Both the position numbers and the translations under genes were made by a program. Of a stretch of 64,000 nucleotides of DNA, positions 1 through 64,000 are shown piece by piece; within the stretch, counting starts at the first letter, position 1, and each line of letters opens with the position of its first letter. Source of the stretch: Cognatundibacterium squillarum (GTDB lineage: Bacteria > Pseudomonadota > Gammaproteobacteria > Burkholderiales > Burkholderiaceae_D); assembly GCF_014652435.1 (NCBI RefSeq), contig NZ_BMYU01000001.1, positions 496,001-560,000 on the forward strand, in the 5' to 3' direction. Under the pieces are notes generated by a model. It saw only the letters and a list, made by a program, of their open reading frames with translations, did not search any database and was not told where the DNA came from.

Positions 1-217
1 CCGCAACCGGCGCGAATGCGGTGCGCAGACCGTCAAGGCTGTGTTCCGGTGTTTCAGCGGCAAAGTGAATACGCATAAAGTAAGTGTCTGATTGCAGATC
101 ACCGTACTGCGCAGAATCCAGAATATTGCAGCCCTGCTCCACCAGAAAACCGGAAACGCGGTGCACAATGCCGCGCTGATCCGGGCAGGACAAAGTTAAG
201 ATAAATTCCTGTTGCAT
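1..217 (-). CDS. purU: Formyltetrahydrofolate deformylase, N-terminal part (cut by window edge)
   Basis: Only the first 72 codons are present; the gene runs off the left edge. The visible protein begins MQQEFILTLSCPDQRGIVH and continues through an ACT-domain pattern (SGFLVEQGCNILDSAQYGD, then TYFMRIHF), the characteristic N-terminal regulatory domain of PurU. Known family role: hydrolysis of 10-formyl-tetrahydrofolate to formate and THF, balancing one-carbon units and supplying formate to PurT-type purine synthesis. The C-terminal formyltransferase-like catalytic domain lies outside the window. The start at 217 is the only ATG that gives the complete ACT domain. Identification is by motif recognition and is strong despite the truncation. 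Confidence 0.9.
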   Translation of the reverse strand, partial: MQQEFILTLSCPDQRGIVHRVSGFLVEQGCNILDSAQYGDLQSDTYFMRIHFAAETPEHSLDGLRTAFAPVA

Positions 218-1254
218 AAAATCCCGTTCTGACGAACACGTCAGTTTCCGTTGAAAAGTGAAAACTGTACCTGATTTTTGCATTCATTTCGAATTTTATT
301 CAGCCAACTACCGCCTTCGCGCAGTGCAGCAAATTTTGCTATGCAAGACCCCTGACGCTTGCTCAAGCCCGAAAGACATCAGGAATCCGCATTACCATTT
401 ATCGCCCGATTATTTCCTACAGGCAATTCTTTTAGCATACTCACACTTTTTTACTTGCTAAACAGCAAAGACAGTGGCAGGCGCTCACTTGCCAGATACC
501 GCTTCGCACAAAATATTGTTCTCAGGAAATTTTCATCATTTTCATTACCTTTTCGCAAAGTCATCCGCTGTTCGTCGCTCGCGATAAACCTATGATTTCC
601 ATAAAGAAAGCTCATATCAGAGCTATGCATGCGGCATTCGGCATATGCAGAACAACCAAATATGCGTTAGAGGAAGCGCTCGAAACGGAATTTTATTTAC
701 CGAAATCAACGAAAAATTCAGCCCTCTGCCTTTTTATTCACGCGCATGATTTCCGATATTTCAGAAATACATATCTCATTTTTACAACAAGATTGTTTCA
801 CTGTGACTAATGATTAGTCGTTTTGTTACATCAAAACCTTCCAAAGCAGCAACTTTGCATACTTTTTTCTGTTTTTTTACAAATCCGCTTTGACTTTCGT
901 CTGCGCTTCAACAAATATACCAATCGTATATTTTACGAATATCGGCAACACAGCTGATAACGAAGACAGATGAACTCTGGATCCGCTATCAGATTTTGAC
1001 TGAGGGAATGCCAGTGCCCGCATGAAAACTGCATCAGGCACAGCAAACCTGAAAGGAGAACGAAAGGCTTTTATACGCAAAATATATTTGAAGGAGGTGC
1101 ACAAAGGGAATGCAAACCACACCCCAGACACGAGCCTGCAAGTTAGCGGTGCAGGAAAAAATGGGGGAGCCTTAACCGGCGCAATAACAACAAGTCAGTA
1201 CCTGACACATTGAAATAGCAGTACGAAATCTCTCACCTTAGTAAGGAGAACTCA
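218..1254. other. Gene-free AT-rich stretch upstream of the collagenase
   Basis: About 1 kb with no convincing gene. Short open frames exist but have no family resemblance and no matching ribosome binding sites. The stretch is clearly more AT-rich than its neighbours, with T-runs around 860-880. It contains a perfect palindrome at 807-821 and, near the collagenase, a hairpin with 6-bp arms CCTGCA/TGCAGG at about 1135-1155, flanked by C-run and G-run segments that could pair. A long structured leader for the collagenase mRNA is possible but unproven. Confidence 0.5.
807..821. promoter_or_regulatory. Perfect inverted repeat, possible operator
   Basis: GACTAA and TTAGTC arms surround TGA, a perfect 6/3/6 palindrome in the AT-rich region about 430 bp upstream of the collagenase start. 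The geometry suits a dimeric helix-turn-helix regulator. No regulator gene is adjacent, so the assignment is speculative. Confidence 0.25.
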
Positions 1255-4200
1255 GTGAGTACAAGTAACCGTTTCGTTCCAAACACACGTCTGCTCGCCG
1301 TATCCGCAGCTGTGATTTCTGTTTTCGCAACATTCAGTACAGAAGCAAACGCCGCAGGTCAGCACGACAAAGAAATGCGCGGCATGCGTAAATCCGGCTC
1401 GATGGAGTCGATGGTATTCGGTCAGCATCATCAGCACAAAGCACTGAGCCCTGCTGAACGTATGCCGAAGCAGGCAAGCACCTCCACCACCGCAAAAGTT
1501 GACTACAGCAAAAAGCAGACTACTTCGCTGCAACGCCCTTCGCTGCTGAAAGCCAACATGTCCGTCGCTGAAAAAGCGTCTGCACCAAAAGGCGTCAGCA
1601 AAGCCGCCGTTGCTGCATGTGACCGCGCAGCGTTCGCATCTGCTTCCGGCTCCACACTGGTCAATCTGGTGAAATCTTCCAGCACTGACTGTATCAATGA
1701 TCTGTTCGGTGTTTCCGGCTCTCAGGCCGCTGCAATTTTCAAAGAAAGCCAGATGGTTTCTGTGGCGAATGCGTTCCGTACCGCAGCAGCTTCCTATGAC
1801 GGCACGAACTCCAGCAGCATCGAACAGTTAGTCATGTTCCTGCGCGCAGGTTACTACGTTCAGTGGTATGACACTTCTGTCGGTACTTACGGTGCGACAC
1901 TGACCACCGCGATTCAGGGCGCGCTGGATGCATTCTCTTCGAACGCCAACTTTGGCCTGATCAATGATGTACACGGTGAAATTCTGGGCGAAGTTGTGAC
2001 GCTGGTTGACAGCTCCAGCCAGAATGCACGTTACCTGAACAGCATCGTTAAACGCGTTCTGACACTGAACAACAGCTTCCTGAACTACTGGTGGATGCGC
2101 GGTGCTGTAAATAATGCATTCACTGTATTGTTCCGTGGCCATCAGAATGCTGACTTCCAGGCGCTGGTGAAATCGGATACATCCATCATCGATACCCTGT
2201 ACAACTTCATGAATACCAACTGGAGTGTTCTGGGCACCGACAATGACTATCTGGTTGCCAATGCCGGTCGCGAAATGGGCCGTTTCCTGCAATATGCGGA
2301 AGGCAGCGCGCTGAAGAGCATTGCAAAATCCCGTGTCAAAACGATGATCGACCGCAGCAGCATCACCGGCCCGACAGCATCTGTCTGGGTTGGCCTGGGC
2401 GAAATGGTCGATTATTACGACAAAGCCAACTGCAGCTATTACAACATGTGTGACTTCCAGACGAAACTGGATGCCACCATTCTGCCGATCAAATATAACT
2501 GCTCCCCTACCCTGCGTCTGAAAGCTCAGTCTCTGACAACAGCACAATTGCAGGAAGCATGTAATATCGTTGGCGGTGAAGAAGGTTACTTCCATCAGCA
2601 AGTTCAGTCCGGCAATATTCCGGTCGCGAACGACAATAACACCCAGCTGGAAATGGTAATTTTCAGCAGCTCCAAAGACTACGGCAATTACGCAGGTTCC
2701 CTGTACGGTATCGATACCAACAATGGTGGTATGTATCTGGAAGGTGATCCGTCTGCTGCAGGTAATCAGCCACGCTTCATTGCTTACCAGGCTGAATGGA
2801 TGCTGCCGAAGTTCGAAATCTGGAATCTGACGCATGAATACATCCACTATCTGGATGGCCGTTTCGATATGTATGGCGACTTCAATGCTTCGATCTCGGT
2901 ACCGAAAACCATCTGGTGGATCGAAGGTTTTGCCGAGTACATTTCTTACTCTTACCGCAAACTGGATTACACCGATGCGAAAAACCAGGCTGCAACCGGT
3001 GCATACCGTCTGAGCGATATTTTCGCAAACGACTATAACTCCGGCCAAACCCGTGTTTATAACTGGGGTTATCTGGCGGTACGTTACATGTTCGAAAAAC
3101 AGCGTAACAAAGTCTCTTCTGTACTGGGCTACCTGCGTCCGGGTAATTACTCTGGCTACAGCAGCTACATGAACAGTCTCGGCACCTCGCTGGATTCTGA
3201 CTTCGCGAACTGGCTGCCATGCGTGAACAATGCATCCCTGCCGCAATGTACTGGCACAACACCGCCAGTCAACAGCGCACCGGTTGCAGCATTCAACAGC
3301 AGCGTAAACGGTCTGACCGTGGCATTTACTGACACATCGACAGACAGCGACGGCGCAATTGCTTCCCGCAGCTGGAACTTCGGTGACGGTACAACATCGA
3401 CTGCAGCAAACCCGAGCAAAACTTACTCTGCAGCAGGTACCTACACAGTAACTCTGAAAGTAACAGACAATGCAGGTGCAAGCACGACCACCAGCAAAAC
3501 TGTGACTGTCAGCGCAACACAGACCAACAAACCACCGGTTGCTGCATTCAACAGCACAGCCAGCGGCCTGACTGTGAACTTCACTGACGCATCCACCGAT
3601 GCAGACGGCACAATCGCTTCCCGCAGCTGGAACTTTGGTGACGGCACAACTTCCACCGCAGCGAATCCAAGCAAAACCTACGCTGCAGCAGGTACTTATA
3701 CTGTGACACTGACAGTAAAAGACAATGCAGGTGCAAGCACCACCGTCAGCAAAACCGTGACTGTGAGCGCAGGTACAACCAATAAAGCACCGGTTGCTGC
3801 TTTCACTAACACTGTTTCCGGTCTGACAGCGACCTTCACTGATGGCTCTACTGATGCAGACGGCACGATCGCATCCCGCAGCTGGAACTTCGGCGACGGT
3901 ACAACATCGACCGCAGCAAACCCAAGCAAAACTTACGCTGCAGCAGGTACCTACACGGTAACGCTGACAGTGAAAGACAATGCTGGCGCAAGCGCAACTG
4001 TGTCGAAATCGGTGACTGTCACTTCCGGCGGTACTTCTCTGCCAGAATGTACAGGTAGCGCTGAAGTGCTGGGCAAAAACTGCGTACGCAGCAACCTGAG
4101 CGCAACAGCCGGTAACTATGTCTACATGTACATCAACGTACCTGCAGGCACACCGAAACTGACCATCACGACCTCCGGCGGCACTGGCAATGCAGATCTG

Positions 4201-4371
4201 TTTGTCAGCACACTGGGTACATGGGCAACCCGTGATTACTACAACTACGGTTCTTACACCAGCGGCAACAACGAAACTGTTGTTGTGAACAATCCACCAG
4301 CTGGTTATGTATTCGTCAGTCTGTACGCAACCACCAACTTCTCCGGCGTGAAGGTCACTACTCAGTACTGA
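1255..4371 (+). CDS. Secreted M9-family collagenase with three PKD domains and a PPC domain
   Basis: A 1038-residue exported zinc metalloprotease of the Vibrio/Clostridium collagenase type (MEROPS M9). It starts at GTG 1255, supported by the Shine-Dalgarno AAGGAGAA just upstream. Residues 1-34 form a Sec signal peptide (basic start, hydrophobic stretch, NAA-type cleavage site). Residues about 110-400 resemble the M9 N-terminal activator domain. The catalytic domain has the zinc motif HEYIH at 527-531, followed by GFAEYI, whose Glu is the expected third ligand. Three PKD domains (about 677-758, 762-843 and 847-928) precede a C-terminal PPC-like domain (about 945-1038). PKD and PPC domains of this family bind the insoluble substrate. 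It is monocistronic, with terminators on both sides of its region. Exact substrate (collagen or another protein) cannot be read from sequence. Confidence 0.93.
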   Translation: MSTSNRFVPNTRLLAVSAAVISVFATFSTEANAAGQHDKEMRGMRKSGSMESMVFGQHHQHKALSPAERMPKQASTSTTAKVDYSKKQTTSLQRPSLLKANMSVAEKASAPKGVSKAAVAACDRAAFASASGSTLVNLVKSSSTDCINDLFGVSGSQAAAIFKESQMVSVANAFRTAAASYDGTNSSSIEQLVMFLRAGYYVQWYDTSVGTYGATLTTAIQGALDAFSSNANFGLINDVHGEILGEVVTLVDSSSQNARYLNSIVKRVLTLNNSFLNYWWMRGAVNNAFTVLFRGHQNADFQALVKSDTSIIDTLYNFMNTNWSVLGTDNDYLVANAGREMGRFLQYAEGSALKSIAKSRVKTMIDRSSITGPTASVWVGLGEMVDYYDKANCSYYNMCDFQTKLDATILPIKYNCSPTLRLKAQSLTTAQLQEACNIVGGEEGYFHQQVQSGNIPVANDNNTQLEMVIFSSSKDYGNYAGSLYGIDTNNGGMYLEGDPSAAGNQPRFIAYQAEWMLPKFEIWNLTHEYIHYLDGRFDMYGDFNASISVPKTIWWIEGFAEYISYSYRKLDYTDAKNQAATGAYRLSDIFANDYNSGQTRVYNWGYLAVRYMFEKQRNKVSSVLGYLRPGNYSGYSSYMNSLGTSLDSDFANWLPCVNNASLPQCTGTTPPVNSAPVAAFNSSVNGLTVAFTDTSTDSDGAIASRSWNFGDGTTSTAANPSKTYSAAGTYTVTLKVTDNAGASTTTSKTVTVSATQTNKPPVAAFNSTASGLTVNFTDASTDADGTIASRSWNFGDGTTSTAANPSKTYAAAGTYTVTLTVKDNAGASTTVSKTVTVSAGTTNKAPVAAFTNTVSGLTATFTDGSTDADGTIASRSWNFGDGTTSTAANPSKTYAAAGTYTVTLTVKDNAGASATVSKSVTVTSGGTSLPECTGSAEVLGKNCVRSNLSATAGNYVYMYINVPAGTPKLTITTSGGTGNADLFVSTLGTWATRDYYNYGSYTSGNNETVVVNNPPAGYVFVSLYATTNFSGVKVTTQY
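3283..4020 (+). repeat. Three tandem 255-bp repeats encoding PKD domains
   Basis: Units begin at about 3283, 3538 and 3793, with an exact period of 255 bp. Nucleotide similarity is highest in the segments encoding ASRSWNFGDGTTSTAANPSK and AAGTYTVTL, where only synonymous changes separate the copies. This indicates recent duplication or gene conversion. Confidence 0.9.
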
Positions 4372-4426
4372 TCCTGAACTCCTGATAAGTTCAAGGCCTG
4401 ACGCCAGTCAGGCCTCTGCAAAACAC

Positions 4427-4457
4427 AAAGCCGCCGTAGTGATACGGCGGCTTTGTT
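4427..4457 (+). terminator. Intrinsic terminator after the collagenase
   Basis: Twelve-bp arms AAAGCCGCCGTA and TACGGCGGCTTT around a GTGA loop, followed by a T-rich tract. A second smaller hairpin with AGGCCTGAC-type arms precedes it at about 4394-4415. Confidence 0.85.
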
Positions 4458-4521
4458 GTTTCAGGCACGGATGGAACCAGTGATGAAGACAGTGATTCTG
4501 CGCGGCACCGGAGAAACAAAG

Positions 4522-4610
4522 ATTATGCGGCTATCGTCATTTCCGATTCTGCAAGGCCCGGACTTTCTGCCGACGACCGCTGGATCGCTGTGCAGAGCAC
4601 CGCATTCAGG
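4522..4610 (-). repeat. Dispersed intergenic repeat, copy A (inverted orientation)
   Basis: Read on the minus strand it carries GCACAGCGATCC, the core CGGTCGTCGGCAGAAAGTCC and an ATGACGATAGCC segment, in the same order as the other four copies. It lies between the convergent collagenase and hyi-like genes. The hairpin after the core is weaker here (TCCG/CGGA with a longer loop). Confidence 0.8.
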
Positions 4611-4657
4611 GCCAATTCAGGCTGGTTAAAGGCTGATTCAAGGCTGGTTGACGGCTG

Positions 4658-5446
4658 TCAGCGAAGATCGCGCAGCCAGCTCAGGCCTGCAGACGTATTG
4701 CCTTGCGGACGATATTCACAACCGACCCAGCCGCTGTAAGCCAGCTCGTCCATGCGCTGAAACAAATACGGATAGTGAATTTCACCAATATCCGGCTCAT
4801 GCCGCCCCGGATAACCGGCAAGCTGTATATGCGCAATCTGCCCGTGCTCACGCACCAGACCATCCTGCAGCCAGTGACTGAGACTGCCTTCCGTGCGCTG
4901 ACAATGGTAAATATCGAACTGCACCGCCAGCGCAGGATGTTGCAGTTCTGCGCAAATCTCTGCAGCCTGCGCCTGATAACGCAAAAAGTAGCCCAGCATA
5001 TCAGCATTATTAATCGGTTCAATCAGAATGCGGCATCCGGCTTGTTCAGCAAGATCTGCGGCGTAAGCCAGATTCTGCAGATAGGTGTTACGGTATTCAC
5101 CGGCATCTGCACCGGCAGGCAGGATGCCAGCCATCACATGAATCAGCCGGTTCCCCAGCACTTCCGCATAGTGCAGCGCCAGCGCGATACCTTCACGGAA
5201 TTCAGCCTCTCTGCCCGGCAGTGCCGCCAGTCCGCGCTCGCCGCCATCCCAGTCACCGGGCGGCGCATTGAATAAGACTTGCTGCAAACCGTGCTGTTGC
5301 AGCAGCGATTTCAGTTTGTCCGGCTGCCATGCGTAAGGAAATAAATATTCCACGCCCTGAAAACCGTCCGCCGCAGCCGCAGCAAACCGTTCTGTGAACG
5401 GTACTTCGTTGTACATCATGCTCAGATTTGCAGCGAACTTCGGCAT
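4658..5446 (-). CDS. Hydroxypyruvate isomerase family protein (TIM barrel)
   Basis: A 262-residue sugar-isomerase-like TIM barrel of the Hyi/OtnI family (AP endonuclease 2 fold). It begins [17 protein letters not shown], with the typical [22 protein letters not shown] beginning. Later come ILIEPIN, VQFDIYH and GEIHYP, which contain the conserved metal-site Glu, Asp and His residues. The start at 5446 is preferred over an upstream frame start because GGAGAG lies at correct spacing and the protein then aligns with the family N-terminus. Only one base separates it from the stop of the upstream permease gene, so the two are probably translationally coupled. Family members isomerise hydroxypyruvate/tartronate semialdehyde or 2-oxo-tetronates; which substrate applies here is unknown. 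Confidence 0.85.
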
Positions 5447-5447
5447 T

Positions 5448-6419
5448 TCACTCTCCTTCGGACTGATTCGCAAAGCGCTGCGCCAGCACTGTGCATACCA
5501 TCAATTGCAACTGGTGAAATAACATGATCGGTAACAGCACGATCCCGGCTGCGCCGCCCGCAAACAAGACTTTTGCCATCGGCACGCCGCTGGCCAGACT
5601 CTTTTTCGAACCGCAAAATAAAATCGTAATGCTGTCAGCACGGTTAAAGCCCAGCAAGCGTGAAGTTAACACGGCAAACACCATGATAATCGCCAGTATC
5701 AGCGCACTCACCAGCAGCAAAGTGCCGATCAGACTCAGCGGCAGTTTGCTCCATAAACCCTGCACCACGGCTTCACTGAACGCGACGTACACCACCAGCA
5801 GAATCGAACTCTGATCCAGTTTTTTCAGAAATACCGAATGACGGTCCACCACTTTGCGCAACAGCGGACGCAATACCTGCCCCGCCACAAAAGGCAGCAA
5901 TAACTGGTTCACAATTTTCAGTACCGGCTCCCATGAAAACGGTCCGGCATCACCGGTTTTTACCAGCAAACTCACCAGTACCGGTGTGATGAAAATACCG
6001 AGAATATTGCTGGCAGATGCACTGCAAACCGCCGCAGGAACGTTGCCGCGCGCTACGGAGGTAAATGCAATCGATGACTGCACGGTCGATGGCAGCACGC
6101 ATAAATACATCACACCCAGATACAGTTCCGGCGTCAGCCACGGTTGCAGCAAGGGTTTCAGGACGATGCCGAGCAAGGGAAATACCGCAAACGTGATGCT
6201 CAGCACCAGCAAATGCAGCCGCCAGTGGAATAAGCCGGCAATCACTGCCTCCCGCGATAAGCGTGCGCCGTGCATGAAAAACAGTAAGGCAATCATCCCC
6301 ACCGACACCTGATCAATACCGGCAGCGAATTGTCCGCGTGCCGGAAAAAAACTCGCCAGCAAAATCATGCTGAACAGCATCAGCATCATGGCGTCGGGTA
6401 AATATTGTTTTAATTTCAT
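5448..6419 (-). CDS. Bile acid:sodium symporter family permease (YfeH-like)
   Basis: A 323-residue integral membrane protein with about nine to ten hydrophobic segments, matching the SBF-like family (PF13593) that includes YfeH. Visible marks are FFMHGARLS near residue 50, [22 protein letters not shown] around 105-130 and [16 protein letters not shown] near 270-285. The last is a conserved family signature close to the substrate site. The start [15 protein letters not shown] at 6419 is chosen because upstream residues do not resemble the family. It forms a two-gene unit with the hydroxypyruvate-isomerase-like gene, suggesting uptake of an organic acid metabolised by that enzyme. The transported compound cannot be deduced. 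Confidence 0.87.
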
Positions 6420-6667
6420 ATGTTTCGTTTCGGAAAATGACGGAAATTTCGCTGCAAGAAAAAATCGTCCGCCAATCAGGCAAACTGACTTTCCGGCGTC
6501 AGAACAATCCAACGAAATCACCGCGCAAAGATCGGATTCATCGTCAGATTGCCGAATTTTCTGTGTATTTTAAGATCATGCCACGCTACGGGGTATAACC
6601 GAAGTTATCTGTACCGGAAATGCTTTATATTCGCGGATTACCCCGACTGTTAATGATGGAGTTTGTC

Positions 6668-8533
6668 ATGAAACCTCGCCTGATTCCCCTACTGATCAGC
6701 CTTTGCCTGTCTGCGCCTGCGATAAGCAACGCTGCGCATCCTAACGATACTGAAGCGTTCCGCTGGAAACTCAGTGATATGTACAGCACGCAGACAGCGT
6801 GGAAAGACGATGCAGCGAAAATGCGTGAGCAGCTGACCCAGTTTCAGCAATGCGCAGGCCAACTGACGGCAACGCAGGCGAAGTTTAAAGCCTGTCTGGA
6901 TCAGTATGCGGATATTCAGAAGCGGTTTGCGCGTCTGGCCGTGTATGCGTCGCAGTTCCACGATCAGGATACCGGCAATACAGCCGGTCTGGATTTACAG
7001 CAACAGGCCGATATTCTGGGTAACAAGCTGGAAGAGGCCACTTCCTTCCTGCGTCCGGAACTGATTGCCGCCGGCCCGAAAAAAATCGACGCGTATCTGG
7101 CAAAAGACAAATCCCTGCAAATTTACCGTCAGCCGCTGACCGATATTTTGCGCAGCAGCGCCCACACCCTGAGCAAATCCAGCGAACAAATCGTTGCACA
7201 GTTCGGTGCAGCCACCGGTACAGCAGCAGCAACCTACAGCACGCTGTCAAATGCCGATATGCCGTGGCCAAAGATCAAGTTGGCTGACGGTCAGGAAGTG
7301 ACGATTGATCAGGCCGCTTACACAAAATATCGCGCCGCCGGTAACCGCGATGACCGCAAACGGGTGTTTGATGCATTCTGGGGCAAGTGGAAAGAGTTTG
7401 AACGCAGCTATGGCGTGATTTTTTACGAGCAACTGAAGCGCGACAGCGTCTACGCCAAAGTCCGTAACTATCCGGATTCACTGACACAAGCGCTGGATGG
7501 AAATAATCTGCCGCGCGCTGTCTATGACACGCTGATCGCGCAAACCCGCGCTAACTTGCCGACGCTGCACCGCTATTTCCGCCTGCGCGCGAACATGCTG
7601 GGTGTAAAAGACCTGCAATATTTCGACATTTACCCGCCTCTGGTTTCCGGCAACTTCGTTTACCCGATTGATCAGGGCGTGAAATTCATGCTGGACTCCG
7701 TTAAACCGCTGGGCGACAGTTACACCACCGCGATGACAAAAGCCACCACTGCAGGCTGGATGGATGTGTATCCGCGTCCGCGTAAGCGTTCCGGCGCCTA
7801 CATGAACGGTGCTGCTTACGATGTGCATCCTTACATTCTGCTGAACTACAACGATGACTACGAATCCGTCTCCACGCTCGCGCACGAGTGGGGCCATGCG
7901 ATGCATTCGTATTTATCGAACGGCACCCAACCGTTTATCACATCGGATTACCCGACCTTCACAGCGGAAATCGCATCGACCACGAATGAAGTTTTCCTGC
8001 TGGATCACATGCTGAAGATCGCAAAAACCGATGAAGAACGCTTGCTGTATCTGGGTTCTGCACTGGAAAACCTGCGCGGCACCTTCTTCCGTCAGGCGAT
8101 GTTTGCCGACTTCGAACGCGAAGTACATGCCCGCGTTGATAAAGGTGAATCGCTGACCGGTGAAGAACTCAGCAAAATCTATACAGATATTCTGAAAAGC
8201 TATCACGGCGATAAAGAAGGTGTCATGAAAATTGATGACACTTACGGCATCGAATGGGCGTACATTCCGCACTTTTATAACCGCTTTTATGTATTCCAGT
8301 ATGCGACTTCCATCGCGGCCGGTTCGATGTTTGCAGACAGTATCCTGCAAGGCAAAGACGGTGCACGTGACCGCTATCTGAACATTCTGAAAGCAGGCAG
8401 CTCGGCTTATCCTTACGATCTGGTGAAATCTGCCGGTGTGGATCTGGCCAGCCCTGCGCCGTATCAGGCAGTGTTTAAACGTATGAATGCGATCATGGAT
8501 CAGATTGAAGCGATTCAGGCGAAAAAGAAATAA
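6668..8533 (+). CDS. Exported M3-family oligoendopeptidase
   Basis: A 621-residue zinc metallopeptidase of the PepF/oligoendopeptidase F branch of family M3. The start at 6668 (GGAG at suitable distance) gives a signal peptide MKPRLIPLLISLCLSAPAISNA, so the enzyme is expected in the periplasm, unlike the cytosolic PepF of Gram-positives. The N-terminal helical domain spans about residues 30-210. The catalytic domain has HEWGH at 406-410, with the downstream Glu in SDYPTFTAEIASTTNE. DTYGIEWAYIPHFYNRFYVFQYATS near the C-terminus is a family signature with the Tyr/His residues that hold peptide substrates. Likely role: trimming of short peptides, perhaps products of secreted proteases such as the neighbouring collagenase (inference). 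It is transcribed alone. Confidence 0.9.
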   Translation: MKPRLIPLLISLCLSAPAISNAAHPNDTEAFRWKLSDMYSTQTAWKDDAAKMREQLTQFQQCAGQLTATQAKFKACLDQYADIQKRFARLAVYASQFHDQDTGNTAGLDLQQQADILGNKLEEATSFLRPELIAAGPKKIDAYLAKDKSLQIYRQPLTDILRSSAHTLSKSSEQIVAQFGAATGTAAATYSTLSNADMPWPKIKLADGQEVTIDQAAYTKYRAAGNRDDRKRVFDAFWGKWKEFERSYGVIFYEQLKRDSVYAKVRNYPDSLTQALDGNNLPRAVYDTLIAQTRANLPTLHRYFRLRANMLGVKDLQYFDIYPPLVSGNFVYPIDQGVKFMLDSVKPLGDSYTTAMTKATTAGWMDVYPRPRKRSGAYMNGAAYDVHPYILLNYNDDYESVSTLAHEWGHAMHSYLSNGTQPFITSDYPTFTAEIASTTNEVFLLDHMLKIAKTDEERLLYLGSALENLRGTFFRQAMFADFEREVHARVDKGESLTGEELSKIYTDILKSYHGDKEGVMKIDDTYGIEWAYIPHFYNRFYVFQYATSIAAGSMFADSILQGKDGARDRYLNILKAGSSAYPYDLVKSAGVDLASPAPYQAVFKRMNAIMDQIEAIQAKKK

Positions 8534-8562
8534 ATAACGCAAAAAATTACGGTGCAATACTG

Positions 8563-8600
8563 AACGGACTGTGAACTTTAGCTCACAGTCCGTTTTTTTA
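8563..8600 (+). terminator. Intrinsic terminator after the M3 peptidase
   Basis: Eleven-bp arms ACGGACTGTGA and TCACAGTCCGT, followed by a run of seven T. Confidence 0.9.
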
Positions 8601-8682
8601 TCCTTTTGCCTTTGCGCTCAGTCAAAATCCCCTCGAATCCCTAGGGTTAAATTAGCCGCAAACAACCTGACGGAGACCACAA

Positions 8683-9282
8683 TTGAGCGCCAGAAACTTT
8701 CATCCGATTTCAGTTGATATCATTCAGCAGGAACATGAACATCTTTCCGCGGTCATTCAGGGCATGCTGTATTTTGTGCGTGCCATCAAAATGGGTGGTA
8801 CACCGCCAGATCTGAAAGTGTTCCGTGCAATGCTGTACTACATCACGGAATATCCGGAAAAAATTCATCATCCCAAAGAAGACCAGTATCTGTTCGCCAA
8901 AATCAAAGAGCGCACCCATCAGCTCGATTTTGAACTGGACGCACTGATTGAACAGCACAGCCGTGGCGAAATGCTGGTGCATACGCTGCAGGACACGCTG
9001 CTGGAATACGAATTCGCCGGTGCACCGGCCTTCGATAAATTTGCAGAACAGGTGGAACAGTACGTGAAGTTCTACTATCAGCACATGCGCAAAGAGGAAG
9101 AAGTCATTCTTCCGGTTGCCAAACAGGTGCTGCATATTGCTGACTGGCAGGAAGTGGATCAGGCTTTCATGGAAAACCGCAAACGCCTCGATGACAGCGG
9201 CGAACGCTATCGTTATGAGCAATTATTCTCGCTGATCGTCAACATCAGCCCCGCCCCGATCGGCGTGGCTGATCCGCTGTAA
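8683..9282 (+). CDS. Hemerythrin domain-containing protein
   Basis: A 199-residue cytosolic helical protein with a hemerythrin-like cation-binding domain at about residues 10-150. Candidate di-iron ligands are visible: QQEHEHL (H18/H20 region), YPEKIHHPKEDQYLF (H-HxxxE/D), IEQHSRGE and FYYQHMRKEEEVILP. The start is TTG at 8683 with a GGAG motif about eight bases upstream; no ATG lies early enough to keep the first helix. Proteins of this type bind oxygen or nitric oxide or buffer iron; the exact role is unknown. It is monocistronic, between the peptidase terminator and a convergent DUF4019 gene 19 bp away. Confidence 0.87.
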   Translation: MSARNFHPISVDIIQQEHEHLSAVIQGMLYFVRAIKMGGTPPDLKVFRAMLYYITEYPEKIHHPKEDQYLFAKIKERTHQLDFELDALIEQHSRGEMLVHTLQDTLLEYEFAGAPAFDKFAEQVEQYVKFYYQHMRKEEEVILPVAKQVLHIADWQEVDQAFMENRKRLDDSGERYRYEQLFSLIVNISPAPIGVADPL

Positions 9283-9301
9283 TCGTTACATTACAGGCGG
9301 G

Positions 9302-9709
9302 TTATTGCAGAAAATAACCCGTCACCTTCCAGCTGCCGTCTTTGGTCTCGGTCAGCACCACGGTTTCCTTTACCTGCGGTGCTTTTTCAAAAGCAGTCTG
9401 ATACACCACAATTTTGTACTTACCCGCCGGTGCGCCGGGAAGATCGGATTTGATGTCTTCCGTTTTAAATTCGCGCTTCAGCATTTTGCCGGTCTGTGCA
9501 TGAATTTGTTGCAGCGTTTGGGTCCATTGCAGCTCGCTCACATTTGCCTGAAAACCGGCATCAGCCTCTTTCCACGACTTTGCAAAATCACCCTGATCAA
9601 TTATCTGCACCCAGCGGTCCGCCGCTTCGTGGGTGCTCTGATCGGCGGCAATGGCTGTTCCGCTCAGCAAACTCAGGCTCACAGCAATACAAGAAATCCA
9701 GCGACGCAT
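9302..9709 (-). CDS. DUF4019 family exported protein
   Basis: A 135-residue protein with a cleavable signal peptide (MRRWISCIAVSLSLLSGTAIAAD). The mature part matches DUF4019: a WVQIIDQGDFAKSWKEA helix, then beta strands with KYKIVVYQTAF and ETVVLTETKDGSWKVTGYFLQ at the end. The fold resembles SnoaL/NTF2-like domains. The function of the family is unknown; a periplasmic location is predicted. AGAGGAAA precedes the start. The gene is convergent with the hemerythrin gene and divergent from the Ycf48-like gene. Confidence 0.85.
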   Translation of the reverse strand: MRRWISCIAVSLSLLSGTAIAADQSTHEAADRWVQIIDQGDFAKSWKEADAGFQANVSELQWTQTLQQIHAQTGKMLKREFKTEDIKSDLPGAPAGKYKIVVYQTAFEKAPQVKETVVLTETKDGSWKVTGYFLQ

Positions 9710-9849
9710 AGGTTTTTCCTCTTCTGTAACGGGTCACACACCCGGATGTGGCAGTTTAGCGCAAAAAATTGCCAAAATGCATATTTGAGCACAGCCATCG
9801 GGCGGACGTCCTCTACAATAGTGGCTCTCCGAAAACAGGAAATGACGAA

Positions 9850-10917
9850 ATGCGCGTACAACCATCACTGTTGCTGACCTCACTTTGCTTACTGATCAGT
9901 CAGGAAATTTATGCCGCTGACGCGGTCTGGCAACGATTCAACAGCCCTGTCACCGCAGAATTGCGCGGCCTGTCTGTGGTCAGCAGCTCGGTAGCCTGGG
10001 CCAGCGGCGCACAGGGAACGGTGTTGCGCACCACCGATGGTGAACACTGGGAAAAGATCGCCGTACCCGGTGCAGAAAAACTGGATTTCCGTGCGATCAA
10101 AGCATTCAGCGATCAGATTGCGTGGATCATGAGTGCGGGACCGGGCGACAGCTCCCGTATCTTCCTGACCAGAGATGGCGGCCAGCACTGGGAACAGCGT
10201 TTTGTGAATACTGACCCGAAAGGCTTCTGGAATGCGATTACCGTTACCACCGAAGGCATACTGACGGTTTTCGGCGATCCGGACAGTAACGGACTGCAAT
10301 TCTGGCAAACCAATGCGCAAGGACAGAATTTACAAAGACTGCCTGTTTCTGATGCCTTGCGTCCGCTGGAAAATGAAGGCGCATTTGCCGCCAGCGGCAC
10401 TTGCCTGTTTCAGCTGAACCCGCAGCATTTGTGGGCGGTCACCGGCGGCGCAGTGCGTGCCAGAATCGCGCGCAGTAGCGATGGCGGTCAGCGCTGGGAA
10501 ATGCATGATTTACCGCTGGCCGCCGGTGCCGCCAGCCGTGGTGCTTTTTCCGTCAGTTTCCGCGATCCGCTGAACGGCGTTGTGGCGGGCGGTGACTACA
10601 AAGAAATTCACTACGACAGCGCCAACCTCGCGCTGACCAGCGACGGCGGCAAAAACTGGCAGAGCATACGGGCTTTGCCAGCCGGATTTTTATCCGTTGT
10701 CACGCATATTCCGGGAACCCGGCAAACCGTGGTGGCCGGCGGTCTGACCGGTTCCGGAGTCAGTCGGGATGGTGGTCTGCACTGGCAACAGCTGGACAGC
10801 ACACCGGTGAACACAATTGCGTTTGCCGACCCGCAGCATGGCTGGGCCATCGGCCCTAAAGGTTTGCTGCTGCGCTACCAGGGACCGGCGCTGGATACTC
10901 AGTCCGACAGCAAGTAA
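9850..10917 (+). CDS. Ycf48-like beta-propeller protein, exported
   Basis: A 355-residue protein with a signal peptide (MRVQPSLLLTSLCLLISQEIYA) followed by a seven-bladed BNR/Ycf48-type propeller. Asp-box-like repeats recur: VLRTTDGEHWEKI, FLTRDGGQHWEQR, ARSSDGGQRWEMH, ALTSDGGKNWQSI and VSRDGGLHWQQL. Ycf48/HCF136 assists photosystem II assembly in phototrophs, but this organism shows no sign of photosynthesis. Such proteins in betaproteobacteria have no assigned role and may be exported scaffold or binding proteins. The start at 9850 has AGGAAA seven bases upstream, and a TACAAT -10-like box sits at 9815-9820. Its last 19 bases overlap the end of recD on the opposite strand. Confidence 0.85.
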   Translation: MRVQPSLLLTSLCLLISQEIYAADAVWQRFNSPVTAELRGLSVVSSSVAWASGAQGTVLRTTDGEHWEKIAVPGAEKLDFRAIKAFSDQIAWIMSAGPGDSSRIFLTRDGGQHWEQRFVNTDPKGFWNAITVTTEGILTVFGDPDSNGLQFWQTNAQGQNLQRLPVSDALRPLENEGAFAASGTCLFQLNPQHLWAVTGGAVRARIARSSDGGQRWEMHDLPLAAGAASRGAFSVSFRDPLNGVVAGGDYKEIHYDSANLALTSDGGKNWQSIRALPAGFLSVVTHIPGTRQTVVAGGLTGSGVSRDGGLHWQQLDSTPVNTIAFADPQHGWAIGPKGLLLRYQGPALDTQSDSK

Positions 10918-12872
10918 CGCAATCCGCTGTTACGGCGTGTCACCTGCGCCGTTGCCTGTTCCAGACTGCCGGGCGATGCGGTCAGCAAGGTAAAGCAGGT
11001 TTTTGCGCGGGTAATGCCGGTGTACAGCAATTCGCGGGTCAGCACCTGTGTTTGCTGCGGCGGCAACACCAGCGCCACATGGCCGAATTCTGAACCCTGT
11101 GATTTATGAACCGTCATCGCATACGCCGTTTCCACATCGCTCAGCCGGCTTGCCAGCACGCTGTGTAACTGATCTCCGGCAGGAAAATACACCCGCACTG
11201 AACCTTCACGCGCCGGATCCGGCAGACAAATCCCGATGTCACCGTTGAATACACGCAGACTGTAATCATTGCGGGTCACAATCACCGGCCGTCCCACATA
11301 CCAGTCACCCTGACGCCGGATTTTTTCCTGTTTCAGCAGGGCCGTTTCGATCAGCGTATTGATGCCCTGCACACCCCAGTCGCCTTCGCGCACCGCACAC
11401 AGCACACGGAAGCGGTCAAATGCTTTCAGCACCGCTTTTACCCAGCTGTCGTAGTCGGGCCAGGATTCTGGTCCGGCGTTCAGTACAGACCTGAATGCCG
11501 CGTAGCCGCTTGCATCCGTATGGGCATCCCTGCCATGCAGAAACAATGGCAGACTTGCTGCAATCTGCGCCGGCTGTTGCCAGCTCAGCACATCATCTTC
11601 CGCTGCGCGCAGTACGCTGGCCGCACTTGCCGCATCTCCGCGATTGACCGCCAGCGCAAGCTGACCAATCGCACCACCGAAGCGGCGACTCTGGCGCAGC
11701 ATCGCGGTGTGCTGCGCCAGCAGGCTGCGACTGGTCAGGAAATTGTCCGGTATTTGCTCTCCGGTCGCGTCAGCCAGCCAGTCTGCCGTCGCGCGGCTGT
11801 AGCCGCCTTCGGTGGCAAATTCGCATAAATCTGCCATCACTGCACCGGCTTCCACCGAAGCAAGCTGATCTTTATCACCGAGCAGTATCAGTAAAGTATG
11901 CGGCGCCAGCGCATCGAGCAGATTCGCCATCATTTCCAGATGAATCATCGACGCTTCGTCCACCACCAGTACATCCATTTGTAAAGGATTACCGGCATGG
12001 TGACGCAGACGACGGGTGTCTGGTCGCGCGCCAAGCAGACTATGCAGCGTGGTTGCAGACGGGATCGCACTCGCCAGCTGTTCCGCACTCAGCACGCTGT
12101 TGAGCACCGGTGCCAGCGCAGCCAGTGCCGCATCAATCGATTGTTTCAGGCGGGCCGCAGCTTTTCCTGTCGGTGCGGCCAGTGCAATCCGGAACTGATC
12201 CGGATGTTCCTGCAAAGCCAGCAGCAGACACAATAAACGCGCAACGGTGAATGTTTTACCGGTACCGGGGCCACCGGTAATCACACTGAATCGTCCGCGC
12301 AATGCCAGCGCACAGGCAATGCGTTGCCAGTCCGGCCCTGCATCTGCCGCATTTTCCGGATTTGCCGGAAACAGTTTTTCCAGCCATGCGCGGATGCGTT
12401 CTGACGGCAAATCACCGTCATTCGCATGCGCAGTTTGCAAGCGCCGCTGAATGGCCGTCGCAATCGCTTGTTCATCCTGCCAGTAACGGCGCAGATACAA
12501 GCGGTTCTGATCCAGAATCAAAGGTTGTCCGGCATCCGCTTGCCCGCTATCCGCCAGCCATACCAGCCTGCAAGCGGCTAACACTTGCCGCCAGCCAGCG
12601 AGGTCTGCAGGCAGAACACCAAAGGCTGCCTGCAGCAAAACACGCTCTTCGGTATTCAGCGCTGTCAGCAGTAAGGCAGGCGCTGATTCGTCATCTACAC
12701 AAATACAGGAATGCCCCTGCGCTTCCGCCTCTGTCAGCTGCAACACAAGCCAGATCAATGCATCCGGTACAGGTGCATGTCTTTGCAGATAGCGTATAAA
12801 GTTCAGTGTTAACAAACTCAGCCTGCCATCCTGTGCCAGTTGCTGCAGTGTATTCATTGCAGAGTCCTGCAT
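10899..12872 (-). CDS. recD: Exodeoxyribonuclease V subunit RecD
   Basis: A 657-residue 5'-3' helicase subunit of RecBCD, which resects double-strand breaks and degrades foreign linear DNA until a Chi site is reached. Superfamily 1B motifs are present: Walker A GGPGTGKT at 200-207, VVDEASMI (Walker B), LLGDKDQLASVEAG, and near the C-terminus MTVHKSQGSEF followed by YTGITRA. The start is placed at 12872, where the ATG overlaps the recB stop as TGATG, indicating translational coupling. It is the last gene of recC-recB-recD, and its 3' end overlaps the convergent propeller gene by 19 bp. Confidence 0.95.
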   Translation of the reverse strand: MQDSAMNTLQQLAQDGRLSLLTLNFIRYLQRHAPVPDALIWLVLQLTEAEAQGHSCICVDDESAPALLLTALNTEERVLLQAAFGVLPADLAGWRQVLAACRLVWLADSGQADAGQPLILDQNRLYLRRYWQDEQAIATAIQRRLQTAHANDGDLPSERIRAWLEKLFPANPENAADAGPDWQRIACALALRGRFSVITGGPGTGKTFTVARLLCLLLALQEHPDQFRIALAAPTGKAAARLKQSIDAALAALAPVLNSVLSAEQLASAIPSATTLHSLLGARPDTRRLRHHAGNPLQMDVLVVDEASMIHLEMMANLLDALAPHTLLILLGDKDQLASVEAGAVMADLCEFATEGGYSRATADWLADATGEQIPDNFLTSRSLLAQHTAMLRQSRRFGGAIGQLALAVNRGDAASAASVLRAAEDDVLSWQQPAQIAASLPLFLHGRDAHTDASGYAAFRSVLNAGPESWPDYDSWVKAVLKAFDRFRVLCAVREGDWGVQGINTLIETALLKQEKIRRQGDWYVGRPVIVTRNDYSLRVFNGDIGICLPDPAREGSVRVYFPAGDQLHSVLASRLSDVETAYAMTVHKSQGSEFGHVALVLPPQQTQVLTRELLYTGITRAKTCFTLLTASPGSLEQATAQVTRRNSGLRYLLSD

Positions 12873-15800
12873 CAGATAATCTCCTCGTTGCTGCAACTGA
12901 GCATTATTTCCAGTGCATCCATCCATTCAGCATCAGGCGCAAGCAATACGCAGCCTGAGGTTTCCGCATTTGCGACACCGCGCAGAAAATAAAACACAGC
13001 ACCGCCGAGATGTTGTTGCGGCACATAGTCATCGCCAAGCCGCAGTTTCAGTAAGCGGTGTAAAGCCAGCAGATACAGCATACCCTGCACTTCATAGCGG
13101 TGCTGCAGCATCGCTTGTTGCAATGCTGCACCGTGATACGCATCATCGTTGTTGCCAAGTGCATTCGACTTGTAATCCATCACCCAGTATTTGCCGTCGT
13201 GCTCCACGACCAGATCCATAAAGCCGCGCAGCATGCCCTTTACAGCACTGTCTGCCAGCGCTGGACGCGCCAGTTCGGGCCAGATGGTTTGCTGGCTCAG
13301 CTGATCAAGTTCAGCAACAGAAAACGCATCCGCGGGGAACCAGAACTCCATTTCCGGCACACAGCTTCCGGTTTGCGCCAGCGGCACGCCCCATTGTGGA
13401 ATCGCGGTCTGACTGATTTGCTGTAACCAGACTATCACTTCTTCCTGACGGTGCGCCCAGCCAGCGCGTTCACAACGTGCGCGCACTGCATCTGCAAACC
13501 AGGCTTGCGTCGAAATACCAAATCCCTCGCCCGCCAGCCATTCAAGCTGCTCATGCAAAAACTGGCCCGGAACCGGACCGCGCGGAAACCCATGCCAGAC
13601 TTGCGCTACGCTGACTTTATCGGGGACACTGTCATCGCGCTCACCCAGCTTATCCAGCAGCGGCAAAGGTGTGCGTACCGATTCGCCCAGCCCGCGCGTA
13701 ATTGAGCTGTAACTGACAACCGCCCAGTCACGTTCAAAACGTGCCTGATACACCGAAGCCGGATAGACAGGCGGCGGACTATTGCGTGGCAACCAGCGCG
13801 AGACGCCGGCCTGCTCCGGCAGATGCAGTATCTGCATCGCGGAACAATCTGCACAGATGTTTTGCAAACGTTCTTCTAATGCCTGCTGTACTTCATCACC
13901 AAACAGCCCGAACAGATACGCCAGTCCGCCGTAGCGGAATTGCTCCTCGACATCAGCAACGCCCAGCCACATTGCATGGCGCGGGCGGGTCAGCGCCACA
14001 TACAGCAAACGTAAATCTTCCTCCAGCTTCAGTAAGCGCAGACGCAGACTGCTTTCCTTGCTTTTGGCAAAATCCAGCCGCGTCTGTCCGCCTTCTTCCG
14101 GCAATTGATAAAACGCTGCTTTGGCATCCGGACTTTTGCGCATACCAGCCGCAATAAACGGCAAAAACACCAGCGGATATTCCAGACCTTTGGATTTATG
14201 AATCGTGATCACCTGCACCAGTTCCGCATCGCTTTCCAGCCGCAGCACATGCTCGTCTGACTCGCCGGGATCATGAATTTGTTCTTCCAGCCAGCGTATC
14301 AGCGCCTGCTCACCTTCCAGCTGCACACTGGCTTGCTGCAGCAATTCCGCCAGATGCAGCAAATCCGTCAGACGACGCTCACCATCCTGCTCTGTCAGTA
14401 AGCGTGAGCCCAGCGACATGCCGTGTATCATTTGCCGTATCATCGCCAGCACGCCCTGCCTGCGCCAGATTTGCTGCCACTGACGCAACTGCTCGACTTG
14501 CTGCTCCCACGCATAATCATCTTCGGCATACGCTTGCAGCTCATCCCAATGCCTGCAGGCGCTGCGGGTTGCCAGCGCTGCGCGGGCTTTTCCAGCCGCC
14601 AGCGGGTCTGCTACCGCCTGCAGCCAGTACAGCACATCCTGCGCTTGCGGGGTCTGAAAAATCGAATCTTTATCCGACAGATACACCGATGCGACACCGC
14701 GCTGACTGAGTGCTGCACGGATTTCTGCCGCTTCATAACGGTTACGCACCAGCACTGCCATATCAGCCGGACGCAAGGCACGGAAATTGTCATCGCTGCG
14801 GAATCCGCATTCTGCATCGTTCAGCAATTGCACCATATGCTCCGCACATTGCTGCGCCAGCTCACGTCGGAAATCCGCTTCCTTCGTTTCGCTGATTTGC
14901 GGCAGCATCCATTGCAGACCGGGAATATCCGCATTGCCCCGTACCAGTTTTTCTGAGCGGCCTTTTGCCTTCACGGGTTCAAACGGTAAAGGATTATGTT
15001 CGCCGCGCCGGAAACAGAATGCGCCACCGGCTTGCCCGTTTTCCGGATCTTCGGCCAGCATAAACACATGATTCACTGCATCCACCACCGCTTCCACCGA
15101 GCGGAAATTGGTATCCAGCACGTAATGTCGGCCTTCCGTTGCGCTGCGTGCAGTCAGGTAACTGCGGATATCCGCGCCACGGAAACCGTAAATCGCCTGC
15201 TTAGGATCGCCAATCAGAAACACGCCGGTATCGTTGCGGTTTTCCGCAATCGCATACAGCGCATCAAAAATCATGTACTGATCCGGCGAGGTATCCTGAA
15301 ATTCATCAATCAGTGCCACCGGAAACTGCTGACGTATGCGTGCAGCCAGTTGTGCCGCATTGTCGCCCTGTAAAGCGGCACGCAAACGCTGAAGCATGTC
15401 CGCAAAACCAAATTCACGTGCTTGCTGCTTCAGCACTGCCATACGATGACTGATACCGGCAGCAGCGTGCCCGAACAGTAATGGCTTTTCAGTGGGAATT
15501 GCCGCCAGTGCCTGCTCCAACTGCTCTATGCTGTCTGCGATGCGTGGCAACTCACCTTCTTTGCCTTTTTTCCAGCAAGTTTCCAGATGTATGCTGGTCC
15601 ATTTTTCCAGATAGGTAATGGTCTTCGCCGCCGGAAAAGCACGTTCCGCATTTGCCAGCCAGTCAAATACGTCGGTGAAAAATCCTTCCACCGATGTTGC
15701 TCTGAGCTTATTACCATTCAGCGCGTCACAATTATCCTGATACCAGCTACCCAGCTCTTCGAGCAAAGTTTTCCATTCCGATTTAATCTGCGTTGCCGCC

Positions 15801-16486
15801 TTCAGAGCTTCCTGATCCGCAAATTGCAGACACTCCGTCAGCGAACGATGCTGCCAGTGCTCATAACGAAGGGCATGCGGCAGCATGGCGCGGATTTTTT
15901 CTTCGAGCACATAGACATTGCTCCAGACTTGCTGAACCCGCACAAAATCTTCCGCACCGAGCGGATAAACTTGCTGACGCCAGTAATCCTTGCTCGCCTG
16001 TTCACGCCAGCCGCTTTCATCGGCATTCAGTTCTTCATCAAACAAACTGCCACTGTCAAATGCATGCTCACGCAGCATGCGCTGACACCATGCATCAATC
16101 GTGAATACTGCGCTGTCATCCATCGCTTCCGCGGCCATCGCCAGACGATAAGCCGCCTGTTCGCGTGCAGCGGGGTCTTCATATTCCTGCAGCAAGCCGC
16201 TCAGAAACGGGTCCGCAGCTTTCGCATCACCGCGAAACACCTGTGCTGCTTCAATTAAACGCGAACGTATCCGGTCAGACAATTCACGGGTTGCCGCCCG
16301 GGTAAATGTCATCACCAGAATTTCTGCCGGTTGCAAAGGCCGCACGAATGCATTGCCGCCGCCGTGCCCCAGCACCAGACGCAAATACAGTGCTGCAATT
16401 GTCCAGGTTTTTCCGGTACCGGCACTGGCTTCAATCAGACGCGAACCGTGCAAGGGAAATGCGGCCGCCTGTAAAATTTCACTCAT
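12872..16486 (-). CDS. recB: Exodeoxyribonuclease V subunit RecB
   Basis: A 1204-residue subunit combining an SF1A 3'-5' helicase and the only nuclease domain of RecBCD. Walker A ASAGTGKT is at residues 20-27, motif II is DEFQDTSPDQY and motif VI includes LYVALTRPRHAMW. The C-terminal nuclease signature is MRGFMDLVVEHDGKYWVMDYKSN, with the metal-binding Asp and the D-Y-K triad intact. The start MSEILQAAAFPL at 16486 overlaps the recC end by 8 bp (ATGAGTGA), so the upstream in-frame ATGs are disfavoured. Length is close to that of E. coli RecB. Confidence 0.96.
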   Translation of the reverse strand: MSEILQAAAFPLHGSRLIEASAGTGKTWTIAALYLRLVLGHGGGNAFVRPLQPAEILVMTFTRAATRELSDRIRSRLIEAAQVFRGDAKAADPFLSGLLQEYEDPAAREQAAYRLAMAAEAMDDSAVFTIDAWCQRMLREHAFDSGSLFDEELNADESGWREQASKDYWRQQVYPLGAEDFVRVQQVWSNVYVLEEKIRAMLPHALRYEHWQHRSLTECLQFADQEALKAATQIKSEWKTLLEELGSWYQDNCDALNGNKLRATSVEGFFTDVFDWLANAERAFPAAKTITYLEKWTSIHLETCWKKGKEGELPRIADSIEQLEQALAAIPTEKPLLFGHAAAGISHRMAVLKQQAREFGFADMLQRLRAALQGDNAAQLAARIRQQFPVALIDEFQDTSPDQYMIFDALYAIAENRNDTGVFLIGDPKQAIYGFRGADIRSYLTARSATEGRHYVLDTNFRSVEAVVDAVNHVFMLAEDPENGQAGGAFCFRRGEHNPLPFEPVKAKGRSEKLVRGNADIPGLQWMLPQISETKEADFRRELAQQCAEHMVQLLNDAECGFRSDDNFRALRPADMAVLVRNRYEAAEIRAALSQRGVASVYLSDKDSIFQTPQAQDVLYWLQAVADPLAAGKARAALATRSACRHWDELQAYAEDDYAWEQQVEQLRQWQQIWRRQGVLAMIRQMIHGMSLGSRLLTEQDGERRLTDLLHLAELLQQASVQLEGEQALIRWLEEQIHDPGESDEHVLRLESDAELVQVITIHKSKGLEYPLVFLPFIAAGMRKSPDAKAAFYQLPEEGGQTRLDFAKSKESSLRLRLLKLEEDLRLLYVALTRPRHAMWLGVADVEEQFRYGGLAYLFGLFGDEVQQALEERLQNICADCSAMQILHLPEQAGVSRWLPRNSPPPVYPASVYQARFERDWAVVSYSSITRGLGESVRTPLPLLDKLGERDDSVPDKVSVAQVWHGFPRGPVPGQFLHEQLEWLAGEGFGISTQAWFADAVRARCERAGWAHRQEEVIVWLQQISQTAIPQWGVPLAQTGSCVPEMEFWFPADAFSVAELDQLSQQTIWPELARPALADSAVKGMLRGFMDLVVEHDGKYWVMDYKSNALGNNDDAYHGAALQQAMLQHRYEVQGMLYLLALHRLLKLRLGDDYVPQQHLGGAVFYFLRGVANAETSGCVLLAPDAEWMDALEIMLSCSNEEII

Positions 16487-19400
16487 CCTGTTTCTCCTGC
16501 GCCGCATCACCACTATCCAGCATTTGCACCTGCACTTGGGTCTCTGCCCAGATCAGCAAAGGCTGATACAAAGCTTTTGCCAGCACATCAAACTCTCCTG
16601 CCTGCAGCAAGCTGCCGAAGTCCGGCCAGCAACGCGCCAGCGCGAGGTCTTTATGAACTTCGCCTTCATTAAAAGCATCGCCCTCAAATGCCTGTTGCGC
16701 TGCACGTAAATCTTCATTTTTCTTCAGCCATTCCAGCGCACTGCGGCTGGCAATGCCCAACGGCCGCGTCATCCCCTGCATCCAGTAAGCCAGCAAAGTC
16801 TGCAAATACTGTTGCGCCTGAGGCTGGGGAATCGCCGGCATTTCCAGCCACGCATCACGCCCAACCAGCAACTGCGTCAGAGCAACGCCCTGAGCACCGG
16901 CAATGATTTGCCGTATCCATGACTGAAAGAGTTTTTCAGGCAAAGCCAGCGGCTTTCTCTTTTGCCCGTTGGTCAGCTTGGTCGGCGTAAAATCCAGCAA
17001 GCGCCAGCCCCGCCCTTGCTCAACCAGCCCACCGGTCCAGTCTTCCAGCAAAATGTGCTCCGTACTGTAGCGCCATTGCTGAGTGCCGCTGGCTTCACCA
17101 GCTTCCTGTGCAAGTCGCCACCAGGTACGCAACACCGGCTCCGCCTCTCCCATCAGTTGAACAGCAATCTGCTCGCCGGTGTGGGATAAAGGCAAAACAC
17201 CTTCACGCCGTATGGTTTCCAGCCTTTGTTGTAACTGTGTATTCAGATCGTCATCTGCAAACTGATCGCGCTCGGTCAGCCTGCTGAGCAGCGCCCAGCT
17301 TTCCAGTCCGTCAATTGCAAACGGTTCATCATCCTGACTTTGCGCGCTTTCCTGATCAAAACGGATTTGCAGACGCTGCGCCATAAAGGCTTTGACTGGT
17401 TGCTTTAAAAAATCGGCCAGCTGTTTGATATTCAGTTTTTGCCCGGATTCCGGCGGCGTCAGGCTCAGTGGTGCAGCCTCAGTCGTCGCCGCATGCACTG
17501 CAGCCCATTCACGCGCCCAGGTCAGGCTCGGTTCTGATTCAAAATAGCGGCGGCTGAATGGTTGCAGTGGATGCTCGGTCAGCAAGCCATGCGCAGGCAA
17601 ATGCCAGCATTGCGCGATGTAATCACGCAACTGTGACACCAGCACCGAAGGCGGTTGCCAGCTGTTGTCGCGTATGCTGCGTCCTGTCCAGCTGATATAC
17701 AGTTTCTGACGCGCAGCCAGCAAAGCTTCCAGCATCAGGTAACGGTCATCCTCCCGACGCGAACGGTCACCCGGCCGCTGCATGCCGGGCATACGCAGCA
17801 AATCAAAGTCAGCCGATGGTGTGCGGCGCGGGTAATCGCCATCGTTCATACCCAGCAGACAAACCACTTTAAACGGCACTGCACGCATCGGCATCAGCGT
17901 ACAGAAGGTCACTCCTCCCGACATGAAACGCTGATTCAGATCCGGTTCATCAATCATGGATAACCAGGCTTCCGCTGCCACCGTCAGTTGCAGAGGCTGA
18001 TCAAACTGCGCCAGCGCGCAATCATCCACCCAGCGCTGCAAAGCCTGCTCCGCCTGCAGCAGCGTCATTTTGTCGCGCTCATCTGCCGCATCAAAAAACT
18101 GCTGAATCAGTTCACGGAATAAGCTCGCCCACGCTAACGGCGTGTAGCTTTGCAGCATGCGGTCGCTCCATTGCTGCAAGCGATGCAGCAATTCCGCCAG
18201 CGATCCTGCCAGCACAGCATCCAGCCCGGCCACCTCTGCAAACGGCGCAATGCCGTCGAAACCGCTGTGATCGCCGTTGGCGTAACCGGTGAGCATGCGT
18301 TCCAGACCAAACAGCCAGGAATTCTGTGCACCGGTGGCACCCAGTCCCAGACGCTGCCTGTGCGCATCATCCAGTCCCCAGCGTATGCCTGCACCTTCAA
18401 TCCAGCGTGCCAGCAAAGGCAAATCGTTTTCACGGATACGGAATCGCTGAGCGAGCGCCGGCACTTCGAGTAAATCGCGAACCTGACTCTGACTGCAGCG
18501 CTGATCCGGTAATTTCAGCAGCCATTCCAGTGCAATCAGTAAAGGGTTTTGCTGGCGCTCTTTGGTATCCGCAATTTCATACGGAATATAACGGGTATCG
18601 TGACGCGGATACTGGCCGAACACGGCATGAATCGCCGGTATCCATTTCTGTAAATCCGGCACCATCACCACAATGTCACGCGGACGCAATCCGGCATTGG
18701 GTTCAGCAGAATTGGCCAGCCAGTTCAGGCACTGATCATGCAACACTTCCACTTCGCGCTGCGCACTGTGCGCCACATGAAATTCCAGCGAACGGTCATC
18801 CTCTGCAAGCGGCAGACGCGCATGCTCACTGACCGGCTGTAAATCGCGGATCGCTGCCTGAATTTGCTGCAGCAATGTACTGCCCTCACCTTCGCTGAAC
18901 AAATCCAGCCGCAGACTGGAATACTGCCTGCGGGTCGCATCCGCATCGTCAAAACCATCCAGCATACGAATAAAGTCACGCCCCAGTTTGCCCCATGCAG
19001 CCAGCAAAGGATGGGCATGCGCGTGTAATTGTTCGGGCGGCAAAGCGTCCAGTGACACACTGCGGGACTTCTCACGCGCGGCACGGCGGCGTTCGGCACG
19101 CAGTAATTCGCGGCCTTCGATAATATCGCCCCAGTAATACTGACAGGGATTACTGACCGCAATCACGACTTGGGTGTAACGCGCCATCGCACTCAGTGCT
19201 TCCATGGTCTGCTGCGGCATTGCCGACAAACCAAACACCACCACGCGACGCGGCAAGCCATGCGGTCTTGCCTGTGCATCCTGTAATGCAGAAACAAAGC
19301 GCTGATGCACGTGCGAACGGCCCGAAGCCCGCTGTTCTGCATCCACGCTGTCTGTAACTGCTCGCCACAGCACCGGTTGCCAGCGCTGATCGTCCGGAAC

Positions 19401-19928
19401 CGGCACCGGCTCACCGGCAGCACGGCGTAACTGATCCAGCCCGGCTTCCCAGTCCTGCAACCAGTCTGCACGGAACATCTGATAACCGTCGAATAAGTCA
19501 GCAATACGGGTTGCCAGCTGATAAGCGCGGATTTGTGTTCCGTCCTGTAAATACTGACGTAAAGGTTCGCATTCCGGCAGTGCCAGTACCTGGGGCAGCA
19601 TTTGCTGCAAGCGCCAGCCCAGCGCAGATTTATCCAGCGGCGAGCGTTTTGCCACTTGCTGATGCCCCAGCACCTGCCGGTAGGCATCCCACAAAAAACG
19701 CGCTGGCAGCATGACTTTTGCCGAAGCACATACGCCCTGACGGCGTGCCATTGCAATCTTCAGCCATTCCGCCACACCGTTCGACTGCACGATCATGATT
19801 TCCGGTTCCAGCACGCTCAGCGGATTTTGCTGTATCCATTGCAAAACGGCTTCACCGAGTTGCTCCAGCTGATTGCCATGCAAAACAATCAGGCCGGGTT
19901 GTATGCTAGTCATTGTGCTTTTATCCAT
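16479..19928 (-). CDS. recC: Exodeoxyribonuclease V subunit RecC
   Basis: A 1149-residue subunit of RecBCD. RecC has an inactivated helicase/nuclease fold that scans for Chi and splits the strands. Recognition rests on IVLHGNQLEQLGEAVLQWI at the start, IMIVQSNGVAEWLKIAMA, VVVFGLSAMPQQTMEAL, PRDIVVMVPDL and KVVCLLGMNDGDYPR, all RecC signatures. The start may be ATG 19928 or ATG 19913 (MTSIQPGL); neither has a clear ribosome binding site. It is first in the operon; recB follows with an 8-bp overlap. No ptrA protease gene interrupts the cluster as it does in enterobacteria. Confidence 0.94.
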   Translation of the reverse strand: MDKSTMTSIQPGLIVLHGNQLEQLGEAVLQWIQQNPLSVLEPEIMIVQSNGVAEWLKIAMARRQGVCASAKVMLPARFLWDAYRQVLGHQQVAKRSPLDKSALGWRLQQMLPQVLALPECEPLRQYLQDGTQIRAYQLATRIADLFDGYQMFRADWLQDWEAGLDQLRRAAGEPVPVPDDQRWQPVLWRAVTDSVDAEQRASGRSHVHQRFVSALQDAQARPHGLPRRVVVFGLSAMPQQTMEALSAMARYTQVVIAVSNPCQYYWGDIIEGRELLRAERRRAAREKSRSVSLDALPPEQLHAHAHPLLAAWGKLGRDFIRMLDGFDDADATRRQYSSLRLDLFSEGEGSTLLQQIQAAIRDLQPVSEHARLPLAEDDRSLEFHVAHSAQREVEVLHDQCLNWLANSAEPNAGLRPRDIVVMVPDLQKWIPAIHAVFGQYPRHDTRYIPYEIADTKERQQNPLLIALEWLLKLPDQRCSQSQVRDLLEVPALAQRFRIRENDLPLLARWIEGAGIRWGLDDAHRQRLGLGATGAQNSWLFGLERMLTGYANGDHSGFDGIAPFAEVAGLDAVLAGSLAELLHRLQQWSDRMLQSYTPLAWASLFRELIQQFFDAADERDKMTLLQAEQALQRWVDDCALAQFDQPLQLTVAAEAWLSMIDEPDLNQRFMSGGVTFCTLMPMRAVPFKVVCLLGMNDGDYPRRTPSADFDLLRMPGMQRPGDRSRREDDRYLMLEALLAARQKLYISWTGRSIRDNSWQPPSVLVSQLRDYIAQCWHLPAHGLLTEHPLQPFSRRYFESEPSLTWAREWAAVHAATTEAAPLSLTPPESGQKLNIKQLADFLKQPVKAFMAQRLQIRFDQESAQSQDDEPFAIDGLESWALLSRLTERDQFADDDLNTQLQQRLETIRREGVLPLSHTGEQIAVQLMGEAEPVLRTWWRLAQEAGEASGTQQWRYSTEHILLEDWTGGLVEQGRGWRLLDFTPTKLTNGQKRKPLALPEKLFQSWIRQIIAGAQGVALTQLLVGRDAWLEMPAIPQPQAQQYLQTLLAYWMQGMTRPLGIASRSALEWLKKNEDLRAAQQAFEGDAFNEGEVHKDLALARCWPDFGSLLQAGEFDVLAKALYQPLLIWAETQVQVQMLDSGDAAQEKQDE

Positions 19929-20137
19929 TCAGCAAAGCTGCGTTCCGACGGCCATCAGGCAGCTTTTCGCTGCCCGCCACCGGACTGCATCGTCTATTTA
20001 CAAATTGACACAAAATATACCCGATGCGACCTGCTTACACCAGCCTGCGCATCGCCTATCCTGCTGCCAGACCATCAGCAGCTGACGCAAGCGCGTAGTA
20101 AAACTCCGTCACAAACTGTTATACTGCCGCATTAACG

Positions 20138-20157
20138 CGGGCGACTCTGGTCGCCCG
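20138..20157 (+). other. GC-rich hairpin in the 5' leader of the DUF1186 gene
   Basis: Eight-bp arms CGGGCGAC and GTCGCCCG with a TCTG loop, 12-17 bases downstream of a TATACT -10-like box (20120-20125) and 25 bases before the start codon. No T-run follows, so it may stabilise the leader RNA or act in regulation rather than termination. Confidence 0.4.
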
Positions 20158-20181
20158 TTCGCATTTACCGGAATCTCTGAC

Positions 20182-21081
20182 ATGACATCTACCCCGATCT
20201 GGCCTGCGCTGGCCGAGCAACTCCGCTTCCAGACTGCTCCCTTCCCGGCGGACGCAATTCAGGCAATTGCCGCGCACAAAGAGGCTGTGATCCCCGAACT
20301 GATTCAGGTATTACAGGACACTGCCCGCGATCCGTCTGCCGCATCCGATGGCAATTACATGCTGCACCTTTACGCCATGCATTTGCTGGCTGCCTGGCGC
20401 GTCACGGATGCGTATGCTGCGATGGTGGCAATTGGCGGCTTTGGCGATGAGCAGCTGGAAATGATCATGGGCGATGTGATTACCGAAACCTATGGCCGTT
20501 GTCTGGCATCGGTTTGCGATGGCAATACCGCGCCGCTGCAAGCCATGTTTGAAAACAATGGCATTTCAGTCTGGTCACGCACCGCTGCGCTGATCGCATG
20601 GCAGGTCCGCGTCATCAGCGGCGATAACGAGCGTGCGCCATTGCTGCAATTCCTGCAGGAACAAGGTGAAAAGCTCGCGAATCAGCGCCGCCACGAGAGC
20701 GAAGGCGATGCGATTCTGCTGGAAACCATCGTCGATGTTGCCACCGCGCTATGCGCCAACGAAATGCTGGATCAGATCAACAGCTGGTTTGATGAAAACC
20801 TGCTGGACCCGCAACTGAGTGACCGCGACTGGCTGAACGAACATATCCACGCCGATTTTCAGGCCAGCCGTTTGCTGGAACTGCAGCATGGCAAAAGCTA
20901 TATCAGCGACGTGGAAAAAGAAATGGGCTGGTGGCCGGTGTTTCAGGAACCGGAAAAACAAACTTTCCGCAAAACCTATACCCAGCACACAATACGCAAA
21001 GAAGCCAAAATCGGACGCAATGATCCCTGCCCTTGCGGCAGCGGTAAAAAATATAAAAAGTGCCACGGCAGCGACGTTTAA
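20182..21081 (+). CDS. DUF1186 protein with C-terminal SEC-C zinc motif
   Basis: A 299-residue soluble protein. Residues about 1-240 are alpha-helical, HEAT-like, and match DUF1186 ([39 protein letters not shown]-type helices). The last 25 residues form a SEC-C motif, [19 protein letters not shown], a C-C-C-H zinc site also found at the SecA C-terminus, where it contacts SecB and ribosomes. Function is unknown; proteins of this type may be ribosome- or chaperone-associated. It has its own leader hairpin and a strong terminator. A second SEC-C protein is encoded at 43228. Confidence 0.85.
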
Positions 21082-21112
21082 TACGGGCATCACGATACGC
21101 TGGCAAGTAAAG

Positions 21113-21152
21113 AAAACGGATATCCGCCAACGCTGGCCGATATCCGTTTTTG
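21113..21152 (+). terminator. Intrinsic terminator after the DUF1186 gene
   Basis: Twelve-bp arms AAAACGGATATC and GATATCCGTTTT around a 14-base loop, followed by more T. The A-run on the left could also terminate minus-strand transcription. Confidence 0.88.
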
Positions 21153-21681
21153 TTTTCGTTTATTTTTTACGATCTTCTGATACCGCCATCAAATTCCATC
21201 ACCGGCATGAAGATTTCGCCATCTGAATTACACACTTAAGGAATCTGTGATTCCTGATACTCCCAAAAACAGCAAGCACTTAGACGTTTTTCTCAAATCA
21301 CACAGACTATTGTGGTTATCCCCAATTCATAATGCGGCAAGGCGGTGGCATGATGCACACGCATCATGCTGTTTCTGCTCTCTGTGCAAATCGTCTTCAT
21401 CTGCGTGCGCAGCCGGCAAAGCCAACGGTCAACCGGTCTCAGCTTTCACGCTGTAAGTCAGGTTCACCAGCCAAATGCATGCCCCCACCGGGCGACAAAC
21501 TGATCGGACCACAAGTCTGAACTGAATTTTCCGTGACATCCGGTTAACGCAGGATGGCATGGCTCCTGTTTTATTTTTTGTGATCGCATATCCCGCGAGG
21601 GCTGCGCTCATCCCGAAAAAAGCAAGCCACAACAATGACACTGGCAGACGCAGGATGATCTGCTACTAAGGAGAACTATTG
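21153..21681. other. Long leader/intergenic region before the carboxylate symporter
   Basis: About 530 bp without a supportable gene. It holds the 9-bp inverted repeat at 21348-21369 and the strong ribosome binding site AAGGAGAA (21668-21675) of the symporter. No convincing sigma-70 or sigma-54 promoter was identified by eye. Confidence 0.5.
21348..21369. promoter_or_regulatory. Perfect 9-bp inverted repeat upstream of the symporter gene
   Basis: Arms GCATGATGC and GCATCATGC separated by ACAC, about 310 bp before the start. No T-run follows, so a terminator is unlikely. The symmetry suggests a dimeric regulator site or an RNA hairpin in a long leader. Confidence 0.4.
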
Positions 21682-22962
21682 ATGAAGAAAAAATCCAATA
21701 CGCTGATGATTTTCATCGCGATGATCGCCGGTATCGGCGTCGGCTATGCCTGCCACGAAACCTGGGCTGGCACCAAATTCGCGACCGAACTCTCCGGTTA
21801 CTTCTCTATCCTGACAGACATCTTCCTGCGACTGATCAAAATGATCATCGCACTGCTGGTGTTTTCAACGCTGTCGGTTGGTATTGCCAATCTCGGCGAC
21901 ACCAAAACCGTCGGCCGTATCGGTGTGAAATCCATGGGCTGGTTTGTGATTGCATCGCTGGTCTCGTTGTCTATCGGTATGCTGCTGTCGAATGCGCTGC
22001 AACTCGGTACCAATCTCGGTCTGCCGCTGCCGGATGTGCACGCTGCCACCAATCTGAAAACCAGTGCATTTAATCTGAAAGATTTCGTCGGCCATCTGTT
22101 CCCGAAATCGCCGATTGAAGCGATGGCGAATAATGAAATCCTGCAAATCGTCGTGTTCTCGCTGTTCTTCGGCTCTGCACTGGCAGCACTGGGTGAATCC
22201 GGTAAGAAACTGACAGCAGTGATTGATGAACTGGCGCACGTGATGCTGAAAATCACCGGTTCCATCATGACACTCGCACCAGTGGCGGTATTTGCTGCGA
22301 TGGCTTCCGTCATCACCACACAAGGTCTGGGCGTACTGGTAACGTTCGCGAAGTTCATGGCAGGTTTCTACTTCGGTCTGGCGATTCTGTGGGCGCTGCT
22401 GATTGCGGCGGGCTTTATGTTCATCGGCAAATCCATCTTCCGTCTGATGGCGCTGATCCGCGAACCATTCCTGCTGGCATTCTCTACTGCAAGTTCTGAA
22501 GCGGCTTACCCGAAAATTCTGGACGCACTGGATAAATTCGGCGTACAACGCAAAATCTCCAGCTTCGTTCTGCCGATGGGTTACTCCTTCAATCTGGATG
22601 GCTCGATGATGTACTGCACCTTCGCGGTTCTGTTCATCGCACAGGCTTACGGTATCGAACTGTCGGTCAGCACCCAAATCACCATGCTGCTGTTGCTGAT
22701 GGTGACATCCAAAGGTATGGCCGGTGTGCCACGCGCTTCGCTGGTCGTAATCGCTGCAACACTGAATCAGTTCAACATTCCTGAAGCAGGCTTGCTGCTG
22801 ATCATGGGTGTGGACCAATTCCTGGATATGGGCCGCTCTGCAACCAATGCGGTTGGTAACTCGATTGCCGCTGCCGTAATCGCGAAATGGGAAAACGGTA
22901 TCGACCCGAACGCCAATGTCGCCAATATTGAAAACGCGAAATCCGGCAAAAAAGTCGCCTGA
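21682..22962 (+). CDS. Dicarboxylate/amino acid:cation symporter (DAACS family)
   Basis: A 426-residue membrane transporter of the DctA/GltP (SLC1-like) fold, with eight transmembrane helices and two re-entrant hairpins. Signatures include the HP1 Ser region FSTASSEAAYPKI, the helix 7 motif NLDGSMMY (an NMDG-type cation site) and GVDQFLDMGRSATNAVGN in helix 8, with the substrate-binding Asp and Arg. The Arg/Asp pattern favours acidic substrates such as C4-dicarboxylates or glutamate/aspartate. ATG 21682 with AAGGAGAA six bases upstream is preferred to the adjacent TTG. It is transcribed alone. The sequence differs from enterobacterial DctA, so no symbol is given. Confidence 0.92.
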   Translation: MKKKSNTLMIFIAMIAGIGVGYACHETWAGTKFATELSGYFSILTDIFLRLIKMIIALLVFSTLSVGIANLGDTKTVGRIGVKSMGWFVIASLVSLSIGMLLSNALQLGTNLGLPLPDVHAATNLKTSAFNLKDFVGHLFPKSPIEAMANNEILQIVVFSLFFGSALAALGESGKKLTAVIDELAHVMLKITGSIMTLAPVAVFAAMASVITTQGLGVLVTFAKFMAGFYFGLAILWALLIAAGFMFIGKSIFRLMALIREPFLLAFSTASSEAAYPKILDALDKFGVQRKISSFVLPMGYSFNLDGSMMYCTFAVLFIAQAYGIELSVSTQITMLLLLMVTSKGMAGVPRASLVVIAATLNQFNIPEAGLLLIMGVDQFLDMGRSATNAVGNSIAAAVIAKWENGIDPNANVANIENAKSGKKVA

Positions 22963-23010
22963 TTTCAACACCCCCTGCCTGCCGTTTCGCTCCTGAGGCG
23001 GCAACAGACA

Positions 23011-23050
23011 ACGCCCCGGTTTTCTCTGAAAGCCGGGGCGTTTTGTTTTG
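23011..23050. terminator. Bidirectional intrinsic terminator
   Basis: Arms CGCCCCGG and CCGGGGCG with a loop of about 12 bases, followed by TTTTGTTTT. It lies between the convergent symporter gene and the 505-residue unknown gene. Confidence 0.88.
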
Positions 23051-23073
23051 ATACTGAGGAGGTCAACAACGCA

Positions 23074-24591
23074 TTAATTTTCCGTTGTCGGTAATTGCGG
23101 CGGCAATGACCAGACAGCCGTCGTCTGCCATTGTGTCTGAGGTTCATTCACATTGGTGGTGACGATACACGCTGTGCCGTGGGTTCCGTCGGTACCGAGC
23201 GACATCACCACATCAGTGAACAGGGCGGGATATGCGAGGATGTACATCAGCGGAACATAAATCACGCTATGGCGTCCATGCCCGTTATAGATCACATTGT
23301 TATTTCCCTGAATTGTCAGGCAATCGCCGCTCGCATTAGTCAATGACAAACCACCGAAAGCCGTCAGCGGCACAGGGTTAAACGGGGTAAAACCGGTCAC
23401 GAATGTTTTACCGATTACGCCCTCCAGTTTTACCAGTGCATTCGTTCGCGCATCATAACTACGGGTCAGTGTCAGCTTCACGCCAAATTCCGGTATGGTC
23501 AGTTCGCCGTCTTTGTAACTCATATTGCTATTAATACGATCAAAGTAGCAGCCTTGCGATTGCACACCGTCGAAAGACCAGCTGATCAGCACCATATAAC
23601 AATCGGCAGAATGCCCCGGAAGCCAGGTGGAATACTGCGCCTGAATCGAAACAAAACCTGCTGGCGTGCAGCGATCCGGGCCGTTTGCATAGGTCAGCGG
23701 ATAGTAGCCACTGAAATTGACCAGATCGATATCCGGCTCGCCAAGAATATTCGGCCAAATTGTCGGCGCATCAGGAATCGTAAGTAAAGAACGTACAGGA
23801 TTTGCACCGCCGTCACACATATCATTACACGCGAAACCTTTGTTACCCGATGTTCCCATAATCAGATGCACATAACTTTCCAGCTGCGGGAACAGGAAGT
23901 AGTACATATTCAGGTTATAAACAAAGGCTGGCACTGCCATTAACACCCCATCGTTAGAACCAAAATCGTAACGCAACTGATAATTCGCCCCGATTTCCAT
24001 GACTTCGACAGGCGCGCTGCCGGAGGTGGATGCATAGTATTTTCCGGCGAACAGGGTTGCCTGAATCGGATTATTATAAGTCTGGCCAGTCACTGTCACT
24101 TCTATGCTGCCCGGCAAAGTAATCGTTCCGGTACAAGTGGCGACAGCACCGTATGTGTCAGCGTTACGCACAAAACTCAGCTCGATTCTCAGACCATATT
24201 TGTTCGTTTGTACCAGAGTCGTTCCGTCAAATGCAGAATCAAACCGGAACCGATTCGCATGCTTTCCATCCAGCGAAACAATCAGCGTTACATCCAGATA
24301 CGGCTCACTCAGCGCAGGTGTCACAACCATGTTGGCATCAATCGCGAAGAAAGCACCCGTCGCCACCGATTCCGATGCGGCATCCGGACCGGAAGCACTC
24401 AGCGTGTAATAGCCATTCCACAGCATCAGCGCCTCGCGCGCGGCTTTACCCTGTGCAGTGTTATTTTCTGGCGTTACACCGGGCACACTCAGCGTTTGCA
24501 ACAACTTTTGATAATAATCGCGTGATTCTGCCGATGGCTTTGTGTGACGTGTTGCATGCATCATGCTGACTACCTGTGGTTCCTGACTCAT
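23074..24591 (-). CDS. Unknown 505-residue protein made of two divergent domain copies
   Basis: I do not recognise a family. The start at 24591 (MSQEPQVVSMMHATRHTK) is supported by GGAG at correct spacing; the longer upstream reading lacks one. No signal peptide or long hydrophobic helix is evident. After an N-terminal segment of about 55 residues, an all-beta pattern occurs twice. The first copy runs about 58-285 (NGYYTLSASGPD ... GAFFAID ... LIVSLDGK ... IMGTSGNKGFACND). The second runs about 293-500 (SGYYPLTYANGPD ... GFVSIQA ... ISWSFDG ... SLGTDGTHGTAC). The parallel landmarks are offset by 220-235 residues, so the protein arose by internal duplication. It lies downstream of the RADAR genes on the same strand, separated by a dispersed repeat, so co-function is possible but unproven. 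Confidence 0.75.
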   Translation of the reverse strand: MSQEPQVVSMMHATRHTKPSAESRDYYQKLLQTLSVPGVTPENNTAQGKAAREALMLWNGYYTLSASGPDAASESVATGAFFAIDANMVVTPALSEPYLDVTLIVSLDGKHANRFRFDSAFDGTTLVQTNKYGLRIELSFVRNADTYGAVATCTGTITLPGSIEVTVTGQTYNNPIQATLFAGKYYASTSGSAPVEVMEIGANYQLRYDFGSNDGVLMAVPAFVYNLNMYYFLFPQLESYVHLIMGTSGNKGFACNDMCDGGANPVRSLLTIPDAPTIWPNILGEPDIDLVNFSGYYPLTYANGPDRCTPAGFVSIQAQYSTWLPGHSADCYMVLISWSFDGVQSQGCYFDRINSNMSYKDGELTIPEFGVKLTLTRSYDARTNALVKLEGVIGKTFVTGFTPFNPVPLTAFGGLSLTNASGDCLTIQGNNNVIYNGHGRHSVIYVPLMYILAYPALFTDVVMSLGTDGTHGTACIVTTNVNEPQTQWQTTAVWSLPPQLPTTEN

Positions 24592-24819
24592 ACCGATCTC
24601 CGAATTGACGTGTTGAAAGAGGATTGCAAACTGAATGGCAGTACAAACACCAGACGCCACACCCGCTGGCTGGCGCATGGTCAGCACCCAATTGCAAAGA
24701 GCGTGCCTCCCGCATTAATCACCAGCGCAACACACAAAAAGCACAGAAATCCACACCCCGAAGCAAGCCGCCTTACACGTAATCGCATGATTTAACACCG
24801 CAGAACACGTCAACAGCCC

Positions 24820-24950
24820 CAAATGCGGTGTTCAGCACAGCGATCCGGCGGTCGTCGGCAAAAAGTCCGGGCTTCCGGAAATGCGAAATGCCGATAACTG
24901 CACAACGTTCACAGGATTCATCTGCAAATTCAGCGACCAAAACAAAACGC
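24820..24950 (+). repeat. Dispersed intergenic repeat, copy B
   Basis: Carries AAATGCGG, TTCAGCACAGCGATC, then CGGTCGTCGGCAAAAAGTCC, the perfect hairpin TCCGG-GCTT-CCGGA, and CGATAACTGCACAA. A further shared segment with GCGACCAAA (to about 24950) also occurs in copy E. It lies between the 505-residue gene and the SLATT gene. Confidence 0.85.
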
Positions 24951-25017
24951 GGACAATTGCCCGCGTTTGCATTGCTCAATCACTGCACCGGCAACAGGCC
25001 GGTTCCGTGATGTTATA

Positions 25018-25716
25018 TCAGCCTGCCTTACCCTCTTCTGCCGCCTTCGGCACCGAGGTTTTCATGCCAGCTTTAAAACTGCTGATCCATTGTTCGGTTT
25101 CGGTCTGAATGATGTTGTAGCGTGCGCTGGAAACGCGAATCAGTTCGGTGAGTTCTTTGGCCAGATCCGGCTTACCGGCACCGGCTACCTGCAAAGCCAG
25201 CCAGTTCAGTTCAAACTCTTCGGACAAACGCTGCAAGCGCTGCCTTGCCATCTCAAAACGCATCCATGCATCGGCATTACCGTAGTAGCGCTCGTAGGCA
25301 TACATGGTTGCCGTCACCACCATCATGACCGAGGTGGCACTGGCCGGAATCGTCCATGTTCCCAGATTGAACGGCGTGATCACCGGAAGCACCGCAGAAA
25401 CACCACCAAATCCGATCATCGATCCCCGAATCAGACGCGCCCAGAACGCCCGCTTCTGCTTAGCGCCGTCATACCATGCAATATCTGCCTCAATGGATTT
25501 CATCAGCTTATCCCTGGCATCCACAATACTTTGCGCCGCATCCTGACTAAACGGCATCGCCTGCGCCAGCACTGCGGGATCGGCCGCCACCTGATACGGC
25601 TGCTCCGACGCATCCGTCGCCAGCGCTGCCGGTGGTGCGATCGCATCAGCGCCGGCATCACCGGTATTATCTGAAGCCGATGGCGTCGCTGCCAGTTGCG
25701 GATCTTGTTCTGCCAT
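25018..25716 (-). CDS. rdrD: SLATT/DUF4231 two-helix membrane protein, probable RADAR accessory RdrD
   Basis: A 232-residue protein. Residues 1-55 are rich in Ala, Asp and Pro and probably disordered. A helix ending in IEADIAWYDGAKQKRAFWARLIRG leads into two transmembrane segments (about 96-114 and 121-140), then cytosolic helices with YERYYGNADAWMRFEMARQRLQRL. This order of helix, WYD motif, two membrane spans and a coiled C-terminal part is the SLATT (DUF4231) pattern. SLATT proteins accompany nucleotide-signalling and anti-phage systems and are thought to act as pore-forming or membrane-disrupting effectors. In a subset of RADAR loci a SLATT gene (rdrD) follows rdrA-rdrB, as here, 87 bp downstream on the same strand. 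The family call is firm; the symbol rests on context. Confidence 0.8.
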   Translation of the reverse strand: MAEQDPQLAATPSASDNTGDAGADAIAPPAALATDASEQPYQVAADPAVLAQAMPFSQDAAQSIVDARDKLMKSIEADIAWYDGAKQKRAFWARLIRGSMIGFGGVSAVLPVITPFNLGTWTIPASATSVMMVVTATMYAYERYYGNADAWMRFEMARQRLQRLSEEFELNWLALQVAGAGKPDLAKELTELIRVSSARYNIIQTETEQWISSFKAGMKTSVPKAAEEGKAG

Positions 25717-25803
25717 GTGATTTACTCCTGTTGTTATTGTTAATGAGATAGCGTGCTGCAGATTCTATCCGTTTGCGTTGACTGCAATATGAAACTTCGG
25801 CGG

Positions 25804-28782
25804 TCAGTGTGCTTTCCGCCACACGGGTACATGCTTTTGCCTGAACTCGTCCATCCCCGCCTGACGCAGTTTTTTCACCCATGCTTCAGCCAGAGCCTCT
25901 TCGTCACCACGATCCAGTGCGGCCTCTTTCAGTAAGCGGAATTCCGTGCGCAACGTCGTTGGCATAATGCCGGGGTCATCGGTATTGATACATACCGTCA
26001 TTGGCTTTTTTCTCAGGCCGAAAACATTGAATTTGCCGCCTGCATTCAAATCCGCTTTCGCAACCGGATACCAGCGGAATACCGGATGCTCTTTAAAATC
26101 TTCCAGTCTGGCGATATAGGTATTCGAAGTCAGATTCACTTCTATCATCAGACCCAGATCAGCGTACTCCTGCATTTTGACATCCTGCAGCGCGTGGATG
26201 AATTTCAGTTCGTCGGAATGATAGAAATCCGTCAGCATGTTTAATGCATCGGGTTCAGCCACAGCAGGCAACGCCGTTCCGCGACGCAAACTGCTGACGC
26301 GCACTTTCAGCAAACCGTCTTTCGTGAAATCGCAATAACCAAACGGAGGAGGTTTCGGCAACGCGGGGCGAACCTTGATAGCGGTCTTTTCCTCTTTTTG
26401 TGCTTTCGAATCTTTTTTCCCGGCTTTACCGGAAGCTGCCTTTCCAGAGGTTTTTTCGTCACCGTTATTCTGACCGGAAGTTTCCGGTTGCCAAGATGGC
26501 TTCTGCACTTCCAGCCAGCGCGCCCGCTGCAAAAACAGTTTGCCTGCTTTGTTATCGGACTGCTTCAGCAGATCAAGGTCGGGCAAGGCGGCCAGCGTTG
26601 CATCGTCCTGCACGCCGGATTGCTGCCAGCGTAAAAACTGCCAGTAGCAATTTCGGCGCAGCTTCCATGCGGTGTACAAATCGTCGATAAGGATAGATTC
26701 CGTCGCCGATTTTTCCTGACAATCCTTGCGCAACTGGCGCGTTTCAAGCCTTTGCTTCAGCGGGTGTTCCCATGCAAAGCACACCGGATGCAGCCACGGC
26801 ACATAAGGCAGCAAGCGGCGTATGCGTTTTTCCAAATGGTCTTTTACCTTTGCACACCACGGCAATCGTTCCGCCAGCGCGCCAGCTTCATGCCAGGCCC
26901 ACACCAGATTATCGACATGCTCATCCACCGGCAGCAACGCATCGCCATGCCGCGCCAGCCAGCTTTCTGCATCCACACCCAGCGCCAGCGCATGACCTAA
27001 GCGATCACCTTTTTTCATCGCACAAAACTGCACGGTTTCATCCAGATGCCGCAAGCCGGACAAAGGATGAGCGTAATCCTCGCCCGCATGAATACTGAAA
27101 TGCCAGCCCTTCAGAAGATCAGCACTTTCTGATGCAGCACCGACTAAGGCTTGCAAACTGCGTTCTGTCTGCCGCGCCACAAACGCTTGCCGCAACCAGC
27201 GTAATGCCGGTGCATACACTTCAATCCGCACCAGATTTTCATCGCCAGCCACATCCAGCCCGCGTATCCACGCGGCCGGACGCAATGTCTGTTGCTGTTC
27301 ATCAGACAGTTGAGAACTCAGTCCCAGCAATTCCGGCCTGTCCCAGCCGGACAAACTAAAACACTGCTGCAGCAAGGCTCTGGCTTCATGCCAGACTTTT
27401 TCGGGGTGATGCTGAAATGCCGGAGTGCGCAAAAAATGAATGCAGAAATGCCAGCGCTCCATCAACGCGCGATACGCATTCGCCTGCGCCGCTGTTGGCG
27501 GCACAAATCGGCTTGCAACTGCATCACCGTAAGCGCTGTCGGGCTGCACAGCCTTTTCCATTTGCTTCAGCCACAGGGCTAAGTCTTTGGGATTGAGCTT
27601 GCTGCGCGTTACTTTCAGCTCTGCCACATCTTTGGCATTCTGAAACAACACCTGCGCGGCATTGAATTGATTCGGCGCTGATTTTCCCCAGCGCAAAGGT
27701 TCATCATAATACTGCACGAAGCGGCTCAGGCCCTGCCCGTCCATAATCACTTCGCGCCGCAGACGATTAATCCGGTTCAGAAAATACAGCGTCAGCGTAC
27801 GGAAACGCTCGCAGCAGTGCGGATCCTGATAATGCCACCACAGCCAGATCAGCAAATACAGCCACGCTTTCGACACATCACCGGCCTGCATATATAACGC
27901 AACCTGCTTGCGCAACCACGCCGGATTCACCACCGATTCATCCGCGGGTTGCTGCGCAATACCGTACCAGTCCACCTGCATTTCTGTCTGAAACAACCAC
28001 GCCTGCCCGATGGAATACTGAATCAGTGCATTGATACGCTGATGATGCTGATCCTTCGTAACAGTTTGCTGTTGCGTTTTTTTCGTTTCAGCGGATGGCA
28101 GCAACCAGTCTGGCAGCTGCAACAAGGCTGCCAGCAAACGCTGTAACTCCTTTATCAATTCCTGCTGCGCATGCTGCTTTAACTGCCCCTTTGCCGGATG
28201 CAACACCGCCAGCATCAGCGCCAGCCCGCTGCCATACACACCACCCAGATGCACGTGATTTTCCGCAACCGCAGCAGCATTTTTTTGGACGGGCGGACTA
28301 AACAAAGGCTGCAAAGCATCAATCAGTTCTGACGCTTTACTGACTTCCTCAAATTTTTCAGTCTTCGTTTGATCGCGAAAATCTTTCGCTAACTGCCACG
28401 CCGCCACATACGCCGGATCAAGCCGTGCGCACAGACGCACAAAATCCGGCTCAGTCTCTTTGCGGTAATGCAAGCCGCCATTGGTCGTATCAAAAAGCTC
28501 TGCAGCCAACTGATCCAGCGCTTTGAACTCCGGTGTGACAAGCATTTCTGACGGCCAGATTAATTCCACTGCGTGAGCGATTTCGTTCAGGCGGAAGCGA
28601 CGGGGCCATTCGTTATCAACTTCTTGGGCAAGAAGTTTTCGACACTCACCCGAACAACCAAAAATATTTAATTTATCTTTTAGTTCAAAATGAAGTAAAT
28701 TGGTTTTTACCATCCCAGAAATCAAATCAGAGCAAAATATCACAAACTTAACAGAATCAACTACATTAGATATCTTCTTCAT
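25804..28782 (-). CDS. rdrB: RADAR adenosine deaminase RdrB
   Basis: A 992-residue divergent adenosine deaminase. All metal-site and catalytic motifs of the ADA family are visible: HVHLGG (H176, H178), HAGED (H565, catalytic E568), GDRLGH (H597), EVNLTSN (equivalent of the SxPxSN motif) and INTDDPG (D935, D936). The large spacing between the first and second motifs reflects family-specific insertions. A Lys/Glu/Ser-rich low-complexity stretch lies at about 765-800. RdrB of RADAR systems forms large shells with RdrA and converts adenosine or ATP species to inosine during phage infection, stopping growth. Its ATG lies inside the rdrA 3' end (17-bp overlap), indicating coupled translation. The first 60 codons are AT-rich like rdrA, and the rest has host-like composition. 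It is longer than the roughly 800-residue RdrB proteins first described. Confidence 0.88.
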   Translation of the reverse strand: MKKISNVVDSVKFVIFCSDLISGMVKTNLLHFELKDKLNIFGCSGECRKLLAQEVDNEWPRRFRLNEIAHAVELIWPSEMLVTPEFKALDQLAAELFDTTNGGLHYRKETEPDFVRLCARLDPAYVAAWQLAKDFRDQTKTEKFEEVSKASELIDALQPLFSPPVQKNAAAVAENHVHLGGVYGSGLALMLAVLHPAKGQLKQHAQQELIKELQRLLAALLQLPDWLLPSAETKKTQQQTVTKDQHHQRINALIQYSIGQAWLFQTEMQVDWYGIAQQPADESVVNPAWLRKQVALYMQAGDVSKAWLYLLIWLWWHYQDPHCCERFRTLTLYFLNRINRLRREVIMDGQGLSRFVQYYDEPLRWGKSAPNQFNAAQVLFQNAKDVAELKVTRSKLNPKDLALWLKQMEKAVQPDSAYGDAVASRFVPPTAAQANAYRALMERWHFCIHFLRTPAFQHHPEKVWHEARALLQQCFSLSGWDRPELLGLSSQLSDEQQQTLRPAAWIRGLDVAGDENLVRIEVYAPALRWLRQAFVARQTERSLQALVGAASESADLLKGWHFSIHAGEDYAHPLSGLRHLDETVQFCAMKKGDRLGHALALGVDAESWLARHGDALLPVDEHVDNLVWAWHEAGALAERLPWCAKVKDHLEKRIRRLLPYVPWLHPVCFAWEHPLKQRLETRQLRKDCQEKSATESILIDDLYTAWKLRRNCYWQFLRWQQSGVQDDATLAALPDLDLLKQSDNKAGKLFLQRARWLEVQKPSWQPETSGQNNGDEKTSGKAASGKAGKKDSKAQKEEKTAIKVRPALPKPPPFGYCDFTKDGLLKVRVSSLRRGTALPAVAEPDALNMLTDFYHSDELKFIHALQDVKMQEYADLGLMIEVNLTSNTYIARLEDFKEHPVFRWYPVAKADLNAGGKFNVFGLRKKPMTVCINTDDPGIMPTTLRTEFRLLKEAALDRGDEEALAEAWVKKLRQAGMDEFRQKHVPVWRKAH

Positions 28783-31135
28783 GGTAAGTCGGTGTATTCA
28801 CATTCAGCCAATTACGAATTGGGTGCGTGTGAAAAATTTCATATGCGTACCCCTTTGATTGCCCACTCGAAGTTTGAATATTCGCGCCATAGATTTCAGA
28901 AAAGACAAATCCTTCACCAACGTAGCCAAATCCAGAACCATTTGATATTTCAGAATGATTTTTTACCTCGTAACTACCAATCGCCGCGCAAAATGCATTA
29001 AATGCTCTCAAACCCAATTCAGCTACATCAGTTACGTCATTAACTTCCTTAAATCGCCCCCAATCACTTTCATACTCCGCCAACTGAGTAAAAAACTTAT
29101 TCATTACACGATATATTAATAAAGCACTTGGCTGATCTGGCCAAAATTCGTTATATTTAGATCGCCACTCGATTAATTGACTCGAATATTCCGCAACAAT
29201 TTCTTCCCAATGAGGAAGTTCACTTAAAACGCGGTAATCTTCCCTATGCACGTCATTTGAAGAGTTAAATTTTGAAATCCTATCTTCCTGAAATTCAGGA
29301 AAACCAATTACTTTTGTTTTGGAGAACGCAACCAATGAATAAAAAGGAACCTCATTCAATACATTCCTAACCGCATCAACACAAACATTCTTAAATAGCC
29401 CAAGAACTAAAATCTCAAAAAGTCGCCCAAAATAAACAAAAGATCCATGATCTTCCTGTAAATACACTTGATTATGACTGAGAAGCTTACTGACAAAAAT
29501 TTTATTTTCACTGTTTCCAAACAAAGCACCAGGAATTGGAACACCTTTATCTGGAGGAGGATACGATAAGACTGTCTTTTCCGGCAAATTATTCAACCAA
29601 AATTCATTAAAAATAATCCCATCTAAATGCTCCCTCCACTGCACCCCAAGCCCTTCAACAATACATCCATCTTTAAATGCATTTAATTGATCCAAAGGCT
29701 GAAACAAAGCCACTTCGAAAACAGAGGTTTCGGGCACAAAAGGCTTCAACATATTTCGATCAAAATCAAGCCAATTAGCCTGTGCCAAATAAATCAACAG
29801 CAAGTCCTTTTGATAGTCTCCCGATTGCAATACATCAATCAACTTCAATCTTATTTTTTTCTCAAAATTTAAATATTCCTCTCTTTTTTCCAACCTAAGA
29901 ATCTCGCACAAGTAAACAATATTCTCTTCTTTCAAATCAAAATTCGCAGAAAGAAACCTATCCAGCTCAATCAACTCAGACTTAACCGCAGAAATTAGCT
30001 GAGCAAGAGACCTAACACTAGAGAAAGAAAATTTAATCCAACTACTCTCAAAATCATTCAACCAAAAATTATGAATCCTATTTAACAAATTAAAGAATTC
30101 GCTAAGAGAAATTGAGAGTGGCGACCCATCTTTACTCAAATAAATCTTTGGATTAGCAATGTGTTGCTTGAGACTTTGAACTAAATTTCTCCTTGCAACC
30201 GGCAGAAGTTTCCTTTCATATTCATCAGCCAGATTTTTTGCACGCAGTTTTGCATCATCAACCTCAACCGTGCGTGCCTTAGCAGTAATTCCTTCGAAAA
30301 AATTCCGCCAGATCACTTCGTGAAACAAATCAAGATCACCGGAAATGATGGGGACTACATAAGGTGAAGCCAAATAACGCCTCACAACTTCCAGATTATT
30401 AAATGCGTGTTGCAATGACGTATCCACATCATCAATTGGCAACACGATCAGTCTCTTACCGGTGATTTTGAGTGCCTCGTAAAACAACTTGTGCACTTCA
30501 TCGCTGACGCTGTGATTGCCAATAAAAGCACGCAACTTATCCATGCCAAATTCTGATTTCTGCTTCTGAGTCCCCTCCAAAGCACTTCCAAGTGCCTGCA
30601 ATCGCGCATAAAAAGTTTTGGATTTTTCGTAATCTTGCGTTGCGTCCTTCACTTCTTTATTTCGAAGCAAGGCCGCGACAATAATGTTGAGGAAAAGGTC
30701 GTCGTCATTCTCCAGCAGAGTGGGATCAACGGGTTTTAGAATCAATAAAACTTTTGATAACGGGAGTATTTCAGGGTTGTTTCCTGACCTATTTATTTCA
30801 ACTAGTTCGTCCTTCATAAAGGTCGGCAAATTGACGAGAATCGTACTTTTTCCAGTACCCCTGCCACCGTCCAGCAAAATGGCGTTATGGGCACGGTGTT
30901 CATCCAGATCGAGAATTGCTTCAACTGAATTAGGCAAATCATCTTTTTTCTCGATGTTCTCTTTATCTTTACTAAACGAATCGCTTGTTTTATTGACGCT
31001 TTCTTTAAGAAATCCCGCAATCCGCTGATATACCGGTCGCGCCAGCAGATATTCCGGCTTTGCTTGCTTTGCCTGTTCGCCCTGATCAATCGGAAAGTAA
31101 ATGATGTCTTTATCTTCGCTCGCCTTCGTCGCCAT
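28766..31135 (-). CDS. rdrA: RADAR ATPase RdrA (KAP/AAA-like)
   Basis: A 789-residue P-loop ATPase. Walker A GGRGTGKST occupies 90-98 and Walker B LPIDDVD has D235, D236 and D238. SPYVVPIISGDLDLFHEVIW shortly after fits a STAND/KAP-like sensor region. The C-terminal half is long, helical and without recognisable motifs. The start at 31135 (MATKASEDKDII) is the likeliest of three nearby ATGs; no strong ribosome binding site is visible. A TATAGT -10-like box lies about 34 bases upstream (31174-31169), but no well-spaced -35. Genetic context identifies it as RdrA: it is immediately followed, with overlap, by an RdrB-type deaminase and then a SLATT gene. Known role: RdrA assembles as a ring and docks on the RdrB shell, activating editing or deamination on infection. 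Codons from about 280 to the end are conspicuously AT-rich. Confidence 0.85.
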   Translation of the reverse strand: MATKASEDKDIIYFPIDQGEQAKQAKPEYLLARPVYQRIAGFLKESVNKTSDSFSKDKENIEKKDDLPNSVEAILDLDEHRAHNAILLDGGRGTGKSTILVNLPTFMKDELVEINRSGNNPEILPLSKVLLILKPVDPTLLENDDDLFLNIIVAALLRNKEVKDATQDYEKSKTFYARLQALGSALEGTQKQKSEFGMDKLRAFIGNHSVSDEVHKLFYEALKITGKRLIVLPIDDVDTSLQHAFNNLEVVRRYLASPYVVPIISGDLDLFHEVIWRNFFEGITAKARTVEVDDAKLRAKNLADEYERKLLPVARRNLVQSLKQHIANPKIYLSKDGSPLSISLSEFFNLLNRIHNFWLNDFESSWIKFSFSSVRSLAQLISAVKSELIELDRFLSANFDLKEENIVYLCEILRLEKREEYLNFEKKIRLKLIDVLQSGDYQKDLLLIYLAQANWLDFDRNMLKPFVPETSVFEVALFQPLDQLNAFKDGCIVEGLGVQWREHLDGIIFNEFWLNNLPEKTVLSYPPPDKGVPIPGALFGNSENKIFVSKLLSHNQVYLQEDHGSFVYFGRLFEILVLGLFKNVCVDAVRNVLNEVPFYSLVAFSKTKVIGFPEFQEDRISKFNSSNDVHREDYRVLSELPHWEEIVAEYSSQLIEWRSKYNEFWPDQPSALLIYRVMNKFFTQLAEYESDWGRFKEVNDVTDVAELGLRAFNAFCAAIGSYEVKNHSEISNGSGFGYVGEGFVFSEIYGANIQTSSGQSKGYAYEIFHTHPIRNWLNVNTPTYHEEDI

Positions 31136-31279
31136 ATCGCCCGCCCGTGCAGATTGCATAAAACAACAACTATAAAACAGCACTTATCAGATTGGTTAGT
31201 CAAATCACTAAGACTGCTCAAAATCGTAGAAAATAGCGCACCGGCGCAAAAATGCCGGAGAACAGAACAGGAGACGACG

Positions 31280-32191
31280 ATGAGACTTTGGCAGCAAATG
31301 GGTGTGGCGGCGGCTTTGTCGCTGGCGGTACTGGGGCAGGTGCAGGCGCAGACGGCGGGTGGTTCGGCTGCTGCAGCAAGTGCGGCGCAGGCTTTACCGG
31401 CGAGTAAGCCGTATGTGATTGCGCAGACTTACACGCTGCAATCGCAGGTGCTGAATGAGCAGCGCGAGCTGAACATAATGCTGCCGGAGGGGTATCACGA
31501 ACATCCGGAGCTGCGTTATCCGGTGGTGTATTTGCTGGATGGCGGGCAGCATGAAGATTTCACGCATATGGCGGGTGCGGTGCAGTATGCGAGTTTTTCG
31601 TGGGTGCAGCGTTTACCGCCGGTGATTCTGGTGGGGATTGCGAATACGGACCGTAAGCGCGATATGACGTTTAAAGCCTCGCCAAAATTCGTGTGGCCGA
31701 AGTGGATGCATGCGTACACGGATGCCTATAAAAACGCCGGTGGTTCGGATGCGTTTATCCGTTATATCGAAACTGAGGTGCAACCGTATGTGCAGCAGCA
31801 TTTCCGTACCGGGCCGGACAAAATGCTGGTCGGGCAATCGCTGGCGGCTTTGCTGGCAACGGAGATTCTGCTGAAGAAGCCTGCGCTGTTTAATCAGTAT
31901 GTGATGATGAGTCCGAGCTTGTGGTGGGACAATCAGTCGCTGCTGAAGCAAGCGCCGCAGTTGTTGCGAAACATGCCTGCCGCGCCGATGAAGGTGTATC
32001 TGGCGGTGGGCAATGAAGGGCCGGAAATGGTGAACGATGCGCGTGCGCTGGCGGCGCTGATCCGCAAGCATAAGCCGCGCAATACGCAATTTGTGTTTGA
32101 GTATTTGCCGAAAGAAGATCACGGCACGATTTTGCATCCGGCAACGCTGAATGCCTTTGCGCATTTCTTTCCGCGTCCGCCGGAAAAATAA
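31280..32191 (+). CDS. Exported alpha/beta-hydrolase esterase (Fes/esterase D family)
   Basis: A 303-residue protein of the putative esterase family PF00756. The start at 31280 has AGGAG seven bases upstream and gives a signal peptide (MRLWQQMGVAAALSLAVLGQVQA), followed by an Ala/Ser-rich linker. The fold is marked by RYPVVYLLDGGQH, PPVILVGIANTDRKRDMT, a nucleophile elbow VGQSLAALLA (Gln in place of the more usual His or Leu before the Ser), YVMMSPSLWWD and the C-terminal DHGTILHPA, which would supply the catalytic His. Relatives hydrolyse siderophore or S-formylglutathione esters or have unknown substrates. Codon choice here is richer in G/C-ending codons than in neighbouring genes. It is transcribed divergently from rdrA. 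Confidence 0.82.
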   Translation: MRLWQQMGVAAALSLAVLGQVQAQTAGGSAAAASAAQALPASKPYVIAQTYTLQSQVLNEQRELNIMLPEGYHEHPELRYPVVYLLDGGQHEDFTHMAGAVQYASFSWVQRLPPVILVGIANTDRKRDMTFKASPKFVWPKWMHAYTDAYKNAGGSDAFIRYIETEVQPYVQQHFRTGPDKMLVGQSLAALLATEILLKKPALFNQYVMMSPSLWWDNQSLLKQAPQLLRNMPAAPMKVYLAVGNEGPEMVNDARALAALIRKHKPRNTQFVFEYLPKEDHGTILHPATLNAFAHFFPRPPEK

Positions 32192-32218
32192 ACTTCTTCC
32201 GCTTTAATGAAGTGCATC

Positions 32219-32256
32219 ACAGCCAGCCTTGCTTTGCAGCGCTGGCTGTTTTATTT
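32219..32256 (+). terminator. Intrinsic terminator after the esterase
   Basis: Nine-bp arms ACAGCCAGC and GCTGGCTGT, then TTTATTT. Confidence 0.85.
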
Positions 32257-32362
32257 GATTAGGTTTGGTTTTGAATTCCCAGATTCAATCCGCTCGGCAT
32301 GGTCACGGCTGGCATCCTACACCTTGCAGGCGCAACGTGGCGCATCGAGATTGCCCGCAGGC

Positions 32363-32472
32363 CGCTGAAAATGCCTGAAAACGGCTAATTTGCGGAGTTC
32401 TGCATAGCGATCCGGCGGTCGTCGGCAGAAAGTCTGGCTGGCCGGAAATCACAAATGCGGATTTCTGCACAA
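32363..32472 (+). repeat. Dispersed intergenic repeat, copy C
   Basis: Carries GCTGAAAATGCC, TTTGCGGAGTTCTGCATAGC, the core CGGTCGTCGGCAGAAAGTC and ATTTCTGCACAAA. The hairpin after the core is TCTGG-CTGG-CCGGA, so the stem survives through a G-U pair. It lies between the convergent esterase and hrpA genes, each with its own terminator. Confidence 0.82.
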
Positions 32473-32545
32473 AATTATCTGGTGGCGCTTGCGAAGCCGC
32501 AGCCGCCAGCCTGCTATTACAGCCTTGTTTCTGCTGCCACAAAGC

Positions 32546-32580
32546 AAAACGCCCGCAGATAATTCTCTGCGAGCGTTTTT
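32546..32580. terminator. Bidirectional intrinsic terminator at the end of hrpA
   Basis: Imperfect arms of about 13 bp (AAAACGC-CGCAGA against TCTGCG-GCGTTTT, one bulged base on each side), with a T-run on either strand. It lies 40 bp beyond the hrpA stop. Confidence 0.85.
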
Positions 32581-32619
32581 GCGTTGTTTTGCGTTTTTCG
32601 CGGGTTACGAAGCGGACGA

Positions 32620-35600
32620 TCAGCGTTGCAGGCTTTCCCAGACTTTTTGCAAACGCTTCACCGATACCGGCATCGGCGTTTTGAGTTCCTGTGCAAACAG
32701 GGACACGCGCAATTCTTCCAGCATCCAGCGGAATTCAATCAGCTTAGGATCGGCATCCGCACCGTGGCGGCGCGGGTGGCGCAGCCAGGCTTGTGCAACG
32801 CTGTTCCATTCTGCCATTTGCTTCTGATCGCGCGCCGGATCAGCGCGCAGCTTGTCGATACGCACTGCCATCGCTTTCAGATAACGCGGAAAATGCGCGA
32901 GCTGCACATAATCGTTTTCCGCGATAAAGCGTTTATGCACCAGTTGCTGCAACTGCGTTTGCATGTCTGCGGCTGCGGCACTGTGTGCTTTAACGGACTG
33001 GATTTTTTTCGGCAGCGCATGGTACTCGCTGAGAATTAATCCTGCCAGTCGCGCAATTTCATTCGCCAGCAAATTCAGACGCGCCTTGCCTTCTTCGCGA
33101 CGCTGACGGAATTCGCCTTCGTTCGATGGCATACCATTTTGCAGGCAGGCGCGTTCCAGCGCGGTCTGAATAATCTGATCGCGCAATTCTTCGTGCGAAC
33201 CCAGTGCCATAAACTGCATGCCCATTTGCTGCATGCCAGGAATATTTTTTTCTAAGAACTTGACCTGTTCTTTGAGCTGCAATGCAAACAAACGGCGCAA
33301 GCCGGTGCGGTGGATACGCGCTGCCTCATCCGGATCATCAAATACTTCAATCTGGCAATGGGTTTGCTGATCCACCAGCGCCGGATAACCGATCAGGGTT
33401 TGTTTGCCCTGCTGCACTTCCAGCAGTTCCGGCAATTCACCAAAGGTCCAGTCGGTCAGTTTTTCCTGCTGATACACCACGGGCGCAGCACCGCCCTTGC
33501 CTTGCGGTCTGGCGCTGGCTTGCGGCACGGCGGCGCTGCGGCTTTGCGCGCTGACGGCTTCGTCTGCATCATTACCGCCTTCCAGCAGGGCCAGTTTTTC
33601 TGCGCTGGCGATTTTCTGGAAGCTTTCACGCGCCTGTCCGCCCAGTTCTGCGCGCAGGCTGGCGAGATTACGACCCATATCCAGCTGGCGTCCGTGCTCA
33701 TCCACCACTTTGAAATTCATTGCCAGATGGGCTGGCAAGGTTTCAAATTTGAAGTCGGTGCTTTTGCACAGCAAGCCGGTTTTTTCGCGGATATCAGCGA
33801 TCAGCACATCCAGAAAAATCCCTTTCCCGAAATCATTACGCTCACAGAATCCGGCGGCGTATTCCGGCAAAGGTACGCAGTGGCGGCGGATTTTTTGCGG
33901 CAGCGATTTCAGTAACAGCTGCACTTTTTCTTTCAGCATGCCCGGCACCAGCCATTCGCCACGCTCTGCCGATACCTGATTCAGCAGATACAGCGGCACG
34001 CTCATAGTCACACCGTCACGCGGGCTGCCCGGTTCAAAGTGATAACTGAGCTGCACCGCCACGCCGGACACCTGCATGGTTTTCGGGAAGAAATCTGTGG
34101 TGATGCCTGCAGCCTCGTGGCGCATCAGATCATCTTTCACCAAATACAGCATTTTCGGCGTGGTGCGCGTGGCTTCGCGGTGCCATTGCTCAAACTCCAC
34201 CGCATTACAAATGCCGGGCGGAATCAGCTTGTCGTAAAACGCGACGATCAGTTCATCATCCACCAGCACGTCTAAACGGCGTGACTTGTGTTCAAGATTT
34301 TCAATCTCGCGCACCAGTTGCTGGTTATGTGCAAAGAATGGCAGACGGGTTTCAAACTCGCCGTTCACCAGTGCTTCGCGGATAAAGATGGTACGCGCTT
34401 CATCCGGATTGATATTGCCGAAGTTGATACGGCGCTGGCTGTACACCACCAGCCCGTACAGCGTGGCGCGTTCATGTGCGACAACTTGACCGGCTTTCTT
34501 TTCCCAGCGCGGATCGCCGTAAGATTTTTTCAGCAAATGCGCGCCGGTTTTTTCCAGCCATTCCGGCTGTATCTGCGCAATGCAGCGACCGTACAAACGC
34601 GAGGTATCCACCAGTTCCGCACACATAATCCAGCGACCGGCTTTCTTACTCAGATGCGAACCGGGCCAGATATGAAACTTAATGCCGCGCGCGCCGAGGT
34701 AATGGCTGTCTTCATCCGATTTATAACCAATGTTACCGAGCAAACCCGTCAGCAGCGCCAGATGCAATTGCTCGTAGGTGGCTGGCTTCTCATTCATGCG
34801 CCAGCCCTGCTCTTTCACAATCGTCAGCAATTGCGAATGCACTTCGCGCCATTCGCGCAGGCGCAGCTGATTCACAAAATTGCTGCGGCAGTTATCCTGC
34901 AACTGGCGATTGGTTTTTTTATGTTCTATCGCGTCTTCAAACCATTTCCACAGTTTCAGATACGATAAAAATTCCGATTTCTCATCGGCAAATTTTTTAT
35001 GCGCCTGATCTGCAGCTGCCTGCGCTTCCAGCGGACGTTCACGCGGGTCCTGTACCGACAAGGCGGCGGCGATGATCAGCACTTCCTGCAGGGCTTGCTG
35101 ATCGCGCGCTGCCAGAATCATGCGGCCAACGCGCGGATCTAATGGCAGCTTGGCGAGCTGACGACCAACCGCAGTCAGCTGATTGGTTTCATCCATCGCG
35201 CCCAGTTCCTGCAGCAGCTGATAACCGTCAGCAATGGCGCGGCCCAGCGGTGGCTCGATGAACGGGAAGCTTTCTACGTCAGTCAGGCGCAGCGATTTCA
35301 TGCGCAGAATGACAGATGCCAGCGAAGAACGCAGAATTTCCGGATCGGTAAAACGTGCGCGCTGCTGAAACTCTTTTTCATCGTACAAACGAATACAGAC
35401 ACCGGACGAAACACGGCCGCAACGACCAGCACGCTGATTCGCCGCCGATTGCGCAATCGATTCGATTTGTAATTGCTCGACCTTATTGCGGTAGCTGTAA
35501 CGCTTTACCCGCGCCAGACCGGTATCCACCACAAAGCGTATGCCGGGTACCGTCAGCGAGGTCTCAGCGACGTTGGTCGCCAGCACAATACGGCGTGCAT

Positions 35601-36813
35601 TCGATGGTTTGAAAATGCGTTCCTGCTCCTGCGCCGATAAACGCGCAAACAGCGGCAGAATTTCCACATGCGGCGGATGGTGTTTGCGTAAAGCTTCCGC
35701 TGCGTCGCGGATTTCGCGCTCGCCCGGCAGGAAGATCAGCACATCACCGGAACCCAAACGGCACAGTTCATCCACCGCGTCGGTGATTGCGGTCATCAGA
35801 TCGCGGTCTTTATCTTTTTCTGTGTCCTGCACCGGACGGTAACGGATTTCCACCGGATATAAACGACCGGACACTTCAATCACCGGTGCCGGTTTTTGCT
35901 GCGCATCGCAGAAATGGCGCGCGAAGCGGTCGGCATCAATGGTGGCGGACGTGATGATAATTTTCAGATCCGGACGTTTCGGCAGAATCTGCTTCAGATA
36001 GCCGAGCAGAAAATCAATGTTCAGGCTGCGTTCATGCGCTTCGTCGATGATGATGGTGTCGTACTGACGCAGCAAAGGATCGGTCTGGGTTTCTGCCAGC
36101 AGAATACCGTCGGTCATCAGCTTGACGCAGGCACCTTCGTTCAGCGTATCGGTAAAACGCACTTTATAACCGACATGCTCCCCCAGTGGCGAGCCGAGTT
36201 CCTGCGCAATCCGTTTTGCAGTGGACGATGCAGCGATACGGCGCGGCTGGGTGTGGCCGATCATGCCGGTGCTGCCACGTCCAACTTCCAGACAAATTTT
36301 CGGCAGCTGTGTGGTTTTACCGGAACCGGTTTCACCGCAAACAATCACCACCTGATTTGCAATCAGTGCATTTGCAATATCCTCGCGCTTGCCGGATACC
36401 GGCAATTCTTCAGGGAAAGTGATTTCCGGTAAAGGATTGCGTTTCGCCAGAAACGGATGCACCTGCCCTGCAGTGTTTTTAGCGCCGGATTGATTCGGCT
36501 TCCGGCTGGCAACTTTGCTGTTTTGTTGTGCTCTAGCTGGTGCTGCCGGCGATTTCTGCATTTCTGCGGGTTTTCGCGGCACACCCTGACGGCTGCCCTG
36601 ATTACGCTGTGTATCCTGCGTGCCATTGCGGGTTTGCGTTGCCGCCTGCGGCCTACGTGCCTGCGCATCACCACTGTTCAGTGACGGCGTGTTTATTTGC
36701 TGCTTTTGCTGTTGTTCTTTTTGTTCGATCAGCTGCGCGCGTAAATCGCGCAATCCGGCCAGTCCGTCCAGTTTGGCGGCGCTGCCGGAAGTAGATGTTT
36801 TTTTCTGTGTCAT
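32620..36813 (-). CDS. hrpA: ATP-dependent RNA helicase HrpA
   Basis: A 1397-residue DEAH-box helicase. After a low-complexity Gln/Lys/Ala-rich N-terminal tail (about 1-120) come Walker A GETGSGKT (160-167), DEAH (257-260), ITSATIDADRFARHF (motif III) and NQRAGRCGR (motif VI). The HA2/OB region and the long HrpA-specific C-terminal DUF3418-type domain follow. HrpA in E. coli is linked to RNA processing and to resolving stalled or colliding ribosomes. Length is slightly above the usual 1300 because of the N-terminal tail. It is monocistronic. Confidence 0.95.
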   Translation of the reverse strand: MTQKKTSTSGSAAKLDGLAGLRDLRAQLIEQKEQQQKQQINTPSLNSGDAQARRPQAATQTRNGTQDTQRNQGSRQGVPRKPAEMQKSPAAPARAQQNSKVASRKPNQSGAKNTAGQVHPFLAKRNPLPEITFPEELPVSGKREDIANALIANQVVIVCGETGSGKTTQLPKICLEVGRGSTGMIGHTQPRRIAASSTAKRIAQELGSPLGEHVGYKVRFTDTLNEGACVKLMTDGILLAETQTDPLLRQYDTIIIDEAHERSLNIDFLLGYLKQILPKRPDLKIIITSATIDADRFARHFCDAQQKPAPVIEVSGRLYPVEIRYRPVQDTEKDKDRDLMTAITDAVDELCRLGSGDVLIFLPGEREIRDAAEALRKHHPPHVEILPLFARLSAQEQERIFKPSNARRIVLATNVAETSLTVPGIRFVVDTGLARVKRYSYRNKVEQLQIESIAQSAANQRAGRCGRVSSGVCIRLYDEKEFQQRARFTDPEILRSSLASVILRMKSLRLTDVESFPFIEPPLGRAIADGYQLLQELGAMDETNQLTAVGRQLAKLPLDPRVGRMILAARDQQALQEVLIIAAALSVQDPRERPLEAQAAADQAHKKFADEKSEFLSYLKLWKWFEDAIEHKKTNRQLQDNCRSNFVNQLRLREWREVHSQLLTIVKEQGWRMNEKPATYEQLHLALLTGLLGNIGYKSDEDSHYLGARGIKFHIWPGSHLSKKAGRWIMCAELVDTSRLYGRCIAQIQPEWLEKTGAHLLKKSYGDPRWEKKAGQVVAHERATLYGLVVYSQRRINFGNINPDEARTIFIREALVNGEFETRLPFFAHNQQLVREIENLEHKSRRLDVLVDDELIVAFYDKLIPPGICNAVEFEQWHREATRTTPKMLYLVKDDLMRHEAAGITTDFFPKTMQVSGVAVQLSYHFEPGSPRDGVTMSVPLYLLNQVSAERGEWLVPGMLKEKVQLLLKSLPQKIRRHCVPLPEYAAGFCERNDFGKGIFLDVLIADIREKTGLLCKSTDFKFETLPAHLAMNFKVVDEHGRQLDMGRNLASLRAELGGQARESFQKIASAEKLALLEGGNDADEAVSAQSRSAAVPQASARPQGKGGAAPVVYQQEKLTDWTFGELPELLEVQQGKQTLIGYPALVDQQTHCQIEVFDDPDEAARIHRTGLRRLFALQLKEQVKFLEKNIPGMQQMGMQFMALGSHEELRDQIIQTALERACLQNGMPSNEGEFRQRREEGKARLNLLANEIARLAGLILSEYHALPKKIQSVKAHSAAAADMQTQLQQLVHKRFIAENDYVQLAHFPRYLKAMAVRIDKLRADPARDQKQMAEWNSVAQAWLRHPRRHGADADPKLIEFRWMLEELRVSLFAQELKTPMPVSVKRLQKVWESLQR

Positions 36814-36984
36814 AGGGGCGGGATTATCCCAGATTTAGCCAGCAGCGACAAAACCGGGCTGCGCCGATTGCGCAGCTTTGTTGCGATGCTGTTATGCAAA
36901 AATTTTCTGTACTGACTTGACTTAAAGTGCGCTGGAACTTTTAGACTTTGCAGTTCTTTCTTTTTAGCGAATAAGAGTTTTACG

Positions 36985-37212
36985 ATGATTCCGAAAAAAT
37001 ATGCGCAGCTGGTGTTCAGCCTGATTCTCTCCGGCCTGATGTCTTTACTGGTTTCCGGCATCACCACGATCCGCACTACCGGCCTGCATGATCAGACGTT
37101 GCATTTATGGCTGAGCGCATGGCTGCCGGCGTGGATAGTGGCATTTCCGTCGGTGATGGTGGTTGCGCCGCTGACGCAAAAACTGGTGGCGATGCTGGTG
37201 CGTAAAGACTAA
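36985..37212 (+). CDS. DUF2798 small membrane protein
   Basis: A 75-residue protein with two transmembrane helices (about 8-28 and 42-64) and the DUF2798 pattern: basic N-terminus KKYAQLVFSLILSGLMSLLVSGITT, then FLxxWLPAWIVAFPSVMVVAP and a Lys/Arg tail. Function is unknown in the family. The ribosome binding site is weak (AAGAG). It stands alone between hrpA and the TPR lipoprotein gene. Confidence 0.85.
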   Translation: MIPKKYAQLVFSLILSGLMSLLVSGITTIRTTGLHDQTLHLWLSAWLPAWIVAFPSVMVVAPLTQKLVAMLVRKD

Positions 37213-37401
37213 CCAGTTATCAGCACCAACTAACAAATGCCATAAAAGTAGTCGCCTCGTAAAGTTATATATATCTGGCAGGAACTACCGTCAGCTGCTA
37301 AAACGCAAATGAAAGAATCATCGGAAAATCAGTCAACCCGAGGTTGTAAACTTCTTTTCGGTGTTTAGGTCCGCCAAACATTGTGCGATGAGGAGCTGGC
37401 T

Positions 37402-38547
37402 ATGTTCACACGTTTGCTGTTTTTTATGCTGTTTTCAATACTGACCGGCTGCGCCACCCAGACGAAAGTAGCGCAACCCGCTTTGTTTCATGACGCTGCT
37501 TTTGCGCTGAGCCGCAGCGAACCGCGTGCCGAAGATGTTCTGAAAGTCAGCGAACCGATGCGGGAATTCCTGAAGCAGCATGTGCGTGCCGGAAACGGCG
37601 ATATGCGTGTCAGGTTGTATCAGGCGCTGAAAAAAAACAGTGGTCTGATGCTGGAATACGATGCCGAAGAAACGCTGAATGCGAGCGAAGCATTTGATCG
37701 TAAAAGCGGTAATTGCCTGTCGCTGGTACTGATGACCGCCGCAATGGCGCGTGAGCTGGGGCTGGATGTGCGCTTTCAGAATGTACGCATGGATGACAGC
37801 TGGACCCGTACCGATCATATATTGCTGGCATCCGGCCATGTAAACGTGCTGCTGGGGCAGCGTACCAGTGCCTTTGATCTGGATCTGGGCGACCATGCTT
37901 CGCTGATTATCGATTTCCTGCCACCGGGTGTTGCAATGCGTCAGCAAGCCGACATCATCTCCGAAAAACGTATTGTGGCGATGTATTTCAATAACCGCGC
38001 TGCTGAACTGCTGGCACGCGGCAAAGCTGGCGAAGCCTACTGGTACGCAAAAGCAGCCATCACAACAGACCCTGACTTTTCGATTGCGATTAACACTCTC
38101 GGCGTCGTGTATCGCAAACAAGCGATGTTTGCGGAGGCCGAACAGTTATTTCGCTACATTGTCGTAACGCAACCGGAAAATGTTGTCGCACTCAGTAATC
38201 TGCAAGAGTTACTGGTAACCCGTCAACGCCCAGCAGAAGCCGCTGCTGTGGCGACACAACTGGCAAAACTGCAGCCGGAACCACCTTTTTATTTCCTGAA
38301 TCAGGGCAAACAAGCGTATCAGGAAGGCCGCTTTGCCGATGCGCGCAAACTGATCGAGAAAGAGTTGCGCAAAGATCCGTATAACGAAGAATCTTACTTC
38401 TGGCTGGCACGTACCTATTTCCAGCTTGGCAATCTGCAGAAAACCGATGAAAACCTGCAAATGGCGGAGAAAAATGCGCTGACGCGGAAATCGCAGGATT
38501 TGTATTATAAAAAGCGCCAGTCTCTGGCTTTACTGGCGCAAAAATAA
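37402..38547 (+). CDS. Lipoprotein with transglutaminase-like domain and TPR repeats
   Basis: A 381-residue predicted lipoprotein. ATG 37402 with GAGGAG upstream is preferred to an earlier TTG. The signal ends in the lipobox LTGC, with lipidation at Cys 15 or nearby. Residues about 60-190 resemble a transglutaminase-like fold: a possible catalytic Cys in RKSGNCLSLVLMTAAMARELG, His in ASGHVNVLL and Asp in AFDLDLGD, in the usual Cys-His-Asp order. Residues about 200-375 hold about four TPR units (for example NTLGVVYRKQAMFAEAEQLF and YFWLARTYFQLGNLQKTDENL). Its location would be periplasmic and membrane-anchored. The function is unknown; a protease or a scaffold for an envelope complex is conceivable. 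Confidence 0.75.
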   Translation: MFTRLLFFMLFSILTGCATQTKVAQPALFHDAAFALSRSEPRAEDVLKVSEPMREFLKQHVRAGNGDMRVRLYQALKKNSGLMLEYDAEETLNASEAFDRKSGNCLSLVLMTAAMARELGLDVRFQNVRMDDSWTRTDHILLASGHVNVLLGQRTSAFDLDLGDHASLIIDFLPPGVAMRQQADIISEKRIVAMYFNNRAAELLARGKAGEAYWYAKAAITTDPDFSIAINTLGVVYRKQAMFAEAEQLFRYIVVTQPENVVALSNLQELLVTRQRPAEAAAVATQLAKLQPEPPFYFLNQGKQAYQEGRFADARKLIEKELRKDPYNEESYFWLARTYFQLGNLQKTDENLQMAEKNALTRKSQDLYYKKRQSLALLAQK

Positions 38548-38592
38548 GTTTCCGGAAGGCACAGACTATGCAAGATTCCTGCGTGATCAGAT

Positions 38593-38598
38593 TATAAT
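38593..38598 (+). promoter_or_regulatory. TATAAT -10 box immediately before argA
   Basis: A perfect TATAAT ends six bases before the argA ATG, and no Shine-Dalgarno is visible between them. If used, transcription would begin at or next to the start codon, giving a leaderless mRNA. No clear -35 is seen at 16-18 bp. Confidence 0.4.
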
Positions 38599-38604
38599 TC
38601 GCGC

Positions 38605-39915
38605 ATGGAAAATCCCGTTCAATTCGTTCAGTGGCTGCGCTCGGTCGCACCGTATATTCATGCCTTCCGTGGCAAGACTTTCGTCGTGGCCTTTCCGGGC
38701 GAGCTGGTCGTTGCCGGCGCACTGCCTGTTCTGGCGCAGGATTTGTCTTTATTGCATGCTCTCGGCATCAAAATTGTGATCGTACACGGATCGCGCCCAC
38801 AGGTGGCTGAACAGCTGGCCTTGCGAAATGTCGATGCCCACTTCCATCATGGCGTTCGTATTACCGATATCGCAGCGATGGAATGTTCAAAAGAAGCTGC
38901 CGGTGAACTGCGCCTGGATATCGAAGCAGCATTCAGCCAGGGCTTGCCTAATACCCCGATGGCACACTCTGCGATCCGTATTATTTCCGGCAATTTTGTG
39001 ACCGCACGACCAATCGGCATTGTGAACGGCGTAGATTTCGGTCTGACCGGTGTTACCCGTAAAGTGGCAGCGGAAACCATTCATAAAATTCTGGAAGCAG
39101 GCAGTCTGGTACTGCTTGGCCCGCTGGGCTTTTCGCCGACAGGTGAAGCATTTAACCTGACGATGGAAGACGTGGCGGTTTCGGCAGCAACTGCGCTGAA
39201 AGCAGACAAACTGATCTTCATCACCGAAACACCGATGATGGTGGATCAGGACAATGAAGAAATTCACGAATTATCATATCAGCATGCTGACGACGAGCTA
39301 AGCGCCGGTTATCTGCCGCCGGATTCTGCGTTTTATCTGGAACACGCTGCCAAAGCCTGCAAAGCCGGCGTACCGCGTGTGCATATCGTGCCTTACGCGA
39401 TGGATGGCTCTGCGTTGCTGGAATTGTTCACGCACGATGGTGTGGGCACGATGGTCACATCGGAAAATCTGGAAACACTGCGTGAAGCGACGATTGAAGA
39501 TGTCGGTGCGATCATTAAACTGATCGAACCACTGGAAGCGGACGGTACGCTGGTGAAACGCGGCCGCGAACTGATAGAACGCGAAATCAACCAGTTCTCT
39601 GTGATTGAGCATGACGGCGTGATCTTTGGTTGCGCAGCCCTCTATCCTTTCCATTACGACAAAATGGCAGAAATGGCCTGCCTGACGGTAAATCCGGACG
39701 TGCAGGGTCAGGGCGATGGCGAACGGATACTCAAACACATGGAAAGACGCGCCCGCCGCGCTGGTTTCCATTCGCTGTTTGTACTGACGACGCGCACCGA
39801 ACACTGGTTCCTGAAGCGCGGATTCGTGAAGGCGACTGTCGACGATTTACCGCGTGACCGTCAGAAAATGTACAACTGGCAACGCAAATCTCTGGTACTG
39901 ATCAAGCAGCTGTAA
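38605..39915 (+). CDS. argA: N-acetylglutamate synthase
   Basis: A 436-residue bifunctional-architecture ArgA: an amino-acid-kinase domain (about 20-280; [35 protein letters not shown]) followed by a GNAT acetyltransferase domain (about 290-436; [46 protein letters not shown]). It catalyses the first step of arginine synthesis, acetyl-CoA plus glutamate to N-acetylglutamate. The kinase-like domain is the usual site of arginine feedback. The start is fixed by the aligned N-terminus, although no ribosome binding site is seen (see the -10 box upstream). yggX follows 47 bp downstream. Confidence 0.95.
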
Positions 39916-39962
39916 GCAGCTTTACGTATAATCGCGGCATCGCAAATTCAACAGGAGTTACT

Positions 39963-40235
39963 ATGGCCCGCATGGTCCACTGCATTAAACTGGATAAAGA
40001 AGCAGAAGGTCTGGATTTCGCACCGGTTCCGGGCGAACTGGGCGCGAGAATTTATCAATCCGTTTCCAAAGAAGCCTGGGCTGGCTGGATCAAACACCAG
40101 ACTATGCTGGTGAATGAAAACCGCCTGAATCTGGCTGATATCCGTGCCCGTAAATACCTGATGGCACAAATGGAAAAGCATTTCTTCGGCGATGGCGCAG
40201 ATGCTGCTGCCGGTTACGTACCACCGACTGCCTGA
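39963..40235 (+). CDS. yggX: Probable Fe(2+)-trafficking protein YggX
   Basis: A 90-residue protein matching YggX along its whole length: [19 protein letters not shown] with the single conserved Cys, then [22 protein letters not shown] and [20 protein letters not shown]. YggX protects iron-sulfur clusters from oxidative damage and affects iron availability. It has a good ribosome binding site (CAGGAG) and a TATAAT-like -10 at 39927-39932, so it may be transcribed separately from argA. A terminator follows. Confidence 0.95.
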
Positions 40236-40252
40236 TCTCGTTCAGCGCGAAT

Positions 40253-40287
40253 AAAAAGCCTCCTGCAAACGGAGGCTTTTTTATTTC
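40253..40287 (+). terminator. Intrinsic terminator after yggX
   Basis: Ten-bp arms AAAAGCCTCC and GGAGGCTTTT around TGCAAAC, then more T. Confidence 0.9.
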
Positions 40288-40382
40288 TGTTGCGTTTGCC
40301 GCAACGGATCGCAAAAACAGATCTGTTCCCGTGCATTTGCTTTTGCACCCGGCAGACGCCGCACAGGTAAGCTGCCTGCAGG

Positions 40383-40491
40383 CTGAAAAATGCCCCAAAT
40401 ACCCTCAAATGCGGCTTTCAGCACAGCGATGCGGCGGTCGTCGGCAGAAAGTCCGGGCCTCCGGAAACACCATATGACGATAACTGCACAA
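40383..40491 (+). repeat. Dispersed intergenic repeat, copy D
   Basis: Carries CTGAAAAATGCC, CTCAAATGCGG, TTTCAGCACAGCGAT, the core CGGTCGTCGGCAGAAAGTCC, the perfect hairpin TCCGG-GCCT-CCGGA and ATGACGATAACTGCACAA. It lies between the convergent yggX and carbonic anhydrase genes and directly abuts the next terminator. Confidence 0.85.
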
Positions 40492-40527
40492 AAGCCCGTT
40501 TTCCTGACGCAGAAAAACGGGCTTTTT
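40490..40527. terminator. Bidirectional terminator at the end of the carbonic anhydrase gene
   Basis: Thirteen-bp arms AAAAGCCCGTTTT and AAAACGGGCTTTT around CCTGACGCAG, with a T-run on each strand. Confidence 0.88.
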
Positions 40528-40549
40528 CGGGAGATTAGCTGATACGGAA

Positions 40550-41278
40550 TCAGTTCAGGAAATCAACTTTCCCGGTTTCCACGTCATGCATTGCACCGAT
40601 CACTTTGATCTGGCCTTTATCGACCATTTCTTTCAGCACCGGGCTTTTATCCAGAATCGTTTTCACAGTCATGCGCACATTGGTTTCGGCTGCAGCATCC
40701 ACAAAGTGATGATTTTTGGAGGAGCGGTCGCTGCCATGCACATTCGGCGTTGCTTTGACTGCTGGCGAGATTTTTTCGATCAGTGCGGTCAGATTACCCA
40801 TTTTCACGCCATCACAGGCACCTTTGACTGCGCCGCAGTGGGTATGCCCCACCACCACAATCGCTTTGGAACCGGCAACTTTGGATGCATACTCCAGGCT
40901 GCCCAGAATATCTTCATTGACGATATTTCCGGCAACACGGGCGGTAAACATATCACCGATACCCTGATCGAACACCAGTGCAGGGTCAGAACGGGAATCA
41001 ATGCAGGAAACGATACTGACAAACGGGAACTGACCTTGTGAACCGGCAGCTTTGGTCTGGGCGATCAGATCACGCTTTACCATATTGCCAGACAGGAAAC
41101 GGGCATTCCCATCTTTCAAGCGCTGAATTGCTTCCTCCGGTGTGACCTTAGCCTGAGATTCTTTGGTCATCGGTACATTCAGAACGGCATCCGCAAACAC
41201 GGATGGTGCGGTTCCGAATGTTGCGGCAACCAGTGCTGCCGCCATGACCACCTTTTTCAGACCGATTTCCTTCAACAT
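40550..41278 (-). CDS. Beta-class carbonic anhydrase with signal peptide
   Basis: A 242-residue zinc enzyme interconverting CO2 and bicarbonate. Beta-class motifs are complete: SCIDSRSDP (C92 with the D94/R96 dyad) and GHTHCG (H145, C148), giving a Cys2His zinc site. The first 30 residues form a signal peptide (basic start, hydrophobic stretch, VFADA), so the enzyme should be periplasmic, which distinguishes it from cytosolic Can/CynT. A periplasmic form would help retain or supply CO2/bicarbonate across the inner membrane or buffer pH. It is 80 bp downstream of rpiA on the same strand and could be co-transcribed with it. Confidence 0.92.
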   Translation of the reverse strand: MLKEIGLKKVVMAAALVAATFGTAPSVFADAVLNVPMTKESQAKVTPEEAIQRLKDGNARFLSGNMVKRDLIAQTKAAGSQGQFPFVSIVSCIDSRSDPALVFDQGIGDMFTARVAGNIVNEDILGSLEYASKVAGSKAIVVVGHTHCGAVKGACDGVKMGNLTALIEKISPAVKATPNVHGSDRSSKNHHFVDAAAETNVRMTVKTILDKSPVLKEMVDKGQIKVIGAMHDVETGKVDFLN

Positions 41279-41358
41279 AGTGACTCCTCTCTGTAATTAA
41301 TTAGAATGAGCGAAAATCATAATGACTCAGGCAGCGACAGCACAATTCGCTTTTTCCT

Positions 41359-42030
41359 TCAGAACTGTAAGGTTTTTACCCCATTAGTTGTTCCCAATAA
41401 ACATACGTCCGCGCCTTGTGCCGCAAATAAGCCTACAGTCACAACACCAACGATATTATTAATGCTTGCCTCCATTGCAACCGGATCACTAATCTGCATC
41501 CCGTGCACGTCCAGTATATAGTTGCCGTTGTCAGTTACCAGTGGTTTCTCATCTTTCAGGCGTAATTTTGCCTGACCACCCAATGCGTTCAGTTTACGGG
41601 CCACGACCGCATGCGACATCGGAATCACTTCTACTGGTAACGGAAATTTGCCGAGCGTCGGCACCAGTTTGGAGCCATCAGCAATACAAATGAATTTTTG
41701 CGCAACGGACGCCACGATTTTTTCGCGGGTCAGTGCTGCGCCGCCACCTTTGATCATCGCGCCGCTGGCGGTGATTTCATCCGCGCCATCGATATACACT
41801 GGCATGCTGGTCACATCATTCAGATCCAGCACTTCAAAGCCATGTGCGCGCAGACGCGCGGCGGTTGCTTCAGACGATGCAACCGTGGCTTTGACTTTAT
41901 CTTTGATTTTCGCCAGTTCATCAATGAAAAAATTGGCTGTCGAGCCAGTGCCGACACCAACGATGTCGTTCTCAACCACATAAGCAATCGCTGCTTTTGC
42001 CACTTCCAGTTTCAGTTCGTCCTGAGTCAT
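41359..42030 (-). CDS. rpiA: Ribose-5-phosphate isomerase A
   Basis: A 223-residue RpiA, interconverting ribose 5-phosphate and ribulose 5-phosphate in the pentose phosphate pathway. Signatures: [16 protein letters not shown] (phosphate loop), [25 protein letters not shown] (catalytic Asp), [16 protein letters not shown] (catalytic Glu region) and DNGNYILDV. The start [12 protein letters not shown] at 42030 matches the family; the longer upstream frame does not. It is followed by the carbonic anhydrase gene and preceded by srkA, all on the minus strand. Confidence 0.96.
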
Positions 42031-42090
42031 GATTTCACTTCTTTCTAACAAATAAAAAACGTTTAAGGATGCTCCTGCAAGCAAAACGCC

Positions 42091-43101
42091 TTACACCGGC
42101 CATAAGGTCGGTGCCTGCATTGCAGCAATCTGTTCCTGTAATTCTGTAATTTTTTCCTGCCAGTAACGCGGCGTTCCAAACCACGAAAATGCGGCAACAA
42201 ATGCCGGATCAAAACGGCGCTGCGCCAGCCATGCGGAATAATGGATCAGCCGCAAAGTGCGTAAAGCTTCAATCAGATGCAGCTGACGCGGATTGAATTC
42301 ATAGAAGTCTTCGTAACCCGCCAGTAAATCGCCGAGTTGCGCCTGCATATCAGCACGTTCACCGGATAAGAGCATCCACAAATCCTGCACCGGCGGCCCG
42401 CTGCGCGCATCATCAAAATCCACAAAATGCGGGCCTGCCTCATCGCCATCATCCACCCACAACACATTGCCCGGATGACAGTCTCCGTGCAGACGAATTT
42501 GCGGCACATCACCCGCCAGATCAAACTGACGCTGCACCTGATCCAGTGCACGCTGGCTCGTATCAGCCCAGGCAGCTTTCAATTCATCCGGTATCAGATC
42601 CGGTGTCTGCAGCAACCATGCGCGTGGCTCAAATCCGAAACTTTGTATATTCAGCGCAGGACGATGCGCAAAGGCTGTTGTTGCGCCCTGTGCATGAATC
42701 CGTCCGATAAAGCGCCCCAGCCATTCCAGAGTAGCCGGATCATGTAATTCCGGCGCATGCCCGCGCTGACGCGGAAACAGCGCGAACCGGAATGCCTGCC
42801 AGTGACGCAGCGTATTTCCCTGCGCATCCGGCAATGCGGTCACCACCGGAATTTCCGCCTGCGCCAGCGCTGCGGAGAACTGATGCTCCTCAATAATTGC
42901 GGCATCGGTCCAGCGTTCAGGTCGGTAAAATTTAGCGATCAGCGGCGGGCCGTCTTCGACGCCAACCTGATACACACGGTTCTCATAACTGTTTAAAGCC
43001 AGCAAACGGCCGTCAACCATCCAGCCGGCCTGTTCCACTGCGTCCAGCACCAGATCCGGCGTCAGCCCCGAAAAGTGCGAAAAATCCTGATTTTTATCCA
43101 T
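42091..43101 (-). CDS. srkA: Stress response kinase A (YihE/RdoA family)
   Basis: A 336-residue protein kinase-like fold related to aminoglycoside/choline kinases. Features: FSGLTPDLVLDAVE start, SYENRVYQVG (glycine-loop equivalent), LIAKFYRPERW (ATP-binding Lys), RLHGDCHPGNVLW (catalytic Asp and Asn) and HFVDFDDARSGPPVQDLWM (metal Asp). SrkA phosphorylates Ser/Thr and protects cells from stress-induced death by opposing MazF or Cpx-linked damage in enterobacteria. ATG 43101 is used; ATG 43110 is possible, and neither has a good ribosome binding site. It lies 60 bp upstream of rpiA on the same strand. Confidence 0.9.
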   Translation of the reverse strand: MDKNQDFSHFSGLTPDLVLDAVEQAGWMVDGRLLALNSYENRVYQVGVEDGPPLIAKFYRPERWTDAAIIEEHQFSAALAQAEIPVVTALPDAQGNTLRHWQAFRFALFPRQRGHAPELHDPATLEWLGRFIGRIHAQGATTAFAHRPALNIQSFGFEPRAWLLQTPDLIPDELKAAWADTSQRALDQVQRQFDLAGDVPQIRLHGDCHPGNVLWVDDGDEAGPHFVDFDDARSGPPVQDLWMLLSGERADMQAQLGDLLAGYEDFYEFNPRQLHLIEALRTLRLIHYSAWLAQRRFDPAFVAAFSWFGTPRYWQEKITELQEQIAAMQAPTLWPV

Positions 43102-43227
43102 AGGCGGCATTGTAAGGTGAATCGATTCTGACTCAGCGATTTTCTGGGCGTGATACCTGAAAAATCGTGCAGATGCCCGCCTGAGCGGCTACACTTCGGA
43201 TATTTCAACGAATACGAAGTAATTGCT

Positions 43228-43917
43228 ATGCATCTTGATGAACCATTGAGCGATAAGGAATTTAACGAACTGGACAAGTTTCTGATGTCTGACCGTGTTG
43301 GTGATGACGGTATGACAATGGACGCTTTGCACGGTTTTCTGACGGCGATCGCAATCGGCCCGGAAATGATTCCTGTACAGGAATGGCTGCCAGTGGTCTG
43401 GGGCTTACCGGACAATGAACAGCCGAAATTCAAGACTGACAATGAAATGAAACGCATCACGAATCTGATCGCGCGTTTCATGAACGAAGTGCAGATTACC
43501 TTTGAAGTCGCACCACAAGAGTTTGAGCCGCTGTACTGCGTACAGGAGCATAACGGCAAAGAACTGGTTGACGGCGAAACCTGGGCCTGGGGCTTCTGCG
43601 AAGGCATGCGCCTGCGCGAAGACCAATGGCAACCGGCATGGGAAGATGCACTGGCAGGTCCGGTGCTGCATCAGATTTATTTGCTGGGCGCAGAAGAAAT
43701 CGAGGAAGAGGAAGTTGAATTCGTTGACACACCGGAGAAATGCCATACGCTGGCGCTGTCGATTGAAAAAGGCATTCGTACCGTGCGTCAGTTCTGGGCA
43801 CCGCTGCGCAAAAATGGCGTGGAAACCGTGAAACGCGAAGCGCCGAAAACCGGTCGCAATGATCCGTGCACCTGCGGCAGCGGCAAGAAATTCAAAGTCT
43901 GCTGCGGCGCAGAGTAA
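43228..43917 (+). CDS. UPF0149/YecA-type protein with C-terminal SEC-C motif
   Basis: A 229-residue soluble protein. Residues about 8-180 are the UPF0149 (YgfB/YecA) helical domain: [39 protein letters not shown], and an acidic [10 protein letters not shown] loop. The last 22 residues are a SEC-C zinc motif, [19 protein letters not shown], with four Cys in place of the usual Cys3-His. YecA-type SEC-C proteins bind SecB and ribosomes, suggesting a link to protein export or co-translational targeting. The start at 43228 gives the conserved N-terminus, although its ribosome binding site is weak. It is divergent from srkA. Confidence 0.86.
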
Positions 43918-44018
43918 GTACACAGCGCCTGTTGAAGAAAACCTCTACGGCGCTGGCTGTTTTGAAATGCTGACATCGTGTTAAGGTAATTGCCTGTTTA
44001 TCCGCAGAGGGAATTTTC

Positions 44019-44273
44019 ATGAGCTTACAGCAACAATTTGAACAGGCAGTTATCGATTCCAAAGCGCTGCCAGAGCGTCCGGACAATATGACACTGCTGA
44101 AAATTTACGCACTTTACAAACAAGGCGCGAGCGGCGATGTCACCGGTGATCGCCCTGGCATGATGGATTTTGTTGCGCGCGCCAAGTTTGACGCATGGGC
44201 AGAGCTGAAAGGCACTGCACAGGAAACAGCAATGCAAAGCTATATCGATCTGATCAATTCGCTCAAAGGCTGA
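44019..44273 (+). CDS. Acyl-CoA-binding protein
   Basis: An 84-residue four-helix ACBP. The family pattern is complete: FEQAVIDSKALPERPDNMTLLKIYALYKQGASGDV, with the tyrosines that bind the CoA adenine, then DFVARAKFDAWAELKGTAQETAMQSYIDLI, with the Lys and Trp contacts. It binds long-chain acyl-CoA in the cytosol and buffers or shuttles it. It has a good ribosome binding site (AGAGGGA) and a strong terminator. It is a single gene. Confidence 0.95.
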   Translation: MSLQQQFEQAVIDSKALPERPDNMTLLKIYALYKQGASGDVTGDRPGMMDFVARAKFDAWAELKGTAQETAMQSYIDLINSLKG

Positions 44274-44295
44274 TGATCTGAGCAATACAAGCAGC

Positions 44296-44330
44296 AAAAA
44301 AACGGGAGGTTTTCCTCCCGTTTTTTATTT
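44296..44330. terminator. Bidirectional terminator between ACBP and the dehydrogenase
   Basis: Arms AAAACGGGAGG and CCTCCCGTTTT with a short TTTT loop, A-rich on the left and T-rich on the right. Its right end is only 8 bp from the stop of the convergent gene. Confidence 0.9.
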
Positions 44331-44337
44331 CCGCAAT

Positions 44338-45303
44338 TTACCACAAGGGATTTTTTGCCTGCCCGTTTAGCAGTCCGGCAATCAGATTATCCGCAGCACA
44401 ATCTGCCATTGCTCTGCGTGTTTTGACTGATGCGCTGGCAATATGCGGTGTCAGCACCACGTTTTCCAGCGTCAGAAAATCCTGCGCAAACGCAGGTTCG
44501 TTTTCAAACACATCCAGTCCGGCAGCTGCAATCCTGCGCTCACGCAAAGCGACAATCAGCGCATGATCATCCACCACACCGCCGCGTGCAATATTGGTCA
44601 GCGTGGCCGTCGGCTTCATCATCGCCAGCTCTGCTTCACCGACAGCATGGTGCGACGCGGCTGAATACGGCAGCACCAGAATAATGTGATCAGCCTGCCT
44701 GAACAGCGTTTCTTTGCTCACATACTGCGCCTGATTCGCCTGCGCTTCCTGCTCTGCGCTGAGGCGACTGCGATTGTGATACATCACCTGCATCCCGAAA
44801 CCCTGTGCACGGCGCGCAATCGCCTGCCCTATCCTTCCCATGCCCAGAATACCGAGCGTGCTGCCGTGGATATCAGCGCCGGACATCAGGTCGTAATGCC
44901 ATTTATTCCATTTTCCGGCACGCAGAAAATGCTCTGCCTCAGTGACACGACGCGCAGTCGCCATCATCAGCGCCCAGCCAAAATCTGCCGTCGTCTCGGT
45001 CAGCACATCCGGCGTGTTACTGGCCAGAACACCGGCTGCCTGCATCGCAGGAATATCCAGATTATCGTAACCCACTGCCATATTGGCGACCATGCGAAGG
45101 TCAGGACAGGCTTGCAGCACTGCGCCATCAATTCGTGACGAGCCGGTGACGAGCGCCCCTGCTTTCCCCTGCAATCGCTGAATCAGCTCTTGCGGCGTGA
45201 AGAGGTGATCATCCTGATTTGATTCGACTTCAAATACACTTTCCAGACGGCGCAAAACCTCCGGGAAAATGGCACGTGCAACCAGAATGGCGGGTTTCGA
45301 CAT
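44338..45303 (-). CDS. D-2-hydroxyacid dehydrogenase (GhrB-like glyoxylate/hydroxypyruvate reductase)
   Basis: A 321-residue NAD(P)H-dependent dehydrogenase. Rossmann motif GILGMGRIGQAIA, followed by MYHNRSRLS, where Arg instead of an acidic residue at the end of beta-2 favours NADPH. The catalytic Arg is in NIARGGVVDD, Glu in GLDVFENEP and His in LTPHIASAS. MVANMAVGYDNLD is the substrate-domain signature of the glyoxylate/hydroxypyruvate/gluconate reductase branch. It probably reduces glyoxylate, hydroxypyruvate or 2-ketogluconate. It is not adjacent to the hydroxypyruvate-isomerase-like gene at 4658, but the pathways could meet. Confidence 0.9.
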   Translation of the reverse strand: MSKPAILVARAIFPEVLRRLESVFEVESNQDDHLFTPQELIQRLQGKAGALVTGSSRIDGAVLQACPDLRMVANMAVGYDNLDIPAMQAAGVLASNTPDVLTETTADFGWALMMATARRVTEAEHFLRAGKWNKWHYDLMSGADIHGSTLGILGMGRIGQAIARRAQGFGMQVMYHNRSRLSAEQEAQANQAQYVSKETLFRQADHIILVLPYSAASHHAVGEAELAMMKPTATLTNIARGGVVDDHALIVALRERRIAAAGLDVFENEPAFAQDFLTLENVVLTPHIASASVKTRRAMADCAADNLIAGLLNGQAKNPLW

Positions 45304-45541
45304 AGATCATTTCCTGAAATTAACTGGCAAATCATCGCTGAAACAGCGTTCGTCCTTCCGGCCTGCGCTGAGCAACGACATGGACAAAAATAGTCATTGT
45401 GACATTACAGCACTGATCATGCACAAATTTTCGGCTATTTACCCTGTTCATCCGTGAAAATCTGTTTTATACCGGTGTGAGCGCGGTCCGGATGCTGAGC
45501 ACACCCCGCATTTGCTTATGCGCAAACTATATAAGCTCAGT

Positions 45542-45570
45542 TTGTGAGAAGCGCTGAATTGCCTTAAAAT
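45542..45570 (+). promoter_or_regulatory. Sigma-70-type promoter for fdxA
   Basis: TTGTGA (45542-45547) and TAAAAT (45565-45570) separated by exactly 17 bp, about 78 bp before the fdxA start. This is the best promoter in the 344-bp gap 45304-45647. The left part of the gap (about 45480-45515) holds a possible decayed copy of the dispersed repeat. Confidence 0.55.
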
Positions 45571-45647
45571 ACAAGGCTTTGCAACCCACAGAGTCTTTTG
45601 CTTACTCGCAGGGCTAACAATTTACGTATTTTTTTGATTGGACTGTT

Positions 45648-45971
45648 ATGACCCACGTTGTGACCGAATCCTGCATCCGCTGCCGCTACACCGATTGCGT
45701 GGATGTCTGCCCTGTTGACTGCTTCCGCGCCGGCCCGAATTTCCTGGCCATCGATCCAGATGAGTGTATCGACTGCGCAGTGTGCGTCGCAGAATGCCCG
45801 GCAAACGCAATTTACGCTGAAGAAGATGTACCAGCAGATCAGCAAAAATTCATTAAGCTGAATGCCGATCTGGCACGTTCCTGGCCTTCCATCACCAAAA
45901 CCGTTGCACCTCTGGCGGATGCGGATGACTGGAAAGACGTTAAGGACAAACTGCAGTACCTCGAACGTTAA
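45648..45971 (+). CDS. fdxA: 7Fe ferredoxin FdxA
   Basis: A 107-residue ferredoxin with an N-terminal region binding one 3Fe-4S and one 4Fe-4S cluster. CIRCRYTDCVDVCPVDCF and CIDCAVCVAECP give the expected seven to nine Cys of the Azotobacter FdI/FdxA type, in which an Asp or loop replaces one ligand. The tail with ITKTVAPLADADDWKDV is typical of betaproteobacterial FdxA. It transfers single electrons at low potential. The next gene, 62 bp downstream, is a ferredoxin-NADP reductase, the natural redox partner. Confidence 0.95.
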   Translation: MTHVVTESCIRCRYTDCVDVCPVDCFRAGPNFLAIDPDECIDCAVCVAECPANAIYAEEDVPADQQKFIKLNADLARSWPSITKTVAPLADADDWKDVKDKLQYLER

Positions 45972-46033
45972 TCCCTTGCCAGCCCGGCGCTGGCATTGTT
46001 TTAGTCTGACTGTATCTGAAAGCACTTCCTGCT

Positions 46034-47104
46034 ATGGAAAATCAACAAACCACTCTGGCTGATGGCGTCATCGACGCGGATGCCGTTATTATCGGCGCCG
46101 GCCCGGTCGGCCTGTTCCAGGTATTCGAGCTCGGTCTGCTCGAAATCAAAGCACACGTTATCGACTCTCTGCCAGTTGTTGGTGGTCAGTGCGTGGAGCT
46201 GTATCCTGACAAACCAATCTACGACATCCCTGCCGTACCGGTCTGTACCGGTCAGGAACTGACTGACAATCTGCTGAAGCAGATCGAACCGTTTGAACCG
46301 ACTTTCCATCTGGGTCAGGAAGTGACTGTGGTTGAACGTCGTGAAGATGGCCGTTTCAATGTCGAAACATCCACCGGCACACGCTTCATCACGAAAACCA
46401 TTTTCATCGCTGCAGGCGTTGGCTCCTTCCAGCCACGCACACTGAAAGTGGACGGTATCGAAGAATTCGAAGGTAAACAGGTTTTCTACCGCGTCAAAGA
46501 TCCTAGCCAGTTCCACGGCAAAAATCTGGTCATCTGCGGTGGCGGTGACTCCGCGCTGGACTGGGCACTGAATCTGGTTGGCAAAGCAGAATCCGTTATT
46601 CTGGTACACCGTCGCGAAGATTTCCGCGCTGCACCTGCATCCGTCGCAAAAATGAAAGAACTGTGCGACAACTACGAAATGCAATTGCTGATCGGTCAGG
46701 TAACCGGCGTAGAAAACAAAGACGGCGTAATGTCCGAAATTAAAGTGACTGGCGCTGACGGTGTAACCCGTCGCCTGGAACTGGACAATCTGCTGGTATT
46801 CTTCGGCCTGTCGCCGAAACTCGGCCCAATCGCTGAATGGGGCCTGGAAATCGAGCGTAAGCAGCTGAAAGTCATGAACACCGAAAAGTTCGAAACCAAT
46901 GTTCCGGGCATTTTCGCGGTTGGCGACATCAATACTTACCCTGGTAAGAAAAAACTGATCCTGTCAGGCTTCCACGAAGCGGCACTGGCTGCGTTCGGTG
47001 CTGCACCGTACATTTTCCCTGAAAAGAAAATCCACATGCAGTACACCACCACTTCCCCGAAACTGCACAAGATTCTGGGCGTGGAAACACCAGTGTTTGA
47101 CTGA
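46034..47104 (+). CDS. Ferredoxin-NADP(+) reductase, thioredoxin-reductase-like type
   Basis: A 356-residue flavoprotein. FAD motif [11 protein letters not shown] near residue 20, [25 protein letters not shown] motif [14 protein letters not shown] and a C-terminal [11 protein letters not shown]. It lacks the redox CxxC of thioredoxin reductases, which marks it as the YumC-type FNR. It reduces ferredoxin with NADPH or the reverse, probably serving the upstream FdxA. No strong Shine-Dalgarno is seen. A clear terminator follows. Confidence 0.92.
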
Positions 47105-47120
47105 AACACAGTCTGCCGAA

Positions 47121-47150
47121 AAAAAAGCGCATCATCGATGCGCTTTTTTA
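47121..47150. terminator. Bidirectional terminator between FNR and the HD-GYP gene
   Basis: Arms AAAAAAGCGCATC and GATGCGCTTTTTT with loop ATC, A-run and T-run on either side. Confidence 0.92.
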
Positions 47151-47167
47151 CTTTATGCCTTTCGGTA

Positions 47168-48295
47168 TCAGGCGGCCTGATGAGAGCTCAGCATACTTTT
47201 TGCAGTCTGGCTACGGATACAACTAACCGCCATTTCAATTGCGTCAGAAATCTCCAGTGCAACCGCCACCATCGCAGGATCGAACTGCGTCCCCGCTCCT
47301 TCAGCCAGCAACAGCATCGCCTCCTGATGCGAGCGCAAAGTTTCATAATGCCTGGAACGTGTTAAACCATCATAAGCATCCGCAATCGCCATCAGACGCG
47401 CAGATACGGGAATTTCCTCTGCAATCAACCCCTGAGGATAGCCTTTTCCGTCCCAGCGCTCCTGATGCGAGTAAGCCAGTTCTTTTGCGATTCGCAAAAA
47501 TAAATGCGGCTTCCCGAGAAACTCTTCGACCGACAGAATAATTTCAAGTCCGAGTTGCGGATGCTGACGCATTAATGCGTATTCGTTCTGATCAAGCTTT
47601 CCCTGCTTGAATAAGACCTGATCCGGTAAGCCCAGCTTGCCAACGTCATGCAAAGGAATTGTCTTAAATAGTGCAGCCAGATATTCATCCGACAAAAGCT
47701 GACGGTGCACTCCTTTTTCCTGCATGCGTTTTGCAAGCAATAAGGCAATCTGCTGCGTCACCTTAATGTGACGGGCCGCATCTGAATCACGTGCCTCCGC
47801 CATTAAGCCCATCGTCATAATCAAAGCATCTTGCATACGCGCCAGCTCAATTGTCTTTTCTTTGACGCTATTTGCGAGTAAAGCATTGGAATTTTGCAAT
47901 CGGGCATTCGCTTCTTGCAGAGCAATCTGGGATGCAATTCTGGTCAGAATCAGCGCTGGAGCCATTGGCTTTGCCAGATAATCAACCGCACCTAACTGCA
48001 GACCCAGCTCTTCATCTTCCGCACGATGGCTGGCACTATGGAAAATCACTGGTATCGCAGCGGTTTTCGGATTCTGTTTCAACCGCCGGCAGACCTCAAA
48101 ACCATCCAGGTCCGGCATCATAACATCCAGCACAATCAAATCCGGACAAGGCATCATCTCAGCAAGTTCCAGTGCACGAAATCCGTCTTTCGCAATACGA
48201 ATACGGTATTTCTCACGCAGTAAATGATGCAGCACGGCGAGATTATCGGGCACATCATCCACGATCAAAATCAAGGGTTTGCCTGAATTACTCAT
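47168..48295 (-). CDS. HD-GYP response regulator (probable cyclic di-GMP phosphodiesterase)
   Basis: A 375-residue two-domain regulator. The receiver domain (about 8-125) has D13/D14, phospho-acceptor D57 in LIVLDVMMPDLDG, a Ser in place of the usual Thr in FHSAS, and the switch Lys in LAKPM. A helical linker leads to an HD-GYP domain (about 160-350) with ARHIKVTQ, LHDVGKLGLPDQVL and HQERWDGKGYPQGL, so the metal ligands and the GYP motif are intact. This family cleaves c-di-GMP. ATG 48295 is chosen; an earlier TTG would abut the GGGGGAG ribosome binding site. It lies 64 bp downstream of the large hybrid kinase on the same strand and is its likely output. Confidence 0.92.
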   Translation of the reverse strand: MSNSGKPLILIVDDVPDNLAVLHHLLREKYRIRIAKDGFRALELAEMMPCPDLIVLDVMMPDLDGFEVCRRLKQNPKTAAIPVIFHSASHRAEDEELGLQLGAVDYLAKPMAPALILTRIASQIALQEANARLQNSNALLANSVKEKTIELARMQDALIMTMGLMAEARDSDAARHIKVTQQIALLLAKRMQEKGVHRQLLSDEYLAALFKTIPLHDVGKLGLPDQVLFKQGKLDQNEYALMRQHPQLGLEIILSVEEFLGKPHLFLRIAKELAYSHQERWDGKGYPQGLIAEEIPVSARLMAIADAYDGLTRSRHYETLRSHQEAMLLLAEGAGTQFDPAMVAVALEISDAIEMAVSCIRSQTAKSMLSSHQAA

Positions 48296-48359
48296 CTTTA
48301 ACAACTCCCCCTTATCACTGACACACTAAACGGCTGAAAGATCTACGCATTCGCACACG

Positions 48360-51300
48360 CTAGGCATTTTCGCGGGAAAGCTGTTCGTGCAAGAGCCCGG
48401 CTGCCGTCGGAAAATCAAAATCACGAATTGCGCTACTGAATGATTTATAGCGCTCAACACCAAAAATCTGAGAAAATTGATCAGCATTTTCTTCAATCAG
48501 CTCAATTGCGTCCGCATCTGACTGATGCAATTGATTTAAGCATTGCCGAATCAATTGCATATTCAGTCCGGTATGCTCCTGGTTTTTTTTAGCATCCTGA
48601 ACAGGTAAATTCCGCATAGCTTCCTCTGCTGCCTGCAACGCTTGCTGCAACAACTGTTCACATTGATCAAAAAACTGCAAAATTTCCCGCGCTGCTTTTT
48701 TCTCACGCAGCGCCATTTCCAGACCTTCAGCAGCATCGCGCAACAAATTGGCAGCAACTAATCCTGCCACGCCTTTGAGCGTATGTATGATTCTGATCGC
48801 ATCCTGCATACGCCCCTCAATGTAAGCTTGACGACCAGTCTGCGCAGCATCCGACTGGTCACTCTGGAACCTGCGCAATAGCTCCGCATACAATCGGACA
48901 TCTCCCATCGTTCGGCGCAAACCATCTGCAACGATCAGACCGGGAATCTGCACGTGCCTCATTTCAGCGGCACGGACGGGTTCAGTAAGCGTTTTTTCAG
49001 CGCACAAAAATTCCGGACAATATCGCGCCACAATTTCATACAACGATGCAGGTTCAACCGGTTTGGCCAGATGCTCATCCATACCGGAATCAATGCAGCG
49101 CTGCTGCTCTATCGGCATCGCATGTGCGGTCATCGCGATAATCGGCAGTCGGCTGTATCGTCCGTCCTTACGAATCAGCATCGTTGCTTCATGCCCGTCG
49201 AGTTCCGGCATCTGCACATCCATCAATACCATACCGTAATTACTGGCTGTACCCGGGGCCAGTTTGGATAAGGCCTGGTGCCCGTTTTCTGCAATATCGA
49301 CTTCAATACCAGCCGCTTCTAATAACTCTCTCGCAATTTGCTGATTCACTTCATTATCTTCCACCAGCAACACCCGGAGCCCGGAGAAACGCGGAATACT
49401 CAATGCCATCGTCGTTGAAAGTCCGGCCTCTGACTCCGGCATCATCGATGCCAGGCACTGCTGCAACGCGTGCAAAGTTACCGGTTTACGTAAAAAAGCA
49501 TCCGGCGCATCCAATTCGGACCTCGCACCGTCGCGTGCAAGCATCCCAGTCAGAATATATTTGGGTTTCTTACGCAGTATTTTCAGATTTTTGAGTAAAT
49601 TAATCAGTGCAAGTCCGTCCAGCTGCGGCATCATCAGATCGCTAAATACCAGATCAAAACCATCGTTCTGATCTGCACTGGAAATCAAATCGATTGCCCG
49701 TACCGACTTATCGACGACAACAGCATCGATTCCCTGGAAGCGTAATAGCTCAACCAGTGCTCTTGCTGCTTGCGCATGATCATCTACGATTAATGCCTTC
49801 AAAGGCTGATCGCGCAACACCTGTATTGGTTGCCACTTTTCTGCCAATGTAAAACTGATTTCACAGCTGACAGTTGTACCATCCCCCTCCTGGCTTTGGA
49901 GCTCAATGCAGCCCCCCATCAGCTCGACCACCCGGCGGGAAATGGACAAACCAAGCCCAGTACCACCAAAGCGCCGGGTTGTAGATTCATCGGCCTGACT
50001 GAAAGGCTGAAATAACCGGTTTTGCTGTTCACTGGACATACCAATACCAGTATCAGAAACAGTAAATCCCAACGTTGCCTGAGCACTGTCACGACGTACC
50101 AGTTTACAACTCAGCGTCACCTGTCCGTGATCGGTAAATTTAATCGCATTATTCACCAGATTAATCAGAACCTGACTCAGGCGCAGCCCATCACCCATCA
50201 GGCGCCATGGCACTTCGGGGTCAATCTGAATCAGAAATTCCAGTTTCTTTTCAAATGCACGGTCAGCCGTCATCAGGCTGATATTTTCAAATACCTCGTG
50301 CAGATCGAACTCCACTTGTTCAATCCTGAGCTTGCCTGCCTCGACTTTGGAAAAATCCAGAATATCGTTAATGATGCCCAATAGAGATACGCCAGCGCGA
50401 TGTATTTTTTCAACGTAGTCACGTTGTTTTTCGTTCAGGCCGGTTCGCAGCGCAAGATGCGCCATACCGATAATTGCATTCATCGGCGTGCGTATTTCGT
50501 GGCTCATGTTAGCCAGAAACATCGATTTGGCTGCTGTTGTTTCTTCGGCATGGATACGGGCACGCTCAGCCTCCCGTAAATCATTTTCCATTTGCAGCGT
50601 CTGCAGACGCATCTGCTCTGCCATACTTTCACGCAGTTGCTGCTCAAGCAGTTTCTTCTGCGTCACATCGGAAATAAATGACAAGTTAGCCGGTGCACCA
50701 TCCCATTCAATCAGCACCGATGACATTTCTATCCACACCAGTTCGCCGGATGCGTGCGATAAATTGCAGCTGAAATCTGCAGCGTGCCCACCGTTTTCCA
50801 GGCAGTGACTGACATGTGCATCAAAACCGGCACGCCAGTCCGCATTCAGCAAAGCTGAAAATACACTTCCCCGTAGCGCGCCGGAGTCCCGGCCAAACAG
50901 CTGACAAATACGCGAATTGAAGAAAACAGCCTTGCCGTGCTGCAGAACGACAATACCTTCGGAAGCATTTTCAACGACTTGCTTGTAACGTTGCTCGGAA
51001 ACGCTGAGATTGATTTCCAGCTGGCGGCGCAGAGTGATGTCCATGACCACCCAGACCGTCCCCAGCGCCGGGCGGGTCTGATCCACCGCTCTGCCGGAAA
51101 AATGCACCCAGAAAAGACTGCCATCGGCACGACGCATCTGGATTTCACTGTCAAACGATTCACCGCGCCATACCGCTGCACTGACCGCCGAAGCACATTG
51201 CAGGAAATTTTCCCGCGACGGATAGAACTGCTCGAGCGAAGAACCAAGAACAACATCGCGTTCAAACCCGAATAACTGACACAAAGGGGTATTGGCCCAT

Positions 51301-52616
51301 TTAATGCGCCCGTGATTATCCAGAAACAGCATCCCGACAATTGAGTTTTCGAGGATCGTTTCGCGCTCGGCCAGAATGCGCTGCAGTTGATCATCCAGCG
51401 CTTTACGCTGCACAACAGCCTCCTCCGCGAGACGGCGCGCCAGCTCCGCTTCTTGCAATTCATGACGGATATGCAAGGTCTGCACATGAACGCGGGTTGC
51501 CAGCCCTTGCGCTCGTGCATACATTTCGAGATAGCGCTGCTGCTCTTTAAAGCCCAGCTCCCAATGACCGATTTCGCCGTAAATTTCAATCAGTTCTGCC
51601 ATCGCACGCAACGGCGTATAGATGTAACCCTTGTCACCGGCAACAGCAATTGCATGCTTCAGCGCATGTATCGCTTCCGGATAACGCTGGTGGCAACGGT
51701 GCAGATAACCGCTGACCCACCATGCGTAAGAACGCAAAGGACGATCTTCTGAGTCTTCAATTAATTCCAGCGCAGCTTCGCACAGACGCTCGGCTTCACT
51801 GAGCTGGCCACGCTTCGCCAGCGTGTAAGAGGCAACCGCTGAGAAAAAAGCCTTACTGGCTTTATCTGTGTAATGCGCAGCACCTTTGGCCAGGTAATTA
51901 GCAACGCAGGAATATGCATCATCATATTTTTCGCGCGCCAGATAACACAACGCCAGCATGGTGGAAATAAACGGCGCCAGCCAGCGCTCATCTGAATCAA
52001 CGGCAATCTCACGTGCTTCTTCCAGCAAGGGTTCAGCATCTTCCGCATTACCACTGATATATAAAACTTCGCCGAGATTCGCGAGAATCTGCGAGGCGCG
52101 GTTGGGGATGTGCAGGCGACGCGCCTGCCCGAGTGCATTGTAAAGATGCCGGATCGCCTCTTCTGTATATCCGAGATCCTGCGACAATGCACCCAGTAAG
52201 TTAAACACCAGGACAGATAAACGGTGATCTTTTGCAGGAAGCAACTGCAGGATGCGGGCATGGCACAGGGAATATGCCTGCTCAGCCTTGCCGTGACGCC
52301 ACCAGACGGAAACCGTACCGAGTAAGGCAAATGCAAGCCCCTCAGAATCACCAATCAGCTCAAACATCATGGCAGTGCGTTCGAATTCCGGCTCTGCCGC
52401 ACTGAGTTTGCCTTCAAAAAAGTCCGCGTAGGCAGACAGCAGGTCAGCCAGCGTACCCAGAACTGGTCGGCGGGAAGCGACGGCATCTGACTTCAACCGA
52501 CCTGCGATCAGGCGTCCCATTTGCGGGGAATCCCGCATTAAATCGAATGCAACAAAACACTGTTCACGCCAATCGAGTTCGGTCTGAGTCACGTTGATCC
52601 CCGTTTTTTTATTCAT
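48360..52616 (-). CDS. Hybrid histidine kinase: TPR, two PAS, kinase, two receivers, Hpt
   Basis: A 1418-residue cytosolic sensor kinase with no transmembrane helices. Order: TPR repeats (about 1-385; for example LFNLLGALSQDLGYTEEAIRHLYNAL), a coiled-coil linker (385-430), PAS 1 (about 425-545), PAS 2 (about 550-665) and a HisKA domain with phospho-acceptor H706 in MSHEIRTPMNA. The ATPase domain (about 805-925) has NLVNNAIKFTDHG, DTGIGM and GGTGLGLSISRRV. Receiver 1 has D993 in FSDLMMP, receiver 2 has D1133 in MDVQMPELDG, and the Hpt domain has H1278 in IIHTLKGVAG. The layout implies a phosphorelay, with the HD-GYP protein downstream as likely final acceptor. The TPR region may sense a protein or peptide ligand. 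Confidence 0.93.
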   Translation of the reverse strand: MNKKTGINVTQTELDWREQCFVAFDLMRDSPQMGRLIAGRLKSDAVASRRPVLGTLADLLSAYADFFEGKLSAAEPEFERTAMMFELIGDSEGLAFALLGTVSVWWRHGKAEQAYSLCHARILQLLPAKDHRLSVLVFNLLGALSQDLGYTEEAIRHLYNALGQARRLHIPNRASQILANLGEVLYISGNAEDAEPLLEEAREIAVDSDERWLAPFISTMLALCYLAREKYDDAYSCVANYLAKGAAHYTDKASKAFFSAVASYTLAKRGQLSEAERLCEAALELIEDSEDRPLRSYAWWVSGYLHRCHQRYPEAIHALKHAIAVAGDKGYIYTPLRAMAELIEIYGEIGHWELGFKEQQRYLEMYARAQGLATRVHVQTLHIRHELQEAELARRLAEEAVVQRKALDDQLQRILAERETILENSIVGMLFLDNHGRIKWANTPLCQLFGFERDVVLGSSLEQFYPSRENFLQCASAVSAAVWRGESFDSEIQMRRADGSLFWVHFSGRAVDQTRPALGTVWVVMDITLRRQLEINLSVSEQRYKQVVENASEGIVVLQHGKAVFFNSRICQLFGRDSGALRGSVFSALLNADWRAGFDAHVSHCLENGGHAADFSCNLSHASGELVWIEMSSVLIEWDGAPANLSFISDVTQKKLLEQQLRESMAEQMRLQTLQMENDLREAERARIHAEETTAAKSMFLANMSHEIRTPMNAIIGMAHLALRTGLNEKQRDYVEKIHRAGVSLLGIINDILDFSKVEAGKLRIEQVEFDLHEVFENISLMTADRAFEKKLEFLIQIDPEVPWRLMGDGLRLSQVLINLVNNAIKFTDHGQVTLSCKLVRRDSAQATLGFTVSDTGIGMSSEQQNRLFQPFSQADESTTRRFGGTGLGLSISRRVVELMGGCIELQSQEGDGTTVSCEISFTLAEKWQPIQVLRDQPLKALIVDDHAQAARALVELLRFQGIDAVVVDKSVRAIDLISSADQNDGFDLVFSDLMMPQLDGLALINLLKNLKILRKKPKYILTGMLARDGARSELDAPDAFLRKPVTLHALQQCLASMMPESEAGLSTTMALSIPRFSGLRVLLVEDNEVNQQIARELLEAAGIEVDIAENGHQALSKLAPGTASNYGMVLMDVQMPELDGHEATMLIRKDGRYSRLPIIAMTAHAMPIEQQRCIDSGMDEHLAKPVEPASLYEIVARYCPEFLCAEKTLTEPVRAAEMRHVQIPGLIVADGLRRTMGDVRLYAELLRRFQSDQSDAAQTGRQAYIEGRMQDAIRIIHTLKGVAGLVAANLLRDAAEGLEMALREKKAAREILQFFDQCEQLLQQALQAAEEAMRNLPVQDAKKNQEHTGLNMQLIRQCLNQLHQSDADAIELIEENADQFSQIFGVERYKSFSSAIRDFDFPTAAGLLHEQLSRENA

Positions 52617-52907
52617 TTACCGCAAGTCATATGAGCAGAAAAACAAGCTTTCTGTACCTGCCCGCCGGTTTTAACGGTTTTTGGGGCAGCAGACCCGACA
52701 ATTCAGCAGAAAATTATACTTTATCCAAGCATTTAACATAAATTTGCAGGAAAACTAACAACGCTTTTTCGCAACAGCGCAAATTCTCCTAAACTCATTT
52801 ATGATGCAATGCAAAAAACCAACTGTGTTTCGTCATCAGATGCACAGCGCTCAGGACAAGTCGGTATACTTGGATCAAGTTGCGACCTTTTTCAGAAAGA
52901 AGTCATC

Positions 52908-54143
52908 ATGCTCTACCAATTTCATGAATTGAACCGTGCTTTTCTGAACCCATTGACACAATGGGCCGAAGCTTCAGCAAAATTGTTCACGAATCCTGTT
53001 TCTCCGCTGGCACACACACCTTTCTCACAGCGTATTGCTGCTGGCTATGAACTGATGTTCCGCCTGGGCAAAGATTATGAAAAACCGGAATTCGGCCTGA
53101 CTTCTACAACTATTGGTAAGCAAGTCGTTGAAATCGTACAGCGTACGGAAGTGATCAAGCCTTTCTGCAAGCTGCTGCATTTCAAAAAAGTACTTGATGA
53201 TAAAGAGCTGGCAAAGCTCGATCAGCCCAAAGTCTTACTGGTTGCTCCGTTATCCGGCCACCACGCGACACTGCTGCGCGATACGGTGCGCGGCCTGCTG
53301 CCGCAGCACGATGTGTATATCACCGACTGGACAGATGCGCGTATGGTGCCGCTGTCGGAAGGCCCGTTCCATCTGCATGACTACATTTACTATGTGCAGG
53401 ATTTTATCCGCCTGCTCGGCCCCGATGTGCACGTAATTTCTGTCTGCCAGCCAACCGTACCGGTACTGGCGGCAATTTCACTAATGGCGACAGAGAAAGA
53501 TCCTAAGCTTCCAAAATCGATGACGATGATGGGTGGCCCGATCGATCCGCGCAACTCGCCTACGCAGGTCAACAATCTGGCCACTGAGAAAAAATTCTCA
53601 TGGTTTGAAAACACCGTTATTTACGGCGTTCCCGCCAACTATCCGGGCTATGGCCGCAAAGTGTATCCGGGCTTTTTGCAGCACACCGGCTTTGTCGCGA
53701 TGAATCCGGACCGTCATGCACAAAGTCACTGGGATTATTATCAGAACCTGATCAAAGGGGATGATGAATCTGCTGAGCAGCACCGCAAGTTTTATGATGA
53801 ATACAATGCCGTACTGGATTTACCGGCAGAGTATTATCTGGAAACCATCAAAACAGTATTTCAGGAATTCCGCCTGCCGAAAGGCACTTGGGAAGTTGAG
53901 GGTAAACTGGTTCGTCCGCAGGATATTAAAACTGTGGCACTGTTCACAATCGAAGGTGAGCTGGACGATATCTCCGGCCCTGGTCAGACACAAGCGGCCC
54001 ACAATATCTGCAGCAACATTCCTGCAAGCATGAAACAAGACTTCGTGGCACCGGGTTGCGGTCACTATGGTATTTTCTCCGGTCGCCGCTGGCGCGAACT
54101 GATTTGCCCGAAAATCGGCGAATTCATCCAGAAACACCGCTGA
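52908..54143 (+). CDS. phaZ: Intracellular polyhydroxyalkanoate depolymerase
   Basis: A 411-residue PhaZ of the Ralstonia intracellular type, mobilising stored poly(3-hydroxybutyrate). The start MLYQFHELNRAFLNPLTQWA is the family N-terminus. The nucleophile is Cys 180 in VISVCQPTVPVLA, in place of the lipase-box Ser. Further marks are MTMMGGPIDPRNSPTQVN, KVYPGFLQHTGFVAMNPDRH, the Asp in TIEGELDDISGPGQT and the His in APGCGHYGIFSGRRW. A TATACT -10-like box lies at 52865-52870, 38 bp before the start. No PHA synthase gene is in the window. Confidence 0.95.
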   Translation: MLYQFHELNRAFLNPLTQWAEASAKLFTNPVSPLAHTPFSQRIAAGYELMFRLGKDYEKPEFGLTSTTIGKQVVEIVQRTEVIKPFCKLLHFKKVLDDKELAKLDQPKVLLVAPLSGHHATLLRDTVRGLLPQHDVYITDWTDARMVPLSEGPFHLHDYIYYVQDFIRLLGPDVHVISVCQPTVPVLAAISLMATEKDPKLPKSMTMMGGPIDPRNSPTQVNNLATEKKFSWFENTVIYGVPANYPGYGRKVYPGFLQHTGFVAMNPDRHAQSHWDYYQNLIKGDDESAEQHRKFYDEYNAVLDLPAEYYLETIKTVFQEFRLPKGTWEVEGKLVRPQDIKTVALFTIEGELDDISGPGQTQAAHNICSNIPASMKQDFVAPGCGHYGIFSGRRWRELICPKIGEFIQKHR

Positions 54144-54171
54144 TCTCCGCCATCATCAGCCTGAAGCACTG

Positions 54172-54198
54172 AAAAGCCACCGTCATGGTGGCTTTTTC
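54172..54198 (+). terminator. Intrinsic terminator after phaZ
   Basis: Ten-bp arms AAAAGCCACC and GGTGGCTTTT with a five-base loop, ending in T. Confidence 0.88.
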
Positions 54199-54256
54199 GT
54201 TGATACCGCGTAGCGTTACAGCGATAATCACCGTTTTTGCAAGATAAAGAACTGCC

Positions 54257-54946
54257 GTGTCTACCATCACCGCCAGCCAGATTGACGCTCTGTTACCGCA
54301 AACCCAGTGCACCAAGTGCGGCTACCCTTCCTGCCACGATTACGCAGTTGCCATCGCTGACAATCAGGCATCGTACAATCAATGCCCGCCGGGCGGCGCC
54401 GAAGGCATACGTCGCCTCGCGCACTTACTCGGCAAACCGGAAATCCCGTTAAACCCGGCGAATGGCGAAGAACGCGAACGTCCGGTTGCCATCATCCGTG
54501 AACAGTTTTGCATAGGCTGCACCTTGTGTATTCAGGCTTGTCCGGTCGATGCGATTGTCGGCGCGGGTAAGCAAATGCACAGCATCGTGCCGGATTTGTG
54601 TACCGGCTGCGAATTATGCATCCCCCCCTGCCCGGTCGATTGTATTGATCTGGAAAGTGTCACACCGGGTAATACCGGATGGTCTGCATGGAGTCAGGCA
54701 CAGGCGGAAACTTCACGACTGGCATTTGACCGCCGTAAAATCCGCTTAGTCCGAGAAAAAGAAGAGAACGATGCGCGTCTGGCTGCCAAAGCCGTGGCAA
54801 AACTGGCCGCCGTAAATGCTGAAGCAACCCACAACGATGCGGAAGCTGCCGAAAAAGCCCGCAAAAAAGCCATCATTGAAGCCGCGATTGAGCGCGCGCG
54901 CCTGAAAAAACTGGAAGCCGAGCAAAAAGCCCAAAACAATGAATAA
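54257..54946 (+). CDS. rsxB: RsxB/RnfB-type electron transport protein, soluble form
   Basis: A 229-residue iron-sulfur protein starting at GTG 54257. An N-terminal Fe-S domain carries CTKCGYPSC and a further Cys in NQCPPGG. Two 4Fe-4S ferredoxin motifs follow ([12 protein letters not shown] and [12 protein letters not shown]). The C-terminal 80 residues are a charged Ala/Lys/Glu helix, probably coiled coil. It lacks the N-terminal membrane helix of RnfB, and no other rnf/rsx genes are nearby. This stand-alone arrangement, with nth directly downstream, is common in Burkholderiales. Its partner is unknown; it may serve Fe-S repair or maturation, including that of Nth. It overlaps nth by 8 bp. 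Confidence 0.9.
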
Positions 54947-55586
54947 CGCCAAACGTCGCGAGATCTTTTTACGCCTGCAGGCGCAAAACCCGCATCCGAC
55001 CACGGAGCTGGAATACAGCACGCCGTTTGAATTACTGATTGCGGTTTTGCTGTCGGCACAGGCCACGGATGTATCGGTCAACAAAGCTACCCGTAAGCTG
55101 TATCCGGTAGCAAACACACCGGCAGCGTTGCTGGCGCTGGGTGTTGACAGTCTGATGCCGTATATCCAAACCATTGGTTTGTACAAAACCAAGGCGAAGA
55201 ATGTGATCGCAACCTGCCAGATTCTGCTGGAACAGCACGGTGGCGAAGTGCCGAAATCACGCGAAGCGCTGGAAGCCCTGCCTGGGGTGGGCCGTAAAAC
55301 CGCAAATGTGGTGATGAATACCGCATTTGGCGAACCTACGATTGCGGTTGATACGCATATTTTCCGTGTCTCCAACCGTACCGGTCTGGCACCGGGCAAA
55401 AACGTGGATATCGTCGAAGAAAAACTGCTGAAGTTTGTGCCACCGGAATTCAAACTGGATGCGCATCACTGGCTAATTCTGCACGGTCGCTACACCTGTA
55501 TTGCACGCAAGCCCAAATGCTGGAATTGCATGATCGCTGATCTCTGCGATTTCAAGCCCAAAACACCGGTTCCGGACGGCGTGTAA
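54939..55586 (+). CDS. nth: Endonuclease III
   Basis: A 215-residue bifunctional DNA glycosylase/AP lyase for oxidised pyrimidines. The helix-hairpin-helix [12 protein letters not shown] contains the catalytic Lys, and [11 protein letters not shown] the catalytic Asp. The C-terminal 4Fe-4S loop has the exact spacing C-x6-C-x2-C-x5-C. Its ATG lies inside the end of rsxB (8-bp overlap), so it is translated in the same operon, and the cluster-bearing RsxB may assist its Fe-S cluster (inference). Confidence 0.96.
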
Positions 55587-55619
55587 GCGCTGAAAAACAC
55601 AGTCTGTCATCAAAGCACT

Positions 55620-55657
55620 GCGCCGTATTCTCATGAACGAATATGGCGCTTTTTTTT
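55620..55657 (+). terminator. Intrinsic terminator after nth
   Basis: Arms GCGCCGTATTC and GAATATGGCGC (one G-T pair) around TCATGAAC, then eight T. Confidence 0.9.
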
Positions 55658-55682
55658 ATTTGCCGCAGAGCAGGCCAAATCG

Positions 55683-55832
55683 GCCTGAAATGCCTCAAAT
55701 GCGGACTTTGGCACAGCAACCCGGCGGTCGTCGGCAGAAAGTCCGGGCTTCCGAAAACAGCAGATGACGATATCTGCACATAAACCAGCTCATCATCCGC
55801 CACGGAGGCAAGTTCTGCGACCAAAGAAAAAC
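55683..55832 (+). repeat. Dispersed intergenic repeat, copy E
   Basis: Carries CCTGAAATGCC, CTCAAATGCGG, GGCACAGCAACC, the core CGGTCGTCGGCAGAAAGTCC, a hairpin with one mismatch (TCCGG-GCTT-CCGAA), ATGACGATATCTGCACA and the distal GCGACCAAA segment shared with copy B. It lies between the convergent nth and RutE-like genes, between their two terminators. Confidence 0.85.
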
Positions 55833-55870
55833 GGAGAAAACCTGCTGCGGACAGCAAACTTTTCTCCGTT
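55830..55870 (-). terminator. Intrinsic terminator of the nitroreductase gene
   Basis: Eleven-bp arms AACGGAGAAAA and TTTTCTCCGTT around about 19 bases; the T-run lies on the minus-strand 3' side. Confidence 0.8.
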
Positions 55871-55934
55871 CATTCACTTCATCACAGCCGGAAGCCTGAA
55901 TTGCGCTACTCAGCGCAGCCGGTTCCGGTAAGAG

Positions 55935-56516
55935 TTACACAATCTGGCAAGCCTCATCGAAACTCAGGCGTGGCAGGCGCGGATGGACGCCGGCGATATC
56001 GCCATAACCCAGATTGCAGACAAAATTCACTTTGACGGAAGTACCGCCGAAGAAGGCTGCATTCAGCTTATCGGCATCAAAACCGGACATCGGGCCGCAA
56101 TCCAGACCAACAGCGCGGGCTGCCAGCATCAGGTAAGCACCTTGCAGCGAGCTGTTACGGAAGGCGGTGGCATCAATCACAGGCTGATTGCCGGCAAACC
56201 ATGAACGTGCATCAGCGTGCGGAAACAGTTGCGGCAGTTTTTCAAAGAATTCCATGTCCATGCCGATAATCGCAGTCACCGGTGCAGTTTTGGTTTTCTC
56301 CAGATTCCCTTCGGACATGCATGCCAGCAGTTTTTCTTTCTGCTCGACAGAACGGACAAAGACGATGCGTGCCGGAGACGCATTGGCGGAGGTTGGCGCC
56401 CATTTCATCAGGTCATAGACCTGTTTGAGCAACGCATCCGACACCGGTTTTTCCAGCCAGCGGTTATGCGTGCGTGCATCATTGAACAAGGTATTCAGTG
56501 CTTCCTGACTTAACAT
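55935..56516 (-). CDS. Nitroreductase-family malonic semialdehyde reductase (RutE/HadB type)
   Basis: A 193-residue FMN-dependent reductase. Signatures are [12 protein letters not shown] near the start, [56 protein letters not shown] and [10 protein letters not shown]. This pattern is the RutE/YdfG-associated malonic semialdehyde reductase branch. No other rut genes are nearby, so pyrimidine catabolism cannot be asserted; general quinone or enone reduction is an alternative. ATG 56516 (the second of two adjacent ATGs) has the better spacing from GGAG. Confidence 0.87.
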
Positions 56517-56628
56517 CATTCTCTCCTTTTAAGAAACAGCAGAACTATACCGAATTCTGCCGCTTTCAGGACAGTCTGCCGAAAAGCCCCTACAATAGCC
56601 GCTTTTTACAGTTCGCCGGAATTCAGCA

Positions 56629-57060
56629 ATGTTTAACCCCAGCCAGCAGGATGTGCGCCGCTTTTTTTGTGAAACATTTCAGAAAATGCGTGAAAACGGC
56701 ATTCTGACGCCACTCGAAACCATCGCCGCCGACTGGATCGGTCAGCATCCGGAATACCATGATGATCTGGCCGACACCGAGCGTGCACTGGAAGCCAATT
56801 ACGCGGTTGATCAAGGCAAAACCAACCCGTTTCTGCATTTATCGATGCATTTATCGATCAGTGAACAGATTTCTATTGATCAGCCGCGCGGCGTCAAAGC
56901 AGCTTTTTTTGCACTGGCAAACCGCTTCGGCAATGAGCATGATGCGCACCATGAAATGATGGAAGCGCTGGGACAAATGATCTGGACGTCGCAACGATCC
57001 GGTCTGCCGCCGGACGGACAAGCCTACATGGATGATCTGGCAAGACGCGCGCGGGGTTAA
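56629..57060 (+). CDS. DUF1841 family protein
   Basis: A 143-residue soluble protein matching DUF1841, a family found mainly in beta- and gammaproteobacteria. Features: MFNPSQQDVRRFFCETFQKM, NPFLHLSMHLSISEQISIDQPRGV and a His/Glu-rich ANRFGNEHDAHHEMMEALGQMIW segment near the C-terminus that could bind metal. Function is unknown. A TACAAT -10-like box is at 56591-56596. It is convergent with the cytochrome genes. Confidence 0.9.
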   Translation: MFNPSQQDVRRFFCETFQKMRENGILTPLETIAADWIGQHPEYHDDLADTERALEANYAVDQGKTNPFLHLSMHLSISEQISIDQPRGVKAAFFALANRFGNEHDAHHEMMEALGQMIWTSQRSGLPPDGQAYMDDLARRARG

Positions 57061-57095
57061 ATTCCGCCGGAACTTAACCCGCCGCCTGAAGATGC

Positions 57096-57446
57096 TTACT
57101 TCTGTACCACCAGCGTACCGGGCAGCGAATGCAGATACGCTGCAATGTTTTCAATATCGGCTGCACTCAGTGCTTTGGCCTGCCCGCCCATGATGGCATT
57201 GGCCCGCCCGTTCGGGCCTTTATCACCGCGCTGATAAGCTTTCAGCGCCTGCACCAGATAGTCCTGATGTTGTCCGGCCAGCTTAGGATAAGCCGGATCA
57301 ATCGGACTTTGAAAATCTTTGCCGTGACAGGATGCGCAATTGAATTTTTCTGCAGCAACCTTCCCCGCCTCCACATTTCCACCCGCCAGTACGGATTGGC
57401 TGACCAGCAATAAGCCAGCAGCCGTTATGCTCAGGAATCGCTTCAT
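57096..57446 (-). CDS. Periplasmic class I cytochrome c
   Basis: A 116-residue monoheme cytochrome with a signal peptide (MKRFLSITAAGLLLVSQSVLAGG), the heme motif CASCH and a likely axial Met in NAIMGGQAKALS. PKLAGQHQDYLVQALKAYQRGDKG is the typical helix of small c4/c553-like cytochromes. It probably carries electrons to a terminal oxidase. It is 17 bp downstream of a second small cytochrome gene on the same strand; the two resemble each other and probably arose by duplication. Confidence 0.92.
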   Translation of the reverse strand: MKRFLSITAAGLLLVSQSVLAGGNVEAGKVAAEKFNCASCHGKDFQSPIDPAYPKLAGQHQDYLVQALKAYQRGDKGPNGRANAIMGGQAKALSAADIENIAAYLHSLPGTLVVQK

Positions 57447-57463
57447 CGTTTTCTCCGCTTCGC

Positions 57464-57787
57464 TTATTTCTGCTGTGAGTAATAGGCCGCCAGATCGGCG
57501 ATATCCTGCTCTGTCAGGCTACCGGCAATGCCGCGCATCGTCGGGTTTTTGCGCTCACCTTTCTGATACGCCTTCAGTGCCGCCTCGATGTATTTCGCGG
57601 ACTGCCCGCCTATCATCGGAACCTGAAAGACTTCAGGGAAACTGGCTTTGTAGCCGGGAATCGCATGACAGCCAATGCACATCGCGATTTTCTTGTCAGC
57701 AGCGTCTTTCGCCTTACCTACCACTTCTGCCGCCTGTGCTCCGTGAGCCAATCCCGCCAATGCGAGTAATGCAAACAGTTTTTTCAT
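57464..57787 (-). CDS. Periplasmic class I cytochrome c
   Basis: A 107-residue monoheme cytochrome: signal peptide MKKLFALLALAGLAHGAQA, heme motif CIGCH, then VPMIGGQSAKYIEAALKAYQKGERKNPTMRGIAGSLT with the axial Met. The start could also be ATG 57796 (three residues longer); neither has a clear ribosome binding site. It is first of the pair with the cytochrome gene at 57096, forming a two-gene operon. Confidence 0.9.
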   Translation of the reverse strand: MKKLFALLALAGLAHGAQAAEVVGKAKDAADKKIAMCIGCHAIPGYKASFPEVFQVPMIGGQSAKYIEAALKAYQKGERKNPTMRGIAGSLTEQDIADLAAYYSQQK

Positions 57788-58049
57788 AGGAGTCATCAAA
57801 AATTGGAATCGGAAAACGTCGTCACAACATCTTGATACTGCTCATAATTCTAATATGATCCAGAACAAAACCCGTGCAGCTTTATTGCTTTTCCGCCATA
57901 AACCCAACAACATTCGATGCTGCATTTGCACAAAAAACACGCACTTCCCGGTTTCAATTCCCGCGGACTAAAGGCCAGCCTCCAAAAACTTCAAAGCGTT
58001 CTGACGTATACTCAGCGCCTCAGTAACCGATTTCTTCTCAGGATTTTCC

Positions 58050-58913
58050 ATGTCACAGTCCCCAGCCGCACCACGCTTTGAAGGCAGTGAGCGATATGTT
58101 GCCACCGCCGATCTGAAACTGGCAGTCAATGCTGCTTTACGCCTGCAGCGTCCCTTGCTGATTAAAGGCGAACCGGGTACCGGCAAAACCCTACTGGCGG
58201 AAGAAGTTGCTGCAGCACTCAATATGCCTCTGCTTCAGTGGCACATCAAATCCACCACCAAAGCGCAACAGGGCTTGTATGAATACGATGCCGTTTCGCG
58301 TCTGCGCGATTCGCAACTGGGTGATGAGCGCGTCAAAGATATTCAGAACTACATCGTGAAAGGCGTGTTGTGGCAGGCGTTCACCGCCGATGAGCCTGTC
58401 GTGTTGCTGATCGACGAAATCGACAAAGCAGATCTGGAATTTCCGAACGACTTGCTGCGCGAACTCGACCGTATGGAGTTTTATGTCTATGAAACCCGTG
58501 AAATGGTCAGAGCCAAGCACCGTCCGCTGGTCATCATCACGTCTAATAATGAAAAAGAATTGCCGGACGCTTTCCTGCGCCGCTGTTTCTTCCACTACAT
58601 CTGCTTCCCGGATAAACCAACGATGGAAGATATCGTGAAGGTTCACTTCCCCACGCTGAAGGCGGACTTGCTGGCACAGGCACTGGAAACCTTTTATGAG
58701 GTGCGCAATGTCGCCGGACTGAAAAAGAAACCTTCTACTTCTGAACTGATCGACTGGCTGAAATTACTGATGGCAGAAGACATTCCGCCGGAAGCACTGA
58801 AAAATCAGGACAGACAAAACCTGATTCCACCGCTGCACGGTGCTTTACTGAAAAATGAACAGGATGTGCATTTATTTGAGCGCATCATGATGATGGCCCG
58901 TAATCACCGCTGA
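58050..58913 (+). CDS. MoxR-type AAA+ ATPase (CoxD-like)
   Basis: A 287-residue AAA+ protein. Walker A IKGEPGTGKTLLAEE at about 41-52, Walker B VVLLIDEIDKAD, sensor/arginine-finger region ITSNNEKELPDAFLRRCFFHYI and a C-terminal lid. MoxR ATPases act as chaperones that insert metals or activate complexes, usually with a von Willebrand factor A partner encoded directly downstream. Here no such partner follows: the acs terminator lies 9 bp beyond the stop. It may work with a distant VWA protein. Confidence 0.92.
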   Translation: MSQSPAAPRFEGSERYVATADLKLAVNAALRLQRPLLIKGEPGTGKTLLAEEVAAALNMPLLQWHIKSTTKAQQGLYEYDAVSRLRDSQLGDERVKDIQNYIVKGVLWQAFTADEPVVLLIDEIDKADLEFPNDLLRELDRMEFYVYETREMVRAKHRPLVIITSNNEKELPDAFLRRCFFHYICFPDKPTMEDIVKVHFPTLKADLLAQALETFYEVRNVAGLKKKPSTSELIDWLKLLMAEDIPPEALKNQDRQNLIPPLHGALLKNEQDVHLFERIMMMARNHR

Positions 58914-58921
58914 TTTGCAGA

Positions 58922-58949
58922 TAAAAAAAGCTCCGGCAGTTGCCGGAGC
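58922..58949 (-). terminator. Intrinsic terminator of acs
   Basis: Nine-bp arms GCTCCGGCA and TGCCGGAGC; on the minus strand the stem is followed by seven T. Confidence 0.9.
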
Positions 58950-58992
58950 CAAGTCGGAGGTAATGCACTTACACAGAAACTGACAGACAGGT

Positions 58993-60987
<1,995 letters not shown>

Positions 60988-61115
60988 GCTTGTCTCCGGT
61001 TAGTTATTCATCGTTCAGGCGATACCAGACTTCCCCTGAACACAGATCGTATGCAATCACCTTAACGCCGCAGTCTTACGAAACCCTTACGCTGCGTTTG
61101 CGTTGAATCATACCC

Positions 61116-61145
61116 ACTTTACATTACCAGATTAATACCTGTCAA
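61116..61145 (-). promoter_or_regulatory. Candidate sigma-70 promoter for acs
   Basis: On the minus strand, a perfect TTGACA (61145-61140) and TAAAGT (61121-61116) with an 18-bp spacer, giving a leader of about 120 bases before acs. Confidence 0.45.
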
Positions 61146-61258
61146 AATCCAGTGTAATACCATGCAATTTTCTGCACGGACGCCATGCTTTTTGCACGCA
61201 AAATTATCGGGGATGTAAAATACCGGCTTTGATTTCATGCTGATAAGGCAATACACCT

Positions 61259-61858
61259 ATGACTGACAACGCGACCAAAAAACGTCTGACACCGTTATCC
61301 GGTTTGATTTTCTTCAGCCGCTGGCTGCAATTACCGCTGTATCTGGGCCTGATACTGGCGCAATGTGTGTACGTCTTTCACTTCTGGGTAGAACTGACGG
61401 ATCTGATCGGTGCTGCAATGGGCAATCAGGCGGCACTGGAACACATTCTGGATGCGGTGTCCACCGGCGGCAATCGCCCGTCCAAACTGAATGAAACCAC
61501 CATCATGCTGGTGGTGCTCGGACTGATTGACGTGGTGATGATTTCCAACCTGCTGATCATGGTCATCATCGGCGGCTACGAAACTTTTGTTTCCAAACTC
61601 GGACTGGAAGGCCATCCGGATCAGCCGGAATGGTTATCGCACGTGAATGCATCTGTACTGAAAGTAAAACTGGCAATGGCGATCATCGGTATCTCATCGA
61701 TTCACTTGCTGAAAACATTTATCAATGCAGCCAACTATGATGTGAAAGTGCTGGTTGCGCAAACTGTGATCCACATGGCGTTTTTACTTTCCGCACTGGC
61801 CATTGCCTACTGTGACCAGATCGTGACAAAAACTCAGCTCGCAGGAAACGAGCACTGA
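61259..61858 (+). CDS. yqhA: UPF0114/TIGR00645 membrane protein (YqhA family)
   Basis: A 199-residue inner membrane protein with four predicted transmembrane helices (about 20-45, 82-105, 135-160 and 170-190). LKVKLAMAIIGISSIHLLKTFI is the family signature, together with the N-terminal FSRWLQLPLYLGLILAQ. Function is unknown. It is divergent from acs. A terminator lies immediately after the stop. Confidence 0.92.
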   Translation: MTDNATKKRLTPLSGLIFFSRWLQLPLYLGLILAQCVYVFHFWVELTDLIGAAMGNQAALEHILDAVSTGGNRPSKLNETTIMLVVLGLIDVVMISNLLIMVIIGGYETFVSKLGLEGHPDQPEWLSHVNASVLKVKLAMAIIGISSIHLLKTFINAANYDVKVLVAQTVIHMAFLLSALAIAYCDQIVTKTQLAGNEH

Positions 61859-61859
61859 T

Positions 61860-61889
61860 CAAAACGGGGTACAATCACCCCGTTTTTTG
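61860..61889 (+). terminator. Intrinsic terminator after yqhA
   Basis: Arms AAAACGGGG and CCCCGTTTT with loop TACAATCA, T-rich end. The loop contains TACAAT, a -10-like sequence, 50 bp before the fumarase start. Confidence 0.88.
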
Positions 61890-61924
61890 TTTATTACCCA
61901 GTTTTTTTAGCCAAGAGCCATATC

Positions 61925-63442
61925 ATGACAGTCATTAAGCAAGACGATCTGATTGAATCCGTTGCAGCCGCGCTGCAATACATCAGCTACTATCACCCGG
62001 CTGACTACATCGCCCATCTGGCACGCGCCTATGAAGCAGAGCAAAGCCCTGCAGCAAAAGACGCGATTGCGCAGATTCTGACCAACTCCCGTATGTGCGC
62101 AGAAGGCAAACGCCCTATCTGTCAGGATACCGGCATCGTCAACGTATTCATGAAAGTGGGTATGGGCGTGCGTCTGGAAGGTTTTTCCGGCTCTATCGTT
62201 GACGCCGTCAACGAAGGTGTACGCCGCGCTTACAACTTTGCCGACAATAAACTGCGCGCCTCCATCGTAGCTGACCCGCAGTTTGACCGCAAAAATACCA
62301 AAGACAACACACCGGCTGTGGTGCATGTGGAACTGGTTCCGGGTAACACAATCGATGTAAGTCTGGCAGCCAAAGGCGGCGGCTCTGAAAACAAAACCAA
62401 ATTCGTGATGCTGAATCCTTCCGATTCGCTGGTCGACTGGGTACTGAAAACTGTACCGCTGATGGGCGCTGGCTGGTGTCCGCCAGGCATGCTGGGTATC
62501 GGTATCGGTGGTACCGCTGAAAAAGCAATGCTGATGGCAAAAGAGTCCCTGATGGACGACATCGACATGTACGAGCTGAAACAGCGCGGCCCGCAAAACA
62601 AACTGGAAGAACTGCGTATCGAACTGTGCGACAAAATCAACGCACTCGGTATCGGTGCACAAGGTCTGGGCGGCCTGACCACGGTGCTGGACGTGAAGAT
62701 CAATATGTATCCGACTCACGCTGCATCCAAACCGGTTGCGATGATCCCGAACTGCGCAGCAACCCGCCATGCACACTTTGTACTGGATGGTTCCGGCCCT
62801 TCTTACATCGAACCACCAAAACTGTCTGACTGGCCTGAAGTACACTGGACTCCGGATACAGAAAAATCCCAACGCGTCAATCTGGACACACTGACCAAGG
62901 AAGAAGTCGCTTCCTGGAAACCGGGTCAGACCCTGCTGCTGAACGGTAAAATGCTGACTGGCCGTGACGCTGCACACAAACGCATTCAGGACATGCTGTC
63001 CAAAGGCGAAAAACTGCCGGTTGACTTCACTAACCGCATTATTTATTACGTTGGCCCGGTTGATCCTGTGCGTGATGAAGTGGTTGGTCCTGCAGGCCCG
63101 ACAACCGCCACCCGTATGGACAAATTCACTGGCATGATGCTGGAACAAACCGGCCTGATCGCGATGGTCGGTAAAGCAGAACGCGGCCCGACAGCGATTG
63201 AACAAATTCAGAAACACAAATCTGCGTATCTGATGGCAGTTGGCGGTGCAGCATATCTGGTTTCGAAAGCGATCAAATCTGCCAAAGTCGTCGGCTTTGA
63301 AGATCTCGGCATGGAAGCAATCTATGAATTTGATGTTCAGGACATGCCAGTAACCGTTGCAGTAGACTCTACCGGTACTTCTGTTCATCAGACCGGTCCG
63401 AAAGAATGGCAGGCTAAAATCGGTATCATTCCAATGAACTGA
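61925..63442 (+). CDS. Class I (4Fe-4S) fumarate hydratase
   Basis: A 505-residue single-chain iron-sulfur fumarase interconverting fumarate and malate in the TCA cycle. Fe-S ligands: C66 in RPICQDTG, Cys in MIPNCAATRH and a further Cys region around GAGWCPPG. GIGIGGTAEKAM, GPTTATRMDKFTG and MVGKAERGP are class I signatures. It is oxygen-sensitive in E. coli (FumA/FumB). The start is ATG 61925. It lies upstream of murI in the same orientation but with a strong terminator between them. Confidence 0.95.
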   Translation: MTVIKQDDLIESVAAALQYISYYHPADYIAHLARAYEAEQSPAAKDAIAQILTNSRMCAEGKRPICQDTGIVNVFMKVGMGVRLEGFSGSIVDAVNEGVRRAYNFADNKLRASIVADPQFDRKNTKDNTPAVVHVELVPGNTIDVSLAAKGGGSENKTKFVMLNPSDSLVDWVLKTVPLMGAGWCPPGMLGIGIGGTAEKAMLMAKESLMDDIDMYELKQRGPQNKLEELRIELCDKINALGIGAQGLGGLTTVLDVKINMYPTHAASKPVAMIPNCAATRHAHFVLDGSGPSYIEPPKLSDWPEVHWTPDTEKSQRVNLDTLTKEEVASWKPGQTLLLNGKMLTGRDAAHKRIQDMLSKGEKLPVDFTNRIIYYVGPVDPVRDEVVGPAGPTTATRMDKFTGMMLEQTGLIAMVGKAERGPTAIEQIQKHKSAYLMAVGGAAYLVSKAIKSAKVVGFEDLGMEAIYEFDVQDMPVTVAVDSTGTSVHQTGPKEWQAKIGIIPMN

Positions 63443-63465
63443 TTTGATCTTTACTGATCAGACAG

Positions 63466-63497
63466 CTCCGGCATGCAATACATGCCGGAGTTTTTTA
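63466..63497 (+). terminator. Intrinsic terminator after fumarase
   Basis: Ten-bp arms CTCCGGCATG and CATGCCGGAG around CAATA, then six T. Confidence 0.93.
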
Positions 63498-63508
63498 TTT
63501 CAAAACGT

Positions 63509-64000
63509 ATGAGTCAACTTCAAGCTGATGCGCCTGTTGGTATTTTTGATTCCGGCATTGGCGGCCTATCTGTAGTGCGCCATCTGCGCAAACAATTGCC
63601 ACAGGAATCTTTACTGTATTTTGCAGACTCCGCATACAATCCGTACGGTGATCGTGATACTGAATGGCTCGCAGCACGCAGCATCAGAATTGCTGAGTAT
63701 CTGTTTGCCCGTGGAGCAAAAGCACTGGTTGTTGCATGCAACACTGCTACCGCAGCCGCGATTCATGCAATCCGTTCCCAATTCCCGCATAAGATTGTCA
63801 TTGGGCTGGAACCTGGTTTAAAACCGGCTATCGCCGCCACAAATAATGGTCACATTGGCGTACTTGCAACCAGCGCAACCTTACGCAGTGAAAAGTTTGC
63901 TGCGCTATGCAAACAACTTGCAAAACCGGATTTACATTTTCATTTGCAAGCCTGTCCCGGACTTGCAGATCGGATCGAGCACGGGGAATTACAATCACCC
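63509..64000 (+). CDS. murI: Glutamate racemase, N-terminal part (cut by window edge)
   Basis: The first 164 codons are present. It makes D-glutamate for peptidoglycan. APVGIFDSGIGGLSVVRHL contains the catalytic Asp-Ser, YFADSAYNPYGDRD follows, and VVACNTATAAAI has the first catalytic Cys. The second Cys/His pair lies beyond the window. The start ATG 63509 lies only 12 bp after the preceding terminator T-run and has no visible Shine-Dalgarno, yet it gives the usual N-terminus. Confidence 0.94.
   Translation, partial: MSQLQADAPVGIFDSGIGGLSVVRHLRKQLPQESLLYFADSAYNPYGDRDTEWLAARSIRIAEYLFARGAKALVVACNTATAAAIHAIRSQFPHKIVIGLEPGLKPAIAATNNGHIGVLATSATLRSEKFAALCKQLAKPDLHFHLQACPGLADRIEHGELQSP

Follow-up and report, generated by a model that had tools for sequence, protein, structure and literature searches.

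The RADAR system of E. coli deaminates ATP and dATP on infection and consists of an RdrA heptamer seated on an RdrB dodecamer; RdrB produces ITP and dITP, and RdrA, which contacts RdrB through the crown of its ATPase domain, is required in vivo (PMC9994260, in excerpt). In the same excerpts the sensing of the trigger by the C-terminal lobe of RdrA (C-lobe) is put forward as a proposal, and the main text makes no mention of SLATT. A SLATT-associated RADAR composed, as here, of RdrA, RdrB and a SLATT membrane protein was described by Gao et al. (2020), as relayed by a commentary (PMC7699616) whose excerpted text does not mention block exchange in RdrA.

The locus discussed here lies in a stretch of 64,000 nucleotides from Cognatundibacterium squillarum (the window). 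It has in common with E. coli RADAR (PDB 8fnt, 8fnv, 8fnw, 8hr7-8hrb) the RdrA-RdrB pair, the AAA+ core, the zinc and catalytic residues of RdrB and the full-length RdrA fold, but when the two RdrA folds are aligned, sequence identity is only ~15%, and the RdrB of the window is longer. Much closer are the SLATT-RADAR loci of Undibacterium curvum (L021), U. crateris (L022), U. rugosum (L023), Psychromonas hadalis and two Pseudomonas (L055-L057), all of which show the gene order rdrA-rdrB-SLATT and fall with the window within one nine-row clade of a 29-row RdrB tree. Their RdrB proteins are 52% identical to that of the window in the three Undibacterium species and less so in the other three; the RdrA C-lobes are mostly near 30% identity.

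Three consecutive minus-strand ORFs make up the operon. The rdrA gene (28766..31135) encodes an AAA+ ATPase of 789 amino acids, the suspected sensor and activator, counted from the ATG at 31135 to the stop at 28766; a GTG further upstream would lengthen the frame to 31183. It lies in tandem with rdrB (25804..28782), which encodes the effector, an adenosine deaminase of 992 amino acids, an arrangement expected of RADAR. From the ORF coordinates the two genes overlap by 17 bp (28766..28782, minus strand), the same value as in the preliminary description of this DNA. The third gene (25018..25716) specifies a membrane partner of 232 amino acids. A terminator-like hairpin with a 10-pair stem and a T-rich tail is located 3′ of it (24945..24968, minus strand), a consensus match only, 16 of which occur in the region where 8.6 are expected. 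No tRNA was found in the window, nor any Rfam match at gathering thresholds.

Profile searches and structure prediction, both of which the preliminary description had proposed as checks, identify the locus as a genuine anti-phage operon of the RADAR kind that includes a SLATT membrane protein. RdrB matches the PADLOC RdrB profile with an E value of 7e-203 and scores 828 bits against the NCBIfam model (cut-off 800). Residues H565, E568 and H597 align with H498, E501 and H530 of E. coli RdrB (PDB 8fnv), which are zinc and catalytic residues (PMC9994260, in excerpt). H176 and H178, taken as the counterparts of E. coli H152 and H154, are invariant in an alignment of seven proteins, as are S886-N887 and D935-D936, and the deaminase motifs are thus intact as first described. 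That description had also named a grouping with metabolic adenosine deaminases as a sign against RADAR; such models give RdrB at most 26.3 bits where their cut-offs are at least 216, so this outcome did not occur. The extra length of RdrB is real, but it is mostly a lysine/glutamate-rich linker that the closest relatives do not possess, and such an addition by itself does not mark the divergent subtype that had been suggested.

RdrA carries a Walker A motif (GGRGTGKST), a Walker B motif (LPIDDVD) and a sensor-1 region (ISGDLD), and matches the PADLOC RdrA profile with an E value of 4.5e-114. Its 518 bits against the NCBIfam RdrA model fall below the curated cut-off of 600; the same model gives 757 bits for the U. 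curvum protein and 847 bits for the RdrA of a second RADAR in the C. squillarum genome, at which no SLATT gene was found. An AlphaFold model (pLDDT 79.9, pTM 0.80; the model computed without an alignment, with a pLDDT of 32.7, was unusable) matched 20 PDB entries at E≤0.001, all 20 of them RADAR RdrA. Of the earlier label "AAA/KAP-like" the KAP part is weak (Pfam KAP_NTPase E 0.011, under the cut-off).

The third protein is recognised by the SLATT_2 profiles of Pfam (40.1 bits, cut-off 25) and NCBIfam (71 bits, cut-off 40). Its two membrane stretches are only moderately hydrophobic (19-residue Kyte-Doolittle means of 1.63 and 1.20), and neither is flagged at a threshold of 1.7. It matches no PADLOC family at E≤1, and RdrD, the name used for the SLATT accessory of RADAR, is only a putative label for it. 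In all, profiles, active-site residues and fold bear out the earlier reading of three minus-strand RADAR and SLATT genes. That the locus represents instead a metabolic adenosine deaminase beside an unrelated KAP ATPase can be set aside with near certainty, since the weak, sub-threshold Pfam A_deaminase and KAP_NTPase matches in its favor are met by the RdrA and RdrB profiles and the RdrA fold.

The operon is part of a stretch of 9.7 kb (22963..32619) bordered by a symporter gene (21679-22962) and hrpA (32620-36813). In a relative (genome G276) the stretch is absent and these two genes are directly adjacent, which agrees with the placement of the operon among housekeeping genes by the preliminary description.

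The locus has a mosaic history, an observation that the preliminary description did not make. U. curvum, U. crateris and U. rugosum carry their operons beside the same symporter gene; beyond rdrA they differ from the window, hrpA not being found there in the stretches examined, so the common site is limited to the symporter side. Among these species DNA identity is mostly 90-98% in the flanks and in rdrB, and the proteins are 94.6-95.0% (RdrB), 86-90% (SLATT) and 44-51% (RdrA) identical. Between U. curvum and U. crateris RdrA, the ATPase half is 95.7% identical and the C-lobe 31.8%. DNA identity of this pair drops from 84-98% to 23-51% between positions ~6340-6410 and 8140 of the U. curvum locus and stands again at 88-95% from 8215, so that the low-identity block starts just past the ATPase core of RdrA and reaches into rdrB as far as codon ~20-25. 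At four-fold sites, even where the residue is identical, the C-lobe shows a difference of 0.61-0.67 versus 0.09-0.16 in rdrB and the flanking genes; divergence is also raised in the SLATT gene (0.28-0.32). Such a sharp fall in identity inside near-identical surroundings points to replacement of a block and not to fast mutation. In U. rugosum rdrA diverges across nearly its whole length, so that no one left edge holds for the block in all three species.

Mapped onto the window, the block of U. curvum and U. crateris corresponds approximately to 28650..30232 (minus strand), comprising the C-lobe and the start of rdrB; its left edge in those species lies at a conserved segment, LADEYERKLLPVARR (30188..30232, minus strand). 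Maximum-likelihood segmentation of G+C content called an AT-rich block at 28608..31235 (minus strand; log-likelihood gains 82.7 and 23.1), covering all of rdrA and the first 58 codons of rdrB, with 38.4% G+C between neighbors of 52.7% and 54.9%.

The trees of the parts conflict. RdrB joins the three Undibacterium species tightly, and a grouping of the window with U. rugosum is rejected (AU p 0.00065). The C-lobe tree, which has long branches, places the window and U. rugosum together (SH-aLRT 99) and rejects the three-species clade (AU p 0.016), whereas the ATPase half does not reject it (AU p 0.057). These are quick searches on 29 chosen loci without bootstrap, the clades for the AU tests were picked after the trees were seen, L055 is missing from the ATPase-half tree, and L024 fills only 18% of it.

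An alignment-based scan of genome contigs yielded 60 RADAR loci (a scan with the single RdrB protein yielded none). After removal of the duplicates L051, L053, L054, L058, L074 and L083 (of L023, L022, L024, L021, L025 and L028), 65 RdrB and 62 RdrA rows were compared. Of the 1685 pairs passing the length filters, 63 have an RdrB identity of 50% or more, and in all but one of these (62) conservation is lower in the C-lobe than in the ATPase half; since loci recur in several pairs, the pairs are not independent. Sharp identity steps are also present in L059/L075 and in L063 versus L020, L060 and L067, but the extreme contrast between the C-lobe and the rest is confined to the three Undibacterium species. 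The C-lobes of L063 and the L059 type have a common stretch after sensor 2; overall identity singled out no donor among the C-lobes in that comparison. L100 has a C-lobe of 31-36% G+C within an rdrA-like gene otherwise of 62-67%. As the C-lobe is AT-richer than RdrB in 55 of the 59 loci retained (from 62 RdrA rows) by a length filter, the G+C step of the window alone is no proof of recent import. One RADAR type of E. coli is uniform in RdrA and RdrB (at least 99%) across its 21 full-length copies, and strain-level switching is thus absent there. Two E. coli genomes keep just the last 30% of rdrB, which in the one inspected adjoins an IS1 transposase.

Window RdrA matched five Undibacterium genomes at RADAR loci only, as did the U. 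crateris and U. curvum C-lobes in 43 genomes of this genus; these searches gave no spare cassette, and plasmids gave no relative of the window C-lobe and hence no candidate donor. RdrB relatives were found in seven plasmid records, all below 60% identity, and in no phages or viral contigs.

We consider it probable that this is a chromosomal SLATT-RADAR in which RdrB and the flanks follow the species, but RdrA, above all the C-lobe with the first rdrB codons, has undergone block replacement in related species. An ordinary SLATT-RADAR in which the C-lobe simply mutates faster appears highly improbable: it would account for the lower conservation of the C-lobe in nearly all close pairs, and conservation in RdrA is limited outside the ATPase site (PMC9994260, in excerpt), but it is opposed by the sharp edges, the four-fold sites and the conflicting trees. 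More credible, though we still think it unlikely, is that old RdrA alleles were long kept within Undibacterium and reshuffled among its species, not imported from other genera. The joint C-lobe grouping of U. rugosum and the window indicates at least one allele class common to members of the genus, and the plasmid search found no outside donor; against this, the C-lobes are as different as those of loci with RdrB only 30-50% identical, the blocks are AT-rich relative to the genome, and the sample has one genome per species.

Block replacement may also have a cause other than recognition, such as escape from phage-coded RADAR inhibitors or a need for the assembly of RdrA to fit the N-terminus of RdrB, an idea that we hold possible but doubtful. 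The first rdrB codons do move with the block, and the N-terminal extension of RdrB is part of the 2-fold interface of the dodecamer (PMC9994260, in excerpt). However, the ATPase-domain crown through which RdrA contacts RdrB is unexchanged between U. curvum and U. crateris, and our searches found no data on phage-coded inhibitors.

In the reading that we favor, RdrA would detect infection and activate RdrB, which would convert (d)ATP to (d)ITP, with the SLATT protein as a membrane partner that may work with RdrB at the membrane. We infer from the sequence comparisons that trigger specificity may be set by the C-lobe, the suspected phage sensor, which RADAR would swap while retaining RdrB and SLATT; a swap would then alter the phage signal detected and keep the contact between crown and RdrB. 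Conserved segments at the block edges may be where homologous recombination carries out the exchange. The fuller proposal, in which the C-lobe and first rdrB codons form an exchangeable recognition cassette on an ATPase-deaminase-SLATT chassis fixed at one chromosomal site, with detection changed by recombination at its conserved edges, seems to us evenly balanced between right and wrong.

Exchange of the recognition part occurs in type I restriction HsdS and in bacterial NLR-like sensors. The likeness to RADAR is a constant effector with a variable recognition part; unlike in those systems, the RADAR block extends into the next gene, and neither a recombinase nor spare copies were found associated with it. 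In the literature accessible to our search, exchange of RdrA was not described in any paper found. Loci that are nearly alike in RdrB and flanks but whose C-lobes are only ~30% identical, one pair of them also nearly alike in the ATPase half, offer a ready-made natural experiment on RADAR sensing, in which the C-lobe would be implicated if they differed in phage range or in escape mutations. If the proposal is true, RADAR would join the defence systems that alter their recognition part through recombination.

The locus is a RADAR system, as established by profiles, PDB sequence matches, residue alignment and the RdrA fold, and the three-gene system itself is of an already known kind. Open reading frames place rdrA at 28766-31135, rdrB (992 aa) at 25804-28782 and the SLATT gene at 25018-25716, all on the minus strand, with rdrA and rdrB overlapping by 17 bp; the ORFs and profiles agree with the preliminary description of these genes in a row. 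PADLOC profiles likewise bear out its assignment of RdrB (E 7e-203) and RdrA (E 4.5e-114), the SLATT protein having no PADLOC match at E≤1. Against the NCBIfam cut-offs RdrB (828 bits; cut-off 800) and SLATT_2 (71 bits; cut-off 40) pass, and RdrA (518 bits; cut-off 600) falls below. Among PDB sequences, RADAR RdrB entries are the sole matches to RdrB (8fnv, 8fnw; E 4.6e-20); RdrA matches RADAR RdrA (8hr7, 8fnt; E about 3e-10) and additionally two unrelated entries at E 0.5-0.6. In the alignment to the PDB RdrB, residues H565, E568 and H597 lie opposite E. coli H498, E501 and H530. Structure prediction leads to the same RdrA: an AlphaFold model from a 31-sequence alignment (pLDDT 79.9, pTM 0.80) gave 20 Foldseek matches at E≤0.001, every one a RADAR RdrA entry, with most of the length aligned and TM-scores of 0.28-0.52.

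The operon sits in a stretch inserted here or lost from the relative G276, because the symporter and hrpA alignments are separated by ~240 bp in G276 and the two genes (21679-22962 and 32620-36813) by 9.7 kb in the window. G276 has no RdrB match, and no tRNA marking an insertion site was found. An ORF within this stretch (23074-24687; 506 aa searched) has no match in Pfam or NCBIfam at E≤0.1 or in PADLOC at E≤0.01, and recD, recB and recC (10899-19928) lie about 5 kb off the operon. The symporter side is common to the window and to Undibacterium curvum (L021), U. crateris (L022) and U. rugosum (L023), but in these three species the stretches fetched showed no hrpA beyond the operon's other end. 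U. crateris carries a 948-aa gene with DUF1444 and Sel1 matches between SLATT and the symporter (L022:12679-15525), absent from the other two loci. A second RADAR in the window's genome (L020:7908-13243), about 467 kb away, has RdrA and RdrB above cut-off (847 and 1039 bits); no SLATT was found beside it, and the C-terminal lobe (C-lobe) of its RdrA is AT-richer than its RdrB (43% vs 54% G+C). RdrB matches occur in 5 of 43 genomes of the genus, 10 of 294 in the family sample and 9 of 399 in the order sample.

All three Undibacterium loci have the order rdrA-rdrB-SLATT, and among them protein identity is 94.6-95.0% for RdrB and 86-90% for SLATT, but merely 44-51% for RdrA. DNA identity (sliding windows of 150 columns, gaps scored as mismatches) between U. 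curvum and U. crateris is 81-98% from the genes upstream through rdrA's ATPase half, drops to 60% in the step window at L021 6337, is 23-51% from about 6410, and again 88-95% from 8215, which is rdrB codon 18; the blastn alignment ends at 6386 and resumes at 8235. U. rugosum departs from the other two at about codon 25 of rdrA, stays different through nearly the whole gene, and regains identity at the same rdrB position. Divergence at four-fold degenerate sites is 0.09-0.16 in the flanking genes and in the part of rdrB that starts at codon 46, 0.61-0.67 in the C-lobe and, in the ATPase half, 0.15 for curvum/crateris vs 0.66-0.74 against U. rugosum. From these contrasts, the flanks and rdrB, unlike the RdrA block, tracked the species. 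SLATT is intermediate (0.28-0.32, about twice rdrB), with low DNA identity mainly in its 5′ part (L021:11065-11400 and its counterparts in L022 and L023), perhaps a smaller second exchange.

The trees agree with a mosaic in which RdrB goes by species and the RdrA block otherwise. In the RdrB tree the three species group tightly with the window outside, and joining the window to U. rugosum is rejected (AU test, p 0.00065); in the C-lobe tree these two are joined (SH-aLRT 99), U. curvum and U. crateris stand apart on long branches, and the three-species clade is rejected (p 0.016). For the ATPase half that clade is not rejected (p 0.057).

In curvum/crateris the left edge is inside a conserved segment past sensor 1 (LA.EYQRK.LP..RR); the step comes further on, directly after the sensor-2 helix, in the enterobacterial pair L059/L075 and when L063 is compared with L020, L060 and L067. 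The E. coli crown touching RdrB is described as an insertion in the ATPase domain, with mutations tested at residues 150-162 (PMC9994260), so by its position it would be left in place by a C-lobe exchange. The right edge lies within the opening codons of rdrB: of the 19 listed pairs with RdrB at least 70% identical, 15 have lower similarity over residues 1-45 than over the block that follows, and two of the remaining four are fragments and not comparable.

Segmentation of window positions 20000-36900 by G+C gives a single low block (28608-31235; 38.4%, between 52.7% and 54.9%) comprising the whole of rdrA and 58 codons of rdrB, its end in rdrB lying near the right edge of the three species. 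This supports replacement in the window itself without proving it, since 55 of 59 loci have an RdrA C-lobe with more AT than RdrB anyway. The window's contrast (C-lobe 36% vs RdrB 53%) is equalled by the three species and surpassed by an Acidicaldus organivorans scaffold (L100:2753-5128), where G+C changes abruptly inside one open rdrA-like frame from 62-67% to 31-36% in the second half, and is 63-71% beyond the gene; this gene is a distant relative, and the scaffold has N runs elsewhere.

Over distinct loci, 62 of 63 pairs with RdrB at least 50% identical show lower conservation in the C-lobe than in the ATPase half, L108/L109 being the exception. At RdrB 30-50% the bins have median C-lobe identities of 28-34%, and the three species show 29-35% at RdrB 95%; further close pairs are milder (57-79% at RdrB 87-93%). 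Exchange is not frequent everywhere, as 21 full-length E. coli copies of one RADAR type show no variation. E. coli ET826 holds an rdrB remnant (the last 30%; L111:6249-7767), whose neighbours are a type I restriction operon and an IS1 transposase gene.

By a profile built in this analysis, 8 of 65 loci (the window, L021, L022, L023, L052, L055, L056 and L057) have a SLATT-like gene after rdrB, and the five of these scanned (the window, L021, L055, L056, L057) all pass the Pfam SLATT_2 cut-off. A SLATT gene downstream seems to characterise one RADAR clade, because seven of the eight loci fall in a single nine-row clade (98) of the 29-row RdrB tree; L052 is not in the tree. No SLATT was detected in L065 and L024 of the same clade, the L024 contig stopping 925 bp past rdrB. 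The L033/L052 locus, a 4030-base Undibacterium MAG contig, carries rdrB-SLATT, its RdrB match containing one in-frame TAA, and no RdrA was found on it. Upstream SLATT candidates in L084 and L085 were weak profile matches, not confirmed by Pfam. Different small membrane proteins adjoin rdrAB in other RADAR loci; those predicted downstream or upstream in other taxa (L059:9586-10323, L075:9628-10365, L063:9540-10394, L082:3348-4079, L090:3234-4052) have no confident family, the scan covering L059, L063, L082 and L090. Such proteins are possible further RADAR accessories. What SLATT may do is read from its family name, a 2TM effector domain.

In the account of the E. coli complex, RdrB deaminates ATP and dATP, giving ITP and dITP; in vivo this needs RdrA, which also raises the activity in vitro, and a phage signal of unknown kind may be sensed by the C-lobe (PMC9994260). 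The presumed sensing lobe is swapped, with the effector and its contact surface retained. Inhibitor escape or assembly could instead drive the same pattern, and the mosaic does not prove a sensing role; it does fit the C-lobe as phage sensor. No published report of RdrA block exchange was found in the literature searched, and this exchange is what is new here: it has good support in the three related species, and a wider occurrence is suggested.
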